A stretch of DNA of 64,000 nt from Mesostigma viride (Eukaryota; Streptophyta; Mesostigmatophyceae; Mesostigmatales; Mesostigmataceae): assembly GCA_009746045.1 (NCBI GenBank), contig RPFO01000115.1, positions 1-64,000 of the forward strand, written 5' to 3'. Made by a program: the position numbers and the translations under genes. Under the pieces are notes generated by a model that did no database searches, was not told the DNA's origin, and saw only the letters and a program-made list of their open reading frames with translations. This document shows positions 1 through 64,000 of the stretch, piece by piece; the first letter of the stretch is position 1; the number at the start of each line of letters is the position of its first letter.

Positions 1-174
1 GCCTGAGGCAAATCGGTCCGTAACACTATTTTGCCCGGAATAACCACTTCCGAGCACCCAAGTTAATTCGGCCGAATGAACTTGGGTGCTCGGAAGTGGT
101 TATTCCGGGCAAAATAGTGTTACGGACCGATTTGCCTCAGGCGGCAAAAGGTTCCGGCACTATTTAACGTAACT
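1..174. repeat. Partial 206-bp palindrome (P0)
   Basis: This is the right-hand 174 bases of the palindrome that recurs four times at 62882-64000. The centre lies in the GGCC near position 71, and the arm ends ...TTTAACGTAACT at 174. One base near the centre (GAATGAAC instead of GAATTAAC) breaks the symmetry. The flank after 174 (GAGGCTTTAGACC) differs from the flanks at the other end of the window, so this is an independent location of the same unit. Confidence 0.9.
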
Positions 175-520
175 GAGGCTTTAGACCCTGTTGGATAGGA
201 GACCCCCGGTCGGGCACCATGGGCGCTGAAAAACCGAGTTCACTCCCGACCCATACTCCAACATCGCCTGTGCCTCAGTCCTCACCACATCCCAGCAATG
301 ACCTTCCCTATATATTCCATTTTTTTTTTTACTATTATGACTCTTTACTTTGTCTTTATTTATTTTTGTTCGGATGATTACCATTTACATTTTCTTTTCT
401 TTTTTCTTTCTTTCTTTTTCTTTTTTCCTTTTCCCTTTGTAATGTATACAAGTCTTACCTATTCTTTTAGCCCCTTCGTGTATGTGTGTATGCGTTCCCT
501 CTTTTACTTCTTAATTTTGG
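175..520. other. Gene-free stretch, T-rich
   Basis: I see no gene here. The left part is mixed sequence. From about 318 there are runs of T and CTTT microsatellite on the plus strand. It is the flank in which the DIRS-type element begins at 521. Confidence 0.6.
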
Positions 521-654
521 TTCTATTAACCGTGGAACTCCAGGGTAACCAGACTCTTTATTAAAACAATAAGTAGAGCACATCGGGAAGTGGCCCTCAA
601 CTGGCCATCCTTACCCATGGGAACACTTTATGTCCAAAAAGGCTAGCCTTACCC
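521..654 (-). repeat. Split direct repeat B2 (134 bp)
   Basis: This matches 1067-1200 over 134 bases, from TTCTATTAACCGTGG to GGCTAGCCTTACCC. It forms the outer 3' end of the minus-strand element. Confidence 0.9.
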
Positions 655-687
655 CCAAACAGGCAACACACAGGGAGGGCGGGTGGG

Positions 688-1068
688 AAAACAAAAGAGA
701 CCGCCATGAGCTAGGTGAGCAAGCTTTTATCGTGTTTCAAGGCCAACGGCTCTCTACCAACGGCCAGATCCGGCAACGGCCTCTAAACAGTTTTAGCCGT
801 CAAGTTTTACTTCAGATATTGCCTGTTGCAAACCCGTCCGCAATCACAGATCTGCTAGGAGAACCTAGACGCAAAAATCCGTCGTCAAGGTACTCAGCAC
901 ACCGTCAAGGTATGGGCCGCAACAATTAGGCCATATCTTCCGTAATACTCGTACACTAGAAGCCTAATCAACCTTATTACGATCACATCACCCAGCTCTA
1001 TTTCACCTAGCATCAGCGGCTCCCCTTCCGTATCACTATAAAGAAACTATGTTCAGAGAACCCCGATT
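688..1068 (-). repeat. Split direct repeat A2 (381 bp)
   Basis: This matches 5531-5911 over 381 bases, from AAAACAAAAGAGACC to GAACCCCGATT. Its last two bases (TT) overlap the first two of the adjacent 134-bp repeat. Such an overlap is what a circle-junction dinucleotide would leave. The short open frame inside (630-929 and its twin at 5575-5772) is repeat sequence, not a gene. Confidence 0.9.
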
Positions 1069-1200
1069 CTATTAACCGTGGAACTCCAGGGTAACCAGAC
1101 TCTTTATTAAAACAATAAGTAGAGCACATCGGGAAGTGGCCCTCAACTGGCCATCCTTACCCATGGGAACACTTTATGTCCAAAAAGGCTAGCCTTACCC
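1067..1200 (-). repeat. Split direct repeat B1 (134 bp)
   Basis: This is the internal copy of the 134-bp repeat. It abuts A2 on one side and the 3' end of the recombinase ORF on the other. Confidence 0.9.
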
Positions 1201-1276
1201 TTACATCCCTCCCTGGCGACCCAAGCCAGGGGCAAAACAAAAACCGGTGGACGCATAAGACAAGAATGAAGGGAAC

Positions 1277-1890
1277 TTAAGAGGAAGGCAGAGAAAAGAC
1301 GCTCCGCCAAATGCGCGGGGGGCAGGCGGCGATAGCCCGAACCAGGGCGTCAGGAAGGGTGAGGGCCAAGCTCCGGTGCAATCCCACATAGTGGGCGACA
1401 GTTTTGCTGCTGCGCCAGCGACCCCGATGCTGAATATCAGCCATGCTGCGCTGCCGCAAAAAATCATAGGTAGCCCCCCCATGCCGCAGCCCGTGAATGG
1501 TAAACACCGTGTCGACCCCCAAAGCTTGCGTGGCCTGATGCCAAACCCGGCTGAACTGGGCATAATCGTAAGGGAACACCCGCTCCCAGGCCGCCTTGCC
1601 ACGCATACAAGCCCGCAAGAGGGTCTCAGTCATGACATCCTCGATCACCACAGACTGCACCTCCCCCTTAGCCGTCTTAGCTGACATCAACAACAAGGCG
1701 CCCCGCTGCGAACCCCGCAACCGAACATCAGGCTGCAAGCGCACATGGCCGACCAACAGGTTGAGCGCCTCCGATACCCGCAGGTATTGTTGGAAAATAA
1801 CGATGACCATCATAGCCGCACGAGGCTGCCGCTGGAGCACCATAGTACAAGCAAGCGCAAACGCAGCCTCCCATGGAATGGGGGGGGGGC
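1277..1890 (-). CDS. Tyrosine recombinase catalytic domain of the DIRS/Ngaro-type element
   Basis: This is the C-terminal catalytic half of the YR that would integrate a circular cDNA. Visible motifs on the minus strand are RVSEAL with the first catalytic Arg (about 1765-1782), HGLRHGG as the H-x-x-R box (about 1478-1498), RGRW as the H/W position (about 1417-1428), and the tyrosine nucleophile in AHYVG (about 1383-1397). The frame is one base out of register with the upstream RT ORF. The switch occurs in a run of ten G on the plus strand near 1879-1888. The open frame extends up to 2113, but beyond about 1890 it is out of the true frame. The protein is therefore one RT-RH-YR polypeptide broken by an indel, a frameshifted product, or a sequencing error. 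Confidence 0.85.
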
Positions 1891-4353
1891 ACGAGGGGGT
1901 GCCAACGTGCGCCAGCCAGCCAAAACACTTCGTGCCAAGGCCCAATCCCGCACCTCCCGGGGGAAGTACAAATTCAGGCCCATAAGCGCATTGACACACA
2001 ACTGGCGGCTGTAACACCGTGAGTGCGCCCAAGCGACATACTCGCAATAGTATTCCTCTATCGTCAAGCCGCGCAACAAGCTGCCAACCCGACCCCGCCG
2101 GCTCGCCCACCATGCGAAAAAGGACCTAAGACCCCGATGGTAAACCATCAAAGTAGCCGGCTTCACCTTGCCCTCAAGAAGGGTCAAGTAGCTAGCGCCA
2201 AGCCGAGGCCCGGGATTGGGATGAACACCCTCGCGAGTCAAATCGCGGACCCACCCGGCCACCGAGGCAGCCATGGAAAGCCCCCGCGAAGGCCCATCCG
2301 CAGGCTGAAGCTCACTTGGCGTCCAGACCCATTGTGAGCGGCTGCCGGTGACCAACGTAAGAGCGCACAACCGGCGGCATTGCTTGTTTAACCGGTAAGA
2401 AGAGGAACGCCCTTTAGCCAAGCAGCCCAAAGCGGCAGTGGAGTCCACTAACCTCACCACCCGCTTACCCCATGTTCCGAGGTTCCGGGCCGAGCGCTCC
2501 ACCCCCTTCACAGCGGCCCGCACTTCCTTCTCGTTGATGTGCATGGTCGAATCGCGCCAGCGACTCTTGATCCCGACGCGCCATCGCCCGTGGATGATGG
2601 CTTTTTCCGCGGCCTTGGTCAAGGGTCTAGGCCCGGCATACATGGCCTCACCTGGGGTGAGGAGGGTTGGGTAACCCCGCACCTCCCGGGCCCGAGCTAA
2701 TTCCGTCACCTCAGCTGGGGCCATCTCAGCGTAGACAACCCCCTGCCCAAAACTAGACGCATCCGAGGCCACCACCACCGGAGCCAGGGCAGCCCCCCGG
2801 TCCACACGGAGCATGGGGGCCAACGCCATGGCACACTCGAGCTCATCGCGCACACCTTGCCACAAAGGTCGCGTTCGCTGGCCCCACCCCTTGAGGTTGA
2901 TGAACTTAAAACTCTGCTGCCATATGGACAAGCAAGTGCGGCTGAGCATCTGCAGCCACACCCACCGGCCCACGACGGCCGCCAGCGCCTCAGCGGTAGC
3001 GCGTCCCCTCTCGAGGAGTACACGAGTGTGCGCAACCACAAGGGTGAGCTGCTTAGCTGTCGGCTCCAACACCCCATCCCGCCGGTGAACAACACCCAGA
3101 GCTTCTAGCTCGTCCTCCCCCTCCGGGCTAGCCATGATCGTCTTGTCCTTGGAGGGCACAAGGTTGTTAGGCGCGTACCCGTCTTCAATAGCACTCGCGA
3201 TTAAGCGATTCACCGCCTCGCACGTGCGCCCATTGCTGACCACCAGGTCATCAATAGTGATGGATACCATAGGGGCAGGGGGGTCCTCAAGGTCGATTTG
3301 CATCTCCCTCGTGCTCTCCTCCTTGTACTCGATGGCTAGGGCGGTTGGGTTACCCCATGCATTCCGAAGCACGGTCAGCTCCCCTACACTTGTGAGGCGG
3401 TTCACCTGCCGTCTAGGATCCAAAGCGCCCGTGGCATAGAGGACCATCTCATGGATGGCTTCCCCTAGCGCTACAGCGTGGGAGTGCCCCATGGCCAGCA
3501 CTTTCAGCACTGGCCACACCCTCCTCCGCCGCCCCGGCAGCCCGACATCGGTGGACCACACATCAGGTAGCCCTTGATAATCCCACCACCACTCCGGCAC
3601 TTGGATGGTATAGTAATACGAGACCAGATCGCTCTTGGCCGTGTAGCACCGACCCTTGATATAGACCTCCGAGTATATGCCCAGGTGGGGTAACACCGTC
3701 TTAGGGGGGTCCACCCACAGTGCGTTCCCCAACTTCTTATTCACAATGAGCCTTAACTCCCCCACTCCTTTGGCCACCCCAAAACATCCGTCTACCCACT
3801 TTGGCCGCGTCTCTCGGAACTCCACCATCCCCACGTCCGCTGCCCTCCCCATCAACTTGCCCCACTCCGCCATGGTGCACCCTCGGCTGGGGGCAGGTAC
3901 ATTCCAATACCTCGCACTGGCAGCCACCTCCGGCTTGATGCAGTTGGCTTCGCTCGCGTACACCTCTCGCCAACTAGGTCGTAGCGCCAGCAAATCCAGC
4001 AGCTTCGCCTTTCCTGCCACCTCGCGCTTCGGCAGACTCACCCGCTCCGCCACAAGTTGTTCATACTTATTACATTTCCCATAGATTAGATCACTTCCTT
4101 CTGCGGGGCCTGTCGCAACGCCGGTTACGCGGCGACTGTACCACTCGCAGTGCTTCTTGACCCTTTTCAGGGCCTCCGCCGTTCCTCTGGAGCACGCGCC
4201 TCCAGATTTAGGCGGAGGGTCTGCCCCCCCGTGCCATAGCCAATTCAACCACGTAATCACCTTGTGTTGTAGAGTGAAGGTCCGGCGGCGGCGAGTTGCA
4301 CGCTGGCGTCTGCGTGCTGACCTCACTCTCCCCCACGTAGTGCTTAGAGGCAT
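1810..4353 (-). CDS. Reverse transcriptase-RNase H with N-terminal part of tyrosine recombinase
   Basis: The start is taken at the ATG at 4353, just after the Gag-like stop. The open frame runs further upstream to 4791, but that part overlaps the Gag-like ORF in another frame. Approximate residues from 4353 are: RT with LRLIVNKK near 200, first catalytic Asp in KSDLVSYYY near 238, and IDDLVVS (the xxDD box, T-I-D-D) near 366. RNase H follows with SDASSFG near 528, Glu in INEKEV near 608, Asp in LVDSTAAL near 635, and PADGPSRG near 685. A GVHPNPGP 2A-like motif sits near 705-712. The SAM-like N-terminal domain of the recombinase runs from about 720 to 820. The frame then runs out of the conserved register at the G10 tract near 1880, and the catalytic domain continues in the next frame. 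It makes cDNA from the element RNA. Confidence 0.85.
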   Translation of the reverse strand: MPLSTTWGRVRSARRRQRATRRRRTFTLQHKVITWLNWLWHGGADPPPKSGGACSRGTAEALKRVKKHCEWYSRRVTGVATGPAEGSDLIYGKCNKYEQLVAERVSLPKREVAGKAKLLDLLALRPSWREVYASEANCIKPEVAASARYWNVPAPSRGCTMAEWGKLMGRAADVGMVEFRETRPKWVDGCFGVAKGVGELRLIVNKKLGNALWVDPPKTVLPHLGIYSEVYIKGRCYTAKSDLVSYYYTIQVPEWWWDYQGLPDVWSTDVGLPGRRRRVWPVLKVLAMGHSHAVALGEAIHEMVLYATGALDPRRQVNRLTSVGELTVLRNAWGNPTALAIEYKEESTREMQIDLEDPPAPMVSITIDDLVVSNGRTCEAVNRLIASAIEDGYAPNNLVPSKDKTIMASPEGEDELEALGVVHRRDGVLEPTAKQLTLVVAHTRVLLERGRATAEALAAVVGRWVWLQMLSRTCLSIWQQSFKFINLKGWGQRTRPLWQGVRDELECAMALAPMLRVDRGAALAPVVVASDASSFGQGVVYAEMAPAEVTELARAREVRGYPTLLTPGEAMYAGPRPLTKAAEKAIIHGRWRVGIKSRWRDSTMHINEKEVRAAVKGVERSARNLGTWGKRVVRLVDSTAALGCLAKGRSSSYRLNKQCRRLCALTLVTGSRSQWVWTPSELQPADGPSRGLSMAASVAGWVRDLTREGVHPNPGPRLGASYLTLLEGKVKPATLMVYHRGLRSFFAWWASRRGRVGSLLRGLTIEEYYCEYVAWAHSRCYSRQLCVNALMGLNLYFPREVRDWALARSVLAGWRTLAPPRAPPPFHGRLRLRLLVLWCSSGSLVRL

Positions 4354-4400
4354 TGTAGGAAGAGGCAGTGGGAAGGGGGAGCGGTTTACCCTTTCGGTGT

Positions 4401-5459
4401 TTACTTGGTTTGCTGGGCCTTGCCCAGCTTCTCCATCATCGTGGCGCTTTGCAGGGCCATCTTCATGGCCGGGTTGCTCACCAAGGAGGCATCTTCCTTG
4501 AGAGCAAGGAGGTGGCCAGCCACCTTCCACCCTCCTGACCCCTGGCTCTCCACTAGGAGCATGGCTGCCACCACCCTCATGAGATACTCTACCCCAGCCA
4601 ACTCCCCGGCTGCCGGCCCCAACTCCTTGAAGAGTGTGTCCATGGCCAGGGCGATGTTCATGACCACCTTCCTGCTTTCCTGGTTCCTCCACCCCCCTTG
4701 GCGAGTAGCCATGATCCAACTCTTTATCCCCCCTCCATTGTCGTTGGCATCCTCGAGCACCTCGGGGAGCACTCTCTCTTGCACCCTCCAATTCACCACT
4801 TGTGCTCGAGTGGGCAGCGTCACCCCTTTGGTCTTTTTCGGCTTCCTGGAAGCCCCATCTGCCCCGGCCAGCGCATCCTTCAATTTCGTCAGGAAATCCT
4901 CTTCCTCGGACTCCTCCTCCTCCTCCTCTTCTTTGCCCGCCTGCCCCTGCTTGCCAATAATAGCCGCCAGCTCCAAGAGCTGCTCCCTCACATCCCCCGC
5001 GGCCTTTCCCTTGCTCGGGGCTGGGCTTCCGACTTTTTTCGTCCCCTTTTTCGCCCCTTTCGTGGGCCGGCGTGGTGGCTGCATCTCCTCTTCGTCCGAG
5101 TCCGCCAAGTCCCGGGCGCTTTGGAGGGCTGCCACTAGCGCTTCGTTTGGGTCCGCTGCTGCCAGAATTTCAGGCCCGTCCACGTGGTCGACCAGCAGTC
5201 CAACGACGGACTCCAGCTGGGCCGCAGACCACCGGCTGACAGTAGTTACCCAGTCGGTCCCGAGGACCGCCTCAAAGGCAGCGCACACTTCAGGCAGGCC
5301 CGAGCAAGTGGAGAGCTCCTGATGGAGCCTTTTCTTCTGCGTCGGCCAGCCTAGTCGGCCCTTTCCCGTCTGTTTAGTAGCTGTCGGCACCTCGGGATTA
5401 GCTTTCGGTAATTGCTTCCCAGCACCTGTCGAACCTGGCTTCCGCCCGGGCTTCGGCAT
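4401..5459 (-). CDS. Gag-like ORF1 of the DIRS/Ngaro-type element
   Basis: This 352-residue ORF is the first in the element and starts 72 bases inside the left 381-bp repeat. The N-terminal third is basic and Pro/Lys rich. Around residue 115 there is an acidic stretch (SDEEEM), followed by a Lys-rich segment (KGAKKGTKK) and a long Glu run near residue 175. A predicted helical C-terminal half follows. I see no zinc knuckle or enzyme motif. Its place before RT makes it the structural (Gag-like) protein by position only. The stop is about 45 bases before the RT start, so ORF2 probably needs reinitiation or recoding. Confidence 0.7.
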   Translation of the reverse strand: MPKPGRKPGSTGAGKQLPKANPEVPTATKQTGKGRLGWPTQKKRLHQELSTCSGLPEVCAAFEAVLGTDWVTTVSRWSAAQLESVVGLLVDHVDGPEILAAADPNEALVAALQSARDLADSDEEEMQPPRRPTKGAKKGTKKVGSPAPSKGKAAGDVREQLLELAAIIGKQGQAGKEEEEEEESEEEDFLTKLKDALAGADGASRKPKKTKGVTLPTRAQVVNWRVQERVLPEVLEDANDNGGGIKSWIMATRQGGWRNQESRKVVMNIALAMDTLFKELGPAAGELAGVEYLMRVVAAMLLVESQGSGGWKVAGHLLALKEDASLVSNPAMKMALQSATMMEKLGKAQQTK

Positions 5460-5530
5460 CCCAGCCGCTTTGCAGAAAGGAATTCTGGGCGTCAGCTACG
5501 CTGCCCCTGACCCCTGTCGCCGCCTTCGTT

Positions 5531-5911
5531 AAAACAAAAGAGACCGCCATGAGCTAGGTGAGCAAGCTTTTATCGTGTTTCAAGGCCAACGGCTCTCTAC
5601 CAACGGCCAGATCCGGCAACGGCCTCTAAACAGTTTTAGCCGTCAAGTTTTACTTCAGATATTGCCTGTTGCAAACCCGTCCGCAATCACAGATCTGCTA
5701 GGAGAACCTAGACGCAAAAATCCGTCGTCAAGGTACTCAGCACACCGTCAAGGTATGGGCCGCAACAATTAGGCCATATCTTCCGTAATACTCGTACACT
5801 AGAAGCCTAATCAACCTTATTACGATCACATCACCCAGCTCTATTTCACCTAGCATCAGCGGCTCCCCTTCCGTATCACTATAAAGAAACTATGTTCAGA
5901 GAACCCCGATT
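5531..5911 (-). repeat. Split direct repeat A1 (381 bp)
   Basis: This is the left end of the element in its own orientation. It matches 688-1068 throughout as far as I can read. It should hold the promoter and the start of the element transcript. Confidence 0.9.
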
Positions 5912-6652
5912 GTTTGTGTTGATAGTGGTAAGTAAGTAAGTAAGTACTTGCGTGTCATGCGCAAAGGCATGCCACGGAGTACTATGCTAATCTCATTAGA
6001 AAAATAATTACACAAAAGTTTAAACAAATATCGTCTGCATCATCCCCCAGGGAAGGCCCACACTAAATCACTAATCGAAAATTACTTGGGAAATGTTGTC
6101 TCGGGCTGATGGACATGTGTGCCCCTCACTTGCGGAGTTAAATTGGATGTATAATTGAATGAAATACATTATTACATTCCATGCATCGATGCTCGAGTCA
6201 TCGCGATATCTGAATATCTTACATAATTACAGACCCATCAATTGGAAGATCAGAAAGCTCCAGTGCATCTGCTCTACGACCGGACGTCTCAATCGTACGT
6301 AGTGCTTTCGAGTTATAATTACCCTCAATGTATGTCTGGAAAATCCACGTGCAGGCAGTGTCAAATGCATGGTATATGAACTAGTTATGTACATGTCAAG
6401 ATGATGACAGTCAAGCGAGGCCATACATGTTGACGGACAAGTGAGCCTGTAGACCTACGTCGATCCCCAGTTCCTCGATGTCGTGCGCAGCCCCGATATC
6501 ATCAGATTTCCAATCCCCAACGGCCGTCGGCTCCGCAAAATCCACGTTCGCGATTAAACAGTGCAACCGCGAGGGCCGTTCTAACTTGTAATCCACCTAT
6601 ATAATGGGCTCCGTCTCGTCACCGTGCGTTCGCATCAACAGGACAGCCACGG
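5912..6652. other. Gene-free interval
   Basis: There is a short GTAA/AAGT microsatellite at about 5930-5946 and otherwise unremarkable AT-moderate sequence. The only repeated motif seen is CCAACGGCCGTCGG at 6517-6530, a variant of the palindrome found four more times at 15.2-15.9 kb. The interval ends with CACGG (6648-6652), the left target duplication of the next element. Confidence 0.6.
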
Positions 6653-7125
6653 AGTTAGAATGCGGTGGGATATATTGCTTGAGAACACTGAAGGCTTGGA
6701 GCAATGAATTGCTTGGTTCATTAGAAAATAGGTTTACCCTTTATCAACGTTCCTCTCACCGGCTGCGCCGCCAGTGACCGTTGGGTGCAGACCGTTGGCC
6801 CGAGGCCGCACGATGACAGGTAGCTGCCTAGTCACTGCATCGTGCGATCACAAATCAATGCACGCTGCAGTACGGTCCCTATCTAGGATACTCTAGTACC
6901 GTCCAATGACAGGACACTACGTATACTGGGTACTGACATCTGTCACGTACCTCAGTACCCAAAGTACCTATCTAGGGAAACGTATGCGACTCGACTAGCA
7001 TCCCTATCTGCATAGCCCACGTGGTATTTATATTCACATACCAACGTGGGTTTACAAGGCTTATTCATACGTTGTATTCACAATGCCTTTGAGACTTAGT
7101 CTACAGCAAAGCATGGAGACTAACT
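6653..7125 (-). repeat. 3' LTR of element 1
   Basis: This matches 13831-14303. It contains the imperfect inverted repeat GGGTACTG...CAGTACCC. The element-side neighbour (7126 onward) has only a weak, A-rich purine tract on the minus strand. Confidence 0.9.
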
Positions 7126-7499
7126 CCAGTATTGTTTTATTATTTATTTCTTAATGCAGGTCTGCACCCCCAACATTATTGTTATTGTTTTTAAGTTGAT
7201 TAGGGGTACAAAAGAGACATGGCTGGTTGAGCCAGGTTGGTTACAGCTGGCTGTTCTGGCCAGGTGTTATATTGCACATTAAATAAGGTGTACACAGCTG
7301 GCTGGTTTGGCCAGGTACTGAAGCACACATTAAGTAAATGGATACAAAGCTTGTGTCCTCAAGCTGCAAATGGATACAAATCTGACCTAGCCAGCACTCA
7401 CACCCCACAACGAATGTGTTGAATTTTATGGCGCCCAGCAGCTATCGCTGTGGTAAGGGGGTGTGGTGGTTGTGTACTGTGCTATGGCCAGTCATTTAT
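7126..7499 (-). other. 3' non-coding region of element 1
   Basis: This lies between the pol stop and the 3' LTR. It holds two or three degenerate copies of a short unit containing GGCTGGTT..GCCAGGT (about 7219-7320). No gene is seen. Confidence 0.6.
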
Positions 7500-10400
7500 T
7501 CAAACACTGACTCTGATATCATAGGGGTTCATGTTCTGAAAGAGGAGCTGGTACTGTTGGCCAGCAGCATCCCGCAGCTTCGTGAGAGCGTCTGCTGGGT
7601 TGTCCTCATCATCCACATGAGTCCAGCTGGAAAAATAGGTGGCCTCCTGTTTGAGGATCACCCAATCCAAGTCAGTGTGGACAGCAGCAGAGACAGATTT
7701 CTTGGTTAGAAAACTGATCACAGATTGGCTGTCAGTATAGAGATGTGAGATGACATTGCATGTGCTGCCTGCCTGGGTTTGTAGCCAGGTGAGCATGTGC
7801 TGCAGGGAACGAGCATGCAATGCAGCAGACACCACAGCACGACATTCAGCTGAGTTGCTGCTGCCAGGTTTTCTGCGGTGTAGCCTGCTGTACCAGGAAG
7901 TGAGGGACATGTAATCTGACCTGTTGGTGAGAAAAAACAGCCCTGATTCCCGTGCCCCCATCTGATTGATTGTTCTGCTCTCCATGGAGCTGTCCATGAC
8001 ACATTGGATGTGGATGTCTTCCATCAGATTCAGGCCATGGAGGATGAGGGGGGGACAGTCATTGACCAACTTCCTGATGTGACTGCATTTGATCTTGACT
8101 AGAACATCATGGGTGACCCTGCTGATGACAGCTAAGGGAGCCCCACAGATGGCTGACCACCACCCCAGTTTGCCCTGAACAGTGGCACACATATGTAAGG
8201 GGAGGTAGTTGTCCTGCAGCAGATCTAGACAATCTTGGATATATTCTGCAGGAGGGGAGAGAGAGCAGACCCACTGATCTGGCTGCCTATGCAGCTGCAA
8301 CATGATGCCACAGAACTGGATGGGGGTTGTGCTCAATTCCACCTGTTTGCCAATCTCATATGATTCCTGGACCTGCTGAATAAAGGTTTCCACCTCAGCT
8401 CTAGGCCCACAAATGAGTTGGTCATCTCCATGCCACACAAAGAACAGCAGTCCAGAGGGGGTGGGTACAACAAAAAAGCATGGGTCCAGGTCATCATACG
8501 TGGCCTTGAGCTTTTTGAATACTTCCTCTGCTGAGTCTCTGAAAATTTTTGGGGCACTGACAAGCCCTTCCACCCCAATGTTGATGATAAGGTGGGGCTC
8601 ATCAATATAAGGTTTCCACACAGCTGGGGTGTCTACCACGTACACCTTCCCTTTCCACACAGATTCAGCCTTTTCTGGGTCCCCCCTGAGGAAGGCCCTT
8701 TTAATATCAGTGGCTTTGCAGACATAGTCTTGGCCTGCATTGAGGTTGTGGAGGAAGAGGGAGAGCATGATCCTGAGTGAGGTTTGTTGCAGCCCAGGTG
8801 TGTATGTTTCCCCTTTTGGCAGTGTGGAGGTCCCCTTTAATTCTGTGACACATGGTCTGGCATGGAAGATTGGGGAGCCCACTTTTTGTGGTTTTTGTTT
8901 GAGAACAAATTTTAATCTGAGCTTTTTGGCTCCCTCTGGCACGTCCCATGAAGGGGTGACAGGCGGTTTGTATTGAGGGTTTTTGGGGTTGGGCAGGACC
9001 CATTCCTGCCTGGCTTGGTGGACAATGGCCATCAGCCACTTGGTAAACCCTTTTTGTGTTTTGCATTCTTGTATGACGTGGGAGATTTGGTGGGGTGAGT
9101 GCATGGCTATGTCCCACTTACCCAGCCCAAAGGCTGAGGGATGGAGGAACTGGCTGTGCACTAACTTGTCCAGATCAGGGATCTCCCCTGGTGCATACTG
9201 AGTGTTGACTGCCTTGATGACAGCATCCATACCAGGGACAATACTGGAGAGAGGGATTTTAAAGTGGTCCAGAGGAACTGCACCCACCCCTGTGACACTG
9301 AGCTCATTAGCTGAGATAAGCACCCCAGGATAGGATACAAAAGGTTCCCCCAACAAGGTGTTACCAGAGTACCCCTCCACCACCTGGAAGGGTGTCTGAA
9401 TACCAAGTATAGGGAGCATCACTTGTCCCACTACATCCAGTGAGCTTTGGCCTGAGAAATCCTGCACCCGTGCCCAAAATGAAGGTGCAATCTCAAGACC
9501 AGGGATGGCTTGTGCACTGATCACACTGACCTGTGCCTGAGTGTCTATTGCCAGGGTCCAGGGGTCCTGACTAGTGCACACAGCTGAGACTTTTGCCAAC
9601 CCTGCGGCCACAGCAGCTTGTTGCTTATGTGACCTGTGTAATGCTTGCAAGGCGACTGCCAATCTTGACCTCAGAGCGGGAGGGTTGGCAGACAATTTGG
9701 TGCCTTGGGGCTGAGCTAATGCTTCCAACCCAGCTACCTCGTGCCTGGTTAAGCAATCCCCAGGTTGTGAAGTGGGCCTGGCTTCACTGAGGGTGGAAGG
9801 GTTCACAGAGGGTGCTGTGGTGCTGTCAACAGCAGTAATTGGTGGCTCAGAGCTACTGCTGGGCATGCTGGAGTTGCCAGATAGAAGTAGTGAGTCCATG
9901 CTTAAAGACTCTTCCCCAGGCACGTCTGCCATGGGAGAATAATACTTCTTAATTCTATGACAGCTCACCCTGTGACGCTTCCCATTGATATTGTGCTTGA
10001 CCTCCACGGTCTTGCTGTTTTTGGTAAATCCACGGATGGTAACTGGACCTAGCCAAGTTCCAACCTTACCAAAGCTGTTTTCCTTGTAATAGAGAACTTG
10101 ATCACCTTTTTGGAATACTGGCCTGGAATGGGTTTTATCTTTTTCTGCCAGTTTTGCTGAGGTTTGTGCACGTGCAGTGTTGTACAGTGCTATCACCTCT
10201 GGGGGATATACACCTGCCTGCAGGCCTGCTGGGATTACTTCACCCCACGTGGCATGCAAGACAGGTCTCATGTTTAGGGTTGTGCACATTTCATGACACC
10301 AGAGTGCCCTGTCACAATAGACCCCTGAAGTAGCATCCTTGGAAGGATTTTTGGCTAGTAGGGTTTTGACAGATCTGATGGTTCTTTCAATGACCCCCTG

Positions 10401-11114
10401 ACCCTCATGATCTTCCAGCCCAGCAATCTCTATTGCTTCACACCCTTCCAGGTCAGTCAGACAAGAAAATTGTTGATCAAGCAAAATTCTGTCAACTGGG
10501 TAGAATCTGGGTAAAGCAATCATGAGTGCAACACGTAGCTGCCCTGCAGACATGCCAGGTAGGGGTTCCATTACTGTGAACCTGGACCATGAGTCTTTTA
10601 GGATCAGGTAGGGTTGGACATCTTTGTTGATGTGCATCACATCCCCCACTATCATGCCCCTATTGGTGGAAGGAGTTGCAGTATGCCATTTTTGAGGTTT
10701 GGGGCTATTGAACTGACATTCTTGACAGTGTTGTCTAGCCAGTTTTACTGCATTCCTGAGTTGTTTTCCCATGCTACTACCCCCCAGCCGTCTGGCCAGT
10801 TCCTCAGCCACTGTTTCATGACCCATGGCTAGGTGCAGCTGATGAGCAAGCTCCTTGATATCTATGGAGTTGTCAACAGTAGGGGTTAGTGCTTTTATGT
10901 AAGGTTCCAGAACAGGGTGTTGGGAGGACAGTAAGGTTGCTGCCTCAAAATCAATTATGCCCTGGTTGCCATCCCCAATGGTAATGAGATCATCATCCTC
11001 AGAGTACATAAGGTGAGTGAACTCACATTGATTTGGGTAGCGAGGCCTGTTGCAACGGCTGCCTGGAGGCCCCAGGGGATGACGTGCGTGCCAGCAGCCC
11101 GGGCAGAGATCCAC
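7500..11114 (-). CDS. Copia-like Pol (integrase-protease-RT-RNase H), element 1
   Basis: This 1204-residue frame is also open upstream of the listed start through a CCHC zinc knuckle (CLRC-x4-H-x4-C, 11142-11183). A second Cys/His cluster, LCPGCWHARH, opens the listed frame. Then come the His/Cys zinc-binding segment (GHE...CQEC, about residues 97-145) and the integrase core with D in VGDVMHI, D in LLDQQFS and E in VIERTIRS. An SH3-like C-terminal domain follows (GDQVLYYKENSFGKVGTW). An aspartic protease with IDTQAQVSVIS lies near residue 520. RT has TDIKRAFLRG, EGLVSAPKIF and the catalytic box FVWHGDDQL near 891. RNase H has MDSSMESR near 1041, AECRAVVSA, YTDSQSV and DEDNPADALTK. No internal stop is present. 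The protease position after integrase and the HGDD box are atypical for Copia. Confidence 0.9.
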   Translation of the reverse strand: MDLCPGCWHARHPLGPPGSRCNRPRYPNQCEFTHLMYSEDDDLITIGDGNQGIIDFEAATLLSSQHPVLEPYIKALTPTVDNSIDIKELAHQLHLAMGHETVAEELARRLGGSSMGKQLRNAVKLARQHCQECQFNSPKPQKWHTATPSTNRGMIVGDVMHINKDVQPYLILKDSWSRFTVMEPLPGMSAGQLRVALMIALPRFYPVDRILLDQQFSCLTDLEGCEAIEIAGLEDHEGQGVIERTIRSVKTLLAKNPSKDATSGVYCDRALWCHEMCTTLNMRPVLHATWGEVIPAGLQAGVYPPEVIALYNTARAQTSAKLAEKDKTHSRPVFQKGDQVLYYKENSFGKVGTWLGPVTIRGFTKNSKTVEVKHNINGKRHRVSCHRIKKYYSPMADVPGEESLSMDSLLLSGNSSMPSSSSEPPITAVDSTTAPSVNPSTLSEARPTSQPGDCLTRHEVAGLEALAQPQGTKLSANPPALRSRLAVALQALHRSHKQQAAVAAGLAKVSAVCTSQDPWTLAIDTQAQVSVISAQAIPGLEIAPSFWARVQDFSGQSSLDVVGQVMLPILGIQTPFQVVEGYSGNTLLGEPFVSYPGVLISANELSVTGVGAVPLDHFKIPLSSIVPGMDAVIKAVNTQYAPGEIPDLDKLVHSQFLHPSAFGLGKWDIAMHSPHQISHVIQECKTQKGFTKWLMAIVHQARQEWVLPNPKNPQYKPPVTPSWDVPEGAKKLRLKFVLKQKPQKVGSPIFHARPCVTELKGTSTLPKGETYTPGLQQTSLRIMLSLFLHNLNAGQDYVCKATDIKRAFLRGDPEKAESVWKGKVYVVDTPAVWKPYIDEPHLIINIGVEGLVSAPKIFRDSAEEVFKKLKATYDDLDPCFFVVPTPSGLLFFVWHGDDQLICGPRAEVETFIQQVQESYEIGKQVELSTTPIQFCGIMLQLHRQPDQWVCSLSPPAEYIQDCLDLLQDNYLPLHMCATVQGKLGWWSAICGAPLAVISRVTHDVLVKIKCSHIRKLVNDCPPLILHGLNLMEDIHIQCVMDSSMESRTINQMGARESGLFFLTNRSDYMSLTSWYSRLHRRKPGSSNSAECRAVVSAALHARSLQHMLTWLQTQAGSTCNVISHLYTDSQSVISFLTKKSVSAAVHTDLDWVILKQEATYFSSWTHVDDEDNPADALTKLRDAAGQQYQLLFQNMNPYDIRVSV

Positions 11115-13812
11115 CCCGTTGGCCAGGGAGTCGTTGTTGGGGCAGTTGTGCCGTGCGTGCCCTCGTTGGAAGCACCTCAGGCACCTTATGGACCCCCCAG
11201 GGTTGCCAGGCTGGTTGTTGTTGTGTTGTTGTTGTTGTTGTTTCCCTGCTGGGACCGGTTCTGGCCCTGCTGGGACCTGTTGTTGTTGTTGTTTTGGCCC
11301 TGTTGGGACCTGTTGTTATTGTTGCCCTGCTGGGACCTGTTGTTGTTGTTGTTGTTGTTGGGGTTGCCATGCAGGGGCACACGGTGCCACGTGTTGCCAC
11401 GCCCCTGAGAGCCACTGCCCCCTTGGTGGGAGGACTTGTGGGTCTTGGGTGCCCCCCCTGGCTGGCCTGCCCCTTGCGTTTGTGGCCTTGGACACCCTGG
11501 ACCTTGGGGTCCTGGGCCTGGTTGTTGCCAGTACCCAGGGGGTCCACTGCCTCCTCGATATAGAGCATGGCAGCTCTGAAGTTGTCCCAGAGGGACTTGA
11601 GGCCTGTAAGCAGGGTAGCCAGGACAGAAGGTTGCAAATTAGCTTTTGTTAGCCAGGTGTGGATGAGATACCTTGGTTGGAGCTTGAGAAGCTCAAGGTC
11701 TTTCTCAATCATTACCCTGTATGTTTTTGCATCCCCAGAGAGGTTATTCTTGTTCACCTTATATGCAGCAAGCCAGTTGAAACGTTCTACTGCTTCCATG
11801 TGGTTATTGGTAAGCACTAGCTGTTTCAGATCAGTGATAAAGGTAGGCCACTGTTCAATGGCTGCTTCAGGTGTCAGGGTACGTTCCTGATAGGTTTGAA
11901 TCAATGCTCTGATTGCAGGAGATGATTGATGGAATGTGGAGGAGGCCCTGAGAGCCTTAAACTGATGTCTAAGGTTAAGACCTTCCATCCCATACTCCAA
12001 AGCAAAAACAAATTGCTTAGCTTGTTCAACAGTGTGACCCTCAGGCAAGCCAGCAATATTGATTTTGGATTCCTTTTTATGAGGGTTAAACACACCTGTG
12101 AGAGGGGGGTTGGCCCTCAAGAAGCTGTCGGTTGCTTGTTGCAGGCGGGTGGGGTCCAGGTTGATGGTCCCCCGCTCATACCGCGACATCAGGGCGCGCA
12201 GGCCCTCGACAGTTTGCAGCTGGTTAGCTGTTAACTGCTGATCTTGCAACGAGGCCAGCTGGGCCTGGAGAATGGCGAGCTGTTCCAGGACATCCCCGCT
12301 CCTTGGGGGGGCCTCAGCAGGCCTGTTGGGTGCCTGTGGCACCTCTGCACCTCCCCCCAGGGCCTCCTGGGGTCCTGGCCACCCCCCCTGGTTTGGGAGG
12401 GGGCCCCAACCCACAGGGCGAACCTGGGGTGGTGGGGGAGGGGGAGGGGGGGTCATGGTGGCCCTGGGGGAGCCCGGGGGTGTCCGGGTAACCCCACTGG
12501 GTCCAGCCCCATCGGTGGAGGGGCGGGCAGGGGTGTCTGCCTCTGCTCTCCTCCTGGCCTCCTCCCGCATGAGACGCTTCATCTCCTTGCGTACCTCATG
12601 CTCCCGGAGGGCTGCCTGAAAAGCAGCCTCATCCTCGGGTATGTCAGGGAGTGGTTCTCCCATGATCATAGCAGGCCGGACTGGACAGTCCGCCTCTTTG
12701 CCCTTCCTCGCGCCCAGGGCCAGCAGTCCCTCCTTGTACTGCAGGGGTTGGGGGGGAGAGGGTTTCTTGCTGGTGGTTTCCAGCGGGGGGGCTTCTTCAG
12801 CTACCACCCCATGTTTGGCCAAGATGGCCTCCGTGACCCTGGCTTGGGTGATGGAGGACATGGTTTTAAAGTGTGCTGACCGAGCAAGCTCGGCCAGGTC
12901 TTGACTGTCCGCATAGTGCATGGGATAGTCAGCATTTTTTAAGAGGTCACGTAACCGCTGGGTGGCCTCGCGGTACGCGTCCGCCATCGCCTGGTGGGTA
13001 GCCAGGCGACGGGCGGCTTCCTCTTCATATTCTTGCCGCTTAGCGGCGAGCCGAAAAGCCGCCTCTCGGCGGACCTCTCGGTCCCGCTGCCGCTCTCGGC
13101 GTTCTTCATTTGCCACCAGCGCGGCCTGCTCGACCGCCAGGAGCGCTGGGGTAAGATTGATCTCAGTCTCCCCATCGGGGAGACTGGCAGTGTCGGATAC
13201 CTCATCGTCGGACATTGGTTGTCCGGCGATGGGTTCCACAGGTTTTCGCACCACCCGTGCGAGTTTAATACTCTCCATGTCCTTCTTCTTGCGAAGAAGG
13301 GACGCAGAGGGTCGCCCAAACGTTAGCTCAATGTGGTTATGTCCCTGGGCGAAAGGGACATTAAGGTTTGATGTGGCGGGACGAAAGGTAATCGTCCCGT
13401 CCGGTGCCACCGAGGCCGTCTGACGGGGCATACGCTCCCGAAGAGATGGCAACGTGGGGCCGGACTGTGGAGCCTCAGTGGGGTTTACCACCGAGGTCTC
13501 CGCAGCCATGGCCGCGCCAGCCGTGGTTGCGGCTGGGGCGGCCGCCGGAGTCGAGGGTAAGCCGGTCTCCCCGGGGGGAGCCGTCTCGGCCTCCGGCCTC
13601 GCAGGGGAGGGGGGTAGGTCGGTCGGCTTTGCAGCCGCCGTCCCCTCGTCCTGGCAACCATTGTGAGTCTTTTTGTTCTTTTTCTTTTTCTTGGAAATGG
13701 CCGCATCGCCAGCCGGCTTCTTGTTGTTGTCTCTGGGCATCCGCCGATCCTGCCCATCATCATCCTCGTTGTAGGAAAGCTTCTTAGCGACATTCTTGTT
13801 CGTGATAGCCAT
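11023..13812 (-). CDS. Gag of Copia-like element 1
   Basis: The ATG at 13812 lies only 18 bases inside the 5' LTR, so the leader is very short. The protein is 929 residues as read. The N-terminal half is low complexity (Lys-, Pro- and Ala-rich with charged helices). The capsid-like part has INIAGLPEGHT and FHQSSPAIRALIQTYQER, which align with INVRGLPEGYT and YHQSSSQIQNLILVFQRR of the second family. From about 11455 onward the listed frame is probably wrong. Another frame there reads Asn-rich runs with RSQQG repeats, and the knuckle is in a third frame. The change coincides with a C7 run near 11445. The true Gag therefore likely passes through one or two indels before the zinc knuckle. Confidence 0.8.
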   Translation of the reverse strand: MAITNKNVAKKLSYNEDDDGQDRRMPRDNNKKPAGDAAISKKKKKNKKTHNGCQDEGTAAAKPTDLPPSPARPEAETAPPGETGLPSTPAAAPAATTAGAAMAAETSVVNPTEAPQSGPTLPSLRERMPRQTASVAPDGTITFRPATSNLNVPFAQGHNHIELTFGRPSASLLRKKKDMESIKLARVVRKPVEPIAGQPMSDDEVSDTASLPDGETEINLTPALLAVEQAALVANEERRERQRDREVRREAAFRLAAKRQEYEEEAARRLATHQAMADAYREATQRLRDLLKNADYPMHYADSQDLAELARSAHFKTMSSITQARVTEAILAKHGVVAEEAPPLETTSKKPSPPQPLQYKEGLLALGARKGKEADCPVRPAMIMGEPLPDIPEDEAAFQAALREHEVRKEMKRLMREEARRRAEADTPARPSTDGAGPSGVTRTPPGSPRATMTPPPPPPPPQVRPVGWGPLPNQGGWPGPQEALGGGAEVPQAPNRPAEAPPRSGDVLEQLAILQAQLASLQDQQLTANQLQTVEGLRALMSRYERGTINLDPTRLQQATDSFLRANPPLTGVFNPHKKESKINIAGLPEGHTVEQAKQFVFALEYGMEGLNLRHQFKALRASSTFHQSSPAIRALIQTYQERTLTPEAAIEQWPTFITDLKQLVLTNNHMEAVERFNWLAAYKVNKNNLSGDAKTYRVMIEKDLELLKLQPRYLIHTWLTKANLQPSVLATLLTGLKSLWDNFRAAMLYIEEAVDPLGTGNNQAQDPKVQGVQGHKRKGQASQGGHPRPTSPPTKGAVALRGVATRGTVCPCMATPTTTTTTTGPSRATITTGPNRAKTTTTTGPSRARTGPSRETTTTTTQQQPAWQPWGVHKVPEVLPTRARTAQLPQQRLPGQRGGSLPGLLARTSSPGASRQPLQQASLPKSM

Positions 13813-13830
13813 GGTAGCAAATAAAATTCA

Positions 13831-14303
13831 AGTTAGAATGCGGTGGGATATATTGCTTGAGAACACTGAAGGCTTGGAGCAATGAATTGCTTGGTTCATT
13901 AGAAAATAGGTTTACCCTTTATCAACGTTCCTCTCACCGGCTGCGCCGCCAGTGACCGTTGGGTGCAGACCGTTGGCCCGAGGCCGCACGATGACAGGTA
14001 GCTGCCTAGTCACTGCATCGTGCGATCACAAATCAATGCACGCTGCAGTACGGTCCCTATCTAGGATACTCTAGTACCGTCCAATGACAGGACACTACGT
14101 ATACTGGGTACTGACATCTGTCACGTACCTCAGTACCCAAAGTACCTATCTAGGGAAACGTATGCGACTCGACTAGCATCCCTATCTGCATAGCCCACGT
14201 GGTATTTATATTCACATACCAACGTGGGTTTACAAGGCTTATTCATACGTTGTATTCACAATGCCTTTGAGACTTAGTCTACAGCAAAGCATGGAGACTA
14301 ACT
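13831..14303 (-). repeat. 5' LTR of element 1
   Basis: 473 bp, matching 6653-7125. It is followed on the plus strand by the right copy of the CACGG duplication. The bases inside the element (minus strand TGAATTTTATTTGC) would be the primer site, but they do not begin with the usual TGG. Confidence 0.9.
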
Positions 14304-14804
14304 CACGGGTGTCGCGACGTCTCGGACGCTGTGCACTACACGCATCATCTCGGTCATCGCAGCCGTCGAGCACGTCACAAGCATCAATTATTCTCTGGAC
14401 GAATTCTCGTGACCGTGTTGATATTAATGTCTGCCAACTTCACGACTGTGAACAGCAGCCTCACGCACGTCCGGTCCATCCGACTCCGTCAGGCGGTGTT
14501 GCGAATGGCGTCCTGCGTGCAAAAACCAGTACATGAAGGACAATAATGTTAGCCCGTTAGACAGATTTGTCTGTGGTTCCGCTTACAGCAGTACTAATCA
14601 CCCGTTACGCGGATTTCGGGCAAGTGGGTATCCTCCTACATTACATGTATCCAATTATGGACGGGAGATTTAAAATGGGAAACAAGTATCAGCGAACCCA
14701 GAATCAAGGTATCCACGCAACGGTTTTGAAGAAACGGCTATGTACATATAGACACAATGAACTGAACAAAACTTTAGTAGCTCACTCGTCGTTCACTTGT
14801 TAGT

Positions 14805-14924
14805 CGTAACGGAGGCAGTCATTCAGTCAGTTTGCAAGTTCAGTTGGCAAGTACGGAAACACACGCAAGTGCGTAACGGAGGCAGTCAGTCAGTCAGTTT
14901 GCAAGTGCAGTTGGCAAGTACGGA
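14805..14924. repeat. 67-bp tandem duplication
   Basis: Two copies start CGTAACGGAGGCAGTC (14805 and 14872) and end TTGGCAAGTACGG. They contain short CAGT iterations. Confidence 0.8.
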
Positions 14925-15330
14925 CCACCAACCGCGTGTGTACGTCCATGATATCGCAATAATATAATCAAGAATAACAGGGAACGGTTAATGTATCCTT
15001 TACGCAGCTTTTTCGTTCAGGGCATGTTGAAATAACGAAAGTGGGGTCAGGTGTTCGAACCTTCCAAGTGCCGAATTTTTTACGAACCAGCGCATTCACG
15101 AACCTTGCACTGGGGACGCGGTGGACGTGTACCATTACCCCGGCCTAATTCTAGCATTGTACACAAGGGGCGGTGGCTAGCAGTAAAGAAGGGCATCCTA
15201 GTCATAACGCTGGGCAAGTTTAAAAGCACCAACGGCCGTTGAGTAGGAAAAAAAAAGAGCAGGAGAAGAGCACGTCGACGTTTCAACAGCAAGACAAAAA
15301 TATTGAACCCCGAGTACCAATGAAAATGCT

Positions 15331-15392
15331 TTCATGCATGTCCACCCCGACGAGGCACAAATTCATGCATGCCCACCCCGACGAGGCACAAA
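15331..15392. repeat. 31-bp tandem duplication
   Basis: Two copies of a unit beginning TTCATGCATG and ending GAGGCACAAA lie at 15331 and 15362, differing by one base. Confidence 0.85.
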
Positions 15393-15727
15393 TTAATGAA
15401 CGACAGATTTCTCACCCCCCCCCGGCACATGGAACAAGTGCCATCGCACGCACACACTTTGTAGACAGGAGAGTTTCGAGAGTCCAACGGCCGTTGGCTC
15501 GGAGAAATTGACAGTACACCCGTAAAGACATTAAAATTATCACTTTGTTGTCTTATGTGTGCCGTGTCATTTCCCAAGGTCAAAAGCCGTCAACTTCTGC
15601 ACCTCTTGTCCCTCCCACCCGTACGCACTAAGCATGCCCACCTTACACTACCACATGTGGCTCTTGAGAAAACTCCCCCCGACGATGCACATGTGCCATT
15701 CACGCACACACCTTCAGACAAGGCTAT

Positions 15728-16052
15728 CAGTTTTTCGAAGTCCAACGGCCGTTGGCTCCGAGAAATGCTGTTACAACTCAAAATTACAATGGTGACATCC
15801 ACGAGCTAGTGGTACGCCGAACAAGTGCTTGTATGACATATGGCGACTGCCCGTGAGGAAAAGTCCACCACCACACACGGTCAGTTTTTTGAGTCCAACG
15901 GCCGTTGGCTCCGAGAAATGCTGTTACAACGCAAAATTACAATGGTGACATACATGAGCTAGTGGTACGCCGAACAAGTGCTTGTATGACATATGGCGAC
16001 TGCCCGTGAGGAAAAGTCCACCACCACACACGGACAGTTTTTTGACTCCAAC
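15728..16052. repeat. 153-bp tandem duplication with MSA-like palindrome
   Basis: Two full copies and the start of a third begin at 15728, 15882 and 16035 (CAGTTTTTT..). The first two carry CCAACGGCCGTTGGCTCCG and the shared text AAATTACAATGGTGACAT. No coding frame is conserved between the copies. Confidence 0.8.
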
Positions 16053-16389
16053 GCAAGAACAGACGTAATGCACACCAAGTGACCAAGTGGCAAGATAAAG
16101 ACACCCTTGCCAATCTCTACCCACAAAAACTTAGCCCCGAAATCCGTAGCCCCGAAATCCGTGATTGATTTGTACATTGTAGATGACAATGCAGCGATCA
16201 CATGTATTCTGAAACCAACACGTTTTTACCTAGTTATCATGGTAACCAATTTATGGTTACCTAGTTATCCATGGCTAGAAAGTTGTAAATACACGATGTG
16301 GCCACACACGCCATAGATGAAAATCATAACCAGATCACGCACATGATCATGGAAGGGGACTCTATTGATCTCAAAAAAGAAAGCTCAAG

Positions 16390-16445
16390 ACACCCTACAC
16401 CCTACACCCTACACCCTACACCATACATCCTACAACCTACACCCT
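16390..16445. repeat. Telomere-like 7-mer patch
   Basis: Four exact and several degenerate copies of ACCCTAC (reverse TGTAGGG variant, compare plant TTTAGGG). It sits inside the window, so it is interstitial. Confidence 0.7.
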
Positions 16446-16481
16446 TAACTCTCCACCCTTAGCTTACGTGACCTTTTTTTC

Positions 16482-16550
16482 GGAGAAATGTCCGAGTGGA
16501 ATGCTATGTATGGGGTAACTTTCCCAAGGGTTCGAATCCCTCTTTCTCCA
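16482..16550 (+). pseudogene. tRNA-Ser-like relic lacking the anticodon arm
   Basis: The 69-base sequence has a perfect 7-bp acceptor stem (GGAGAAA with TTTCTCC) plus discriminator A. It has a D-arm start CCGAGTGG and a T-arm AGGGTTCGAATCCCT with a B-box GGTTCGAATCC. The overall wording resembles organelle-type tRNA-Ser. Between the D-arm and T-arm there are only about 28 bases with a single GGG/CCC hairpin (near 16512-16526). This fits one arm, probably the variable arm, and leaves no anticodon arm. Six or more T precede it. I infer a deleted copy rather than a working tRNA. Confidence 0.7.
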
Positions 16551-16654
16551 TTAGAGTTTTGTTTAGCTTCTATTCTCGTCTACACATAATTCACACGAAG
16601 TACGCTTGCAAATACTTTATTACTATTTTGTTTGATATACTACACTAATATTAT

Positions 16655-16828
16655 AATTGTTGTGTGTGTGTGTTGTTCACGTGTGCGTGTGTGTGTTGTG
16701 TGTGTTGTGTGTGTTGTGCGTGTGCGTGTGCGTGTGCGTGTGCGTGTGCGTGTGCGTGTGCGTGTGTGTGTGTATATAATTTTTTGTTGTGTGTGTGTGT
16801 TGTGTGTTGTACGTGCAAGGTGTATGTA
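16655..16828. repeat. GT-rich microsatellite leading into the 40-bp array
   Basis: Runs of (GT)n, TTGTGTGTG and (GTGCGT)n grade into the 40-bp minisatellite. Open frames here are repeat artefacts. Confidence 0.85.
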
Positions 16829-19292
16829 CATGTGTGTGCAGCCGGCCCTTGCGTGCGCGGTGTGTGTACGTTTCTGTGCAGCCGCCCCTTGCGTGCGCGG
16901 TGTATGTACGTGTGTGTGCATGCCGGCCCTTGCGTGCATGGTGTGTGTACGTGTGTGTGCAGCCGCCCCTTGCGTGCGCGGTGTATGTACATGTGTTTGC
17001 ACTCGCCCATTGCGTGCGCGGTGTATGTACGTGTGTGTGCAGCCGCCCCTTGCGTGCGCGGTGGATGTACGTGTGTGCGCACTCGCCCCTTGCGTGCGCG
17101 GTGTATGTACGTGTGTGTGCAGCCGCCCCTTGCGTGCGCGGTGTATGTACATGTGTGTGCATCCTTGTCCTTGCGTGCATGGTGTATGTACATGTGAGTG
17201 CCGTCGCCCCAACCGTGCATTGTGTATGTACGTGTGTGTGCAGCCGCCCCTTGCGTGCATGGTGTGTGTACATGTGTGTGCATCCTTGTCCTTGCGTGCA
17301 TGGTGTATGTACATGTGTTTGCACTCGCCCCTTGCGTGCGCGGTGTGTGTACGTGTGTGTGCAGCCGCCCCTTGCGTGCATGGTGTGTGTACATGTGTGT
17401 GCATCCTTGTCCTTGCGTGCATGGTGTGTGTACATGTGTGTGCAGCCGCCCCTTGCGTGCGCGGTGGATGTACATGTGCGGGCAGTTGCCCCTTGCGTGC
17501 GCGGTGTATGTACATGTGTTTGCACTCGCCCCTTGCGTGCGCGGTGTATGTACATGTGTGTGCAGCCGCCCCTTGCGTGCATGGTGTATGTACATGTGCT
17601 TGCACTGGCCCCGTGCGTGCGCGGTGTATGTACGTGTGTGTGCAGCCGCCCCTTGCGTGCGCGGTGTATGTACGTGCGTGTGCAGCCGCCCCTGGCGTGC
17701 GCGGTGTATGTACATGTGTGTGCATCCTTGTCCTTGCGTGCGCGGTGTATGTACATGTGTTTGCACTCGCCCCTTGCGTGCGCGGTGGATGTACATGTGT
17801 GTGCAGCCGCCCCTTGCGTGCATGGTTTATGTACATGTGTGTGCAGTCGCCGGCCCCGTGCGTGCGCAGTGGATGTACGTGTGTGTGCAGCCGCCCCGTG
17901 CGTGCATGGTGTGTGTACGTGTGTGTGCAGCAGCCCCTTGCGTGCGCGGTGTATGTACGTTTCTGTGCATGCCGGCCCTTGCGTGCATGGTGTATGTACA
18001 TGTGCTTGCACTGGCCCCTTGCGTGCGCGGTGTATGTACGTGTGTGTGCAGCCCCCCCTTGCGTGCGCGGTGTATGTACGTGTGTGCGCACTCGCCCCTT
18101 GCGTGCGCGGTGTATGTACGTGTGTGTGCAGCCGCCCCTTGCGTGCGCGGTGTATGTACATGTGTGTGCAGCCGCCCCTTGCGTGTGCGGTGGATGTACA
18201 TGTGCGGGCAGTTGCCCCTTGCGTGCGCGGTGTATGTACATGTGTTTGCACTCGCCCCTTGCGTGCGCGGTGTATGTACATGTGTGTGCAGCCGCCCCTT
18301 GCGTGCATGGTGTATGTACATGTGCTTGCACTGGCCCCGTGCGTGCGCGGTGTATGTACGTGTGTGTGCAGCCGCCCCTTGCGTGCGCGGTGTATGTACG
18401 TGTGTGCGCACTCGCCCCTTGCGTGCGCGGTGTATGTACGTGTGTGTGCAGCCGCCCCTTGCGTGCGCGGTGTATGTACATGTGTGTGCATCCTTGTCCT
18501 TGCGTGCGCGGTGTATGTACATGTGTTTGCACTCGCCCCTTGCGTGCGCGGTGTATGTACATGTGTGTGCAGCCGCCCCTTGCGTGCATGGTTTATGTAC
18601 ATGTGTGTGCAGTCGCCCCGTGCGTGCGCAGTGTATGTACGTGTGTGTGCAGCCGCCCCTTGCGTGCGTGGTGTGTGTACATGTGAGTGCAGCCGCCCCT
18701 TGCGTGCGCGGTGTATGTACGTGTGTGTGCAGCAGCCCCTTGCGTGCTTTGTGTGTGTACATGTGTGTGAATCCTTGTCCTTGCGTGCATGGTGTGTGTA
18801 CGTGTGTGTGCAGCCGCCCCTTGCGTGCATGGTGGATGTACATGTGAGTGCCGTTGCCCCTTGCGTGCGCGGTGTATGTACGTGTGTGTGCAGCCGTCCC
18901 TTAATTGCGTGCGCGGTGTGTGTACGTGTGTGTGCACTCGCCCCTTGCGTGCGCGGTGTATGTACGTGTGTGCAGCCGCCCCTTGCGTGCGCGGTGTATG
19001 CCAGTGTGTGTGCATGCCGGCCCTTGCGTGCAAGGTGGTGTGTAAGTGTGTGTGCAGCCCCTTGCGTGCATGGTGTATGTACGTGTGTGTGCAGCCGGCC
19101 CTTGCGTGCATGGTGTGTGTACATGTGAGTGCAGCCGTCCCTTCCGTGCATGGTGTGTGTACGTGTGTGTGCAGTTGCCCCTTGCGTGCGCAGTGTATGT
19201 ACGTGTGTGTGCATGCCGGCCCTTGCGTGCATGGTGTGTGTACGTGTGTGTGCAGTTGCCCCTTGCATGCGCGGTGTATGTACATGTGAGTG
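16829..19292. repeat. 40-bp minisatellite, segment 1
   Basis: The unit is about TGTATGTACGTGTGTGTGCA followed by GCCGCCCCTTGCGTGCGCGG. Variants are CACTCGCCCC, CATCCTTGTC, CATGCCGGCC and ACATGTG. Because 40 is not a multiple of three and the unit has no stop in nearly any frame, long open frames appear on both strands. I treat none as genes. Variant blocks of several units recur in the same order, so there is higher-order structure. The segment ends with GAGTG (19288-19292), the left target duplication of element 2. Confidence 0.92.
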
Positions 19293-19747
19293 AGTTAGAT
19301 GAGATGCTTAGGCTGACACACGGATTTCCGGCCTGCGCGCCGCGTATTGCCTACCGCGGCTGAGCGGGACACCTCAGTACAGTACGGCAGGGTGTACGGT
19401 ACTGAGGTGTCATGTGGACCGATGTGCGGTTAGTGCCAGACTGTTCCTAGGTGCTAGCTCGACCCGCCAGGTCCGGTGTAGCCGGGCCTGACGGGCCGAG
19501 TCTTAGCTGGATGCTAGTGACGTGGTCGCATGGCATTGCAGTGTACACTTGTCCACTGGTCGTGTGCTGCAGGTAGCACCGCCATAGGCATATAGGCGTA
19601 GCACTGGGGAGTGCCACAGCACCCGAGTCTGCCCAGTTCCATTCTGAGCCCTCAGCTTTCATCGCTCTCTCCTTGTATTATTGTAATACAATCATCATTC
19701 GCTCTCAGCTTTCGCAGTTGTTCGTCGTCCCTAGTCTCCATCCAACT
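19293..19747 (+). repeat. 5' LTR of element 2
   Basis: 455 bp, starting AGTTAGATGAG and ending CCATCCAACT. A 13-bp perfect stem (GACACCTCAGTAC with GTACTGAGGTGTC) lies at 19368-19411. It is followed by TGGACTGAAAAGTTCG, the candidate primer-binding site. Confidence 0.92.
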
Positions 19748-19791
19748 TGGACTGAAAAGTTCGATATTTTTTTTTAAGCAAAAAAAAAGAT

Positions 19792-20429
19792 ATGGCGTCC
19801 AACAACGGCATCAACGGCAACAACAACAAGGGGAAGGCGCCTGCCAGGCGCACCTCACCCCGCCTTTCGCCGGAGGGCACGCCCTCCACCACCGATGCGA
19901 GGGTGACGCCCAACGTCCCCTTCCGCACGGTGGTCGCTGACCAACCCAGGCGTCGGGGCCCGCAGGTGGGGCCCGGCGCCCGGGGGATGGCGAGCGGGCG
20001 GCCGTTTGCCACTGGCGGTTCGTCCGCCATGGCACCTGGGGGGCAGGTCCCCCGGGCACGACGTTCCCCCGTCGCAGGTGACGGGGGTCGTGAGCGGAGT
20101 GATTCCTCCGAGGAGGATGGCGAGGTGCCGCCTGCGAGGCCTCGGCCTTCGCTTGAGCTTTCGTCGCAGACACCTGCGACGTCGGGCAACCTTTCCGTGG
20201 GCCGACAGATGGCCACCATGGACATTGACCGGTATGGGGAACATGTTCCGCCCCCGGTCATGTTCGGGCGCCCACCCCATTTTCTCCCCCTTGGGGAGGA
20301 CGACATCCCGGCGTTCATTGCGGTGAACGGCCGGATCATGCTCCAACGTTTTCAGTTGCTTCCAGATGAGGAGATACACGCGATAGAGGTTCATCGGGTG
20401 CACTCGCTGATCGAGGGGCGTCTTAGGAT
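19792..20429 (+). pseudogene. Element 2 gag, 5' part, cut by the hAT-like insertion
   Basis: It starts at the ATG at 19792, 44 bases after the LTR. The N-terminus is Asn/Gly rich then Arg/Pro rich (MASNNGINGNNNKGK). A globular part follows with MDIDRYGEHVPPP, DDIPAFIAVNGRI and HRVHSLIEGRLR. The frame is intact through the GARGMASGRPF junction, where the other two copies lack one G. It is interrupted after GRLR by the insertion at 20430. In the copy at 58-60 kb the same text runs on directly into MQLPLVQVAVWLY. Confidence 0.85.
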
Positions 20430-22123
20430 CAGTGTGAGCCAGTACGGCAATACGGCAATACGGCAAAACCTCGGCGTATTGCGTATTGCCGTATTATACG
20501 CGTATTATACGCGTATTATACGCCAAAAAAAAAAAAGTGGTTTTTTGACCGGAAAAGTGGATTTTCAATTAGGATAAAATATTCTAAGGTGTTTATCCCA
20601 TGGGCGTGCCTCTCAAAAACTCTAGCTAATGTCTCAATCTTGATGAAAAACAATACAATGCACGTAGAGGTCGCCGGTAGCCGTTTGACACTCACTTGGT
20701 TGTCTCATCAATTGTATGAAGTGTAATTAATTAATTAATTAGTTAATTATCACGTGACTGCGTCACGTGGGTGCCAATACAAAGTAGAGGAACCTTCAAC
20801 CCCTGTACACAATGAGAGGGAGGGAGGGCGCCCTAGCTTCTCTCACTGCCACCGCCCACCAGTCGGTGGGCAGGCCACATCGAGCGCTCTATCCACATCA
20901 CGGGGCCGGGGCGCATCACTGTGGGACAACCATTATTAACGATACCAGAGGTAGGCTGAAGCATAGCTGATGCTGTACAAGAAAGGTGAAGTGGGCTCAA
21001 CGGGCGTCTGCTAAGGCATAAGCAAATGGCCACGCTGAGCCATGGCTGGGCTAATGTGATTGCGTTCATGCCACTCTAAACCGTTGGGGCTACTCTAAGC
21101 CGTTGGGGCTAGATCAGTATACTATGCTCGAGAAATACATGGCAAGTCATGCTATAATGTAAAAGCTATGTCGATTGCCCTCTTCTAGACAGCTGGCTAG
21201 AATCTATTCTGGGGGAGCCCTAGGGGGTGTCGACAGTTTGTTGTTTACATAAAGGTCATGAAGTGTGATACTCATCCACTGCATGGTATATAGATTGCTA
21301 ATTGAACTAATTCCTTATTACAACCATGAACTTATTGATAGGTATACGATTCGACCCAAAACCTTGATACAGTATGCAATAAAACGTGAACAGGATAGCA
21401 CATACCAGATCAAAACCGCAGATTAATTACCTTCCTTGCTGGAGCTAGCCGGATGCCCACCTCATCGATGTAGCTGCGAGCCGCTTTCCTGGCCGTCGTC
21501 GCCAATAAAACATGTCAGCAATATATTTTACACATCTATCCGCGTACAAACGTATCGACTTATTTCCCGCCTAGTAACAGTTAGCACATGCACGGCGACC
21601 GACCTGGTCGCTGATCAAACGACGTTGCTGCACCGAGCATAGGGTCGAGACATATCTGCGCACACCCAGGCGTTGCCTGCCAATGATATACGCTGTTTAG
21701 GACCTATGGATCATGCCTGCAAAATTGCAGTTCAAAATGTCAAGCCATGCTCCCATACCAGTCAGATTTCTGCACCTCCATGGCCGCGGAGGTCAACTAT
21801 CATATTTATGCAAGTCGGTCTCGTTTTGCCATCGTTTACCCACGCCGTCAACTGGCAGAGATGACAAGCGGGACCAACCGTAGGCCCGTACTCCCCAAGT
21901 ACGGTTCAGGCTGCGTACCTGCCTAGGTCAGCAACGCCAAAACTAGCTCTGGCGCCAAATTCCGGAGCCGGGCGCCGTATAATACGCGAAAAATACGTAT
22001 TATGCGCCGTATTGGCGTTGAGAACGCAATACGCCGTATTTCTAGTACGTTAGTACGCCAAACCCCGCCGTATTGTATAATACGGCGTATTTACCGTATT
22101 ATACGGCGTATTGGCGTTCACTG
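20430..22123. mobile_element. Non-autonomous hAT-like DNA transposon
   Basis: 1694 bp. It is flanked by the 8-bp duplication CTTAGGAT (20422-20429 and 22124-22131). The two other copies of this gag show the empty site with a single CTTAGGAT. Ends are CAGTGTGAGCCAGTACG and, reversed, CAGTGAACGCCAATACG. A CAGTG-type imperfect TIR with 8-bp TSD is typical of hAT. Both ends carry subterminal iterations of TACGGCGTATT and ATACGCGTATT (20440-20525 and 21975-22115). I see no transposase frame in the 1.4-kb interior, so it must be mobilised in trans. Confidence 0.88.
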
Positions 22124-23515
22124 CTTAGGATGCAGCTCCCACTGGTTCAGGTGGCGGTTTGGCTGTACTGTTTCGCCAATCGGCCGCGGCACAACCCCGG
22201 CACTGTTGATCAGTGGGCGTCCAGGCAGCGCCAGAGAGAGGCGCTGCGCGTGGTCTCCAGACCAGAGATCGCGCTGACTCCGTTGCCAGCGTGGCCCCAA
22301 GTCACGCCAGTTGGCTGGGGCCCGGATAGGCGTGAGGCGGCTGCGATGCCGCCTGCGACGGGGCGCGGGGCGGCAGACGCCCCCAACACGCCCATGGGTG
22401 GTGAAGCCACCCAGGACCCTCTGGCAGGTCAGAGGGTCCAACCTCAGCCGCAGGCTCCCCCGCCCCGCGTGGGGGGCCAGGTGGCTGAGGAGGTCACCGG
22501 GGTCGCAGGGACCCCGGCGGCGACACAAGCGCCCGGGGTCGCAGGGACCCCGGCAGCGACGCCGGCGCCTCCGGCGCTGGCGGGGGATGCAGCCCCCATG
22601 GAGGGTGTCACGGGCACCTCCAGCGGCTCTGGGGGGCAGGCCCCCTCTAGTCGCAACAAGGACAAGTCCCTGGCAGGGCCGGAGGGGCCCAGGGTCCCAC
22701 CGCAGCTGGGCAGCAACCAGCACTGCTGGAGGGCGACCTGCAAGGTCGCGACTTCATCACCCTGGTGATGAGGCCGTGTGGCGTGCCATACAGACAGCCA
22801 CAGCCTCCTTCCGTGGGCTGGCCGACAGGAGCCAGCAGATGCACGTCGCGGAGGCGGGCAGCCTGGTGTGTGCAATCATCACGCACATCCTGGGCCTGCC
22901 CAACCTCCAAGAGGGCACACGCAGGGTGTGCGACGACCTGCTGCCTGCCCTGCAGGCTCTCCTCTCAGGGAGGAGGGTGCAGGGCAGCAGGGTGCGTCTG
23001 GTGCGTTTGCTGGAGCTCCTACACAACGCCATCCTGAGAGGGGCGGGTAGGTGGCTAACTCTGCCTACCTGGTTGCATCACAATCTTACTAACCCTACTG
23101 ACGATGACGTGTCCCTCTCTCCCACCTTCCATGATTGGGAGGAGGCCCGCAGCAGGAGGCGGGAAGTGACACACACTCACACCCCCAACCAGCCCACCCC
23201 TATGTTGTCTAACCCTCCTACACAGCCCATGTTTGCCCATCCTGCTCAGCTCACTCAAGTAGCACTTCCCTCTCAGCAGGTCTCTCCTGTGAATGCTGCA
23301 GCAGCAACACCATCTTCTCCCTCTCCCCCTGCATCCCCCTCTAGGTTGCCCACTTACAATGAAAACCGTCCTGTGGATAGGATTAATGTCAGGGGGCTGC
23401 CTGAGGGGTATACTAGGGAGCAGGGGAATCATGCACTTCTCTCTCTGCAGCTGGCTAGGGAGGAACTGAATGTCAAGAATTGGTTTGGATCTCTCATGCA
23501 GGGGGATTTTACCAT
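22124..23515 (+). pseudogene. Element 2 gag, 3' part, frameshifted
   Basis: This continues gag after the hAT-like insertion. The reading goes MQLPLVQVAVWLYCFANRP, then a Pro/Ala/Gly-rich linker with GVAGTPAAT repeats, then a helical region (AVWRAIQTATASF to LLHNAILRGAGR), then a capsid-like part with INVRGLPEGYT and NVKNWFGSLMQGDF. Compared with the copy at 57.9-60.1 kb there are one-base losses near 22690 (GGGGCCCAGG for GGGGCCCCAGG), near 22765 (CCCTGGTG for CCCTGGGTG) and near 23508 (GGATTTTACC for GGATTTCTACC). It is therefore read in three frames, and the last loss puts it out of frame with the pol ORF. Confidence 0.8.
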
Positions 23516-24169
23516 CAGTCCTCTTCTCAGATTCAGAATCTCATTCTTGTCTTCCAGCGTAGGTATCCCAAGTGGCAGGACACGCAGGCTAGGGCAGTTT
23601 GGGAGGCTTTCATGAAGGAGCTAACTGACCTCCTCTCCACCCCCTCATCTGTGGACATCTATGGGGCATTCAGGTGGGTAGAGGAATACAGGGTCACATC
23701 AGTGGACTATGTGGCTGAGACAAAGAAATATGAGCTAGCCATCAAAGCACGTCCTGATGTCCAGCAGCTAGATCACAAGTTCTTGCTGCGTTCCTTCCTT
23801 GAGAAACTCAAACTTGACAAAAACACCTACGCCATGCTTGCAACAGGAATGGCAAAGTACTGGGAGGACATGAAGGAGGCATTGGATTATATCAAGCTGG
23901 CCTTGGCTCCCCTTAGCCAGGGGGCCATGGGCACCTCTGTAAAGAGGGTCAGGGGGGAAGAGAGGGAGGAGGAGGATAGGGAGAGGGAAGACAGGAGCAA
24001 GAGACCTGTCACTATGGCAGAAGTCAAGTCCCTGCTGGGACAAATGTTTAAGGGCAAGGGCAAGGGCAAGGGCAAGGGCAAGGGCAAGGGCAGGGGCTGG
24101 GGCAAGGGCAAGGGTAAGGGGCAGTCTCCCTCCAAGGGGGGCAGCTCCAGCAACAACAACAACAACAGT

Positions 24170-24214
<45 letters not shown>

Positions 24215-27200
24215 AACAACAACAACAACAAGAAGCAGGACAAGGAGGACAAGTCTTCTCAGCGGTGCACCCGCTGTGGCATGAAGTACCACCTGCGGCC
24301 CACCTGCCGCAAGAACGTGGACGAGCTGGGGCATTTGGACGTCCTGTGCCACAAGTGCCACGGGCCGCCCCACGGTGACCCCAAGGACTGCAAGCGGCCT
24401 CCTTACGGCAAGAAGTGTGAGTCTCCCTCTCATGCTGGCTTGAGTGTGCCTGCTTCACCTTCTTCTTCTGCATGCCCCACTGTCAGAGCAGTGAGCAGTT
24501 CTGGAAAGGTGCTACAGCTGGTTTCAGAAGATTATGTCTCTAAACCAACCTTCACATCTATGGTTCCCAAGGTGTGCAGAGTGTCCCCAGCAGAGGATGC
24601 TCAGATCAGTTTTCAGGAGCTTGCTTTGCAGTTGCATTTCCTTTATGGGCATGAAGTGAGTGCAGAGGTGGTGGCAGCAGCAATAGGGGGGGCAGCACTC
24701 AGACGTGCATGCCAGGTGGTCAGATCCCACTGCCAGCATTGTCAGTTCAATGCACCCAAACCCCCTAAGTGGCATGTAGCTACCCCACCTAAGAGCAAGG
24801 GCAGGGTGGTAGGAGATGTCTTTCATATCAAAGGACAATCTTACTTGGCACTTAAAGATGCATGGTCAAGGTACACAACCATTGAACCATTACCTGGAAT
24901 GGACAAGACACAGTTGCTCAGGGCTCTCTTGATTGCTCAGGCCAGGTACTACCCTGTGGAGGCATTGTTACTGGATCAGCAGTTCACATGTCTTGCCAAT
25001 GAACCAGGGTGTGAGGCTATTGATCTGGCTGGGCTAGAAGATCATGAGAGGCAAGGCATTATTGAAAGGGCCATCAGGTCCATTAAAACCCTTGTAGCCA
25101 AAGAAGATGGCAATCTGCTGGCTGACAGTGGGTCCTATGCTGACAGAGCTCTGTGGTCCACCAGGTTGTGCCAAGTCCTCAACAGGAGGCCACTCATGAA
25201 AACCCCACAAGGGGTGGTCATTACACCAGATGGATTGCATGCAGGCATTTATCCACCTGAGGTACTAGCCCTCTACAACGCACAGCGAGCACAGACAGCT
25301 AGCAGGTTAGCTGTCAAGGATGCAAAGCATCCACGTCCCACCTTCAGAGAAGGGGATCAGGTCCTATTCTACAAGGAGTCGGGACTAGGCAAGGTGGGTA
25401 CCTGGCATGGGCCAGCCACCATCCTAAAGTTTAACACCACTGGCAGGACAGTGTTAGTTAAACACAATGACACGGGAAAAATTCACAGGTGTTCACCTCA
25501 CAGGATGAAATTGTATTTTCCAACTGTGTCAGACGTGGCAGAGGAGGAAGAGCTGTTGGCCGACAGCCCTGTACAGTTGCCTGGCATCCCAGCGTTGCCC
25601 AGTGAGTGGTTGTTTGGAACACCCACTGGTGAGTGTGAGAGCCACACCCACTGTGACACCCAGGTCACCCTTGATGATTGCAGGCAGTCACTGCAGGATT
25701 GGCCCCCTGCAGCAGAGGGTCACATTGGCAAAACAGGTGATCAGCAACCTATCACCTCTACAAGTGTGAACATAGCTCAGCCACTAGCTGCACCTTCCAA
25801 ACGCAGCCTAGCAGACGCTGTTCGCATTTTACAAGCAGCTCATAGAGCCAAAGCTCAAACTGCTGCAGGATCAGCTAAGGTGGGGAAGGTTGGGCAGAAT
25901 GACAATAGCCCATTTATGGTTGCAGTGGACACACAAGCCCAGGTCAGCATTATCAGTGCCCTGGCTGTGCCCCATTTGCCTTTGGAACCTTCACCCTGGC
26001 ACCATGTGGCTGATTTCTCAGGGCAGTCATCCCTCAAGGTATTAGGTCAGGTCATGTTGACTATACTCGGTATCCCCACTCCTTTTCAGGTATTGGAAGG
26101 TTATAAAGGGAATGCTTTGTTGGGGGATCCTTTTCTCTGTTACCCTGGTGTCCTCATATCCAGTGATAGACTATCCATCCAGGACATGGGTGGTGTTGAT
26201 CTGAATCATTTCAAAATTTCTCTTGAAAAACTTCTTAACACCAACATTGCTTCTGTAAAATTTGCTACACCCAAGTATGCCCCAGGGCAAGAACCCTGTG
26301 TGGCAGACCTGGTTCACAACCAAAAACTTCATCCCAACTCATTTGGATTGGGCAAGCATGATGTGGCTAAAATGTCTCCTCTTTCTTATGAACAGATAGA
26401 GCAAGACTGTCGCACACACATAGGATTCCTAAAATGGGTGGAGGCCTTTAACAAGGCCAGGGAAGAATGGGTAGTGCCAGATCCTCTTAGTCCTTCTCAT
26501 ACTCCCCCTGTCACACCTATTGACAAAAAGCCTGCAGGGTGCAAGCACTTGCGCCTGAAGTTTGTGTGTAAACATAAGCCAGCAGCAGATGGGTCAGTCA
26601 TCTTTCATGCTAGACCTTGTGTGACAGAGTTCAAGGGCACCACTGATCTGACAGAGGCAGAGTTGTACACGCCAGGCATTCAGCAAACATCCCTAAAAAT
26701 CTTGCTGTCTGTCTTTGTGGGTCATCTCAATGATGGGGATGACTATATCTGTAAGGCTACAGACATTAAAAGGGCTTTCCTGAAAGGCTCACCTGAGATA
26801 GCACAACAAGTGTGGCATGGTCAGGTGTACGTAGTCTCCACTCCCAGAGTTTGGGCAAAACACATCCCTCAGCAGTACCTGAAAGCTAACATAGGTGTTG
26901 AAGGGCTGCAATCAGCTCCTCGCATTTTCAGGATGTCAGCTCAGGCTGTGTTTGAAAAGTTAGGGGCTAGATATGATGACATAGACCCTTGCTTCTTTGT
27001 GGTCCCACACCCTCATGGCATTCTCACCTTTGTGTGGCATGGGGATGATCAGCTGATTGCTGGGCCAAGGCGTGCTGTGGATGATTTTATTCAACAAGTG
27101 TCACAGCATTTTGAGATTGGCAAGCAAGTAGAGCTGGGCACCACTGCCATAAAATTTTGTGGCACAATGTTACAACTCCAGCAGCATCAAAACCAGTGGG

Positions 27201-27976
27201 TGTGTGCACTCTACTCTCCCAATGATTACATGCACAGCTGCTTGGAGGTTTTGCAAACAAAAATCAAACCTGGAGCCTGTCCTACCATTAGAGGCAAGCT
27301 GGGGTGGTTGTGCTCAACGTGTGCACCTCACCTGGCTGTGGTTAGCAGAGTTGATGATGATGTCTTGATGCAAGTAGGTCACAAAGCCATCACCAAAACT
27401 CTCCAGGAGGGCCCTCCCCTTATCTTGCACTCCTTGGATCTCCACAAAACCATTCACATCCAAGCTATGATGGATAGTTCCATGGAGTCCAGGCAGATTA
27501 CCAAGTTGCAGGCAAGGGAGTCAGGCTTGTATTTTGTGCAGAATGATGATGCACCCTTGTCTCTCATTTCATGGTACAGCCGGTTGCATAGACGCAAGGC
27601 TGTCAGCAGCAATGCTGCTGAGTGCAGGGCAGTGGTGTCAGCAGTGCTTCATGCCAGGTACTTGAATCATGTGCTGGTTTGGTTGCAGATGCAAGCAGGC
27701 AGCAATGCTGGGGTGGTGGCACACTTGCTCACTGACAGTCAGTCAGTCCTCAGTTTCCTTGCTAACCCCTATGCTGTCCACACTGATCTTGACTGGGTGG
27801 TCCTGAAACAGGAGTCCACCTACTGGGAGTCCACCCGTCACGTGGAGGACAAACACAACGCTGCTGATGCACTCACTAAAGTGCCTCAGCAGGCAGCTGA
27901 ACAATATCAGCTGTTGTACCACTTGATGAACCCCTATGGCAAGCAGGCAACCCTGCCCCATAGGGGGGACGCCTAG
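23480..27976 (+). CDS. Gag C-terminus and Pol polyprotein of element 2
   Basis: 1498 residues as an open frame. The first 10 or so residues are out of the true register. The capsid text starts at YHQSSSQIQ. Approximate order: capsid end to 150, Lys-Gly repeat (KGKGKG) near 195, Asn run near 230-250, two zinc knuckles (CTRC-x4-H-x4-C at 261 and CHKC-x4-H-x5-C), His/Cys zinc segment near 390-425, integrase with D in VGDVFHI (444), D in LLDQQFT and E in IIERAIRS, then an SH3-like end (GDQVLFYKESGLGKVGTW). Protease with VDTQAQVSIIS at 815 and ALLGDPFL follows. RT has TDIKRAFLKG, EGLQSAPRIF and FVWHGDDQL near 1187. RNase H has MDSSMESR (1331), AECRAVVSA, LTDSQSV and NAADALTK. All catalytic acids are present. 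This is the only uninterrupted pol of this family in the window. Confidence 0.92.
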
Positions 27977-29038
27977 CAGGGTCCTGTTCACCAGGGCCGC
28001 CTAGGTCACCCAGTACCCCTTGGGCAGGTCCAAGGGGTAGGTTGTGGCTTCCAGCAAGGGGGGTTGGTTGGAGTCTGTTTTCATACATCTGCGTGCCCTA
28101 TGCCCAATAAAATCTGTTTTGATTTTCTCAACACCATGGAATTTCGTTATGCACACCTTCATAGGTGGGCATGGGATGTATCTCACACCTTTATTCCCTA
28201 GGGCGTATGCCTTGGTGGAATGGCCTTGAGCTCAGTGGCTCAGGTGCCCCCATTCAAGTGGAGGGTCAAAGCTCCCTTGACAGGTGGTTACCCAGGACCC
28301 CAGTTCACTGTGGATATCCTGGGCCACCTGGCCTTACTGTTCAGTGGCAGTAAGGCATGGGTGCTGTCATGTTGTCTAGTACAACGTGCTCAGCACAGGT
28401 GCAGGATGAAATATTCCTGTCACCTGTCACCAGGACTTCAGTCACCCATGTGCAGGGCAGGGGTGGCTGGTCTCCCACGTTGTGCAGGTGCAATGTGGCC
28501 AGGTCCAGGATGTCATAGTCCTGTCACCTGTCACTCGGACTTCAGCCCCCTCTGTGCAGGGCAGGGGTGGCTGGTCCTCACATGTTGTGCAGGTACAACA
28601 TGGACAGTGCAGGGTGCAATAAACCTGTCCACTGTCACTCCTCAGGTTGCAGGTAACCTGAGCTCAGTTGACCCAGCCTGGCTGGGTATTTTTCTCTGAG
28701 TGGGCGATGATGATGGAACAACATGGAACCTCTTAAACGGTTACCTTGGCATTTTTACAATGGCTTTCTTGGCTGGTGATGCACTCCCTGGATAGGCAGA
28801 CAGGCATAGCTATCTCCCTTGTGAGCTCGCGAGGAGGAGGAACTCCCCGGGCATGTTGAGCTAAACGTGATGCCATCACAAGTATTGCACGAGTTCTGGG
28901 GCCCATCTTTTTCAGTCCAGATGTTGCAGTATGGGTGTCAGTTGCTCAGCACCTCAGTCAGCTTGGAGTCAGTCTCCTAGCTGGGCAGGGTCAGGCTTGA
29001 AGTCGCTAGCCTTCAACCTGAAAGGAAAACATAATGGG
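27977..29038 (+). other. 3' non-coding region of element 2
   Basis: There is no gene. AATAAA occurs near 28107 and 28619. A tandem duplication of about 105 bp (28400-28610, GTGCAGGGCAGGGGTGGCTGG in both copies, written here as its core GGCAGGGGTGGCTGG) recurs in all copies of the family. The polypurine tract ends at 29038. Confidence 0.75.
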
Positions 29039-29493
29039 AGTTAGATGAGATGCTTAGGCTGACACACGGATTTCCGGCCTGCGCGCCGCGTATTGCCTAC
29101 CGCGGCTGAGCGGGACACCTCAGTACAGTACGGCAGGGTGTACGGTACTGAGGTGTCATGTGGACCGATGTGCGGTTAGTGCCAGACTGTTCCTAGGTGC
29201 TAGCTCGACCCGCCAGGTCCGGTGTAGCCGGGCCTGACGGGCCGAGTCTTAGCTGGATGCTAGTGACGTGGTCGCATGGCATTGCAGTGTACACTTGTCC
29301 ACTGGTCGTGTGCTGCAGGTAGCACCGCCATAGGCATATAGGCGTAGCACTGGGGAGTGCCACAGCACCCGAGTCTGCCCAGTTCCATTCTGAGCCCTCA
29401 GCTTTCATCGCTCTCTCCTTGTATTATTGTAATACAATCATCATTCGCTCTCAGCTTTCGCAGTTGTTCGTCGTCCCTAGTCTCCATCCAACT
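29039..29493 (+). repeat. 3' LTR of element 2
   Basis: 455 bp, matching 19293-19747 at every copy-specific site I checked. It is followed by the GAGTG duplication and then 40-bp units. Confidence 0.92.
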
Positions 29494-32400
29494 GAGTGCA
29501 GCCGCCCAAGAGTATGTACATGTGAGTGCCGTCGCCCCTAATTGCGTGCATTGTGTGTGTAAGTGTGTGTGCAGCAGCCCCTTGCGTGCGCGGTGTATGT
29601 ACGTGTGTGTGCAGCCGCCCCTTGCGTGCATGGTGTATGTACATGTGAGTGCCGTTGCCCCTTGCGTGCGCGGTGTATGTACGTGTGTGTGCAGCCGTCC
29701 CTTGCGTGCGCGGTGGATGTACATGTGCGGGCAGTTGCCCCTTGCGTGCGCGGTGTATGTACGTGTGTGTGCAGCCGTCCCTTGCGTGCGCGGTGTATGT
29801 ACGTGTGTGTGCAGCCGCCCCTTGCGTGCATGGTGAGTGTAAGTGTGTGTGCAGCAGCCCCTTGCGTGCGCAGTGTATGTACGTGTGTGTGCAGCCGCCC
29901 CTTGCGTGCGCGGTGTGTGTATACTGTGTGTGCATGCCGGCCCTTGCGTGCATGGTGTGTGTACGTGTGTGTGCAGCCGCCCCTTACATGGGCGGTGTAT
30001 GTACGTGTGTGTGCATGCCGGCCCTTGCGTGCGCGGTGTATGTACGTGTTAATGCAGCCGCCCCTTGCGTGCGCAGTGTATGTCCATGTGTGGGCAGTTT
30101 CCCCTTGCGTGCGCGGTGTATGTACGTGTGTGTGCAGCCGGCCCTTGCGTGCGCGGTGTGTGTACATGTGTGTGCAGTTGCCCCTTGCGTGCGCGGTGTA
30201 TGTAAGTGTGTGTGCAGCCGGCCCTTGCGTGCGCGGTGTGTGTACATGTGAGTGCAGCTGCCCCAAGCGTGCGCGGTGTGTGTACATGTGTGTGCAGTTG
30301 CCCCTTGCGTGCGCGGTGGATGTACGTGTGTGTGCATGCCGGCAATTGCGTGCATGGTGTGTGTACGTGTGTGTGCAGCCGCCCCTTGCGTGCGCGGTGT
30401 GTGTACGTGTGTGTGCACTCGCCCCTTGCGTGCGCGGTGGATGTACATGTGTGTGCAGCCGCCCCTTGCGTGCATGGTGTATGTACGTGTGTGTGCAGCC
30501 GCCCCTTGCGTGCGCGGTGTATGTACGTGTTAATGCAGCCGCCCCTTCCGTGCGCAGTGTATGTCCATGTGTGGACAGTTTCCCCTTAATTGCGTGCGCG
30601 GTGTATGTACGTGTGTGTGCAGCCGCCCCTTGCGTGCGCGGTGGATGTACGTGTGTGTGCAGCCGCCCCTTGCGTGCGCGGTGTGTGTACGTGTGTGTGC
30701 AGCCGCCCCTTGCGTGCGCGGTGTATGTACATGTGAGTGCCGTCGCCCCAAGCGTGCATTTTGTGTGTCAGTGTGTGTGCAGCAGCCCCTTGCGTGCGCG
30801 GTGTATGTACGTGTGTGTGCAGCCGCCCCGTGGTTGCGCGGTGGATGTACATGTGAGTGGAGTTGCCCCTTGCGTGCGCGGTGTATGTACGTGTGTGTGC
30901 AGCCGCCCCTTGCGTGCGCGGTGTAGGTACGTGTGTGTGCAGCCGCCCCAAGCGTGCGCGGTGTATGTACGTGTGTGTGCAGCCGGCCCTTGCGTGCATG
31001 GTGTGTGTACGTGTGTGTGCAGCCGGCCCTTGCGTGCGCGGTGTAGGTACGTATGTGTGCAGTCGCCCCTTGGGTGCGCGGTGTAGGTACGTATGTGTGC
31101 AGCCGCCCCTTGCGTGCGCGGTGTATGTACGTGTGTGTGCAGCCGCCCCTTGCGTGCATGGTGTATGTACATGTGAGTGCCGTTGCCCCTTGCGTGCGCG
31201 GTGTATGTACGTGTGTGTGCAGCCGTCCCTTAATTGCGTGCACGGTGTGTGTACGTGTGTGTGCAGCCGCCCCTTGCGTGCATGGTGAGTGTACCTGTGC
31301 GTGAAGTCGCTCCTTGCGTGCATGGTGTGTGTACGTGTGTGTGCAGCCGCCCCTTGCGTGCATGGTGTATGTACATGTGAGTGCCGTTGCCCCAAGCGTG
31401 CATTGTGTGTGTAAGTGTGTGTGCAGCCGGCCCTTGCGTGCATGGTGTGTGTACATGTGAGTGCAGCCGGCCCTTGCGTGCATGGTGTGTGTACGTGTGT
31501 GTGCAGTTGCCCCTTGCGTGCGCGGTGTATGTACGTGTGTGTGCAGCCGGCCCCTGCGTGCGCGGTGTATGTACGTGTGTGTGCAGTTGCCCCTTGCGTG
31601 CGCGGTGGATGTACGTGTGTGTGCAGCCGGCCCTTGCGTGCGCGGTGTGTGTACATGTGAGTGCAGCTGCCCCAAGCGTGCGCGGTGTGTGTACATGTGT
31701 GTGCAGTTGCCCCTTGCGTGCGCGGTGGATGTACGTGTGTGTGCAGCCGCCCCTTGCGTGCGCGGTGTAGGTACGTGTGTGTGCAGCCGCCCCAAGCGTG
31801 CGCGGTGTGTGTACGTGTGTGTGCACTCGCCCCTTGCGTGCGCGGTGGATGTACATGTGTGTGCAGCCGCCCCTTGCGTGCATGGTGTATGTCCATGTGT
31901 GGGCAGTTGCCCCTTGCGTGCGCGGTGTATGTACATGTTTTTGCACTCGCCCCTTGCGTGCATGGTGTATGTATGTGTGTGTGCAGCCGCCCCTTGCGTG
32001 CGCGGTGGATGTACGTGTGTGTGCAGCCACCCCTTTCGTGCGCGGTGTATGTACATGTGAGTGCCGTCGCCCCAAGCGTGCATTTTGTGTGTAAGTGTGT
32101 GTGCAGCAGCCCCTTGCGTGCGCGGTGTATGTACGTGTGTGTGCAGCCGCCCCGTGGTTGCGCGGTGGATGTACATGTGAGTGGAGCCGGTCCTTGCGTG
32201 CGCGGTGTATGTACGTGTGTGTGCAGCCGCCCCTTGCGTGCGTGGTGTGTGTACATGTAAGTGCAGCCGCCCCTTGCGTGCGCGGTGTATGTACGTGTGT
32301 GTGCAGCCGCCCCAAGCGTGCGCGGTGTGTTACATGTGAGTGCAGCTGCCCCAAGCGTGCGCGGTGTGTGTACATGTGTGTGCAGTTGCCCCTTGCGTGC

Positions 32401-33197
32401 GCGGTGGATGTACGTGTGTGTGCATGCCGGCAATTGCGTGCATGGTGTGTGTACGTGTGTGTGCAGCCGCCCCTTGCGTGCGCGGTGTGTGTACGTGTGT
32501 GTGCACTCGCCCCTTGCGTGCGCGGTGGATGTACATGTGTGTGCAGCCGCCCCTTGCGTGCATGGTGTATGTCCATGTGTGGGCAGTTGCCCCTTGCGTG
32601 CGCGGCGTATGTACATGTTTTTGCACTCGCCCCTTGCGTGCATGGTGTATGTATGTGTGTGTGCAGCCGCCCCTTGCGTGCGCGGTGGATGTACGTGTGT
32701 GTGCAGCCACCCCTTTCGTGCGCGGTGTATGTACATGTGAGTGCCGTCGCCCCAAGCGTGCATTTTGTGTGTAAGTGTGTGTGCAGCAGCCCCTTGCGTG
32801 TGCGGTGTATGTACGTGTGTGTGCAGCCGTCCCTTGCGTGCGCGGTGTATGTACGTGTGTGTGCAGCCGCCCCTTGCGTGCATGGTGAGTGTAAGTGTGT
32901 GTGCAGCCGCCCCTTGCGTGCGCGGTGTAGGTACGTATGTGTGCAGCCGCCCCTTGCGTGCGCGGTGTATGTACGTGTGTGTGCAGCCGCCCCAAGCGTG
33001 CGCGGTGTGTGTACATGTGAGTGCAGCTGCCCCAAGCGTGCGCGGTGTGTGTACATGTGTGTGCAGTTGCCCCTTGCGTGCGCGGTGGATGTACGTGTGT
33101 GTGCATGCCGGCAATTGCGTGCATGGTGTGTGTACGTGTGTGTGCAGCCGCCCCTTGCGTGCGCGGTGTGTGTACATGTGAGTGCCGTCGCCCCAAG
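29494..33197. repeat. 40-bp minisatellite, segment 2
   Basis: This continues segment 1 after element 2. Blocks carrying CATGCCGGCAATTGCGTGC, CATTTTGTGTGTAAG and CCCCGTGGTTGCGCGG recur at several hundred bases' spacing (for example near 30.3, 32.4 and 33.1 kb), showing recent block duplication. It ends ...GTCGCCCCAAG at the left duplication of the TIR element. Confidence 0.92.
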
Positions 33198-33300
33198 GGG
33201 TGGTTTTACCGGATTAGGATACATTTGCACGGCTTCAAATGTATCCTAAATGCACCATTGGCAAACATGGTTTCTGGACATGGTCAATATCATTCATATG

Positions 33301-33333
33301 TTTGGCAAGCATGATATGATCATGCTTGCCAAA
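33301..33333. repeat. Hairpin inverted repeat
   Basis: TTTGGCAAGCATGAT, three bases, then ATCATGCTTGCCAAA. The arms are perfect over 15 bp. Confidence 0.9.
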
Positions 33334-34240
33334 GATGTTGTCTCTTTTCATATTTCACACATATATTATCGGCCTCGGCGTGCCATGCTTCCACGTTTGT
33401 TGTCTCTTTTCATATATTGTGAATATGATCAATAAAATTCCAAACATGACCATGTTGGAGACTTCAAGTGGAGCATCATGATTACTGTTTTCACTATTAC
33501 GTAACCCATGGTTCATGTTAACATGGCATAATGAGCAATCCTATTGACCCCATGACTAATGGTGAAGTTAATAAAGTTACATCGTGGCACGTCACTATAG
33601 CATCAAGTTGCATCATTGTGCATAAAGTAGTTTAGCACTGAGTTGGCATGCCAACACCAGGTACACTAAATAAATTAAAACCAGAATTGATAAACAACCC
33701 AGTATCCAAATACAGTATCCATATATATGCAGGTCGTACTACAGGTACAGCCACGGCTGCCACGCGGCTTCTGCAGCGATCACGCTCTTTCTCCTAGACA
33801 ATTGCTCTACTGGTCCCTACAGGTCGGTCGACTTGGACCATGATGCGTCAAGAACAGTTAATTGACCGACTTAAACAAGATGTTTGTCTACATGCAGCTG
33901 TCTGCACCTAACTAACGCGAAACCGCGTGCTACCAAATATAGGGGCAAATGCATGAGTAACACATGTCAACGCACAACCGGTGGAAATCACGCGATACCA
34001 ACCGCGGCAACAGTGGTGTGAACATAGCGGGCACTGACATGCAAAAAAGCACCAGCAGCGGCATCAGTAGCAAATTGTAGTAGCGGAACAATAGCCACTA
34101 CATCAATGCAACAACACATCAGCCCAGCAACACAGCAGCAGCATGACCGTAGCACAGCAGCAGCACAACTGTAGCACATCAACACGGCCGCATAGCAGGA
34201 GCACAAGTCAGCGCAGCAGCAACTTAGTATGCCGATTCCT

Positions 34241-34282
34241 GAATTTCCTATCAGTGGACTATAGTCCATTGATAGGAAATTC
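34241..34282. repeat. 42-bp near-perfect palindrome
   Basis: It begins GAATTTCCTATCA, centres on CTATAG and ends TGATAGGAAATTC, with one mismatched pair. Confidence 0.9.
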
Positions 34283-34499
34283 ACTAATAGGCAGTACTAG
34301 CTCAGCAGCACGGCAGCAATGCAGCAGTGCATCAACACAGCAGCACGACAGCAATACATCAGCGGCACGGCAGCAATGCAGCAACACATCAGCACAATAG
34401 CACAGCAGCAGCACGGCAGCAATGCAGCAGCAATAGCATGGCAGCACAGCAGCAGCAGCAGCACATGAGCAGCTCAATGACAACAACGCTGCTTGCGCT

Positions 34500-35717
34500 T
34501 CAGCAGTCGTCGTCGTCGTCATCGTCATCGGCAAGGATGAGCGCTCGCTTCCGACGCCGGGAGGCGCCTGCGTTGTTGTTCTCCGCCACAACGTCGCTGG
34601 GTGGAACCATCTCGCGCAATCGAGCCTCGGCCAGGGTGATATCCGGCGCTTGCAACGCAGGGACGACCACACCGGGGCACCCGCAGATCTGTGCCTCCAG
34701 CTCGTGGAGAGGCACGCAAGAAACCGCGTCCTCCTCCCAACGGGCACCCCAGTACATGGCTACCATGTCGTTTTGCGTGTCGACAACAGCGACACGACCA
34801 TGGTACCTGCCGTCCCGGCTTTCGGTGCGACCGTCCGCGGATGTCACACGCTCCGACGCCCAATGACACACGACTTGCCCTACGAGGTTGCGGCTGCCAC
34901 TCTTGACCTGCAGCGTTACGCCTTCCCAGCATGCCTTCGCCATGCCGACGATGCCCTTCGAGCATTCAGCATCTTGCCACTTCACGACCGGGTGTTCCGC
35001 GTCATAGGGCACCTCCTTCAGCGCCTTGAGGCACTCCTTGGTGAGCTTTTTGTTCGCACCCAAGGAGACTCCATGGGGCGGCTGACCTCGCTTGCCCACC
35101 ACTTGTGTCAAGACGAGGTCTGAGGCGGTGATGATCACCGTGTGCGCCGCAGTGGTTGGTGGATGGGGCCATTGCGCAATGTCTGTATTCCACGGGTGCC
35201 ACGTGTCATGCAAATGCTTAGCGCGGTATACAAAGAGCTCAATAGAAGGTTGGCCGCCATCCTCCTTCGCAACCACCTCCTTGATGATGCCAACGAGGAC
35301 TGGAGTCCACGTGAGCTTCGAGTTGCAGAGAATACCAGCTGAAGGGTGCCAGTATAGAACAGCGGAGCCTTTCTCAACGCCTTGCATGCGCTTCAAGTAA
35401 GCGACCTTGGCTGCCATGGCCCTGTCTTCTGCCGCCCATTCCTGCTGTGTGTGGCCATCATGACGAACTCGGTCTACCAGCGGGGTGACGCGCACCGCCT
35501 CTGCGTCAACCAACGCCATGAAGTGCTCTTCTTGCGTCGGTGGTGGTTCAGGCGCTGCATCGTGCTCACGCAGGGTGGAGATGTCCGCGCGAGATGGCCA
35601 CGGCAAAGGGCGCCACTCCTCAGGCACCTCCTCAGGGGCATGTGGGACTTGACTTGCGAAAAAAGGCCTTGTTTGGCTTGATGGTGTCGGGCGGAAAGTA
35701 CCACTGCCAGATGCCAT
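34500..35717 (-). CDS. Unknown protein, C-terminal part, in the TIR element
   Basis: 405 residues as an open frame. The first 20 or so residues are probably out of register (see the upstream ORF). Readable features are a Trp/Pro-rich start (EEWRPLPWPS), a segment SAVLYWHPSAG...VLVGIIKEVV...ELFVYRAKHLHDTWHPWNTD, and HTVIITASDLVLTQVV. A second similar fold-like part reads HGRVAVVDTQNDMVAMYWG. A basic RRRKR patch and a terminal run of eight Asp end the protein. The two beta-rich segments could be BAH/SH3-like, but that is only a shape impression. I do not recognise the family. Codon choice and composition look like real coding sequence, unlike the surrounding satellites. Confidence 0.6.
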   Translation of the reverse strand: MASGSGTFRPTPSSQTRPFFASQVPHAPEEVPEEWRPLPWPSRADISTLREHDAAPEPPPTQEEHFMALVDAEAVRVTPLVDRVRHDGHTQQEWAAEDRAMAAKVAYLKRMQGVEKGSAVLYWHPSAGILCNSKLTWTPVLVGIIKEVVAKEDGGQPSIELFVYRAKHLHDTWHPWNTDIAQWPHPPTTAAHTVIITASDLVLTQVVGKRGQPPHGVSLGANKKLTKECLKALKEVPYDAEHPVVKWQDAECSKGIVGMAKACWEGVTLQVKSGSRNLVGQVVCHWASERVTSADGRTESRDGRYHGRVAVVDTQNDMVAMYWGARWEEDAVSCVPLHELEAQICGCPGVVVPALQAPDITLAEARLREMVPPSDVVAENNNAGASRRRKRALILADDDDDDDDC

Positions 35718-37080
35718 GGGGCAACTTCTCGACCCTTGTTTTGATCGACTCCAGCTCCTTCCCCAGAAACTCCATGTTCAATGGTGCGAAGGCTGGGGTG
35801 TCCTGCAACATCGGAATGCGGTCTGGATCCACAAGTCGGACGCCAAACAGCGGCCGCCCCTCCGCATCAAACCTGTATGGCTGTGTCATCGCCTTCCCCC
35901 ACCGTGGCGCGCCTTCCTGTCGAGTCCCCGCGGGCTGCCACGGCGTCTTTTGGGACTCCGTGGGCCGGTAGGACAACCAGGTCTCTGTGTTGCCCTGTAC
36001 CTGGAAGAAGACGGCGTGGTGCACCTTCATTGAGCGACCGCGTTTTTCAGGCACCGGCTGTGCCGCTCCGCCGCTCCGCCGCTCCGCCGCCCGCCGGCTG
36101 CGCCGCCGGCCCGCCGCGCGCCGGCTGCCCCGCCCCGTAGCCCGTCGACAGGCTGCCCCGCCCCGCCGCATGCCAGCTGCGCCGGCCCGCCGCCCACGCG
36201 CGCCGGCAGCGCCGTTGGCCCCCGCGCGCCGACGGCCCTGCCCCGCCGCCCGTTGACAGCCCCGCCCCGCCGCATGCCAGCTGCGCCGGCCCGCCGCCCA
36301 TGCGCGCCGGCAGCGCCGCTGGCCCCCGCGCGCCGACGGCCCTGCCCCGCCGCCCGTCGACTGCCCCGCCCCGCCGCCCGTCGACAGCCCTGCCCCGCCG
36401 CATGCAGGCTGCGCCGCCGCTGCCACCTCGCTGCGCGCTGGCTGCGCCACCTCGCCGCCCGCCGACGGCGCCGCCCCGCCGCCCACCGGCTGCCCCGCCC
36501 CGCCGCCCGTCGACTGCCCCGCCCCGCCGCATGCCAGCTGCGCCGGCCCGCCGCCCACGCGCGCCGGCAGCGCCGCTGGCCCCCCGCGCGCTGACGGCCC
36601 TGCCCCGCCGCCCGTCGACTGCCCCGCCCCGCCGCCCGTCGACAGCCCCGACCCACCGCATGCCAGGTGCGCCGGCCCGCCGCCCGCGCGCGCCGGCAGC
36701 GCCGCTGGCCCCCCGCGCGCCGACGGCCCTGCCCCGCCGCCCGTCGACAGCCCTGCCCCGCCGCCCGTCGACAGCCCCGCCCCGCCGCATGCCAGCTGCG
36801 CCGGCCCGCTGCCCACGCGCGCCGGCAGCGCCGCTGGCCCTGCCCCGCCGCCCGTCGACTGCCCCGCCCCGCCGCCCGTCGACAGCCCTGCCCCGCCGCA
36901 TGCCAGGTGCGCCGGCCCGCCGCCCGCGCGCACCGGCAGCGCCGCTGGCCCCCCGCGCGCCGACGGCCCTGCCCCGCCGCCCGTCGACAGCCCCGCCCCG
37001 CCGCATGCCAGCTGCGCCGGCCGGCCGCCCATGCGCGCCATGCGCTTCGCAGGTCCATTGGGATCATGAGGCCTGCGCAA
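35632..37080 (-). CDS. Unknown protein, N-terminal part with Gly/Ala-rich repeats
   Basis: 482 residues as read. The first 350 are a translated GC-rich minisatellite (GGGAG, GLSTGGGAG, QLACGGAG) and may not be protein at all. From about 36040 downward the text becomes ordinary protein: KVHHAVFFQVQGNTETWLSYRPTE, then GRPLFGVRLVDPDRIPM, NMEFLGKELESIKTRVEKLPHGIWQWYFPPD and KPNKAFF. The frame then ends at 35632. The next frame (34500-35717) continues with FFASQVPHAPEEVPEEW, so the two are one gene split by one base at the A6 run near 35660. Function unknown. Confidence 0.5.
   Translation of the reverse strand: MRRPHDPNGPAKRMARMGGRPAQLACGGAGLSTGGGAGPSARGGPAALPVRAGGGPAHLACGGAGLSTGGGAGQSTGGGAGPAALPARVGSGPAQLACGGAGLSTGGGAGLSTGGGAGPSARGGPAALPARAGGGPAHLACGGSGLSTGGGAGQSTGGGAGPSARGGPAALPARVGGGPAQLACGGAGQSTGGGAGQPVGGGAAPSAGGEVAQPARSEVAAAAQPACGGAGLSTGGGAGQSTGGGAGPSARGGQRRCRRAWAAGRRSWHAAGRGCQRAAGQGRRRAGANGAAGARGRRAGAAGMRRGGAACRRATGRGSRRAAGRRRSRRAAERRSGGAAQPVPEKRGRSMKVHHAVFFQVQGNTETWLSYRPTESQKTPWQPAGTRQEGAPRWGKAMTQPYRFDAEGRPLFGVRLVDPDRIPMLQDTPAFAPLNMEFLGKELESIKTRVEKLPHGIWQWYFPPDTIKPNKAFFRKSSPTCP
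36060..37040. repeat. GC-rich minisatellite
   Basis: Tandem units of roughly 100-130 bp are built on CCGCCGCCCGTCGACAGCC and CATGCCAGCTGCGCCGGCCC. All frames are open on both strands. Confidence 0.85.
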
Positions 37081-37112
37081 AATCTCACCTCGGAGGCCCG
37101 TGCTACTTCTAG

Positions 37113-38489
37113 TAAGATGCTTGCATTTTCAATGCGTCACCTATATGCAGGCATAGAGGGTGGTACATGGCGCTAGACTCATCAAGGGATAGGAGCCATG
37201 CCCTCAGCAATTACTCACCTCCTGGCCCTTGCTGTTGCGGTCTCGGATTAAGATGATGGTCTACACGCCGCCGCATGCAAACAAGGAATGAGAGACAAAG
37301 CCGTGCGAGGCCAATATGGGCACAGTGAGAGAAACAAGTCGACGCGAACCTACATCACGAGTGTCAGCGAAGGGGACCCATGGGAGAAGTCTCCCTCCCA
37401 TGGTATCATTCACGGACACACGCAGCGGCCATGGGAACAGCCAAAACAGCAGGTTCACACACGCAAGGGCAACGACCTGCAGTGCCTGACCAGCATGTCG
37501 GTCAGTTGTGATTGGCAAGGCAGAGCCACACACACCAGGTACACGCTGCATGGGCAGGGAAGACGCTCTTACATGAGAAAAAGCGAGGAAACGTGCGCGA
37601 GAAGGATATTAAGAGCGATCCGCGCTAGAAGGATGCTACAATAGCATCATATATTCAAGAATTAGCAAAGAAAGATGTAGAAAAGAGACAAAAGAAAGAA
37701 ATACGAGAGAAAGCAAAGACAGGGAGCTGCCAAACCGGGCAGACAAAAGGTTACGAGCGGCAAGAGTTGTGAACGCTGCACTTGATTGCTTTCTCTGACT
37801 TGTCAACTGCGAAGAGTGACTGATATCTCTGGAAATGGTATGCTCAGCATCCCATGGTAATGAAATGGTGAGCTATGCTGTCAGACATGCCTATATAACA
37901 TAGCTACCCTAGGGTCCTAATACAAAACTAGAAATCAAACCATACCGTGAGTTTCCCGGCTCGCACGGCCTCCTCCCTTTGTGCCAACGCCTGCAAACAC
38001 AACGGGCCGTGGAGGAGGGTGGAAAGGTGGGCAAGTGTGGAGGAGTTTGGGGGGGACCGGGTTGAGCAGCGGTGGGGGAAAGATGTGCCGGTCATGATGT
38101 TGTCAACTACAGCTGTTGTATCGTGATTCACCTTCAATAAGTCTACTGTTCTACATCCGGTGGTGGATGGACACAAGCAATAAAGGCCCCGCCCACAACT
38201 CAGATTTCTTTAGAAAATCTACTGATCTACATTCGATGGCGCCTTCACAGAAGCAGGAAACTCCGCCCACCGGTCAAATGTGACGCCCAACAAAGCCCCA
38301 ACTTATTTCTTCAAGAAGTATACTGTTTTACATCCGGTAGTGCTTGGACAGAAGCAATATGTAAAGCCCGCCCACAAATCGGATTTCTTTACGAAAAACC
38401 TGTTTTACATTCGATGGGGTCTTGACAGATTCAAGCAGCAATACTCGTTTCTACCTGCGTGCGACTGCAGCGGCCGAGTGCTGCAACTT
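37113..38489. other. Gene-free interval of the TIR element
   Basis: No gene is seen. About 38140-38430 holds degenerate direct repeats built on TACTGTTTTACATCCGGT, followed by GCCCGCCCACAA and GATTTCTTTA, in about four diverged copies. Confidence 0.55.
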
Positions 38490-39640
38490 GCCTTCACGTC
38501 CCAGTCTTCACGTGACAGTCCTGGTCTTCACGTCTTCACGTCTTCACGTCTTCACGTCTTCACGTCTTTCACGTCTTCACGTCTTCACGACTTCACCTGA
38601 ACTTGCGGCGTATCGTATCTTTGATACCTTGCATGCACGTCTTCACGTCTTCACGTCTTCACCGCGTCTTCACCTGTCTTCACCACGTCTTCACGTCTTC
38701 GCGTCTTCACGTCTTCACGGCTTCACCTGAACACCTGAACTTCACCTGAACTTGCCGTATCGTGTCTTCACGTCTTCACGTCTTCACGTCTTCACGTCTT
38801 CACGTCTTCACCGCGTCTTCACCTGTCTTCACCACGTCTTCACGGCTTCACGGCTTCACGTCTTCACGGCTTCACCTGAACACCTGAACTTCACCTGAAC
38901 TTGCCGTATCGTGTCTTCACGTCTTCACGTCTTCACGTCTTCACGTCTTCACCGCGTCTTCACCTGTCTTCACCACGTCTTCACGGCTTCACGTCTTCAC
39001 GTCTTCACGGCTTCACCTGAACACCTGAACTTCACCTGAACTTGCCGTATCGTGTCTTCACGTCTTCACGTCTTCACGTCTTCACGTCTTCACGTCTTCA
39101 CCGCGTCTTCACCTGTCTTCACCACGTCTTCACGGCTTCACGGCTTCACGTCTTCACGGCTTCACCTGAACACCTGAACTTCACCTGAACTTGCCGTATC
39201 GTGTCTTCACGTCTTCACGTCTTCACGTCTTCACGTCTTCACGTCTTCACCGCGTCTTCACCTGTCTTCACCACGTCTTCACGGCTTCACGGCTTCACGT
39301 CTTCACGGCTTCACCTGAACACCTGAACTTCACCTGAACTTGCCGTATCGTGTCTTCACGTCTTCACGTCTTCACGTCTTCACGTCTTCACCGCGTCTTC
39401 ACCTGTCTTCACCACGTCTTCACGGCTTCACGGCTTCACGTCTTCACGGCTTCACCTGAACACCTGAACTTCACCTGAACTTGCCGTATCGTGTCTTCAC
39501 GTCTTCACGTCTTCACGTCTTCACGTCTTCACGTCTTCACCGCGTCTTCACCTGTCTTCACCACGTCTTCACGGCTTCACGGCTTCACGTCTTCACCGCG
39601 TCTTCACCTGTCTTCACCACGTCTTCACGCCTGAACACCT
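38490..39640. repeat. TCTTCACG 8-bp satellite with about 148-bp higher-order unit
   Basis: Runs of TCTTCACG are broken by CCGCGTCTTCACCTGTCTTC and by CACCTGAACTTGCCGTATCG. The composite recurs about every 145-150 bases (near 38745, 38893, 39037, 39185, 39335 and 39478). Confidence 0.9.
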
Positions 39641-39811
39641 GAACTTTGCGTATCGTATCTTTCATACATTGCATCATTTGCATGCCTTGGAGCTGCACGT
39701 CTTCAAGCAGTGTCACCCAGTTCCCGCTTGATTCAAATGCACTTCGCGCTTGAATTCGTGACTTCGCCCCGCTCAAGGTGGAAAGAATGATGGGCACTAG
39801 CCACGGGAACT

Positions 39812-40159
39812 ATGCCCGATGCTGATAGCCGAAGCGATGACATGGACGAATTGATTGATTTGTGTTATGCCGGGGACGATTGTAGAAAATGGGTGCTAGG
39901 AAAGAAATCTGGTGCCATGAAAGTAGATTTTTTGGCCGGTGCAAACCACCAATGCGCCGGCCGATGTGGCAAGGTCCTGCACGGCAGCCAGAGCGCACCC
40001 AGCCAGAGCGTACCCAGCCGCTGCCGCCGCCGACCCCCGTACTGGTGGGCGTGGAACAGACGATGAGAGAGATGCAACGAGCTATGGAGAACCAAAGCAA
40101 GAAGGTTGAAGAGCTTGGTTTGCAGCTGCGTCAAGAGGTGCAGAAACAAGTGGTCCAGC

Positions 40160-40198
<39 letters not shown>

Positions 40199-40235
40199 TG
40201 CAGCAGCAACTGCAGCAGCAACTGCAGCAACAACT

Positions 40236-40307
<72 letters not shown>

Positions 40308-40439
40308 CTTCAGTTCCCGCAGGCAGCGTCGGCAATGTCGCAGTTTCCACAGGCATTGTCGGCACTGCAGCAGTTTTCGCAGGGACCGTCGGCAGCAGAG
40401 CAGTTCCCGCAGGGATCATCGGTGGTGCAGCAGTTCTTT
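39812..40439 (+). CDS. Unknown Gln-rich protein, first exon
   Basis: Three frames each look coding in turn. The ATG at 39812 opens DMDELIDLCYAGDDCRKWVLGKKSG. From about 39935 the next frame gives MWQGPARQPERTQ and a coiled coil VEQTMREMQRAMENQSKKVEELGLQLRQEV, followed by a poly-Gln run from CAG repeats (40164-40306). From about 40308 the third frame gives ten-residue repeats LQFPQAASAM, SQFPQALSAL, QQFSQGPSAA, EQFPQGSSVV. The switches sit near a T6 run and next to the CAG tract, so indels or read errors are likely. The exon would end TTT before GTGAGT at 40440, in phase 0. No family recognised. Confidence 0.5.
40164..40306 (+). repeat. (CAG)n microsatellite
   Basis: CAG runs with CTGCAG interruptions in the middle. 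The reverse strand gives a Leu run, which I do not treat as coding. Confidence 0.95.
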
Positions 40440-42183
40440 GTGAGTCATTCGTGTAGTGTTGAGTGGGTGGGGGGGGGTGGGGGGGGGGGGGGGGGTGTAG
40501 GGGGGTTTGACTGTGTGACTGCGTGGCTGCTTGGCTGGAAAGGAGGGTGCGTGGCTGTGTGGCTGCGTGGCTGCGCTGCTGCGTGGCTGCGTGGCTGCGT
40601 GGCTGCGCTGCTGCGTGGCTGCGTGGCTGCTTGGCTGGAAAGGAGGGTGCGTGGCTGTGTGGCTGCGTGGCTGCGCTGCTGCGTGGCTGCGTGGCTGCGC
40701 TGCTGCGTGGCTGCGTGGCTGCGTGGCTGCGTGGCTGCGTGGCTGCGTGGCTGTGTGGCTGCGTGGCTGCGTGGCTGCGTGGCTGCGTGGCTGGAAAGGA
40801 GGGTGCGTGGCTGTGTGGCTGCGTGGCTGCGCTGCTGCGTGGCTGCGTGGCTGCGTGGCTGCTTGGCTGGAAAGGAGGGTGCGTGGCTGTGTGGCTGCGT
40901 GGCTGCGCTGCTGCGTGGCTGCGTGGCTGCGTGGCTGCGTGGCTGCGTGGCTGCGTGGCTGGAAAGGAGGGTGCGTGGCTGTGTGGCTGCGTGGCTGCGC
41001 TGCTGCGTGGCTGCGTGGCTGCGCTGCTGCGTGGCTGCGTGGCTGCGTGGCTGTGTGGCTGCGTGGCTGCGCTGCTGCGTGGCTGCGTGGCTGCGTGGCT
41101 GCTTGGCTGGAAAGGAGGGTGCGTGGCTGTGTGGCTGCGTGGCTGCGCTGCTGCGTGGCTGCGTGGCTGCTTGGCTGGAAAGGAGGGTGCGTGGCTGTGT
41201 GGCTGCGTGGCTGCGCTGCTGCGTGGCTGCGTGGCTGCGTGGCTGCGTGGCTGGAAAGGAGGGTGCGTGGCTGTGTGGCTGCGTGGCTGCGCTGCTGCGT
41301 GGCTGCGTGGCTGCGTGGCTGCGTGGCTGCGCTGCTGCGTGGCTGCGTGGCTGCGTGGCTGTGTGGCTGCGTGGCTGCGTGGCTGCGCTGCTGCGTGGCT
41401 GCGTGGCTGCGTGGCTGCGTGGCTGCGTGGCTGCTTGGCTGGAAAGGAGGGTGCGTGGCTGTGTGGCTGCGTGGCTGCGCTGCTGCGTGGCTGCGTGGCT
41501 GCGTGGCTGGAAAGGAGGGTGCGTGGCTGTGTGGCTGCGTGGCTGCGCTGCTGCGTGGCTGCGTGGCTGCGTGGCTGCGTGGCTGCTTGGCTGGAAAGGA
41601 GGGTGCGTGGCTGTGTGGCTGCGTAGCTGCGCTGCTGCGTGGCTGCGTGGCTGCGTGGCTGCGTGGCTGCGTGGCTGCGTGGCTGCGTGGCTGCGTGGCT
41701 GCGTGGCTGCGTGGCTGCGTGGCTGCGTGGCTGCGTGGCTGCGTGGCTGGAAAGGAGGGTGCGTGGCTGTGTGGCTGCGTGGCTGCGCTGCTGCGTGGCT
41801 GCGTGGCTGCGTGGCTGCGTGGCTGCTTGGCTGGAAAGGAGGGTGCGTGGCTGTGTGGCTGCGTAGCTGCGCTGCTGCGTGGCTGCGTGGCTGCGTGGCT
41901 GCGTGGCTGGAAAGGAGGGTGCGTGGCTGTGTGGCTGCGTGGCTGCGCTGCTGCGTGGCTGCGTGGCTGCGTGGCTGCGTGGCTGGCTGGGGGGGGGGGT
42001 GGGTGCCGGGTGCGTGGATGCGTGGATGTGTGGCTGGGTGGGTGCGTCACTGCGTGGCTGGCTGGCTCTGTGGCTGCGTGGGCGGCTGGATGGCCGGGTC
42101 AGCGTGGCTTCGTGTTCAATGGGATGCTAATATGTTGTTGCCTTTGGATGCCACAGTTCATGGATTCTTTTGTTCACATGCAG
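40440..42183 (+). other. Putative intron filled by a TGGCTGCG minisatellite
   Basis: The donor is GTGAGT at 40440 and the acceptor TTTTGTTCACATGCAG ends at 42183. The length is 1744 bp and the phase is 0. About 40505-42000 is an 8-bp TGGCTGCG array, with a higher-order insert TTGGCTGGAAAGGAGGGTGC at irregular spacing. It is open in all three plus frames, so retention would not introduce a stop. This is inferred from splice consensus only. Confidence 0.5.
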
Positions 42184-42303
42184 GTGCTGCCGTCTTCCCC
42201 ATCGACGTCGTCAAGACCGATGTCGCCAAGAAGGATGATGCAATCACTCTCGGCCATGTTTAACTCATGTGGGCCTTCATGGCCATACGGGAAATATTAT
42301 TGA
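42184..42303 (+). CDS. Unknown Gln-rich protein, last exon
   Basis: In phase with the decapeptide-repeat frame, it reads VLPSSPSTSSRPMSPRR, then MMQSLSAMFNSCGPSWPYG and stops at 42301-42303. Ser/Pro/Arg-rich tail. AATAAA occurs at about 42594 and 42699 downstream. Confidence 0.45.
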   Translation: MLPSSPSTSSRPMSPRRMMQSLSAMFNSCGPSWPYGKYY

Positions 42304-42808
42304 ATCATTTCTTTGACACTGAGTTGGCACTACGCAACACCTTTGATGCACATGAGTGCAGGGCGCATGTGTTGAAACCATGCAACCATGGCGATCCCTC
42401 AAAAAGTTTGGTTATGTAATAAGTGACACAATTATTCCGGACGTATGATGGCCCAACGTCCTGTAAGGTTGAGTTGTCTTGGAGGAGGAGCGTGATGACC
42501 GCGGAAGCCGCGTGGGTGTCTGTAGTGCTATATCTTGAAGATGTACGGTCTTGGAAGAGTTATGGTCTTGGAATCATATAATAATGAGCTTGGAATAAAG
42601 TTGCGGGCAGCCTTCAATTGGCATATGTTGTCTCATTGCGTTAATGGGTCAATTGTCTTAGTTTATATAATGTATATCTTGGGAAACTCATTGCTTCAAT
42701 AAAATGCATGCTAGGCGCAATCAACCCCCACAAACACATCTGAAAACTGCACAGTGCATCAAATGTATCCTAGACAAAAAAATGTATCCTAATCCGGTAA
42801 AACCACCC
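42304..42808. other. Right non-coding end of the TIR element
   Basis: No gene is seen. Two AATAAA motifs are present, followed by the right TIR ending GGTAAAACCACCC at 42808. Confidence 0.6.
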
Positions 42809-43756
42809 AAGCGTGCATTTTGTGTGTAAGTGTGTGTGCAGCCGCCCCTTGCGTGCGCGGTGTAGGTACGTGTGTGTGCAGCCGCCCCAAGCGTGCGCGG
42901 TGTATGTACGTGTGTGTGCAGCCGCCCCAAGCGTGCGCGGTGTGTGTACATGTGAGTGCAGCTGCCCCAAGCGTGCGCGGTGTGTGTACATGTGTGTGCA
43001 GTTGCCCCTTGCGTGCGCGGTGGATGTACGTGTGTGTGCATGCCGGCAATTGCGTGCATGGTGTGTGTACGTGTGTGTGCAGCCGCCCCTTGCGTGCGCG
43101 GTGTGTGTACGTGTGTGTGCAGCCGCCCCTTGCGTGCGCGGTGGATGTACATGTGTGTGCAGCCGCCCCTTGCGTGCATGGTGTATGTCCATGTGTGGGC
43201 AGTTGCCCCTTGCGTGCGCGGTGTATGTACATGTTTTTGCACTCGCCCCTTGCGTGCATGGTGTATGTATGTGTGTGTGCAGCCGCCCCTTGCGTGCGCG
43301 GTGGATGTACGTGTGTGTGCAGCCACCCCTTTCGTGCGCGGTGTATGTACATGTGAGTGCCGTCGCCCCAAGCGTGCATTTTGTGTGTAAGTGTGTGTGC
43401 AGCAGCCCCTTGCGTGCGCGGTGTATGTACGTGTGTGTGCAGCCGCCCCGTGGTTGCGCGGTGGATGTACATGTGAGTGGAGCCGGTCCTTGCGTGCGCG
43501 GTGTATGTACGTGTGTGTGCAGCCGCCCCTTGCGTGCGCGGTGTAGGTACGTATGTGTGCAGCCGCCCCTTGCGTGCGCGGTGTATGTACGTGTGTGTGC
43601 AGCCGCCCCAAGCGTGCGCGGTGTGTGTACATGTGAGTGCAGCTGCCCCAAGCGTGCGCGGTGTGTGTACATGTGTGTGCAGTTGCCCCTTGCGTGCGCG
43701 GTGGATGTACGTGTGTGTGCATGCCGGCAATTGCGTGCATGGTGTGTGTACGTGTG
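42809..43756. repeat. 40-bp minisatellite, segment 3
   Basis: It resumes with AAGCGTGCATTTTGTGTG, exactly where segment 2 stopped, and ends GTGTG (43752-43756), the left duplication of element 3. Confidence 0.92.
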
Positions 43757-44211
43757 AGTTGGATGGAGACTAGGGACGACGAACAACTGCGAAAGCTGAG
43801 AGCGAATGATGATTGTATTACAATAATACAATGAGAGAGCGATGAAAGCTGAGGGCTCAGAATGGAACTGGGCAGACTCGGGTGCTGTGGCACTCCCCAG
43901 TGCTACGCCTATATGCCTATGGCGGTGCTACCTGCAGCACACGACCAGTGGACAAGTGTACACCGCAATGCCATGCGACCACGTCACTAGCAACCAGCTA
44001 AGACTCGGCCCGTCAGGCCCGGCTACACCGGACCTGGCGGGTCGAGCTAGCACCTAGGAACAGTCTGGCACTAACCGCACATCGGTCCACATGACACCTC
44101 AGTACCGTACACCCTGCCGTACTGTACTGAGGTGTCCCGCTCAGCCGCGGTAGGCAATACGCGGCGCGCAGGCCGGAAATCCGTGTGTCAGCCTAAGCAT
44201 CTCATCTAACT
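43757..44211 (-). repeat. 3' LTR of element 3
   Basis: 455 bp. The neighbour on the plus strand, CCCATTATGTTTTCCTTTC, is the complement of the polypurine tract. Confidence 0.92.
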
Positions 44212-45269
44212 CCCATTATGTTTTCCTTTCAGGTTGAAGGCTAGCGACTTCAAGCCTGACCCTGCCCAGCTAGGAGACTGACTCCAAGCTGACTGAGGTG
44301 CTGAGCAACTGACACCCATACTGCAACATCTGGACTGAAAAAGATGGGCCCCAGAACTCGTGCAATACTTGTGATGGCATCACGTTTAGCTCAACATGCC
44401 CGGGGAGTTCCTCCTCCTCGCGAGCTCACAAGGGAGATAGCTATGCCTGTCTGCCTATCCAGGGAGTGCACCACCAGCCAAGAAAGCCAATGTAAAAATG
44501 CCAAGGTAACCGTTTAAGAGGTTCCATGTTGTTCCATCATCATCGCCCACTCAGAGAAAGAATACCCAGCCAGGCTGGGTCAACTGAGCTCAGGTTACCT
44601 GCAACCTGAGGAGTGACAGGTTTATTGCACCCTGCACTGTCCATGTTGTACCTGCACAACATGTGAGGACCAGCCACCCCTGCCCTGCACAGAGGGGGCT
44701 GAAGTCCGAGTGACAGGTGACAGGACTATGACATCCTGGACCTGGCCACATTGCACCTGCACAACGTGGGAGACCAGCCACCCCTGCCCTGCACATGGGG
44801 GACTGAAGTCCTGGTGACAGGTGACAGGAATATTTCATCCTGCACCTGTGCTGAGCACGTTGTACTAGACAACATGACAGCACCCATGCCTATACTGCCA
44901 CTGAACAGTAAGGCCAGGTGGCCCAGGATATCCACAGTGAACTGGGGTCCTGGGTAACCACCTGTCAAGGGAGCTTTGACCCTCCACTTGAATGGGGGCA
45001 CCTGAGCCACTGAGCTCAAGGCCATTCCACCAAGGCATACGCCCTAGGGAATAAAGGTGTGAGATACATCCCATGCCCACCTATGAAGGTGTGCATAACG
45101 AAATTCCATGGTGTTGAGAAAATCAAAACAGATTTTATTGGGCATAGGGCACGCAGATGTATGAAAAACAGACTCCAACCAACCCCCCTGGCTGGAAGCC
45201 ACAACCTACCCCTTGGACCTGCCCAAGGGGTACTGGGTGACCTAGGCAGCCCTGGTGAACAGGACCCTG
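44212..45269 (-). other. 3' non-coding region of element 3
   Basis: Equivalent to 27977-29038 of element 2, with small indels. No gene. Confidence 0.75.
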
Positions 45270-48200
45270 CTAGGCGTCCCCCCTATGGGGCAGGGTTGCC
45301 TGCTTGCCATAGGGGTTCATCAAGTGGTACAACAGCTGATATTGTTCAGCTGCCTGCTGAGGCACTTTAGTGAGTGCATCAGCAGCGTTGTGTTTGTCCT
45401 CCACGTGACGGGTGGACTCCCAGTAGGTGGACTCCTGTTTCAGGACCACCCAGTCAAGATCAGTGTGGACAGCATAGGGGTTAGCAAGGAAACTGAGGAC
45501 TGACTGACTGTCAGTGAGCAAGTGTGCCACCACCCCAGCATTGCTGCCTGCTTGCATCTGCAACCAAACCAGCACATGATTCAAGTACCTGGCATGAAGC
45601 ACTGCTGACACCACTGCCCTGCACTCAGCAGCATTGCTGCTGACAGCCTTGCGTCTATGCAACCGGCTGTACCATGAAATGAGAGACAAGGGTGCATCAT
45701 CATTCTGCACAAAATACAAGCCTGACTCCCTTGCCTGCATCTTGGTAATCTGCCTGGACTCCATGGAACTATCCATCATAGCTTGGATGTGAATGGTTTT
45801 GTGGAGATCCAAGGAGTGCAAGATAAGGGGAGGGCCCTCCTGGAGAGTTTTGGTGATGGCTTTGTGACCTACTTGCATCAAGACATCATCATCAACTCTG
45901 CTAACCACAGCCAGGTGAGGTGCACACGTTGAGCACAACCACCCCAGCTTGCCTCTAATGGTAGGACAGGCTCCAGGTTTGATTTTTGTTTGCAAAACCT
46001 CCAAGCAGCTGTGCATGTAATCATTGGGAGAGTAGAGTGCACACACCCACTGGTTTTGATGCTGCTGGAGTTGTAACATTGTGCCACAAAATTTTATGGC
46101 AGTGGTGCCCAGCTCTACTTGCTTGCCAATCTCAAAATGCTGTGACACTTGTTGAATAAAATCATCCACAGCACGCCTTGGCCCAGCAATCAGCTGATCA
46201 TCCCCATGCCACACAAAGGTGAGAATGCCATGAGGGTGTGGGACCACAAAGAAGCAAGGGTCTATGTCATCATATCTAGCCCCTAACTTTTCAAACACAG
46301 CCTGAGCTGACATCCTGAAAATGCGAGGAGCTGATTGCAGCCCTTCAACACCTATGTTAGCTTTCAGGTACTGCTGAGGGATGTGTTTTGCCCAAACTCT
46401 GGGAGTGGAGACTACGTACACCTGACCATGCCACACTTGTTGTGCTATTTCAGGTGAGCCTTTCAGGAAAGCCCTTTTAATGTCTGTAGCCTTACAGATA
46501 TAGTCATCCCCATCATTGAGATGACCCACAAAGACAGACAGCAAGATTTTTAGGGATGTTTGCTGAATGCCTGGCGTGTACAACTCTGCCTCTGTCAGAT
46601 CAGTGGTGCCCTTGAACTCTGTCACACAAGGTCTAGCATGAAAGATGACTGACCCATCTGCTGCTGGCTTATGTTTACACACAAACTTCAGGCGCAAGTG
46701 CTTGCACCCTGCAGGCTTTTTGTCAATAGGTGTGACAGGGGGAGTATGAGAAGGACTAAGAGGATCTGGCACTACCCATTCTTCCCTGGCCTTGTTAAAG
46801 GCCTCCACCCATTTTAGGAATCCTATGTGTGTGCGACAGTCTTGCTCTATCTGTTCATAAGAAAGAGGAGACATTTTAGCCACATCATGCTTGCCCAATC
46901 CAAATGAGTTGGGATGAAGTTTTTGGTTGTGAACCAGGTCTGCCACACAGGGTTCTTGCCCTGGGGCATACTTGGGTGTAGCAAATTTTACAGAAGCAAT
47001 GTTGGTGTTAAGAAGTTTTTCAAGAGAAATTTTGAAATGTTTCAGATCAACACCACCCATGTCCTGGATGGATAGTCTATCACTGGATATGAGGACACCA
47101 GGGTAACAGAGAAAAGGATCCCCCAACAAAGCATTCCCTTTATACCCTTCCAATACCTGAAAAGGGGTGGGGATACCGAGTATAGTCAACATGACCTGAC
47201 CTAGTACCTTGAGGGATGACTGCCCTGAGAAATCAGCCACATGGTGCCAGGGTGAAGGTTCCAAAGGCAAATGGGGCACAGCCAGGGCACTGATAATGCT
47301 GACCTGGGCTTGTGTGTCCACTGCAACCATAAATGGGCTATTGTCATTCTGCCCAACCTTCCCCACCTTAGCTGATCCTGCAGCAGTTTGAGCTTTGGCT
47401 CTATGAGCTGCTTGTAAAATGCGAACAGCGTCTGCTAGGCTGCGTTTGGAAGGTGCAGCTAGTGGCTGAGCTATGTTCACACTTGTAGAGGTGATAGGTT
47501 GCTGATCACCTGTTTTGCCAATGTGACCCTCTGCTGCAGGGGGCCAATCCTGCAGTGACTGCCTGCAATCATCAAGGGTGACCTGGGTGTCACAGTGGGT
47601 GTGGCTCTCACACTCACCAGTGGGTGTTCCAAACAACCACTCACTGGGCAACGCTGGGATGCCAGGCAACTGTACATGGCTGTCGGCCAACAGCTCTTCC
47701 TCCTCTGCCACGTCTGACACAGTTGGAAAATACAATTTCATCCTGTGAGGTGAACACCTGTGAATTTTTCCCGTGTCATTGTGTTTAACTAACACTGTCC
47801 TGCCAGTGGTGTTAAACTTTAGGATGGTGGCTGGCCCATGCCAGGTACCCACCTTGCCTAGTCCCGACTCCTTGTAGAATAGGACTTGATCCCCTTCTCT
47901 GAAGGTGGGACGTGGATGCTTTGCATCCTTGACAGCTAACCTGCTAGCTGTCTGTGCTCGCTGTGCGTTGTAGAGGGCTAGTACCTCAGGTGGATAAATG
48001 CCTGCATGCAATCCATCTGGTGTAATGACCACCCCTTGTGGGGTTTTCATGAGTGGCCTCCTGTTGAGGACTTGGCACAACCTGGTGGACCACAGAGCTC
48101 TGTCAGCATAGGACCCACTGTCAGCCAGCAGATTGCCATCTTCTTTGGCTACAAGGGTTTTAATGGACCTGATGGCCCTTTCAATAATGCCTTGCCTCTC

Positions 48201-48587
48201 ATGATCTTCTAGCCCAGCCAGATCAATAGCCTCACACCCTGGTTCATTGGCAAGACATGTGAACTGCTGATCCAGTAACAATGCCTCCACAGGGTAGTAC
48301 CTGGCCTGAGCAATCAAGAGAGCCCTGAGCAACTGTGTCTTGTCCATTCCAGGTAATGGTTCAATGGTTGTGTACCTTGACCATGCATCTTTAAGTGCCA
48401 AGTAAGATTGTCCTTTGATATGAAAGACATCTCCTACCACCCTGCCCTTGCTCTTAGGTGGGGTAGCTACATGCCACTTAGGGGGTTTGGGTGCATTGAA
48501 CTGACAATGCTGGCAGTGGGATCTGACCACCTGGCATGCACGTCTGAGTGCTGCCCCCCCTATTGCTGCTGCCACCACCTCTGCACT
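45270..48587 (-). CDS. Element 3 Pol, 3' part (integrase to RNase H)
   Basis: About 1105 residues from SAEVVAAAIGG to the C-terminus HRGDA, with no stop. It has the integrase triad (VGDVFHI, LLDQQFT, IIERAIRS), protease VDTQAQVSIIS, RT FVWHGDDQL and RNase H. The first 25 residues of the longest open frame (48662-48588) are LTR sequence of the nested element and do not belong. The missing upstream part is at 57088-57891. The text differs from element 2 at only a few sites (for example LKHFKIS for LNHFKIS and ITKMQARES for ITKLQARES). Confidence 0.88.
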   Translation of the reverse strand, partial: SAEVVAAAIGGAALRRACQVVRSHCQHCQFNAPKPPKWHVATPPKSKGRVVGDVFHIKGQSYLALKDAWSRYTTIEPLPGMDKTQLLRALLIAQARYYPVEALLLDQQFTCLANEPGCEAIDLAGLEDHERQGIIERAIRSIKTLVAKEDGNLLADSGSYADRALWSTRLCQVLNRRPLMKTPQGVVITPDGLHAGIYPPEVLALYNAQRAQTASRLAVKDAKHPRPTFREGDQVLFYKESGLGKVGTWHGPATILKFNTTGRTVLVKHNDTGKIHRCSPHRMKLYFPTVSDVAEEEELLADSHVQLPGIPALPSEWLFGTPTGECESHTHCDTQVTLDDCRQSLQDWPPAAEGHIGKTGDQQPITSTSVNIAQPLAAPSKRSLADAVRILQAAHRAKAQTAAGSAKVGKVGQNDNSPFMVAVDTQAQVSIISALAVPHLPLEPSPWHHVADFSGQSSLKVLGQVMLTILGIPTPFQVLEGYKGNALLGDPFLCYPGVLISSDRLSIQDMGGVDLKHFKISLEKLLNTNIASVKFATPKYAPGQEPCVADLVHNQKLHPNSFGLGKHDVAKMSPLSYEQIEQDCRTHIGFLKWVEAFNKAREEWVVPDPLSPSHTPPVTPIDKKPAGCKHLRLKFVCKHKPAADGSVIFHARPCVTEFKGTTDLTEAELYTPGIQQTSLKILLSVFVGHLNDGDDYICKATDIKRAFLKGSPEIAQQVWHGQVYVVSTPRVWAKHIPQQYLKANIGVEGLQSAPRIFRMSAQAVFEKLGARYDDIDPCFFVVPHPHGILTFVWHGDDQLIAGPRRAVDDFIQQVSQHFEIGKQVELGTTAIKFCGTMLQLQQHQNQWVCALYSPNDYMHSCLEVLQTKIKPGACPTIRGKLGWLCSTCAPHLAVVSRVDDDVLMQVGHKAITKTLQEGPPLILHSLDLHKTIHIQAMMDSSMESRQITKMQARESGLYFVQNDDAPLSLISWYSRLHRRKAVSSNAAECRAVVSAVLHARYLNHVLVWLQMQAGSNAGVVAHLLTDSQSVLSFLANPYAVHTDLDWVVLKQESTYWESTRHVEDKHNAADALTKVPQQAAEQYQLLYHLMNPYGKQATLPHRGDA

Positions 48588-49042
48588 AGTTGGATGGAGA
48601 CTAGGGACGACGAACAACTGCGAAAGCTGAGAGCGAATGATGATTGTATTACAATAATACAATGAGAGAGCGATGAAAGCTGAGGGCTCAGAATGGAACT
48701 GGGCAGACTCGGGTCCTGTGGCACTCCCCAGTGCTACGCCTATATGCCTATGGCGGTGCTACCTGCAGCACACGACCAGTGGACAAGTGTACACTGCAAT
48801 GCCATGCGACCACGTCACTAGCATCCAGCTAAGACTCGGCCCGTCAGGCCCGGCTACACCGGACCTGGCGGGTCGAACTAGCACCTAGGAACAGTCTGGC
48901 ACTAACCGCACATCGGTCCACATGACACCTCAGTACCGTACACCCTGCCGTACTGTACTGAGGTGTCCCGCTCAGCCGCGGTAGGCAATACGCGGCGCGC
49001 AGGCCGGAAATCCGTGTGTCAGCCTAAGCATCTCATCTAACT
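48588..49042 (-). repeat. 3' LTR of element 4
   Basis: 455 bp, carrying the element 4-specific bases shared with 56628-57082. Confidence 0.92.
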
Positions 49043-50106
49043 CCCATTATGTTTTCCTTTCAGGTTGAAGGCTAGCGACTTCAAGCCTGACCCTGCCCAG
49101 CTAGGAGACTGACTCCAAGCTGACTGAGGTGCTGAGCAACTGACACCCATACTGCAACATCTGGACTGAAAAAGATGGGCCCCAGAACTCGTGCAATACT
49201 TGTGATGGCATCACGTTTAGCTCAACATGCCCGGGGAGTTCCTCCTCCTCGCGAGCTCACAAGGGAGATAGCTATGCCTGTCTGCCTATCCAGGGAGTGC
49301 ACCACCAGCCAAGAGAGCCTTGTAAAAAAATGCCAAGGTAACCGTTTAAGAGGTTCCATGTTGTTCCATCATCATCGCCCACTCAGAGAGAAAATACCCA
49401 GCCAGGCTGGGTCAACTGAGCTCAGGTTACCTGCAACCTGAGGAGTGACAGTGGACAGGTTTATTGCACCCTGCACTGTCCATGTTGTACCTGCACAACA
49501 TGTGAGGACCAGCCACCCCTGCCCTGCACAGAGGGGGCTGAAGTCCGAGTGACAGGTGACAGGACTATGACATCCTGGACCTGGCCACATTGCACCTGCA
49601 CAACGTGGGAGACCAGCCACCCCTGCCCTGCACATGGGTGACTGAAGTCCTGGTGACAGGTGACAGGAATATTTCATCCTGCACCTGTGCTGAGCACGTT
49701 GTACTAGACAACATGACAGCACCCATGCCTTACTGCCACTGAACAGTAAGGCCAGGTGGCCCAGGATATCCACAGTGAACTGGGGTCCTGGGTAACCACC
49801 TGTCAAGGGAGCTTTGACCCTCCACTTGAATGGGGGCACCTGAGCCACTGAGCTCAAGGCCATTCCACCAAGGCATACGCCCTAGGGAATAAAGGTGTGA
49901 GATACATCCCATGCCCACCTATGAAGGTGTGCATAACGAAATTCCATGGTGTTGAGAAAATCAAAACAGATTTTATTGGGCATAGGGCACGCAGATGTAT
50001 GAAAACAGACTCCAACCAACCCCCCTTGCTGGAAGCCACAACCTACCCCTTGGACCTGCCCAAGGGGTACTGGGTGACCTAGGCGGCCCTGGTGAACAGG
50101 ACCCTG
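49043..50106 (-). other. 3' non-coding region of element 4
   Basis: Equivalent to 27977-29038. It holds the same 105-bp duplication and the polyadenylation-like AATAAA complements. No gene. Confidence 0.75.
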
Positions 50107-51575
50107 CTAGGCGTCCCCCCTATGGGGCAGGGTTGCCTGCTTGCCATAGGGGTTCATCAAGTGGTACAACAGCTGATATTGTTCAGCTGCCTGCTGAGGC
50201 ACTTTAGTGAGTGCATCAGCAGCGTTGTGTTTGTCCTCCACGTGACGGGTGGACTCCCAGTAGGTGGACTCCTGTTTCAGGACCACCCAGTCAAGATCAG
50301 TGTGGACAGCATAGGGGTTAGCAAGGAAACTGAGGACTGACTGACTGTCAGTGAGCAAGTGTGCCACCACCCCAGCATTGCTGCCTGCTTGCATCTGCAA
50401 CCAAACCAGCACATGATTCAAGTACCTGGCATGAAGCACTGCTGACACCACTGCCCTGCACTCAGCAGCATTGCTGCTGACAGCCTTGCGTCTATGCAAC
50501 CGGCTGTACCATGAAATGAGAGACAAGGGTGCATCATCATTCTGCACAAAATACAAGCCTGACTCCCTTGCCTGCATCTTGGTAATCTGCCTGGACTCCA
50601 TGGAACTATCCATCATAGCTTGGATGTGAATGGTTTTGTGGAGATCCAAGGAGTGCAAGATAAGGGGAGGGCCCTCCTGGAGAGTTTTGGTGATGGCTTT
50701 GTGACCTACTTGCATCAAGACATCATCATCAACTCTGCTAACCACAGCCAGGTGAGGTGCACACGTTGAGCACAACCACCCCAGCTTGCCTCTAATGGTA
50801 GGACAGGCTCCAGGTTTGATTTTTGTTTGCAAAACCTCCAAGCAGCTGTGCATGTAATCATTGGGAGAGTAGAGTGCACACACCCACTGGTTTTGATGCT
50901 GCTGGAGTTGTAACATTGTGCCACAAAATTTTATGGCAGTGGTGCCCAGCTCTACTTGCTTGCCAATCTCAAAATGCTGTGACACTTGTTGAATAAAATC
51001 ATCCACAGCACGCCTTGGCCCAGCAATCAGCTGATCATCCCCATGCCACACAAAGGTGAGAATGCCATGAGGGTGTGGGACCACAAAGAAGCAAGGGTCT
51101 ATGTCATCATATCTAGCCCCTAACTTTTCAAACACAGCCTGAGCTGACATCCTGAAAATGCGAGGAGCTGATTGCAGCCCTTCAACACCTATGTTAGCTT
51201 TCAGGTACTGCTGAGGGATGTGTTTTGCCCAAACTCTGGGAGTGGAGACTACGTACACCTGACCATGCCACACTTGTTGTGCTATCTCAGGTGAGCCTTT
51301 CAGGAAAGCCCTTTTAATGTCTGTAGCCTTACAGATATAGTCATCCCCATCATTGAGATGACCCACAAAGACAGACAGCAAGATTTTTAGGGATGTTTGC
51401 TGAATGCCTGGCGTGTACAACTCTGCCTCTGTCAGATCAGTGGTGCCCTTGAACTCTGTCACACAAGGTCTAGCATGAAAGATGACTGACCCATCTGCTG
51501 CTGGCTTATGTTTACACACAAACTTCAGGCGCAAGTGCTTGCACCCTGCAGGCTTTTTGTCAATAGGTGTGACAG
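50107..51575 (-). CDS. Element 4 Pol, RT-RNase H part
   Basis: The open frame begins at codons matching LRLKFVCKHKP of element 2 and runs to the normal C-terminus HRGDA. It has RT TDIKRAFLKG and FVWHGDDQL, and RNase H MDSSMESR, AECRAVVSA, LTDSQSV and NAADALTK. It is separated from the upstream integrase-protease frame by loss of one G in a G5 run near 51575 (GACAGGGGAG for GACAGGGGGAG on the plus strand). Confidence 0.85.
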
Positions 51576-53867
51576 GGGAGTATGAGAAGGACTAAGAGGA
51601 TCTGGCACTACCCATTCTTCCCTGGCCTTGTTAAAGGCCTCCACCCATTTTAGGAATCCTATGTGTGTGCGACAGTCTTGCTCTATCTGTTCATAAGAAA
51701 GAGGAGACATTTTAGCCACATCATGCTTGCCCAATCCAAATGAGTTGGGATGAAGTTTTTGGTTGTGAACCAGGTCTGCCACACAGGGTTCTTGCCCTGG
51801 GGCATACTTGGGTGTAGCAAATTTTACAGAAGCAATGTTGGTGTTAAGAAGTTTTTCAAGAGAAATTTTGAAATGATTCAGATCAACACCACCCATGTCC
51901 TGGATGGATAGTCTATCACTGGATATGAGGACACCAGGGTAACAGAGAAAAGGATCCCCCAACAAAGCATTCCCTTTATAACCTTCCAATACCTGAAAAG
52001 GAGTGGGGATACCGAGTATAGTCAACATGACCTGACCTAATACCTTGAGGGATGACTGCCCTGAGAAATCAGCCACATGGTGCCAGGGTGAAGGTTCCAA
52101 AGGCAAATGGGGCACAGCCAGGGCACTGATAATGCTGACCTGGGCTTGTGTGTCCACTGCAACCATAAATGGGCTATTGTCATTCTGCCCAACCTTCCCC
52201 ACCTTAGCTGATCCTGCAGCAGTTTGAGCTTTGGCTCTATGAGCTGCTTGTAAAATGCGAACAGCGTCTGCTAGGCTGCGTTTGGAAGGTGCAGCTAGTG
52301 GCTGAGCTATGTTCACACTTGTAGAGGTGATAGGTTGCTGATCACCTGTTTTGCCAATGTGACCCTCTGCTGCAGGGGGCCAATCCTGCAGTGACTGCCT
52401 GCAATCATCAAGGGTGACCTGGGTGTCACAGTGGGTGTGGCTCTCACACTCACCAGTGGGTGTTCCAAACAACCACTCACTGGGCAACGCTGGGATGCCA
52501 GGCAACTGTACAGGGCTGTCGGCCAACAGCTCTTCCTCCTCTGCCACGTCTGACACAGTTGGAAAATACAATTTCATCCTGTGAGGTGAACACCTGTGAA
52601 TTTTTCCCGTGTCATTGTGTTTAACTAACACTGTCCTGCCAGTGGTGTTAAACTTTAGGATGGTGGCTGGCCCATGCCAGGTACCCACCTTGCCTAGTCC
52701 CGACTCCTTGTAGAATAGGACCTGATCCCCTTCTCTGAAGGTGGGACGTGGATGCTTTGCATCCTTGACAGCTAACCTGCTAGCTGTCTGTGCTCGCTGT
52801 GCGTTGTAGAGGGCTAGTACCTCAGGTGGATAAATGCCTGCATGCAATCCATCTGGTGTAATGACCACCCCTTGTGGGGTTTTCATGAGTGGCCTCCTGT
52901 TGAGGACTTGGCACAACCTGGTGGACCACAGAGCTCTGTCAGCATAGGACCCACTGTCAGCCAGCAGATTGCCATCTTCTTTGGCTACAAGGGTTTTAAT
53001 GGACCTGATGGCCCTTTCAATAATGCCTTGCCTCTCATGATCTTCTAGCCCAGCCAGATCAATAGCCTCACACCCTGGTTCATTGGCAAGACATGTGAAC
53101 TGCTGATCCAGTAACAATGCCTCCACAGGGTAGTACCTGGCCTGAGCAATCAAGAGAGCCCTGAGCAACTGTGTCTTGTCCATTCCAGGTAATGGTTCAA
53201 TGGTTGTGTACCTTGACCATGCATCTTTAAGTGCCAAGTAAGATTGTCCTTTGATATGAAAGACATCTCCTACCACCCTGCCCTTGCTCTTAGGTGGGGT
53301 AGCTACATGCCACTTAGGGGGTTTGGGTGCATTGAACTGACAATGCTGGCAGTGGGATCTGACCACCTGGCATGCACGTCTGAGTGCTGCCCCCCCTATT
53401 GCTGCTGCCACCACCTCTGCACTCACTTCATGCCCATAAAGGAAATGCAACTGCAAAGCAAGCTCCTGAAAACTGATCTGAGCATCCTCTGCTGGGGACA
53501 CTCTGCACACCTTGGGAACCATAGATGTGAAGGTTGGTTTAGAGACATAATCTTCTGAAACCAGCTGTAGCACCTTTCCAGAACTGCTCACTGCTCTGAC
53601 AGTGGGGCATGCAGAAGAAGAAGGTGAAGCAGGCACACTCAAGCCAGCATGAGAGGGAGACTCACACTTCTTGCCGTAAGGAGGCCGCTTGCAGTCCTTG
53701 GGGTCACCGTGGGGCGGCCCGTGGCACTTGTGGCACAGGACGTCCAAATGCCCCAGCTCGTCCACGTTCTTGCGGCAGGTGGGCCGCAGGTGGTACTTCA
53801 TGCCACAGCGGGTGCACCGCTGAGAAGACTTGTCCTCCTTGTCCTGCTTCTTGTTGTTGTTGTTGTT

Positions 53868-53915
<48 letters not shown>

Positions 53916-54605
53916 ACTGTTGTTGTTGTTGTTGCTGGAGCTGCCCCCCTTGGAGGGAGACTGCCCCTTACCCTTGCCCTTGCCCCAGCCCCTGCCCTTG
54001 CCCTTGCCCTTGCCCTTGCCCTTGCCCTTGCCCTTAAACATTTGTCCCAGCAGGGACTTGACTTCTGCCATAGTGACAGGTCTCTTGCTCCTGTCTTCCC
54101 TCTCCCTATCCTCCTCCTCCCTCTCTTCCCCCCTGACCCTCTTTACAGAGGTGCCCATGGCCCCCTGGCTAAGGGGAGCCAAGGCCAGCTTGATATAATC
54201 CAATGCCTCCTTCATGTCCTCCCAGTACTTTGCCATTCCTGTTGCAAGCATAGCGTAGGTGTTTTTGTCAAGTTTGAGTTTCTCAAGGAAGGAACGCAGC
54301 AAGAACTTGTGATCTAGCTGCTGGACATCAGGACGTGCTTTGATGGCTAGCTCATATTTCTTTGTCTCAGCCACATAGTCCACTGATGTGACCCTGTATT
54401 CCTCTACCCACCTGAATGCCCCATAGATGTCCACAGATGAGGGGGTGGAGAGGAGGTCAGTTAGCTCCTTCATGAAAGCCTCCCAAACTGCCCTAGCCTG
54501 CGTGTCCTGCCACTTGGGATACCTACGCTGGAAGACAAGAATGAGATTCTGAATCTGAGAAGAGGACTGATGGTAAAATCCCCCTGCATGAGAGATCCAA
54601 ACCAA
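51525..54605 (-). CDS. Element 4 Gag C-terminus, zinc knuckles, integrase and protease
   Basis: 1026 residues as read. The content is as in element 2: capsid end from YHQSSSQIQ, Lys-Gly repeat, Asn run one residue longer than in element 2, two zinc knuckles, integrase, SH3-like end and protease VDTQAQVSIIS. The last 15 or so residues (after SPSHTP) are out of register after the one-base loss near 51575. The start carries the same GGATTTTACC one-base difference as element 2, so it is not in frame with upstream gag. Confidence 0.85.
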
Positions 54606-56583
54606 TTCTTGACATTCAGTTCCTCCCTAGCCAGCTGCAGAGAGAGAAGTGCATGATTCCCCTGCTCCCTAGTATACCCCTCAGGCAGCCCCCTGACATT
54701 AATCCTATCCACAGGACGGTTTTCATTGTAAGTGGGCAACCTAGAGGGGGATGCAGGGGGAGAGGGAGAAGATGGTGTTGCTGCTGCAGCATTCACAGGA
54801 GAGACCTGCTGAGAGGGAAGTGCTACTTGAGTGAGCTGAGCAGGATGGGCAAACATGGGCTGTGTAGGAGGGTTAGACAACATAGGGGTGGGCTGGTGGG
54901 GGTGTGAGTGTGTGTCACTTCCCGCCTCCTGCTGCGGGCCTCCTCCCAATCATGGAAGGTGGGAGAGAGGGACACTTCATCGTCAGTAGGGTTAGTAAGA
55001 TTGTGATGCAACCAGGTAGGCAGAGTTAGCCACCTACCCGCCCCTCTCAGGATGGCGTTGTGTAGGAGCTCCAGCAAACGCACCAGACGCACCCTGCTGC
55101 CCTGCACCCTCCTCCCTGAGAGGAGAGCCTGCAGGGCAGGCAGCAGGTCGTCGCACACCCTGCGTGTGCCCTCTTGGAGGTTGGGCAGGCCCAGGATGTG
55201 CGTGATGATTGCACACACCAGGCTGCCCGCCTCCGCGACGTGCATCTGCTGGCTCCTGTCGGCCAGCCCACGGAAGGAGGCTGTGGCTGTCTGTATGGCA
55301 CGCCACACGGCCTCATCACCAGGGTGATGAAGTCGCGACCTTGCAGGTCGCCCTCCAGCAGTGCTGGTTGCTGCCCAGCTGCGGTGGGACCCTGGGGCCC
55401 CTCCGGCCCTGCCAGGGACTTGTCCTTGTGCGACTAGAGGGGGCCTGCCCCCCAGAGCCGCTGGAGGTGCCCGTGACACCCTCCATGGGGGCTGCATCCC
55501 CCGCCAGCGCCGGAGGCGCCGGCGTCGCTGCCGGGGTCCCTGCGACCCCGGGCGCTTGTGTCGCCGCCGGGGTCCCTGCGACCCCGGTGGCCTCCTCAGC
55601 CACCTGGCCCCCCACGCGGGGCGGGGGAGCCTGCGGCTGAGGTTGGACCCTCTGACCTGCCAGAGGGTCCTGGGTGGCTTCACCACCCATGGGCGTGTTG
55701 GGGGCGTCTGCCGCCCCGCGCCCGTCGCAGGCGGCATCGCAGCCGCCTCACGCCTATCCGGGCCCCAGCCAACTGGCGTGACTTGGGGCCACGGCCCCAA
55801 CGGAGTCAGCGCGATCTCTGGTCTGGAGACCACGCGCAGCGCCTCTCTCTGGCGCTGCCTGGACGCCCACTGATCAACAGTGCCGGGGTTGTGCCTCGGC
55901 CGATTGGCGAAACAGTACAGCCAAACCGCCACCTGAACCAGTGGGACTGCATCCTAAGACGCCCCTCGATCAGCGTGTGCACCCGATGAACCTCTATCGC
56001 GTGATCTCCTCATCTGGAAGCAACTGAAAACGTTGAGAAGATCCGGCCGTTCACCGCAATGAACGCCGGGATGTCGTCCTCCCCAAGGGGGAGAAAATGG
56101 GGTGGGCGCCCGAACGCGACCGGGGGCGGAACATGTTCCCCATACCGGTCAATGTCCATGGTGGCCATCTGTCGGCCCACGGAAAGGTTGCCAGACGTCG
56201 CAGGTGTCTGCGACGAAAGCTCAAGCGAAGGCCGAGGCCTCGCAGGCGGCACCTCGCCATCCTCCTCGGAGGAATCACTCCGCTCACGACCCCCGTCACC
56301 TGCGACGGGGGAACGTCGTGCCCGGGGGACCTGCCCCCCAGGTGCCATGGCGGACGAACCGCCAGTGGCAAACGGCCGACCGCTCGCCATCCCCGGGCGC
56401 CGGGCCCCACCTGCGGGCCCCGACGCCTGGGTTGGTCAGCGACCACCGTGCGGAAGGGACGTTGGGCGTCACCCTCGCATCGGTGGTGGAGGGCGTGCCC
56501 TCCGGCGAAAGGCGGGGTGAGGTGCGCCTGGCAGGCGCCTTCCCCTTGTTGTTGTTGCCGTTGTTGCCGTTGTTGGAAGCCAT
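54470..56583 (-). pseudogene. Element 4 gag, multiply frameshifted
   Basis: It starts at the ATG at 56583 (MASNNGNNGNNNKGK) and is read in several frames: 56583 to about 56460, about 56390-56050, 55930-54910, then 54949-54470. Differences from the other copies include GGAAGGGACG for GGAAGGGGACG near 56455, four G instead of five near 56393, a changed stretch near 56010-56030, and a G loss near 54900. The domain text otherwise matches element 3. Confidence 0.8.
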
Positions 56584-56627
56584 ATCTTTTTTTTGCTTGT
56601 AAAAAAAATATCGAACTTTTCAGTCCA

Positions 56628-57082
56628 AGTTGGATGGAGACTAGGGACGACGAACAACTGCGAAAGCTGAGAGCGAATGATGATTGTATTACAATAATAC
56701 AATGAGAGAGCGATGAAAGCTGAGGGCTCAGAATGGAACTGGGCAGACTCGGGTCCTGTGGCACTCCCCAGTGCTACGCCTATATGCCTATGGCGGTGCT
56801 ACCTGCAGCACACGACCAGTGGACAAGTGTACACTGCAATGCCATGCGACCACGTCACTAGCATCCAGCTAAGACTCGGCCCGTCAGGCCCGGCTACACC
56901 GGACCTGGCGGGTCGAACTAGCACCTAGGAACAGTCTGGCACTAACCGCACATCGGTCCACATGACACCTCAGTACCGTACACCCTGCCGTACTGTACTG
57001 AGGTGTCCCGCTCAGCCGCGGTAGGCAATACGCGGCGCGCAGGCCGGAAATCCGTGTGTCAGCCTAAGCATCTCATCTAACT
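56628..57082 (-). repeat. 5' LTR of element 4
   Basis: 455 bp. The element-side neighbour is the complement of TGGACTGAAAAGTTCG, the candidate primer site. Confidence 0.92.
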
Positions 57083-57531
57083 GCACTCACTTCATGCCCA
57101 TAAAGGAAATGCAACTGCAAAGCAAGCTCCTGAAAACTGATATGAGCATCCTCTGAGGGGGACACTCTGCACACCTTGGGAACCATAGATGTGAAGGTTG
57201 GTTTAGAGACATAATCTTCTGAAACCAGCTGTAGCACCTTTCCAGAACTGCTCACTGCTCTGACAGTGGGGCATGCAGATGAAAGAGGTGAAGCAGGCAC
57301 ACTCAAGCCAGCATGAGAGGGAGACTCACACTTCTTGCCGTGAGGAGGCCGCTTGCAGTCCTTGGGGTCACCGTGGGGCGGCCCGTGGCACTTGTGGCAC
57401 AGGACGTCCAAATGCCCCAGCTCGTCCACGTTCTTGCGGCAGGTGGGCCGCAGGTGGTACTTCATGCCACAGCGGGTGCACCGCTGAGAAGACTTGTCCT
57501 CCTTGTCCTGCTTCTTGTTGTTGTTGTTGTT

Positions 57532-57576
<45 letters not shown>

Positions 57577-57891
57577 ACTGTTGTTGTTGTTGTTGCTGGA
57601 GCTGCCCCCCTTGGAGGGAGACTGCCCCTTACCCTTGCCCTTGCCCCAGCCCCTGCCCTTGCCCTTGCCCTTGCCCTTGCCCTTGCCCTTAAACATTTGT
57701 CCCAGCAGGGACTTGACTTCTGCCATAGTGACAGGTCTCTTGCTCCTGTCTTCCCTCTCCCTATCCTCCTCCTCCCTCTCTTCCCCCCTGACCCTCTTTA
57801 CAGAGGTGCCCATGGCCCCCTGGCTAAGGGGAGCCAAGGCCAGCTTGATATAATCCAATGCCTCCTTCATGTCCTCCCAGTACTTTGCCAT
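57083..57891 (-). CDS. Element 3 Gag/Pol, central part up to the nested insertion
   Basis: It reads MAKYWEDMKEALDYIK, then the Lys-Gly repeat (one KG pair fewer than in elements 2 and 4), the Asn run, the two zinc knuckles and LALQLHFLYGHEVSA, where element 4 interrupts it. It is one frame away from the upstream gag. The difference is at about 57890-57900 (GCCATCCTGTGGC for GCCATTCCTGTTGC). Confidence 0.82.
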
Positions 57892-60053
57892 CCTGTGGCA
57901 AGCATAGCGTAGGTGTTTTTGTCAAGTTTGAGTTTCTCAAGGAAAGAACGCAGCAAGAACTTGTGATCTAGCTGCTGGACATCAGGACGTGCTTTGATGG
58001 CTAGCTCATATTTCTTTGTCTCAGCCACATAGTCCACTGATGTGACCCTGTATTCCTCTACCCACCTGAATGCCCCATATATGTCCACAGATGAGGGGGT
58101 GGAGAGGAGGTCAGTTAGCTCCTTCATGAAAGCCTCCCAAACTGCCCTAGCCTGCGTGTCCTGCCACTTGGGATACCTACGCTGGAAGACAAGAATGAGA
58201 TTCTGAATCTGAGAAGAGGACTGATGGTAGAAATCCCCCTGCATGAGAGATCCAAACCAATTCTTGACATTCAGTTCCTCCCTAGCCAGCTGCAGAGAGA
58301 GAAGTGCATGATTCCCCTGCTCCCTAGTATACCCCTCAGGCAGCCCCCTGACATTAATCCTATCCACAGGACGGTTTTCATTGTAAGTGGGCAACCTAGA
58401 GGGGGATGCAGGGGGAGAGGGAGAAGATGGTGTTGCTGCTGCAGCATTCACAGGAGAGACCTGCTGAGAGGGAAGTGCTACTTGAGTGAGCTGAGCAGGA
58501 TGGGCAAACATGGGCTGTGTAGGAGGGTTAGACAACATAGGGGTGGGCTGGTTGGGGGTGTGAGTGTGTGTCACTTCCCGCCTCCTGCTGCGGGCCTCCT
58601 CCCAATCATGGAAGGTGGGAGAGAGGGACACTTCATCGTCAGTAGGGTTAGTAAGATCATGATGCAACCAGGTAGGCAGAGTTAGCCACCTACCCGCCCC
58701 TCTCAGGATGGCGTTGTGCAGGAGCTCCAGCAAACGCACCAGACGCACCCTGCTGCCCTGCACCCTCCTCCCTGAGAGGAGAGCCTGCAGGGCAGGCAGC
58801 AGGTCGTCGCACACCCTACGTGTGCCCGCTTGGAGGTTGGGCAGGCCCAGGATGTGCGTGATGATTGCACACACCAGGCTGCCCGCCTCCGCGACGTGCA
58901 TCTGCTGGCTCCTGTCGGCCAGCCCACGGAAGGAGGCTGTGGCTGTCTGTATGGCACGCCACACGGCCTCATCACCCAGGGTGATGAAGTCGCGACCTTG
59001 CAGGTCGCCCTCCAGCAGTGCTGGTTGCTGCCCAGCTGCGGTGGGACCCTGGGGCCCCTCCGGCCCTGCCAGGGACTTGTCCTTGTTGCGACTAGAGGGG
59101 GCCTGCCCCCCAGAGCCGCTGGAGGTGCCCGTGACACCCTCCATGGGGGCTGCATCCCCCGCCAGCGCCGGAGGCGCCGGCGTCGCTGCCGGGGTCCCTG
59201 CGACCCCGGGCGCTTGTGTCGCCGCCGGGGTCCCTGCGACCCCGGTGGCCTCCTCAGCCACCTGGCCCCCCACGCTGGGCGGGGGAGCCTGCGGCTGAGG
59301 TTGGACCCTCTGACCTGCCAGAGGGTCCTGGGTGGCTTCACCACCCATGGGCGTGTTGGGGGCGTCTGCCGCCCCGCGCCCCGTCGCAGGCGGCATCGCA
59401 GCCGCCTCACGCCTATCCGGGCCCCAGCCAACTGGCGTGACTTGGGGCCACGCTGGCAACGGAGTCAGCGCGATCTCTGGTCTGGAGACCACGCGCAGCG
59501 CCTCTCTCTGGCGCTGCCTGGACGCCCACTGATCAACAGTGCCGGGGTTGTGCCTCGGCCGATTGGCGAAACAGTACAGCCAAACCGCCACCTGAACCAG
59601 TGGGAGCTGCATCCTAAGACGCCCCTCGATCAGCGAGTGCACCCGATGAACCTCTATCGCGTGTATCGCCTCATCTGGAAGCAACTGAAAACGATCGAGC
59701 AAGATCCGGCCGTTCACCGCAATGAACGCCGGGATGTCGTCCTCCCCAAGGGGGAGAAAATGGGGTGGGCGCCCGAACATGACCGGGGGCGGAACATGTT
59801 CCCCATACCGGTCAATGTCCATGGTGGCCATCTGTCGGCCCACGGAAAGGTTGCCAGACGTCGCAGGTGTCTGCGACGAAAGCTCAAGCGAAGGCCGAGG
59901 CCTCGCAGGCGGCACCTCGCCATCCTCCTCGGAGGAATCACTCCGCTCACGACCCCCGTCACCTGCGACGGGTGAACGTCGTGCCCGGGGGACCTGCCCC
60001 CCAGGTGCCATGGCGGACAAACCGCCAGTGGCAAACGGCCGCCCGCTCGCCAT
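57867..60053 (-). CDS. Element 3 Gag, main frame
   Basis: 728 residues, the longest gag frame of this family in the window. It starts at the internal MASGRPF. The first 80 or so codons (ATG at about 60247, MASNNGNNGNNNKGK) are one frame off because of a G4 instead of G5 run near 60056. Order: Arg/Ser/Glu-rich start, MDIDRYGEHVPPP globular part, MQLPLVQVAVWLY, Pro/Ala-rich linker with GVAGTPAAT repeats, helical region, capsid-like part INVRGLPEGYT to FYHQSSSQIQ. It alone retains TTCTAC at the DFYHQSS junction, matching the FHQSS of element 1, so this is probably the ancestral frame. Confidence 0.82.
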   Translation of the reverse strand: MASGRPFATGGLSAMAPGGQVPRARRSPVAGDGGRERSDSSEEDGEVPPARPRPSLELSSQTPATSGNLSVGRQMATMDIDRYGEHVPPPVMFGRPPHFLPLGEDDIPAFIAVNGRILLDRFQLLPDEAIHAIEVHRVHSLIEGRLRMQLPLVQVAVWLYCFANRPRHNPGTVDQWASRQRQREALRVVSRPEIALTPLPAWPQVTPVGWGPDRREAAAMPPATGRGAADAPNTPMGGEATQDPLAGQRVQPQPQAPPPSVGGQVAEEATGVAGTPAATQAPGVAGTPAATPAPPALAGDAAPMEGVTGTSSGSGGQAPSSRNKDKSLAGPEGPQGPTAAGQQPALLEGDLQGRDFITLGDEAVWRAIQTATASFRGLADRSQQMHVAEAGSLVCAIITHILGLPNLQAGTRRVCDDLLPALQALLSGRRVQGSRVRLVRLLELLHNAILRGAGRWLTLPTWLHHDLTNPTDDEVSLSPTFHDWEEARSRRREVTHTHTPNQPTPMLSNPPTQPMFAHPAQLTQVALPSQQVSPVNAAAATPSSPSPPASPSRLPTYNENRPVDRINVRGLPEGYTREQGNHALLSLQLAREELNVKNWFGSLMQGDFYHQSSSQIQNLILVFQRRYPKWQDTQARAVWEAFMKELTDLLSTPSSVDIYGAFRWVEEYRVTSVDYVAETKKYELAIKARPDVQQLDHKFLLRSFLEKLKLDKNTYAMLATGWQSTGRT

Positions 60054-60292
60054 CCCCGGGCGCCGGGCCCCACCTGCGGGCCCCGACGCCTGGGTTGGTC
60101 AGCGACCACCGTGCGGAAGGGGACGTTGGGCGTCACCCTCGCATCGGTGGTGGAGGGCGTGCCCTCCGGCGAAAGGCGGGGTGAGGTGCGCCTGGCAGGC
60201 GCCTTCCCCTTGTTGTTGTTGCCGTTGTTGCCGTTGTTGGAAGCCATATCTTTTTTTTTGCTTGTAAAAAAAATATCGAACTTTTCAGTCCA

Positions 60293-60747
60293 AGTTGGAT
60301 GGAGACTAGGGACGACGAACAACTGCGAAAGCTGAGAGCGAATGATGATTGTATTACAATAATACAATGAGAGAGCGATGAAAGCTGAGGGCTCAGAATG
60401 GAACTGGGCAGACTCGGGTGCTGTGGCACTCCCCAGTGCTACGCCTATATGCCTATGGCGGTGCTACCTGCAGCACACGACCAGTGGACAAGTGTACACC
60501 GCAATGCCATGCGACCACGTCACTAGCAACCAGCTAAGACTCGGCCCGTCAGGCCCGGCTACACCGGACCTGGCGGGTCGAGCTAGCACCTAGGAACAGT
60601 CTGGCACTAACCGCACATCGGTCCACATGACACCTCAGTACCGTACACCCTGCCGTACTGTACTGAGGTGTCCCGCTCAGCCGCGGTAGGCAATACGCGG
60701 CGCGCAGGCCGGAAATCCGTGTGTCAGCCTAAGCATCTCATCTAACT
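60293..60747 (-). repeat. 5' LTR of element 3
   Basis: 455 bp, matching 43757-44211 at all copy-specific sites checked. Confidence 0.92.
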
Positions 60748-62881
60748 GTGTGTGTGCAGCCGCCCCTTGCGTGCGCGGTGTGTGTACATGTGAGTGCCGT
60801 CGCCCCAAGCGTGCATTTTGTGTGTAAGTGTGTGTGCAGCCGCCCCTTGCGTGCGCGGTGTAGGTACGTGTGTGTGCAGCCGCCCCAAGCGTGCGCGGTG
60901 TGTGTACGTGTGTGTGCAGCCGCCCCAAGCGTGCGCGGTGTGTGTACATGTGAGTGCAGCTGCCCCAAGCGTGCGCGGTGTGTGTACATGTGTGTGCAGT
61001 TGCCCCTTGCGTGCGCGGTGGATGTACGTGTGTGTGCATGCCGGCAATTGCGTGCATGGTGTGTGTACGTGTGTGTGCAGCCGCCCCTTGCGTGCGCGGT
61101 GTGTGTACGTGTGTGTGCAGCCGCCCCTTGCGTGCGCGGTGTATGTACGTGTGTGTGCAGTTGCCCCTTGCGTGCGCGGTGGATGTACGTGTGTGTGCAG
61201 CCGGCCCTTGCGTGCGCGGTGTGTGTACATGTGAGTGCAGCTGCCCCAAGCGTGCGCGGTGTGTGTACATGTGTGTGCAGTTGCCCCTTGCGTGCGCGGT
61301 GGATGTACGTGTGTGTGCAGCCGCCCCTTGCGTGCGCGGTGTAGGTACGTGTGTGTGCAGCCGCCCCAAGCGTGCGCGGTGTGTGTACGTGTGTGTGCAC
61401 TCGCCCCTTGCGTGCGCGGTGGATGTACATGTGTGTGCAGCCGCCCCTTGCGTGCATGGTGTATGTCCATGTGTGGGCAGTTGCCCCTTGCGTGCGCGGT
61501 GTATGTACATGTTTTTGCACTCGCCCCTTGCGTGCATGGTGTATGTATGTGTGTGTGCAGCCGCCCCTTGCGTGCGCGGTGGATGTACGTGTGTGTGCAG
61601 CCACCCCTTTCGTGCGCGGTGTATGTACATGTGAGTGCCGTCGCCCCAAGCGTGCATTTTGTGTGTAAGTGTGTGTGCAGCAGCCCCTTGCGTGCGCGGT
61701 GTATGTACGTGTGTGTGCAGCCGCCCCGTGGTTGCGCGGTGGATGTACATGTGAGTGGAGCCGGTCCTTGCGTGCGCGGTGTATGTACGTGTGTGTGCAG
61801 CCGCCCCTTGCGTGCGTGGTGTGTGTACATGTAAGTGCAGCCGCCCCTTGCGTGCGCGGTGTATGTACGTGTGTGTGCAGCCGCCCCAAGCGTGCGCGGT
61901 GTGTGTACATGTGAGTGCAGCTGCCCAAGCGTGCGCGGTGTGTGTACATGTGTGTGCAGTTGCCCCTTGCGTGCGCGGTGGATGTACGTGTGTGTGCATG
62001 CCGGCAATTGCGTGCATGGTGTGTGTACGTGTGTGTGCAGCCGCCCCTTGCGTGCGCGGTGTGTGTACGTGTGTGTGCACTCGCCCCTTGCGTGCGCGGT
62101 GGATGTACATGTGTGTGCAGCCGCCCCTTGCGTGCATGGTGTATGTCCATGTGTGGGCAGTTGCCCCTTGCGTGCGCGGCGTATGTACATGTTTTTGCAC
62201 TCGCCCCTTGCGTGCATGGTGTATGTATGTGTGTGTGCAGCCGCCCCTTGCGTGCGCGGTGGATGTACGTGTGTGTGCAGCCACCCCTTTCGTGCGCGGT
62301 GTATGTACATGTGAGTGCCGTCGCCCCAAGCGTGCATTTTGTGTGTAAGTGTGTGTGCAGCAGCCCCTTGCGTGCGCGGTGTATGTACGTGTGTGTGCAG
62401 CCGCCCCGTGGTTGCGCGGTGGATGTACATGTGAGTGGAGCCGGTCCTTGCGTGCGCGGTGTATGTACGTGTGTGTGCAGCCGCCCCTTGCGTGCGCGGT
62501 GTAGGTACGTATGTGTGCAGCCGCCCCTTGCGTGCGCGGTGTATGTACGTGTGTGTGCAGCCGCCCCAAGCGTGCGCGGTGTGTGTACATGTGAGTGCAG
62601 CTGCCCCAAGCGTGCGCGGTGTGTGTACATGTGTGTGCAGTTGCCCCTTGCGTGCGCGGTGGATGTACGTGTGTGTGCATGCCGGCAATTGCGTGCATGG
62701 TGTGTGTACGTGTGTGTGCAGCCGCCCCTTGCGTGCGCGGTGTGTGTACATGTGAGTGCCGTCGCCCCAAGCGTGCATTTTGTGTGTAAGTGTGTGTGCA
62801 GCCGCCCCTTGCGTGCGCGGTGTAGGTACGTGTGTGTGCAGCCGCCCCAAGCGTGCGCGGTGTGTGTACGTGTGTGTGCAG
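60748..62881. repeat. 40-bp minisatellite, segment 4
   Basis: This continues segment 3. It contains two long near-identical blocks (about 61.35-61.9 and 62.05-62.6 kb) also seen in segments 2 and 3. It ends GTGTGTGTGCAG directly at the first palindrome. Confidence 0.92.
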
Positions 62882-63087
62882 AGTTACGTTAAATAGTGCC
62901 GGAACCTTTTGCCGCCTGAGGCAAATCGGTCCGTAACACTATTTTGCCCGGAATAACCACTTCCGAGCACCCAAGTTAATTCGGCCGAATTAACTTGGGT
63001 GCTCGGAAGTGGTTATTCCGGGCAAAATAGTGTTACGGACCGATTTGCCTCAGGCGGCAAAAGGTTCCGGCACTATTTAACGTAACT
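62882..63087. repeat. 206-bp perfect palindrome P1
   Basis: The arms are 103 bp, starting AGTTACGTTAAATAGTGCCG, and meet at GGCC (62984/62985). I find no mismatch. The full-length cruciform would have no loop. Confidence 0.95.
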
Positions 63088-63219
63088 AAAACCTGGCCTC
63101 GTGGAGGGGGGACGAAGAGCCCGAGACATCCGCCTAGGCCGCTGAGCACGCACCACTAAATGCGCCGGAGCTGCCTCAGTGAGGATTCGAACCCCTGACC
63201 TCCAAGGTGCACAGGTTTT
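63088..63219 (-). repeat. Cassette S1 between palindromes, minus orientation
   Basis: 132 bp, the reverse complement of S2. It is bounded by AAAACCTG and CAGGTTTT. It contains the tRNA-Leu-like 3' half on the minus strand (63172-63220). Confidence 0.9.
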
Positions 63220-63425
63220 AGTTACGTTAAATAGTGCCGGAACCTTTTGCCGCCTGAGGCAAATCGGTCCGTAACACTATTTTGCCCGGAATAACCACTT
63301 CCGAGCACCCAAGTTAATTCGGCCGAATTAACTTGGGTGCTCGGAAGTGGTTATTCCGGGCAAAATAGTGTTACGGACCGATTTGCCTCAGGCGGCAAAA
63401 GGTTCCGTCACTATTTAACGTAACT
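63220..63425. repeat. 206-bp palindrome P2
   Basis: As P1, with one arm mismatch (TTCCGTCAC for TTCCGGCAC near 63408). Confidence 0.95.
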
Positions 63426-63473
63426 AAAACCTGTGCACCTTGGAGGTCAGGGGTTCGAATCCTCACTGAGGCA
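63425..63473 (+). pseudogene. tRNA-Leu(UAA)-like 3' half
   Basis: It reads TAAAACCTGTGC, then a variable arm ACCT-TGG-AGGT, then the T-arm AGGGGTTCGAATCCTC and acceptor strand CTGAGGC-A. The long variable arm marks a class II tRNA. TAA followed by AA and a CCTGT strand suggests anticodon UAA. The 5' half is absent and the palindrome takes its place. Equivalent copies are at 63762-63810 (+) and 63172-63220 (-). Confidence 0.65.
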
Positions 63474-63556
63474 GCTCCGGCGCATTTAGTGGTGCGTGCT
63501 CAGCGGCCTAGGCGGATGTCTCGGGCTCTTCGTCCCCCTCCACGAGGCCAGGTTTT
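63426..63556 (+). repeat. Cassette S2 between palindromes, plus orientation
   Basis: 131 bp, identical in wording to S3 except for a C5 instead of C6 run. Confidence 0.9.
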
Positions 63557-63762
63557 AGTTACGTTAAATAGTGCCGGAACCTTTTGCCGCCTGAGGCAAA
63601 TCGGTCCGTAACACTATTTTGCCCGGAATAACCACTTCCGAGCACCCAAGTTAATTCGGCCGAATTAACTTGGGTGCTCGGAAGTGGTTATTCCGGGCAA
63701 AATAGTGTTACGGACCGATTTGCCTCAGGCGGCAAAAGGTTCCGGCACTATTTAACGTAACT
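63557..63762. repeat. 206-bp palindrome P3
   Basis: Same unit as P1, symmetric throughout as far as I can read. Confidence 0.95.
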
Positions 63763-63894
63763 AAAACCTGTGCACCTTGGAGGTCAGGGGTTCGAATCCT
63801 CACTGAGGCAGCTCCGGCGCATTTAGTGGTGCGTGCTCAGCGGCCTAGGCGGATGTCTCGGGCTCTTCGTCCCCCCTCCACGAGGCCAGGTTTT
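63763..63894 (+). repeat. Cassette S3 between palindromes, plus orientation
   Basis: 132 bp, same orientation as S2. It contains the tRNA-like half to 63810, then GCTCCGGCGCATTTAGTGG and a G/C-rich tail ending GAGGCCAGGTTTT. Confidence 0.9.
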
Positions 63895-64000
63895 AGTTAC
63901 GTTAAATAGTGCCGGAACCTTTTGCCGCCTGAGGCAAATCGGTCCGTAACACTATTTTGCCCGGAATAACCACTTCCGAGCACCCAAGTTAATTCGGCCG
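63895..64000. repeat. Palindrome P4, cut by the window end
   Basis: The first arm (63895-63997) and three bases of the second arm are present. Confidence 0.9.

Follow-up and report, generated by a model that had tools for sequence, protein, structure and literature searches.

A Copia-related retrotransposon lineage of Mesostigma viride with a retropepsin-like segment between integrase and reverse transcriptase

Retrotransposons of the window

The stretch of Mesostigma viride DNA analysed here (the window; 64,000 nucleotides) carries LTR retrotransposons of two families, A and B. The first copy of element A lies on the plus strand and spans 19293-29493 from LTR to LTR. Its 455-bp LTRs (19293-19747 and 29039-29493) are 100% identical, begin with AGTT and end with AACT, and the copy is flanked by a 5-bp target duplication, GAGTG, at 19288-19292 and 29494-29498. 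The ORF at 23480-27976 (plus strand) extends over 1498 codons without a stop and encodes the end of Gag with a zinc knuckle identified by reading of the motif (C-x2-C-x4-H-x4-C, residues 263-276, 24266-24307), an integrase (24635-25549; zinc His386, catalytic residues D446, D499 and E529) whose C-terminal domain reaches approximately residue 690, a retropepsin-like domain (residues 810-905, 25907-26194) bearing D817-T818-Q819-A820 and, near its end, ALLGDPF, a reverse transcriptase (RT; 26525-27259) with the box WHGDD at residue 1186, and an RNase H-like C-terminal region (27455-27937) that compares with the canonical Copia RNase H at a profile probability of 49. This order, Gag knuckle - integrase - retropepsin-like segment - RT - RNase H, had been proposed in an earlier note on this DNA, and it is real. 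The distance from the first integrase Asp to the segment, put at about 370 residues in that note, measures 371 (446 to 817), and the segment indeed lies past the integrase C-terminal domain and before RT.

Two further copies of element A are found on the minus strand. The outer one (43757-60747), with 100% identical LTRs at 43757-44211 and 60293-60747, is split at about pol codon 395 by a nested copy (48588-57082), whose LTRs (48588-49042 and 56628-57082) are also 100% identical and which is flanked by the target duplication AGTGC; the ORF of the nested copy is itself broken between the retropepsin-like domain and RT. The target duplication of the outer copy, CACAC, falls within a repeat array, which makes the match less telling. 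A programmed Gag-Pol frameshift in element A is unsupported: the break does not fall at the same site in the two families, and capsid and pol share a reading frame in one A copy.

Element B occupies 6653-14303 on the minus strand, a strand not given for this second family in the earlier note, with 473-bp LTRs (13831-14303 and 6653-7125) that are 100% identical and a target duplication, CCGTG. Its pol ORF (7503-11114, minus strand; 1204 aa) has the same domain order as that of element A, with the integrase at 9930-10835 (His94; D158, D213, E243), the retropepsin-like domain at 9279-9566 (D524-T-Q-A) and WHGDD at residue 894, and is accompanied by a gag ORF of 929 aa at 11023-13812.

The LTRs of families A, B and C (the last being found elsewhere in the genome) all have the ends AGTT...AACT rather than TG...CA. 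The seven LTR pairs examined in these families are 98.8-100% identical, the pairs of three family C stretches being 99.8%, 98.8% and 100% identical (the third in L036). Identical 5-mers flank the AGTT...AACT ends in five of six pairs (three of A, one of B and that of C copy L035), while the flanks of C copy L034, situated in a repeat array, differ by one base. The near-identical LTR pairs, the short target duplications and the many near-identical copies described below show that the lineage has transposed recently. In A, B and C, the sequence 3' of the 5' LTR has no evident likeness to the plant initiator tRNA-Met primer-binding motif.

Several other features surround these elements. The first A copy contains a 1.69-kb foreign insertion (20430-22123), missing in the other two A copies of the window, which is bordered by an 8-bp duplication, CTTAGGAT, and has inverted ends starting with CAGTG; it looks like a non-autonomous hAT transposon. 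Minisatellites of approximately 40 bp lie beside the first and the outer A copies (16812-19292, 29512-33194, 42821-43756 and 60748-62881), and C copy L034 adjoins a similar array, so that an insertion preference for minisatellites is possible. A 993-aa ORF at 1810-4791 (minus strand) shows, by eye, RT-like and perhaps recombinase-like stretches, with no Pfam match at E<=1. Finally, window bases 1-174 are related to a 338-bp tandem repeat, with inverted repeats, that fills positions 62882-64000.

Domain order in four families and in textbook Copia elements

Two additional families from elsewhere in the genome, C (L034, L035) and D (L044), display the order integrase - retropepsin-like segment - RT - RNase H. 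The four families are 45-64% alike. The earlier note had described the element at 7500-11114 as an independent family: B is a separate family, yet it is the sister of A within a single lineage (54% identity). Its view that the order is a lineage trait and not a feature of one rearranged copy is supported by the recurrence of integrase - retropepsin-like segment - RT in all four families.

Each family is present in many copies, as judged from searches of the same genome in which matches were counted singly and one element may yield several. Family A gave at least 42 matches, at least 8 of them stop-free across at least 1472 residues, and family B at least 38, all 38 listed being identical over 1204 residues. 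At least 71 matches were obtained for family C, the full 1249-residue open frame being present in 13 among the matches listed. Family D gave at least 70, and the open frame is 797 aa long in 65 of the 70 listed; in L045, the sole 797-aa match read, it opens in the linker between integrase and the retropepsin-like domain, after integrase. A single uninterrupted polyprotein is left unsupported for most D copies, and the L045 type could reflect a frame break common to these copies, or programmed frameshifting. In family C, a TGA separates gag and pol in L034 (3284-3286), L035 and L037, and is in frame in L034; stop read-through or the use of two ORFs is possible. In the C stretch L036, a deletion has fused Gag to the later part of the retropepsin-like domain.

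Protein searches recovered three eukprot models named Mesvir1 (scanned as P0006, P0007 and P0008), one of which is 97% identical to element A, a match that by itself points to a genome of Mesostigma viride or a very close one. Gene model P0006, which comes from another source and presumably from a different strain or assembly, joins the end of integrase, the retropepsin-like segment and the connector before RT, so that this part of the order is independent of the assembly studied here. Relatives outside Mesostigma were neither found in the protein searches, which returned only the Mesvir1 models and the window's own protein, nor confirmed in viral contigs, by methods that depend on identical words or short conserved stretches in common and that distant algal relatives could escape.

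For comparison, four canonical Copia families (L040-L043) were picked from high-scoring RVT_2 matches (best 150) of the same genome and their order was checked. Pfam revealed the succession Pol_BBD protease - gag_pre-integrs - rve - SH3 - RVT_2 in L041, L042 and L043, with RVT_2 at E 1.6e-48 to 1.6e-42, Pol_BBD at E 1.8e-9 to 4.1e-15, and gag_pre-integrs (all three) and rve (L043) just below cut-off; L040 also has the textbook order, by motif. The protease motif is DSAASSHM in three of these families and DTGATYHM in one.

The RT of the A-D lineage is of Copia type by profile comparison. Element A matches RVT_2 above cut-off (residues 1016-1215, E 3.7e-9) and B below it (22.4 bits), with no Pfam match to RVT_2 in C and D. 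A profile built from the four families aligned to the canonical Copia RTs over 199 columns (L040-L043; probability 95.3, E 2.3e-8) and scored 0.2 against gypsy-type RTs, a control of limited power given that canonical Copia RTs themselves reached only 0.3 against the same gypsy-type set. Integrase is upstream of RT in all four families; both are atypical, a point that the earlier note did not raise. The rve match to its core in A (438-501) was below cut-off both with the whole ORF (E 0.031) and with the piece alone (E 0.0072), and comparison with the canonical integrase gave a probability of only 0.8, though with the zinc finger and the first Asp lined up. The second and third catalytic residues are separated by 29 residues in all four families versus 35 in L040-L043, and the third is Glu in families A and B but Asp in the other two (C, GLIDR in L034; D, GMIDR in L044). 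The integrase spacing, like the unusual LTR ends and the high identity of the LTR pairs, was overlooked in the earlier note. We file the lineage as Copia-related by its RT and outside textbook Copia, since the place of the protease, the integrase spacing and the LTR ends all depart from the textbook element.

The segment between integrase and reverse transcriptase

The segment behaves as a separate conserved domain. Between A and B its identity (residues 810-905) is 65% (62 of 95 aligned positions), close to the 64% of RT and the 66% of RNase H; the preceding linker and the following connector are only 27% and 46% identical. In the alignment of the four families, 30 of 104 columns are invariant, including D, T, A, V-S and, further on, the Gly of Leu-x-Gly. 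The motif, which the earlier note did not recognise as Asp-Thr-Gln/Met-Ala rather than Asp-Thr-Gly, reads D-T-Q-A in A, B and D and D-T-M-A in C. A pattern requiring V-S-[IV]-[IT]-S after the motif gave 39 matches in the window and the fetched loci (16 DTQA, 23 DTMA), at 36 distinct places when three overlapping loci are discounted; the loop Gly was found at none of these 36, Gln or Met standing in its place. Since D[ST][GAQ] recurs elsewhere in the A frame, at residues 34 (DTQA, in Gag), 549 and 664 (integrase), 726 (linker) and 1419, the three-letter motif alone is no proof.

Searches with trimmed pieces against 24,736 Pfam families returned PF13975 (clan AA) as the best match, with most of the profile covered, for A (E 0.028 and 0.089), B (E 0.12) and D (E 0.21), at 12.6-15.5 bits versus a curated cut-off of 28.2. 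No protease match was obtained in Pfam with the trimmed C piece, a longer B piece, the full-length A, B, C and D proteins, or P0006, P0007 and P0008. The retropepsin assignment that the earlier note expected from such a search thus holds for the family that ranks first in A, B and D and falls short in its scores, all below cut-off, and in C and the full-length proteins, where it is missing.

The order and spacing of motifs in the segment follow those of this genome's gypsy-type proteases, a label that rests on RVP_2/PF13975 matches and on the RT motif by eye. Compared with five such proteases (L046, L058, L059, which is near-identical to L058, L061 and L062; L057 and L060, which gave no motif-filter reading, were left out), the A-D profile scored 21.8, above all of 300 column shuffles, Asp on Asp and in register, with low nominal probabilities (2.1 and 9.2) and only 18 columns aligned in the better run. 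The score of a first run, against nine nearly identical sequences read from a single gypsy-type family, was reached by 3 of 200 shuffles. Two predicted structures had pLDDT values of 42 and 56, with no retropepsin recorded among the best 50 Foldseek matches of each; in the re-examined match list of the second low-confidence model, retropepsins appear as weak matches at ranks 2, 3 and 9.

In A, B and C, nothing recognisable as a protease precedes integrase. Neither of the two findings that the earlier note named as refuting its view was made, the Pfam support for a protease fold staying below cut-off. In A, D[ST][GAQ] is absent from the approximately 110 residues between the knuckle (263-276) and zinc His386 of integrase, a space shared with a second Cys-rich stretch and probably too short for a retropepsin. 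The DTQA at residue 34 belongs to a stretch of Gag alignable with the Gag of B, in a context that is not protease-like. The B gag has no Pfam match at E<=1, its only D[ST][GAQ] stretches are DTAS and DSQ, and the C gag ORF yielded no protease match in Pfam.

Taken on its sequence, the domain of approximately 95 residues between integrase and RT probably works like a retropepsin, the Asp-Thr-x-Ala loop serving as a dimeric active site. We file it as probably retropepsin-like, its membership in the retropepsins being unproven.

Mechanism, origin and known systems

We consider it probable that these elements constitute a lineage of LTR retrotransposons with a Copia-type RT and the order Gag - integrase - retropepsin-like protease - RT - RNase H. 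Gag and Pol would be made as polyproteins and packed into particles, and the protease segments of adjacent chains would pair. The protease would then cut on both its sides, parting integrase from RT-RNase H, and would subsequently mature Gag in the particle. As to its origin, the Copia protease was probably lost and a protease of the gypsy or gag-asp type gained in the linker between integrase and RT. In its furthest form this reading has a lineage related to Copia losing its protease, capturing in that linker a gypsy-type retropepsin with a working Gly-less active site, and possessing an integrase (29-residue spacing, Glu or Asp) that co-evolved with the AGTT...AACT ends; we hold this to be a serious possibility, slightly less likely than not.

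An assembly or annotation artefact, or a single rearranged copy, might be suspected in a window that contains nested copies and minisatellites, but it can practically be dismissed in view of the four families, the identity of all 38 listed B matches, the 13 full C frames among the matches listed, and P0006 from another source. Very improbable, too, is a small beta domain of unrelated origin in which Asp-Thr-x-Ala...Leu-Leu-Gly arose by chance. Every profile score is below cut-off, both low-pLDDT models were recorded without a retropepsin among the best 50 matches, and D-T-Q also occurs at residues 34 and 726 of the A frame; nevertheless one Pfam family, PF13975, tops the list for three of the four families, none of the 300 shuffles reached the profile score, and the order and spacing of motifs are as in gypsy-type proteases. 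The domain could also retain the retropepsin fold without cleaving, the polyprotein being matured by a host protease or not at all and the domain acting as a dimerisation or spacer module. The consistent Asp-Thr-Gln (A, B, D) or Asp-Thr-Met (C), without Gly at any of the 36 places, fits such a loss, and a comparison with the canonical Copia families, three of the four read also lacking Gly, is tempered by the small Ala that they have there. Asp, Thr and the next Ala are however invariant across families that are only 45-64% alike, and the youth of these families speaks for a working site, which renders a dead domain improbable.

A further alternative concerns the origin only and leaves the order and the cleavage role unchanged: the Copia protease would have moved past integrase by internal rearrangement and then diverged. 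It has the merit that no donor is needed, as A-D possess a Copia-type RT. On the other hand, none of the four trimmed segments (A-D) matches Pol_BBD, as three canonical families do, and the A-D profile aligns in register with the gypsy-type proteases (score 21.8) but off register with the canonical ones (16.2), a comparison of low power in that gypsy-type against canonical proteases scored only 17.6. We regard a move as somewhat unlikely. Replacement by a protease of the gypsy or gag-asp type is tentatively favoured over it because the trimmed segments match PF13975 and never Pol_BBD.

With Ty1/Copia elements (Pseudoviridae), the lineage shares LTRs, a Gag zinc knuckle (A, B, C), integrase upstream of RT, a Copia-type RT and 5-bp target duplications. 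It differs in the retropepsin-like segment placed after integrase in A-D, the integrase spacing of 29 instead of 35, the RT box WHGDD versus HVDD, the LTR ends AGTT...AACT, and the lack of Pol_BBD or gag_pre-integrs matches in the lineage. PMC3248453 places the Ty1/Copia integrase between protease and RT; it considers the swap of a protease for a similar module and holds insensitive profiles to be the likelier cause of protease variability. The Pseudoviridae profile of the ICTV lists PR, INT and RT-RH domains (PMC8515867). Best matched by profile are gag-asp_proteas (PF13975) and the gypsy-type RVP_2, with which the segment shares the succession D-[ST]-x-A ... hydrophobic-Leu-Gly; those read outside the A-D lineage have a loop Gly, unlike A-D with Gln or Met.

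Precedents for single traits exist among Ty3/Gypsy elements. The Gmr1 clade is presented in PMC2774666, citing Goodwin and Poulter 2002, as having a Copia-like integrase order. Gmr1 is similar to A-D in that an altered Pol order is a lineage trait, and dissimilar in that it is the position of integrase that is altered, in a gypsy element. The protease of Gmr1 remains first. The Zam clade has LTR ends of the form AGTTA...TAAYT, not TG...CA, according to PMC3601003; it resembles A-D in these ends, yet Zam is gypsy whereas A-D are Copia-type by RT. An integrase-before-protease order (IN-PR-RT and like notations) was not found in the literature searched, where the usual order was, most subscription papers lying outside its scope. 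The young Copia-related lineage of Mesostigma viride comprises at least four families with a protease-like segment after integrase, in a genome whose ordinary Copia elements keep the textbook order.

The order of Pol domains serves to sort LTR elements, and the Copia protease is described before integrase. A protease in a new place in a young lineage indicates that the order can change while elements still spread, and makes protease exchange a testable proposition. A retropepsin working with Asp-Thr-Gln or Asp-Thr-Met would, if true, break a supposedly fixed rule of its family. An integrase whose spacing is altered, in elements whose ends are altered too, lends itself to a natural test of how the enzyme recognises those ends.
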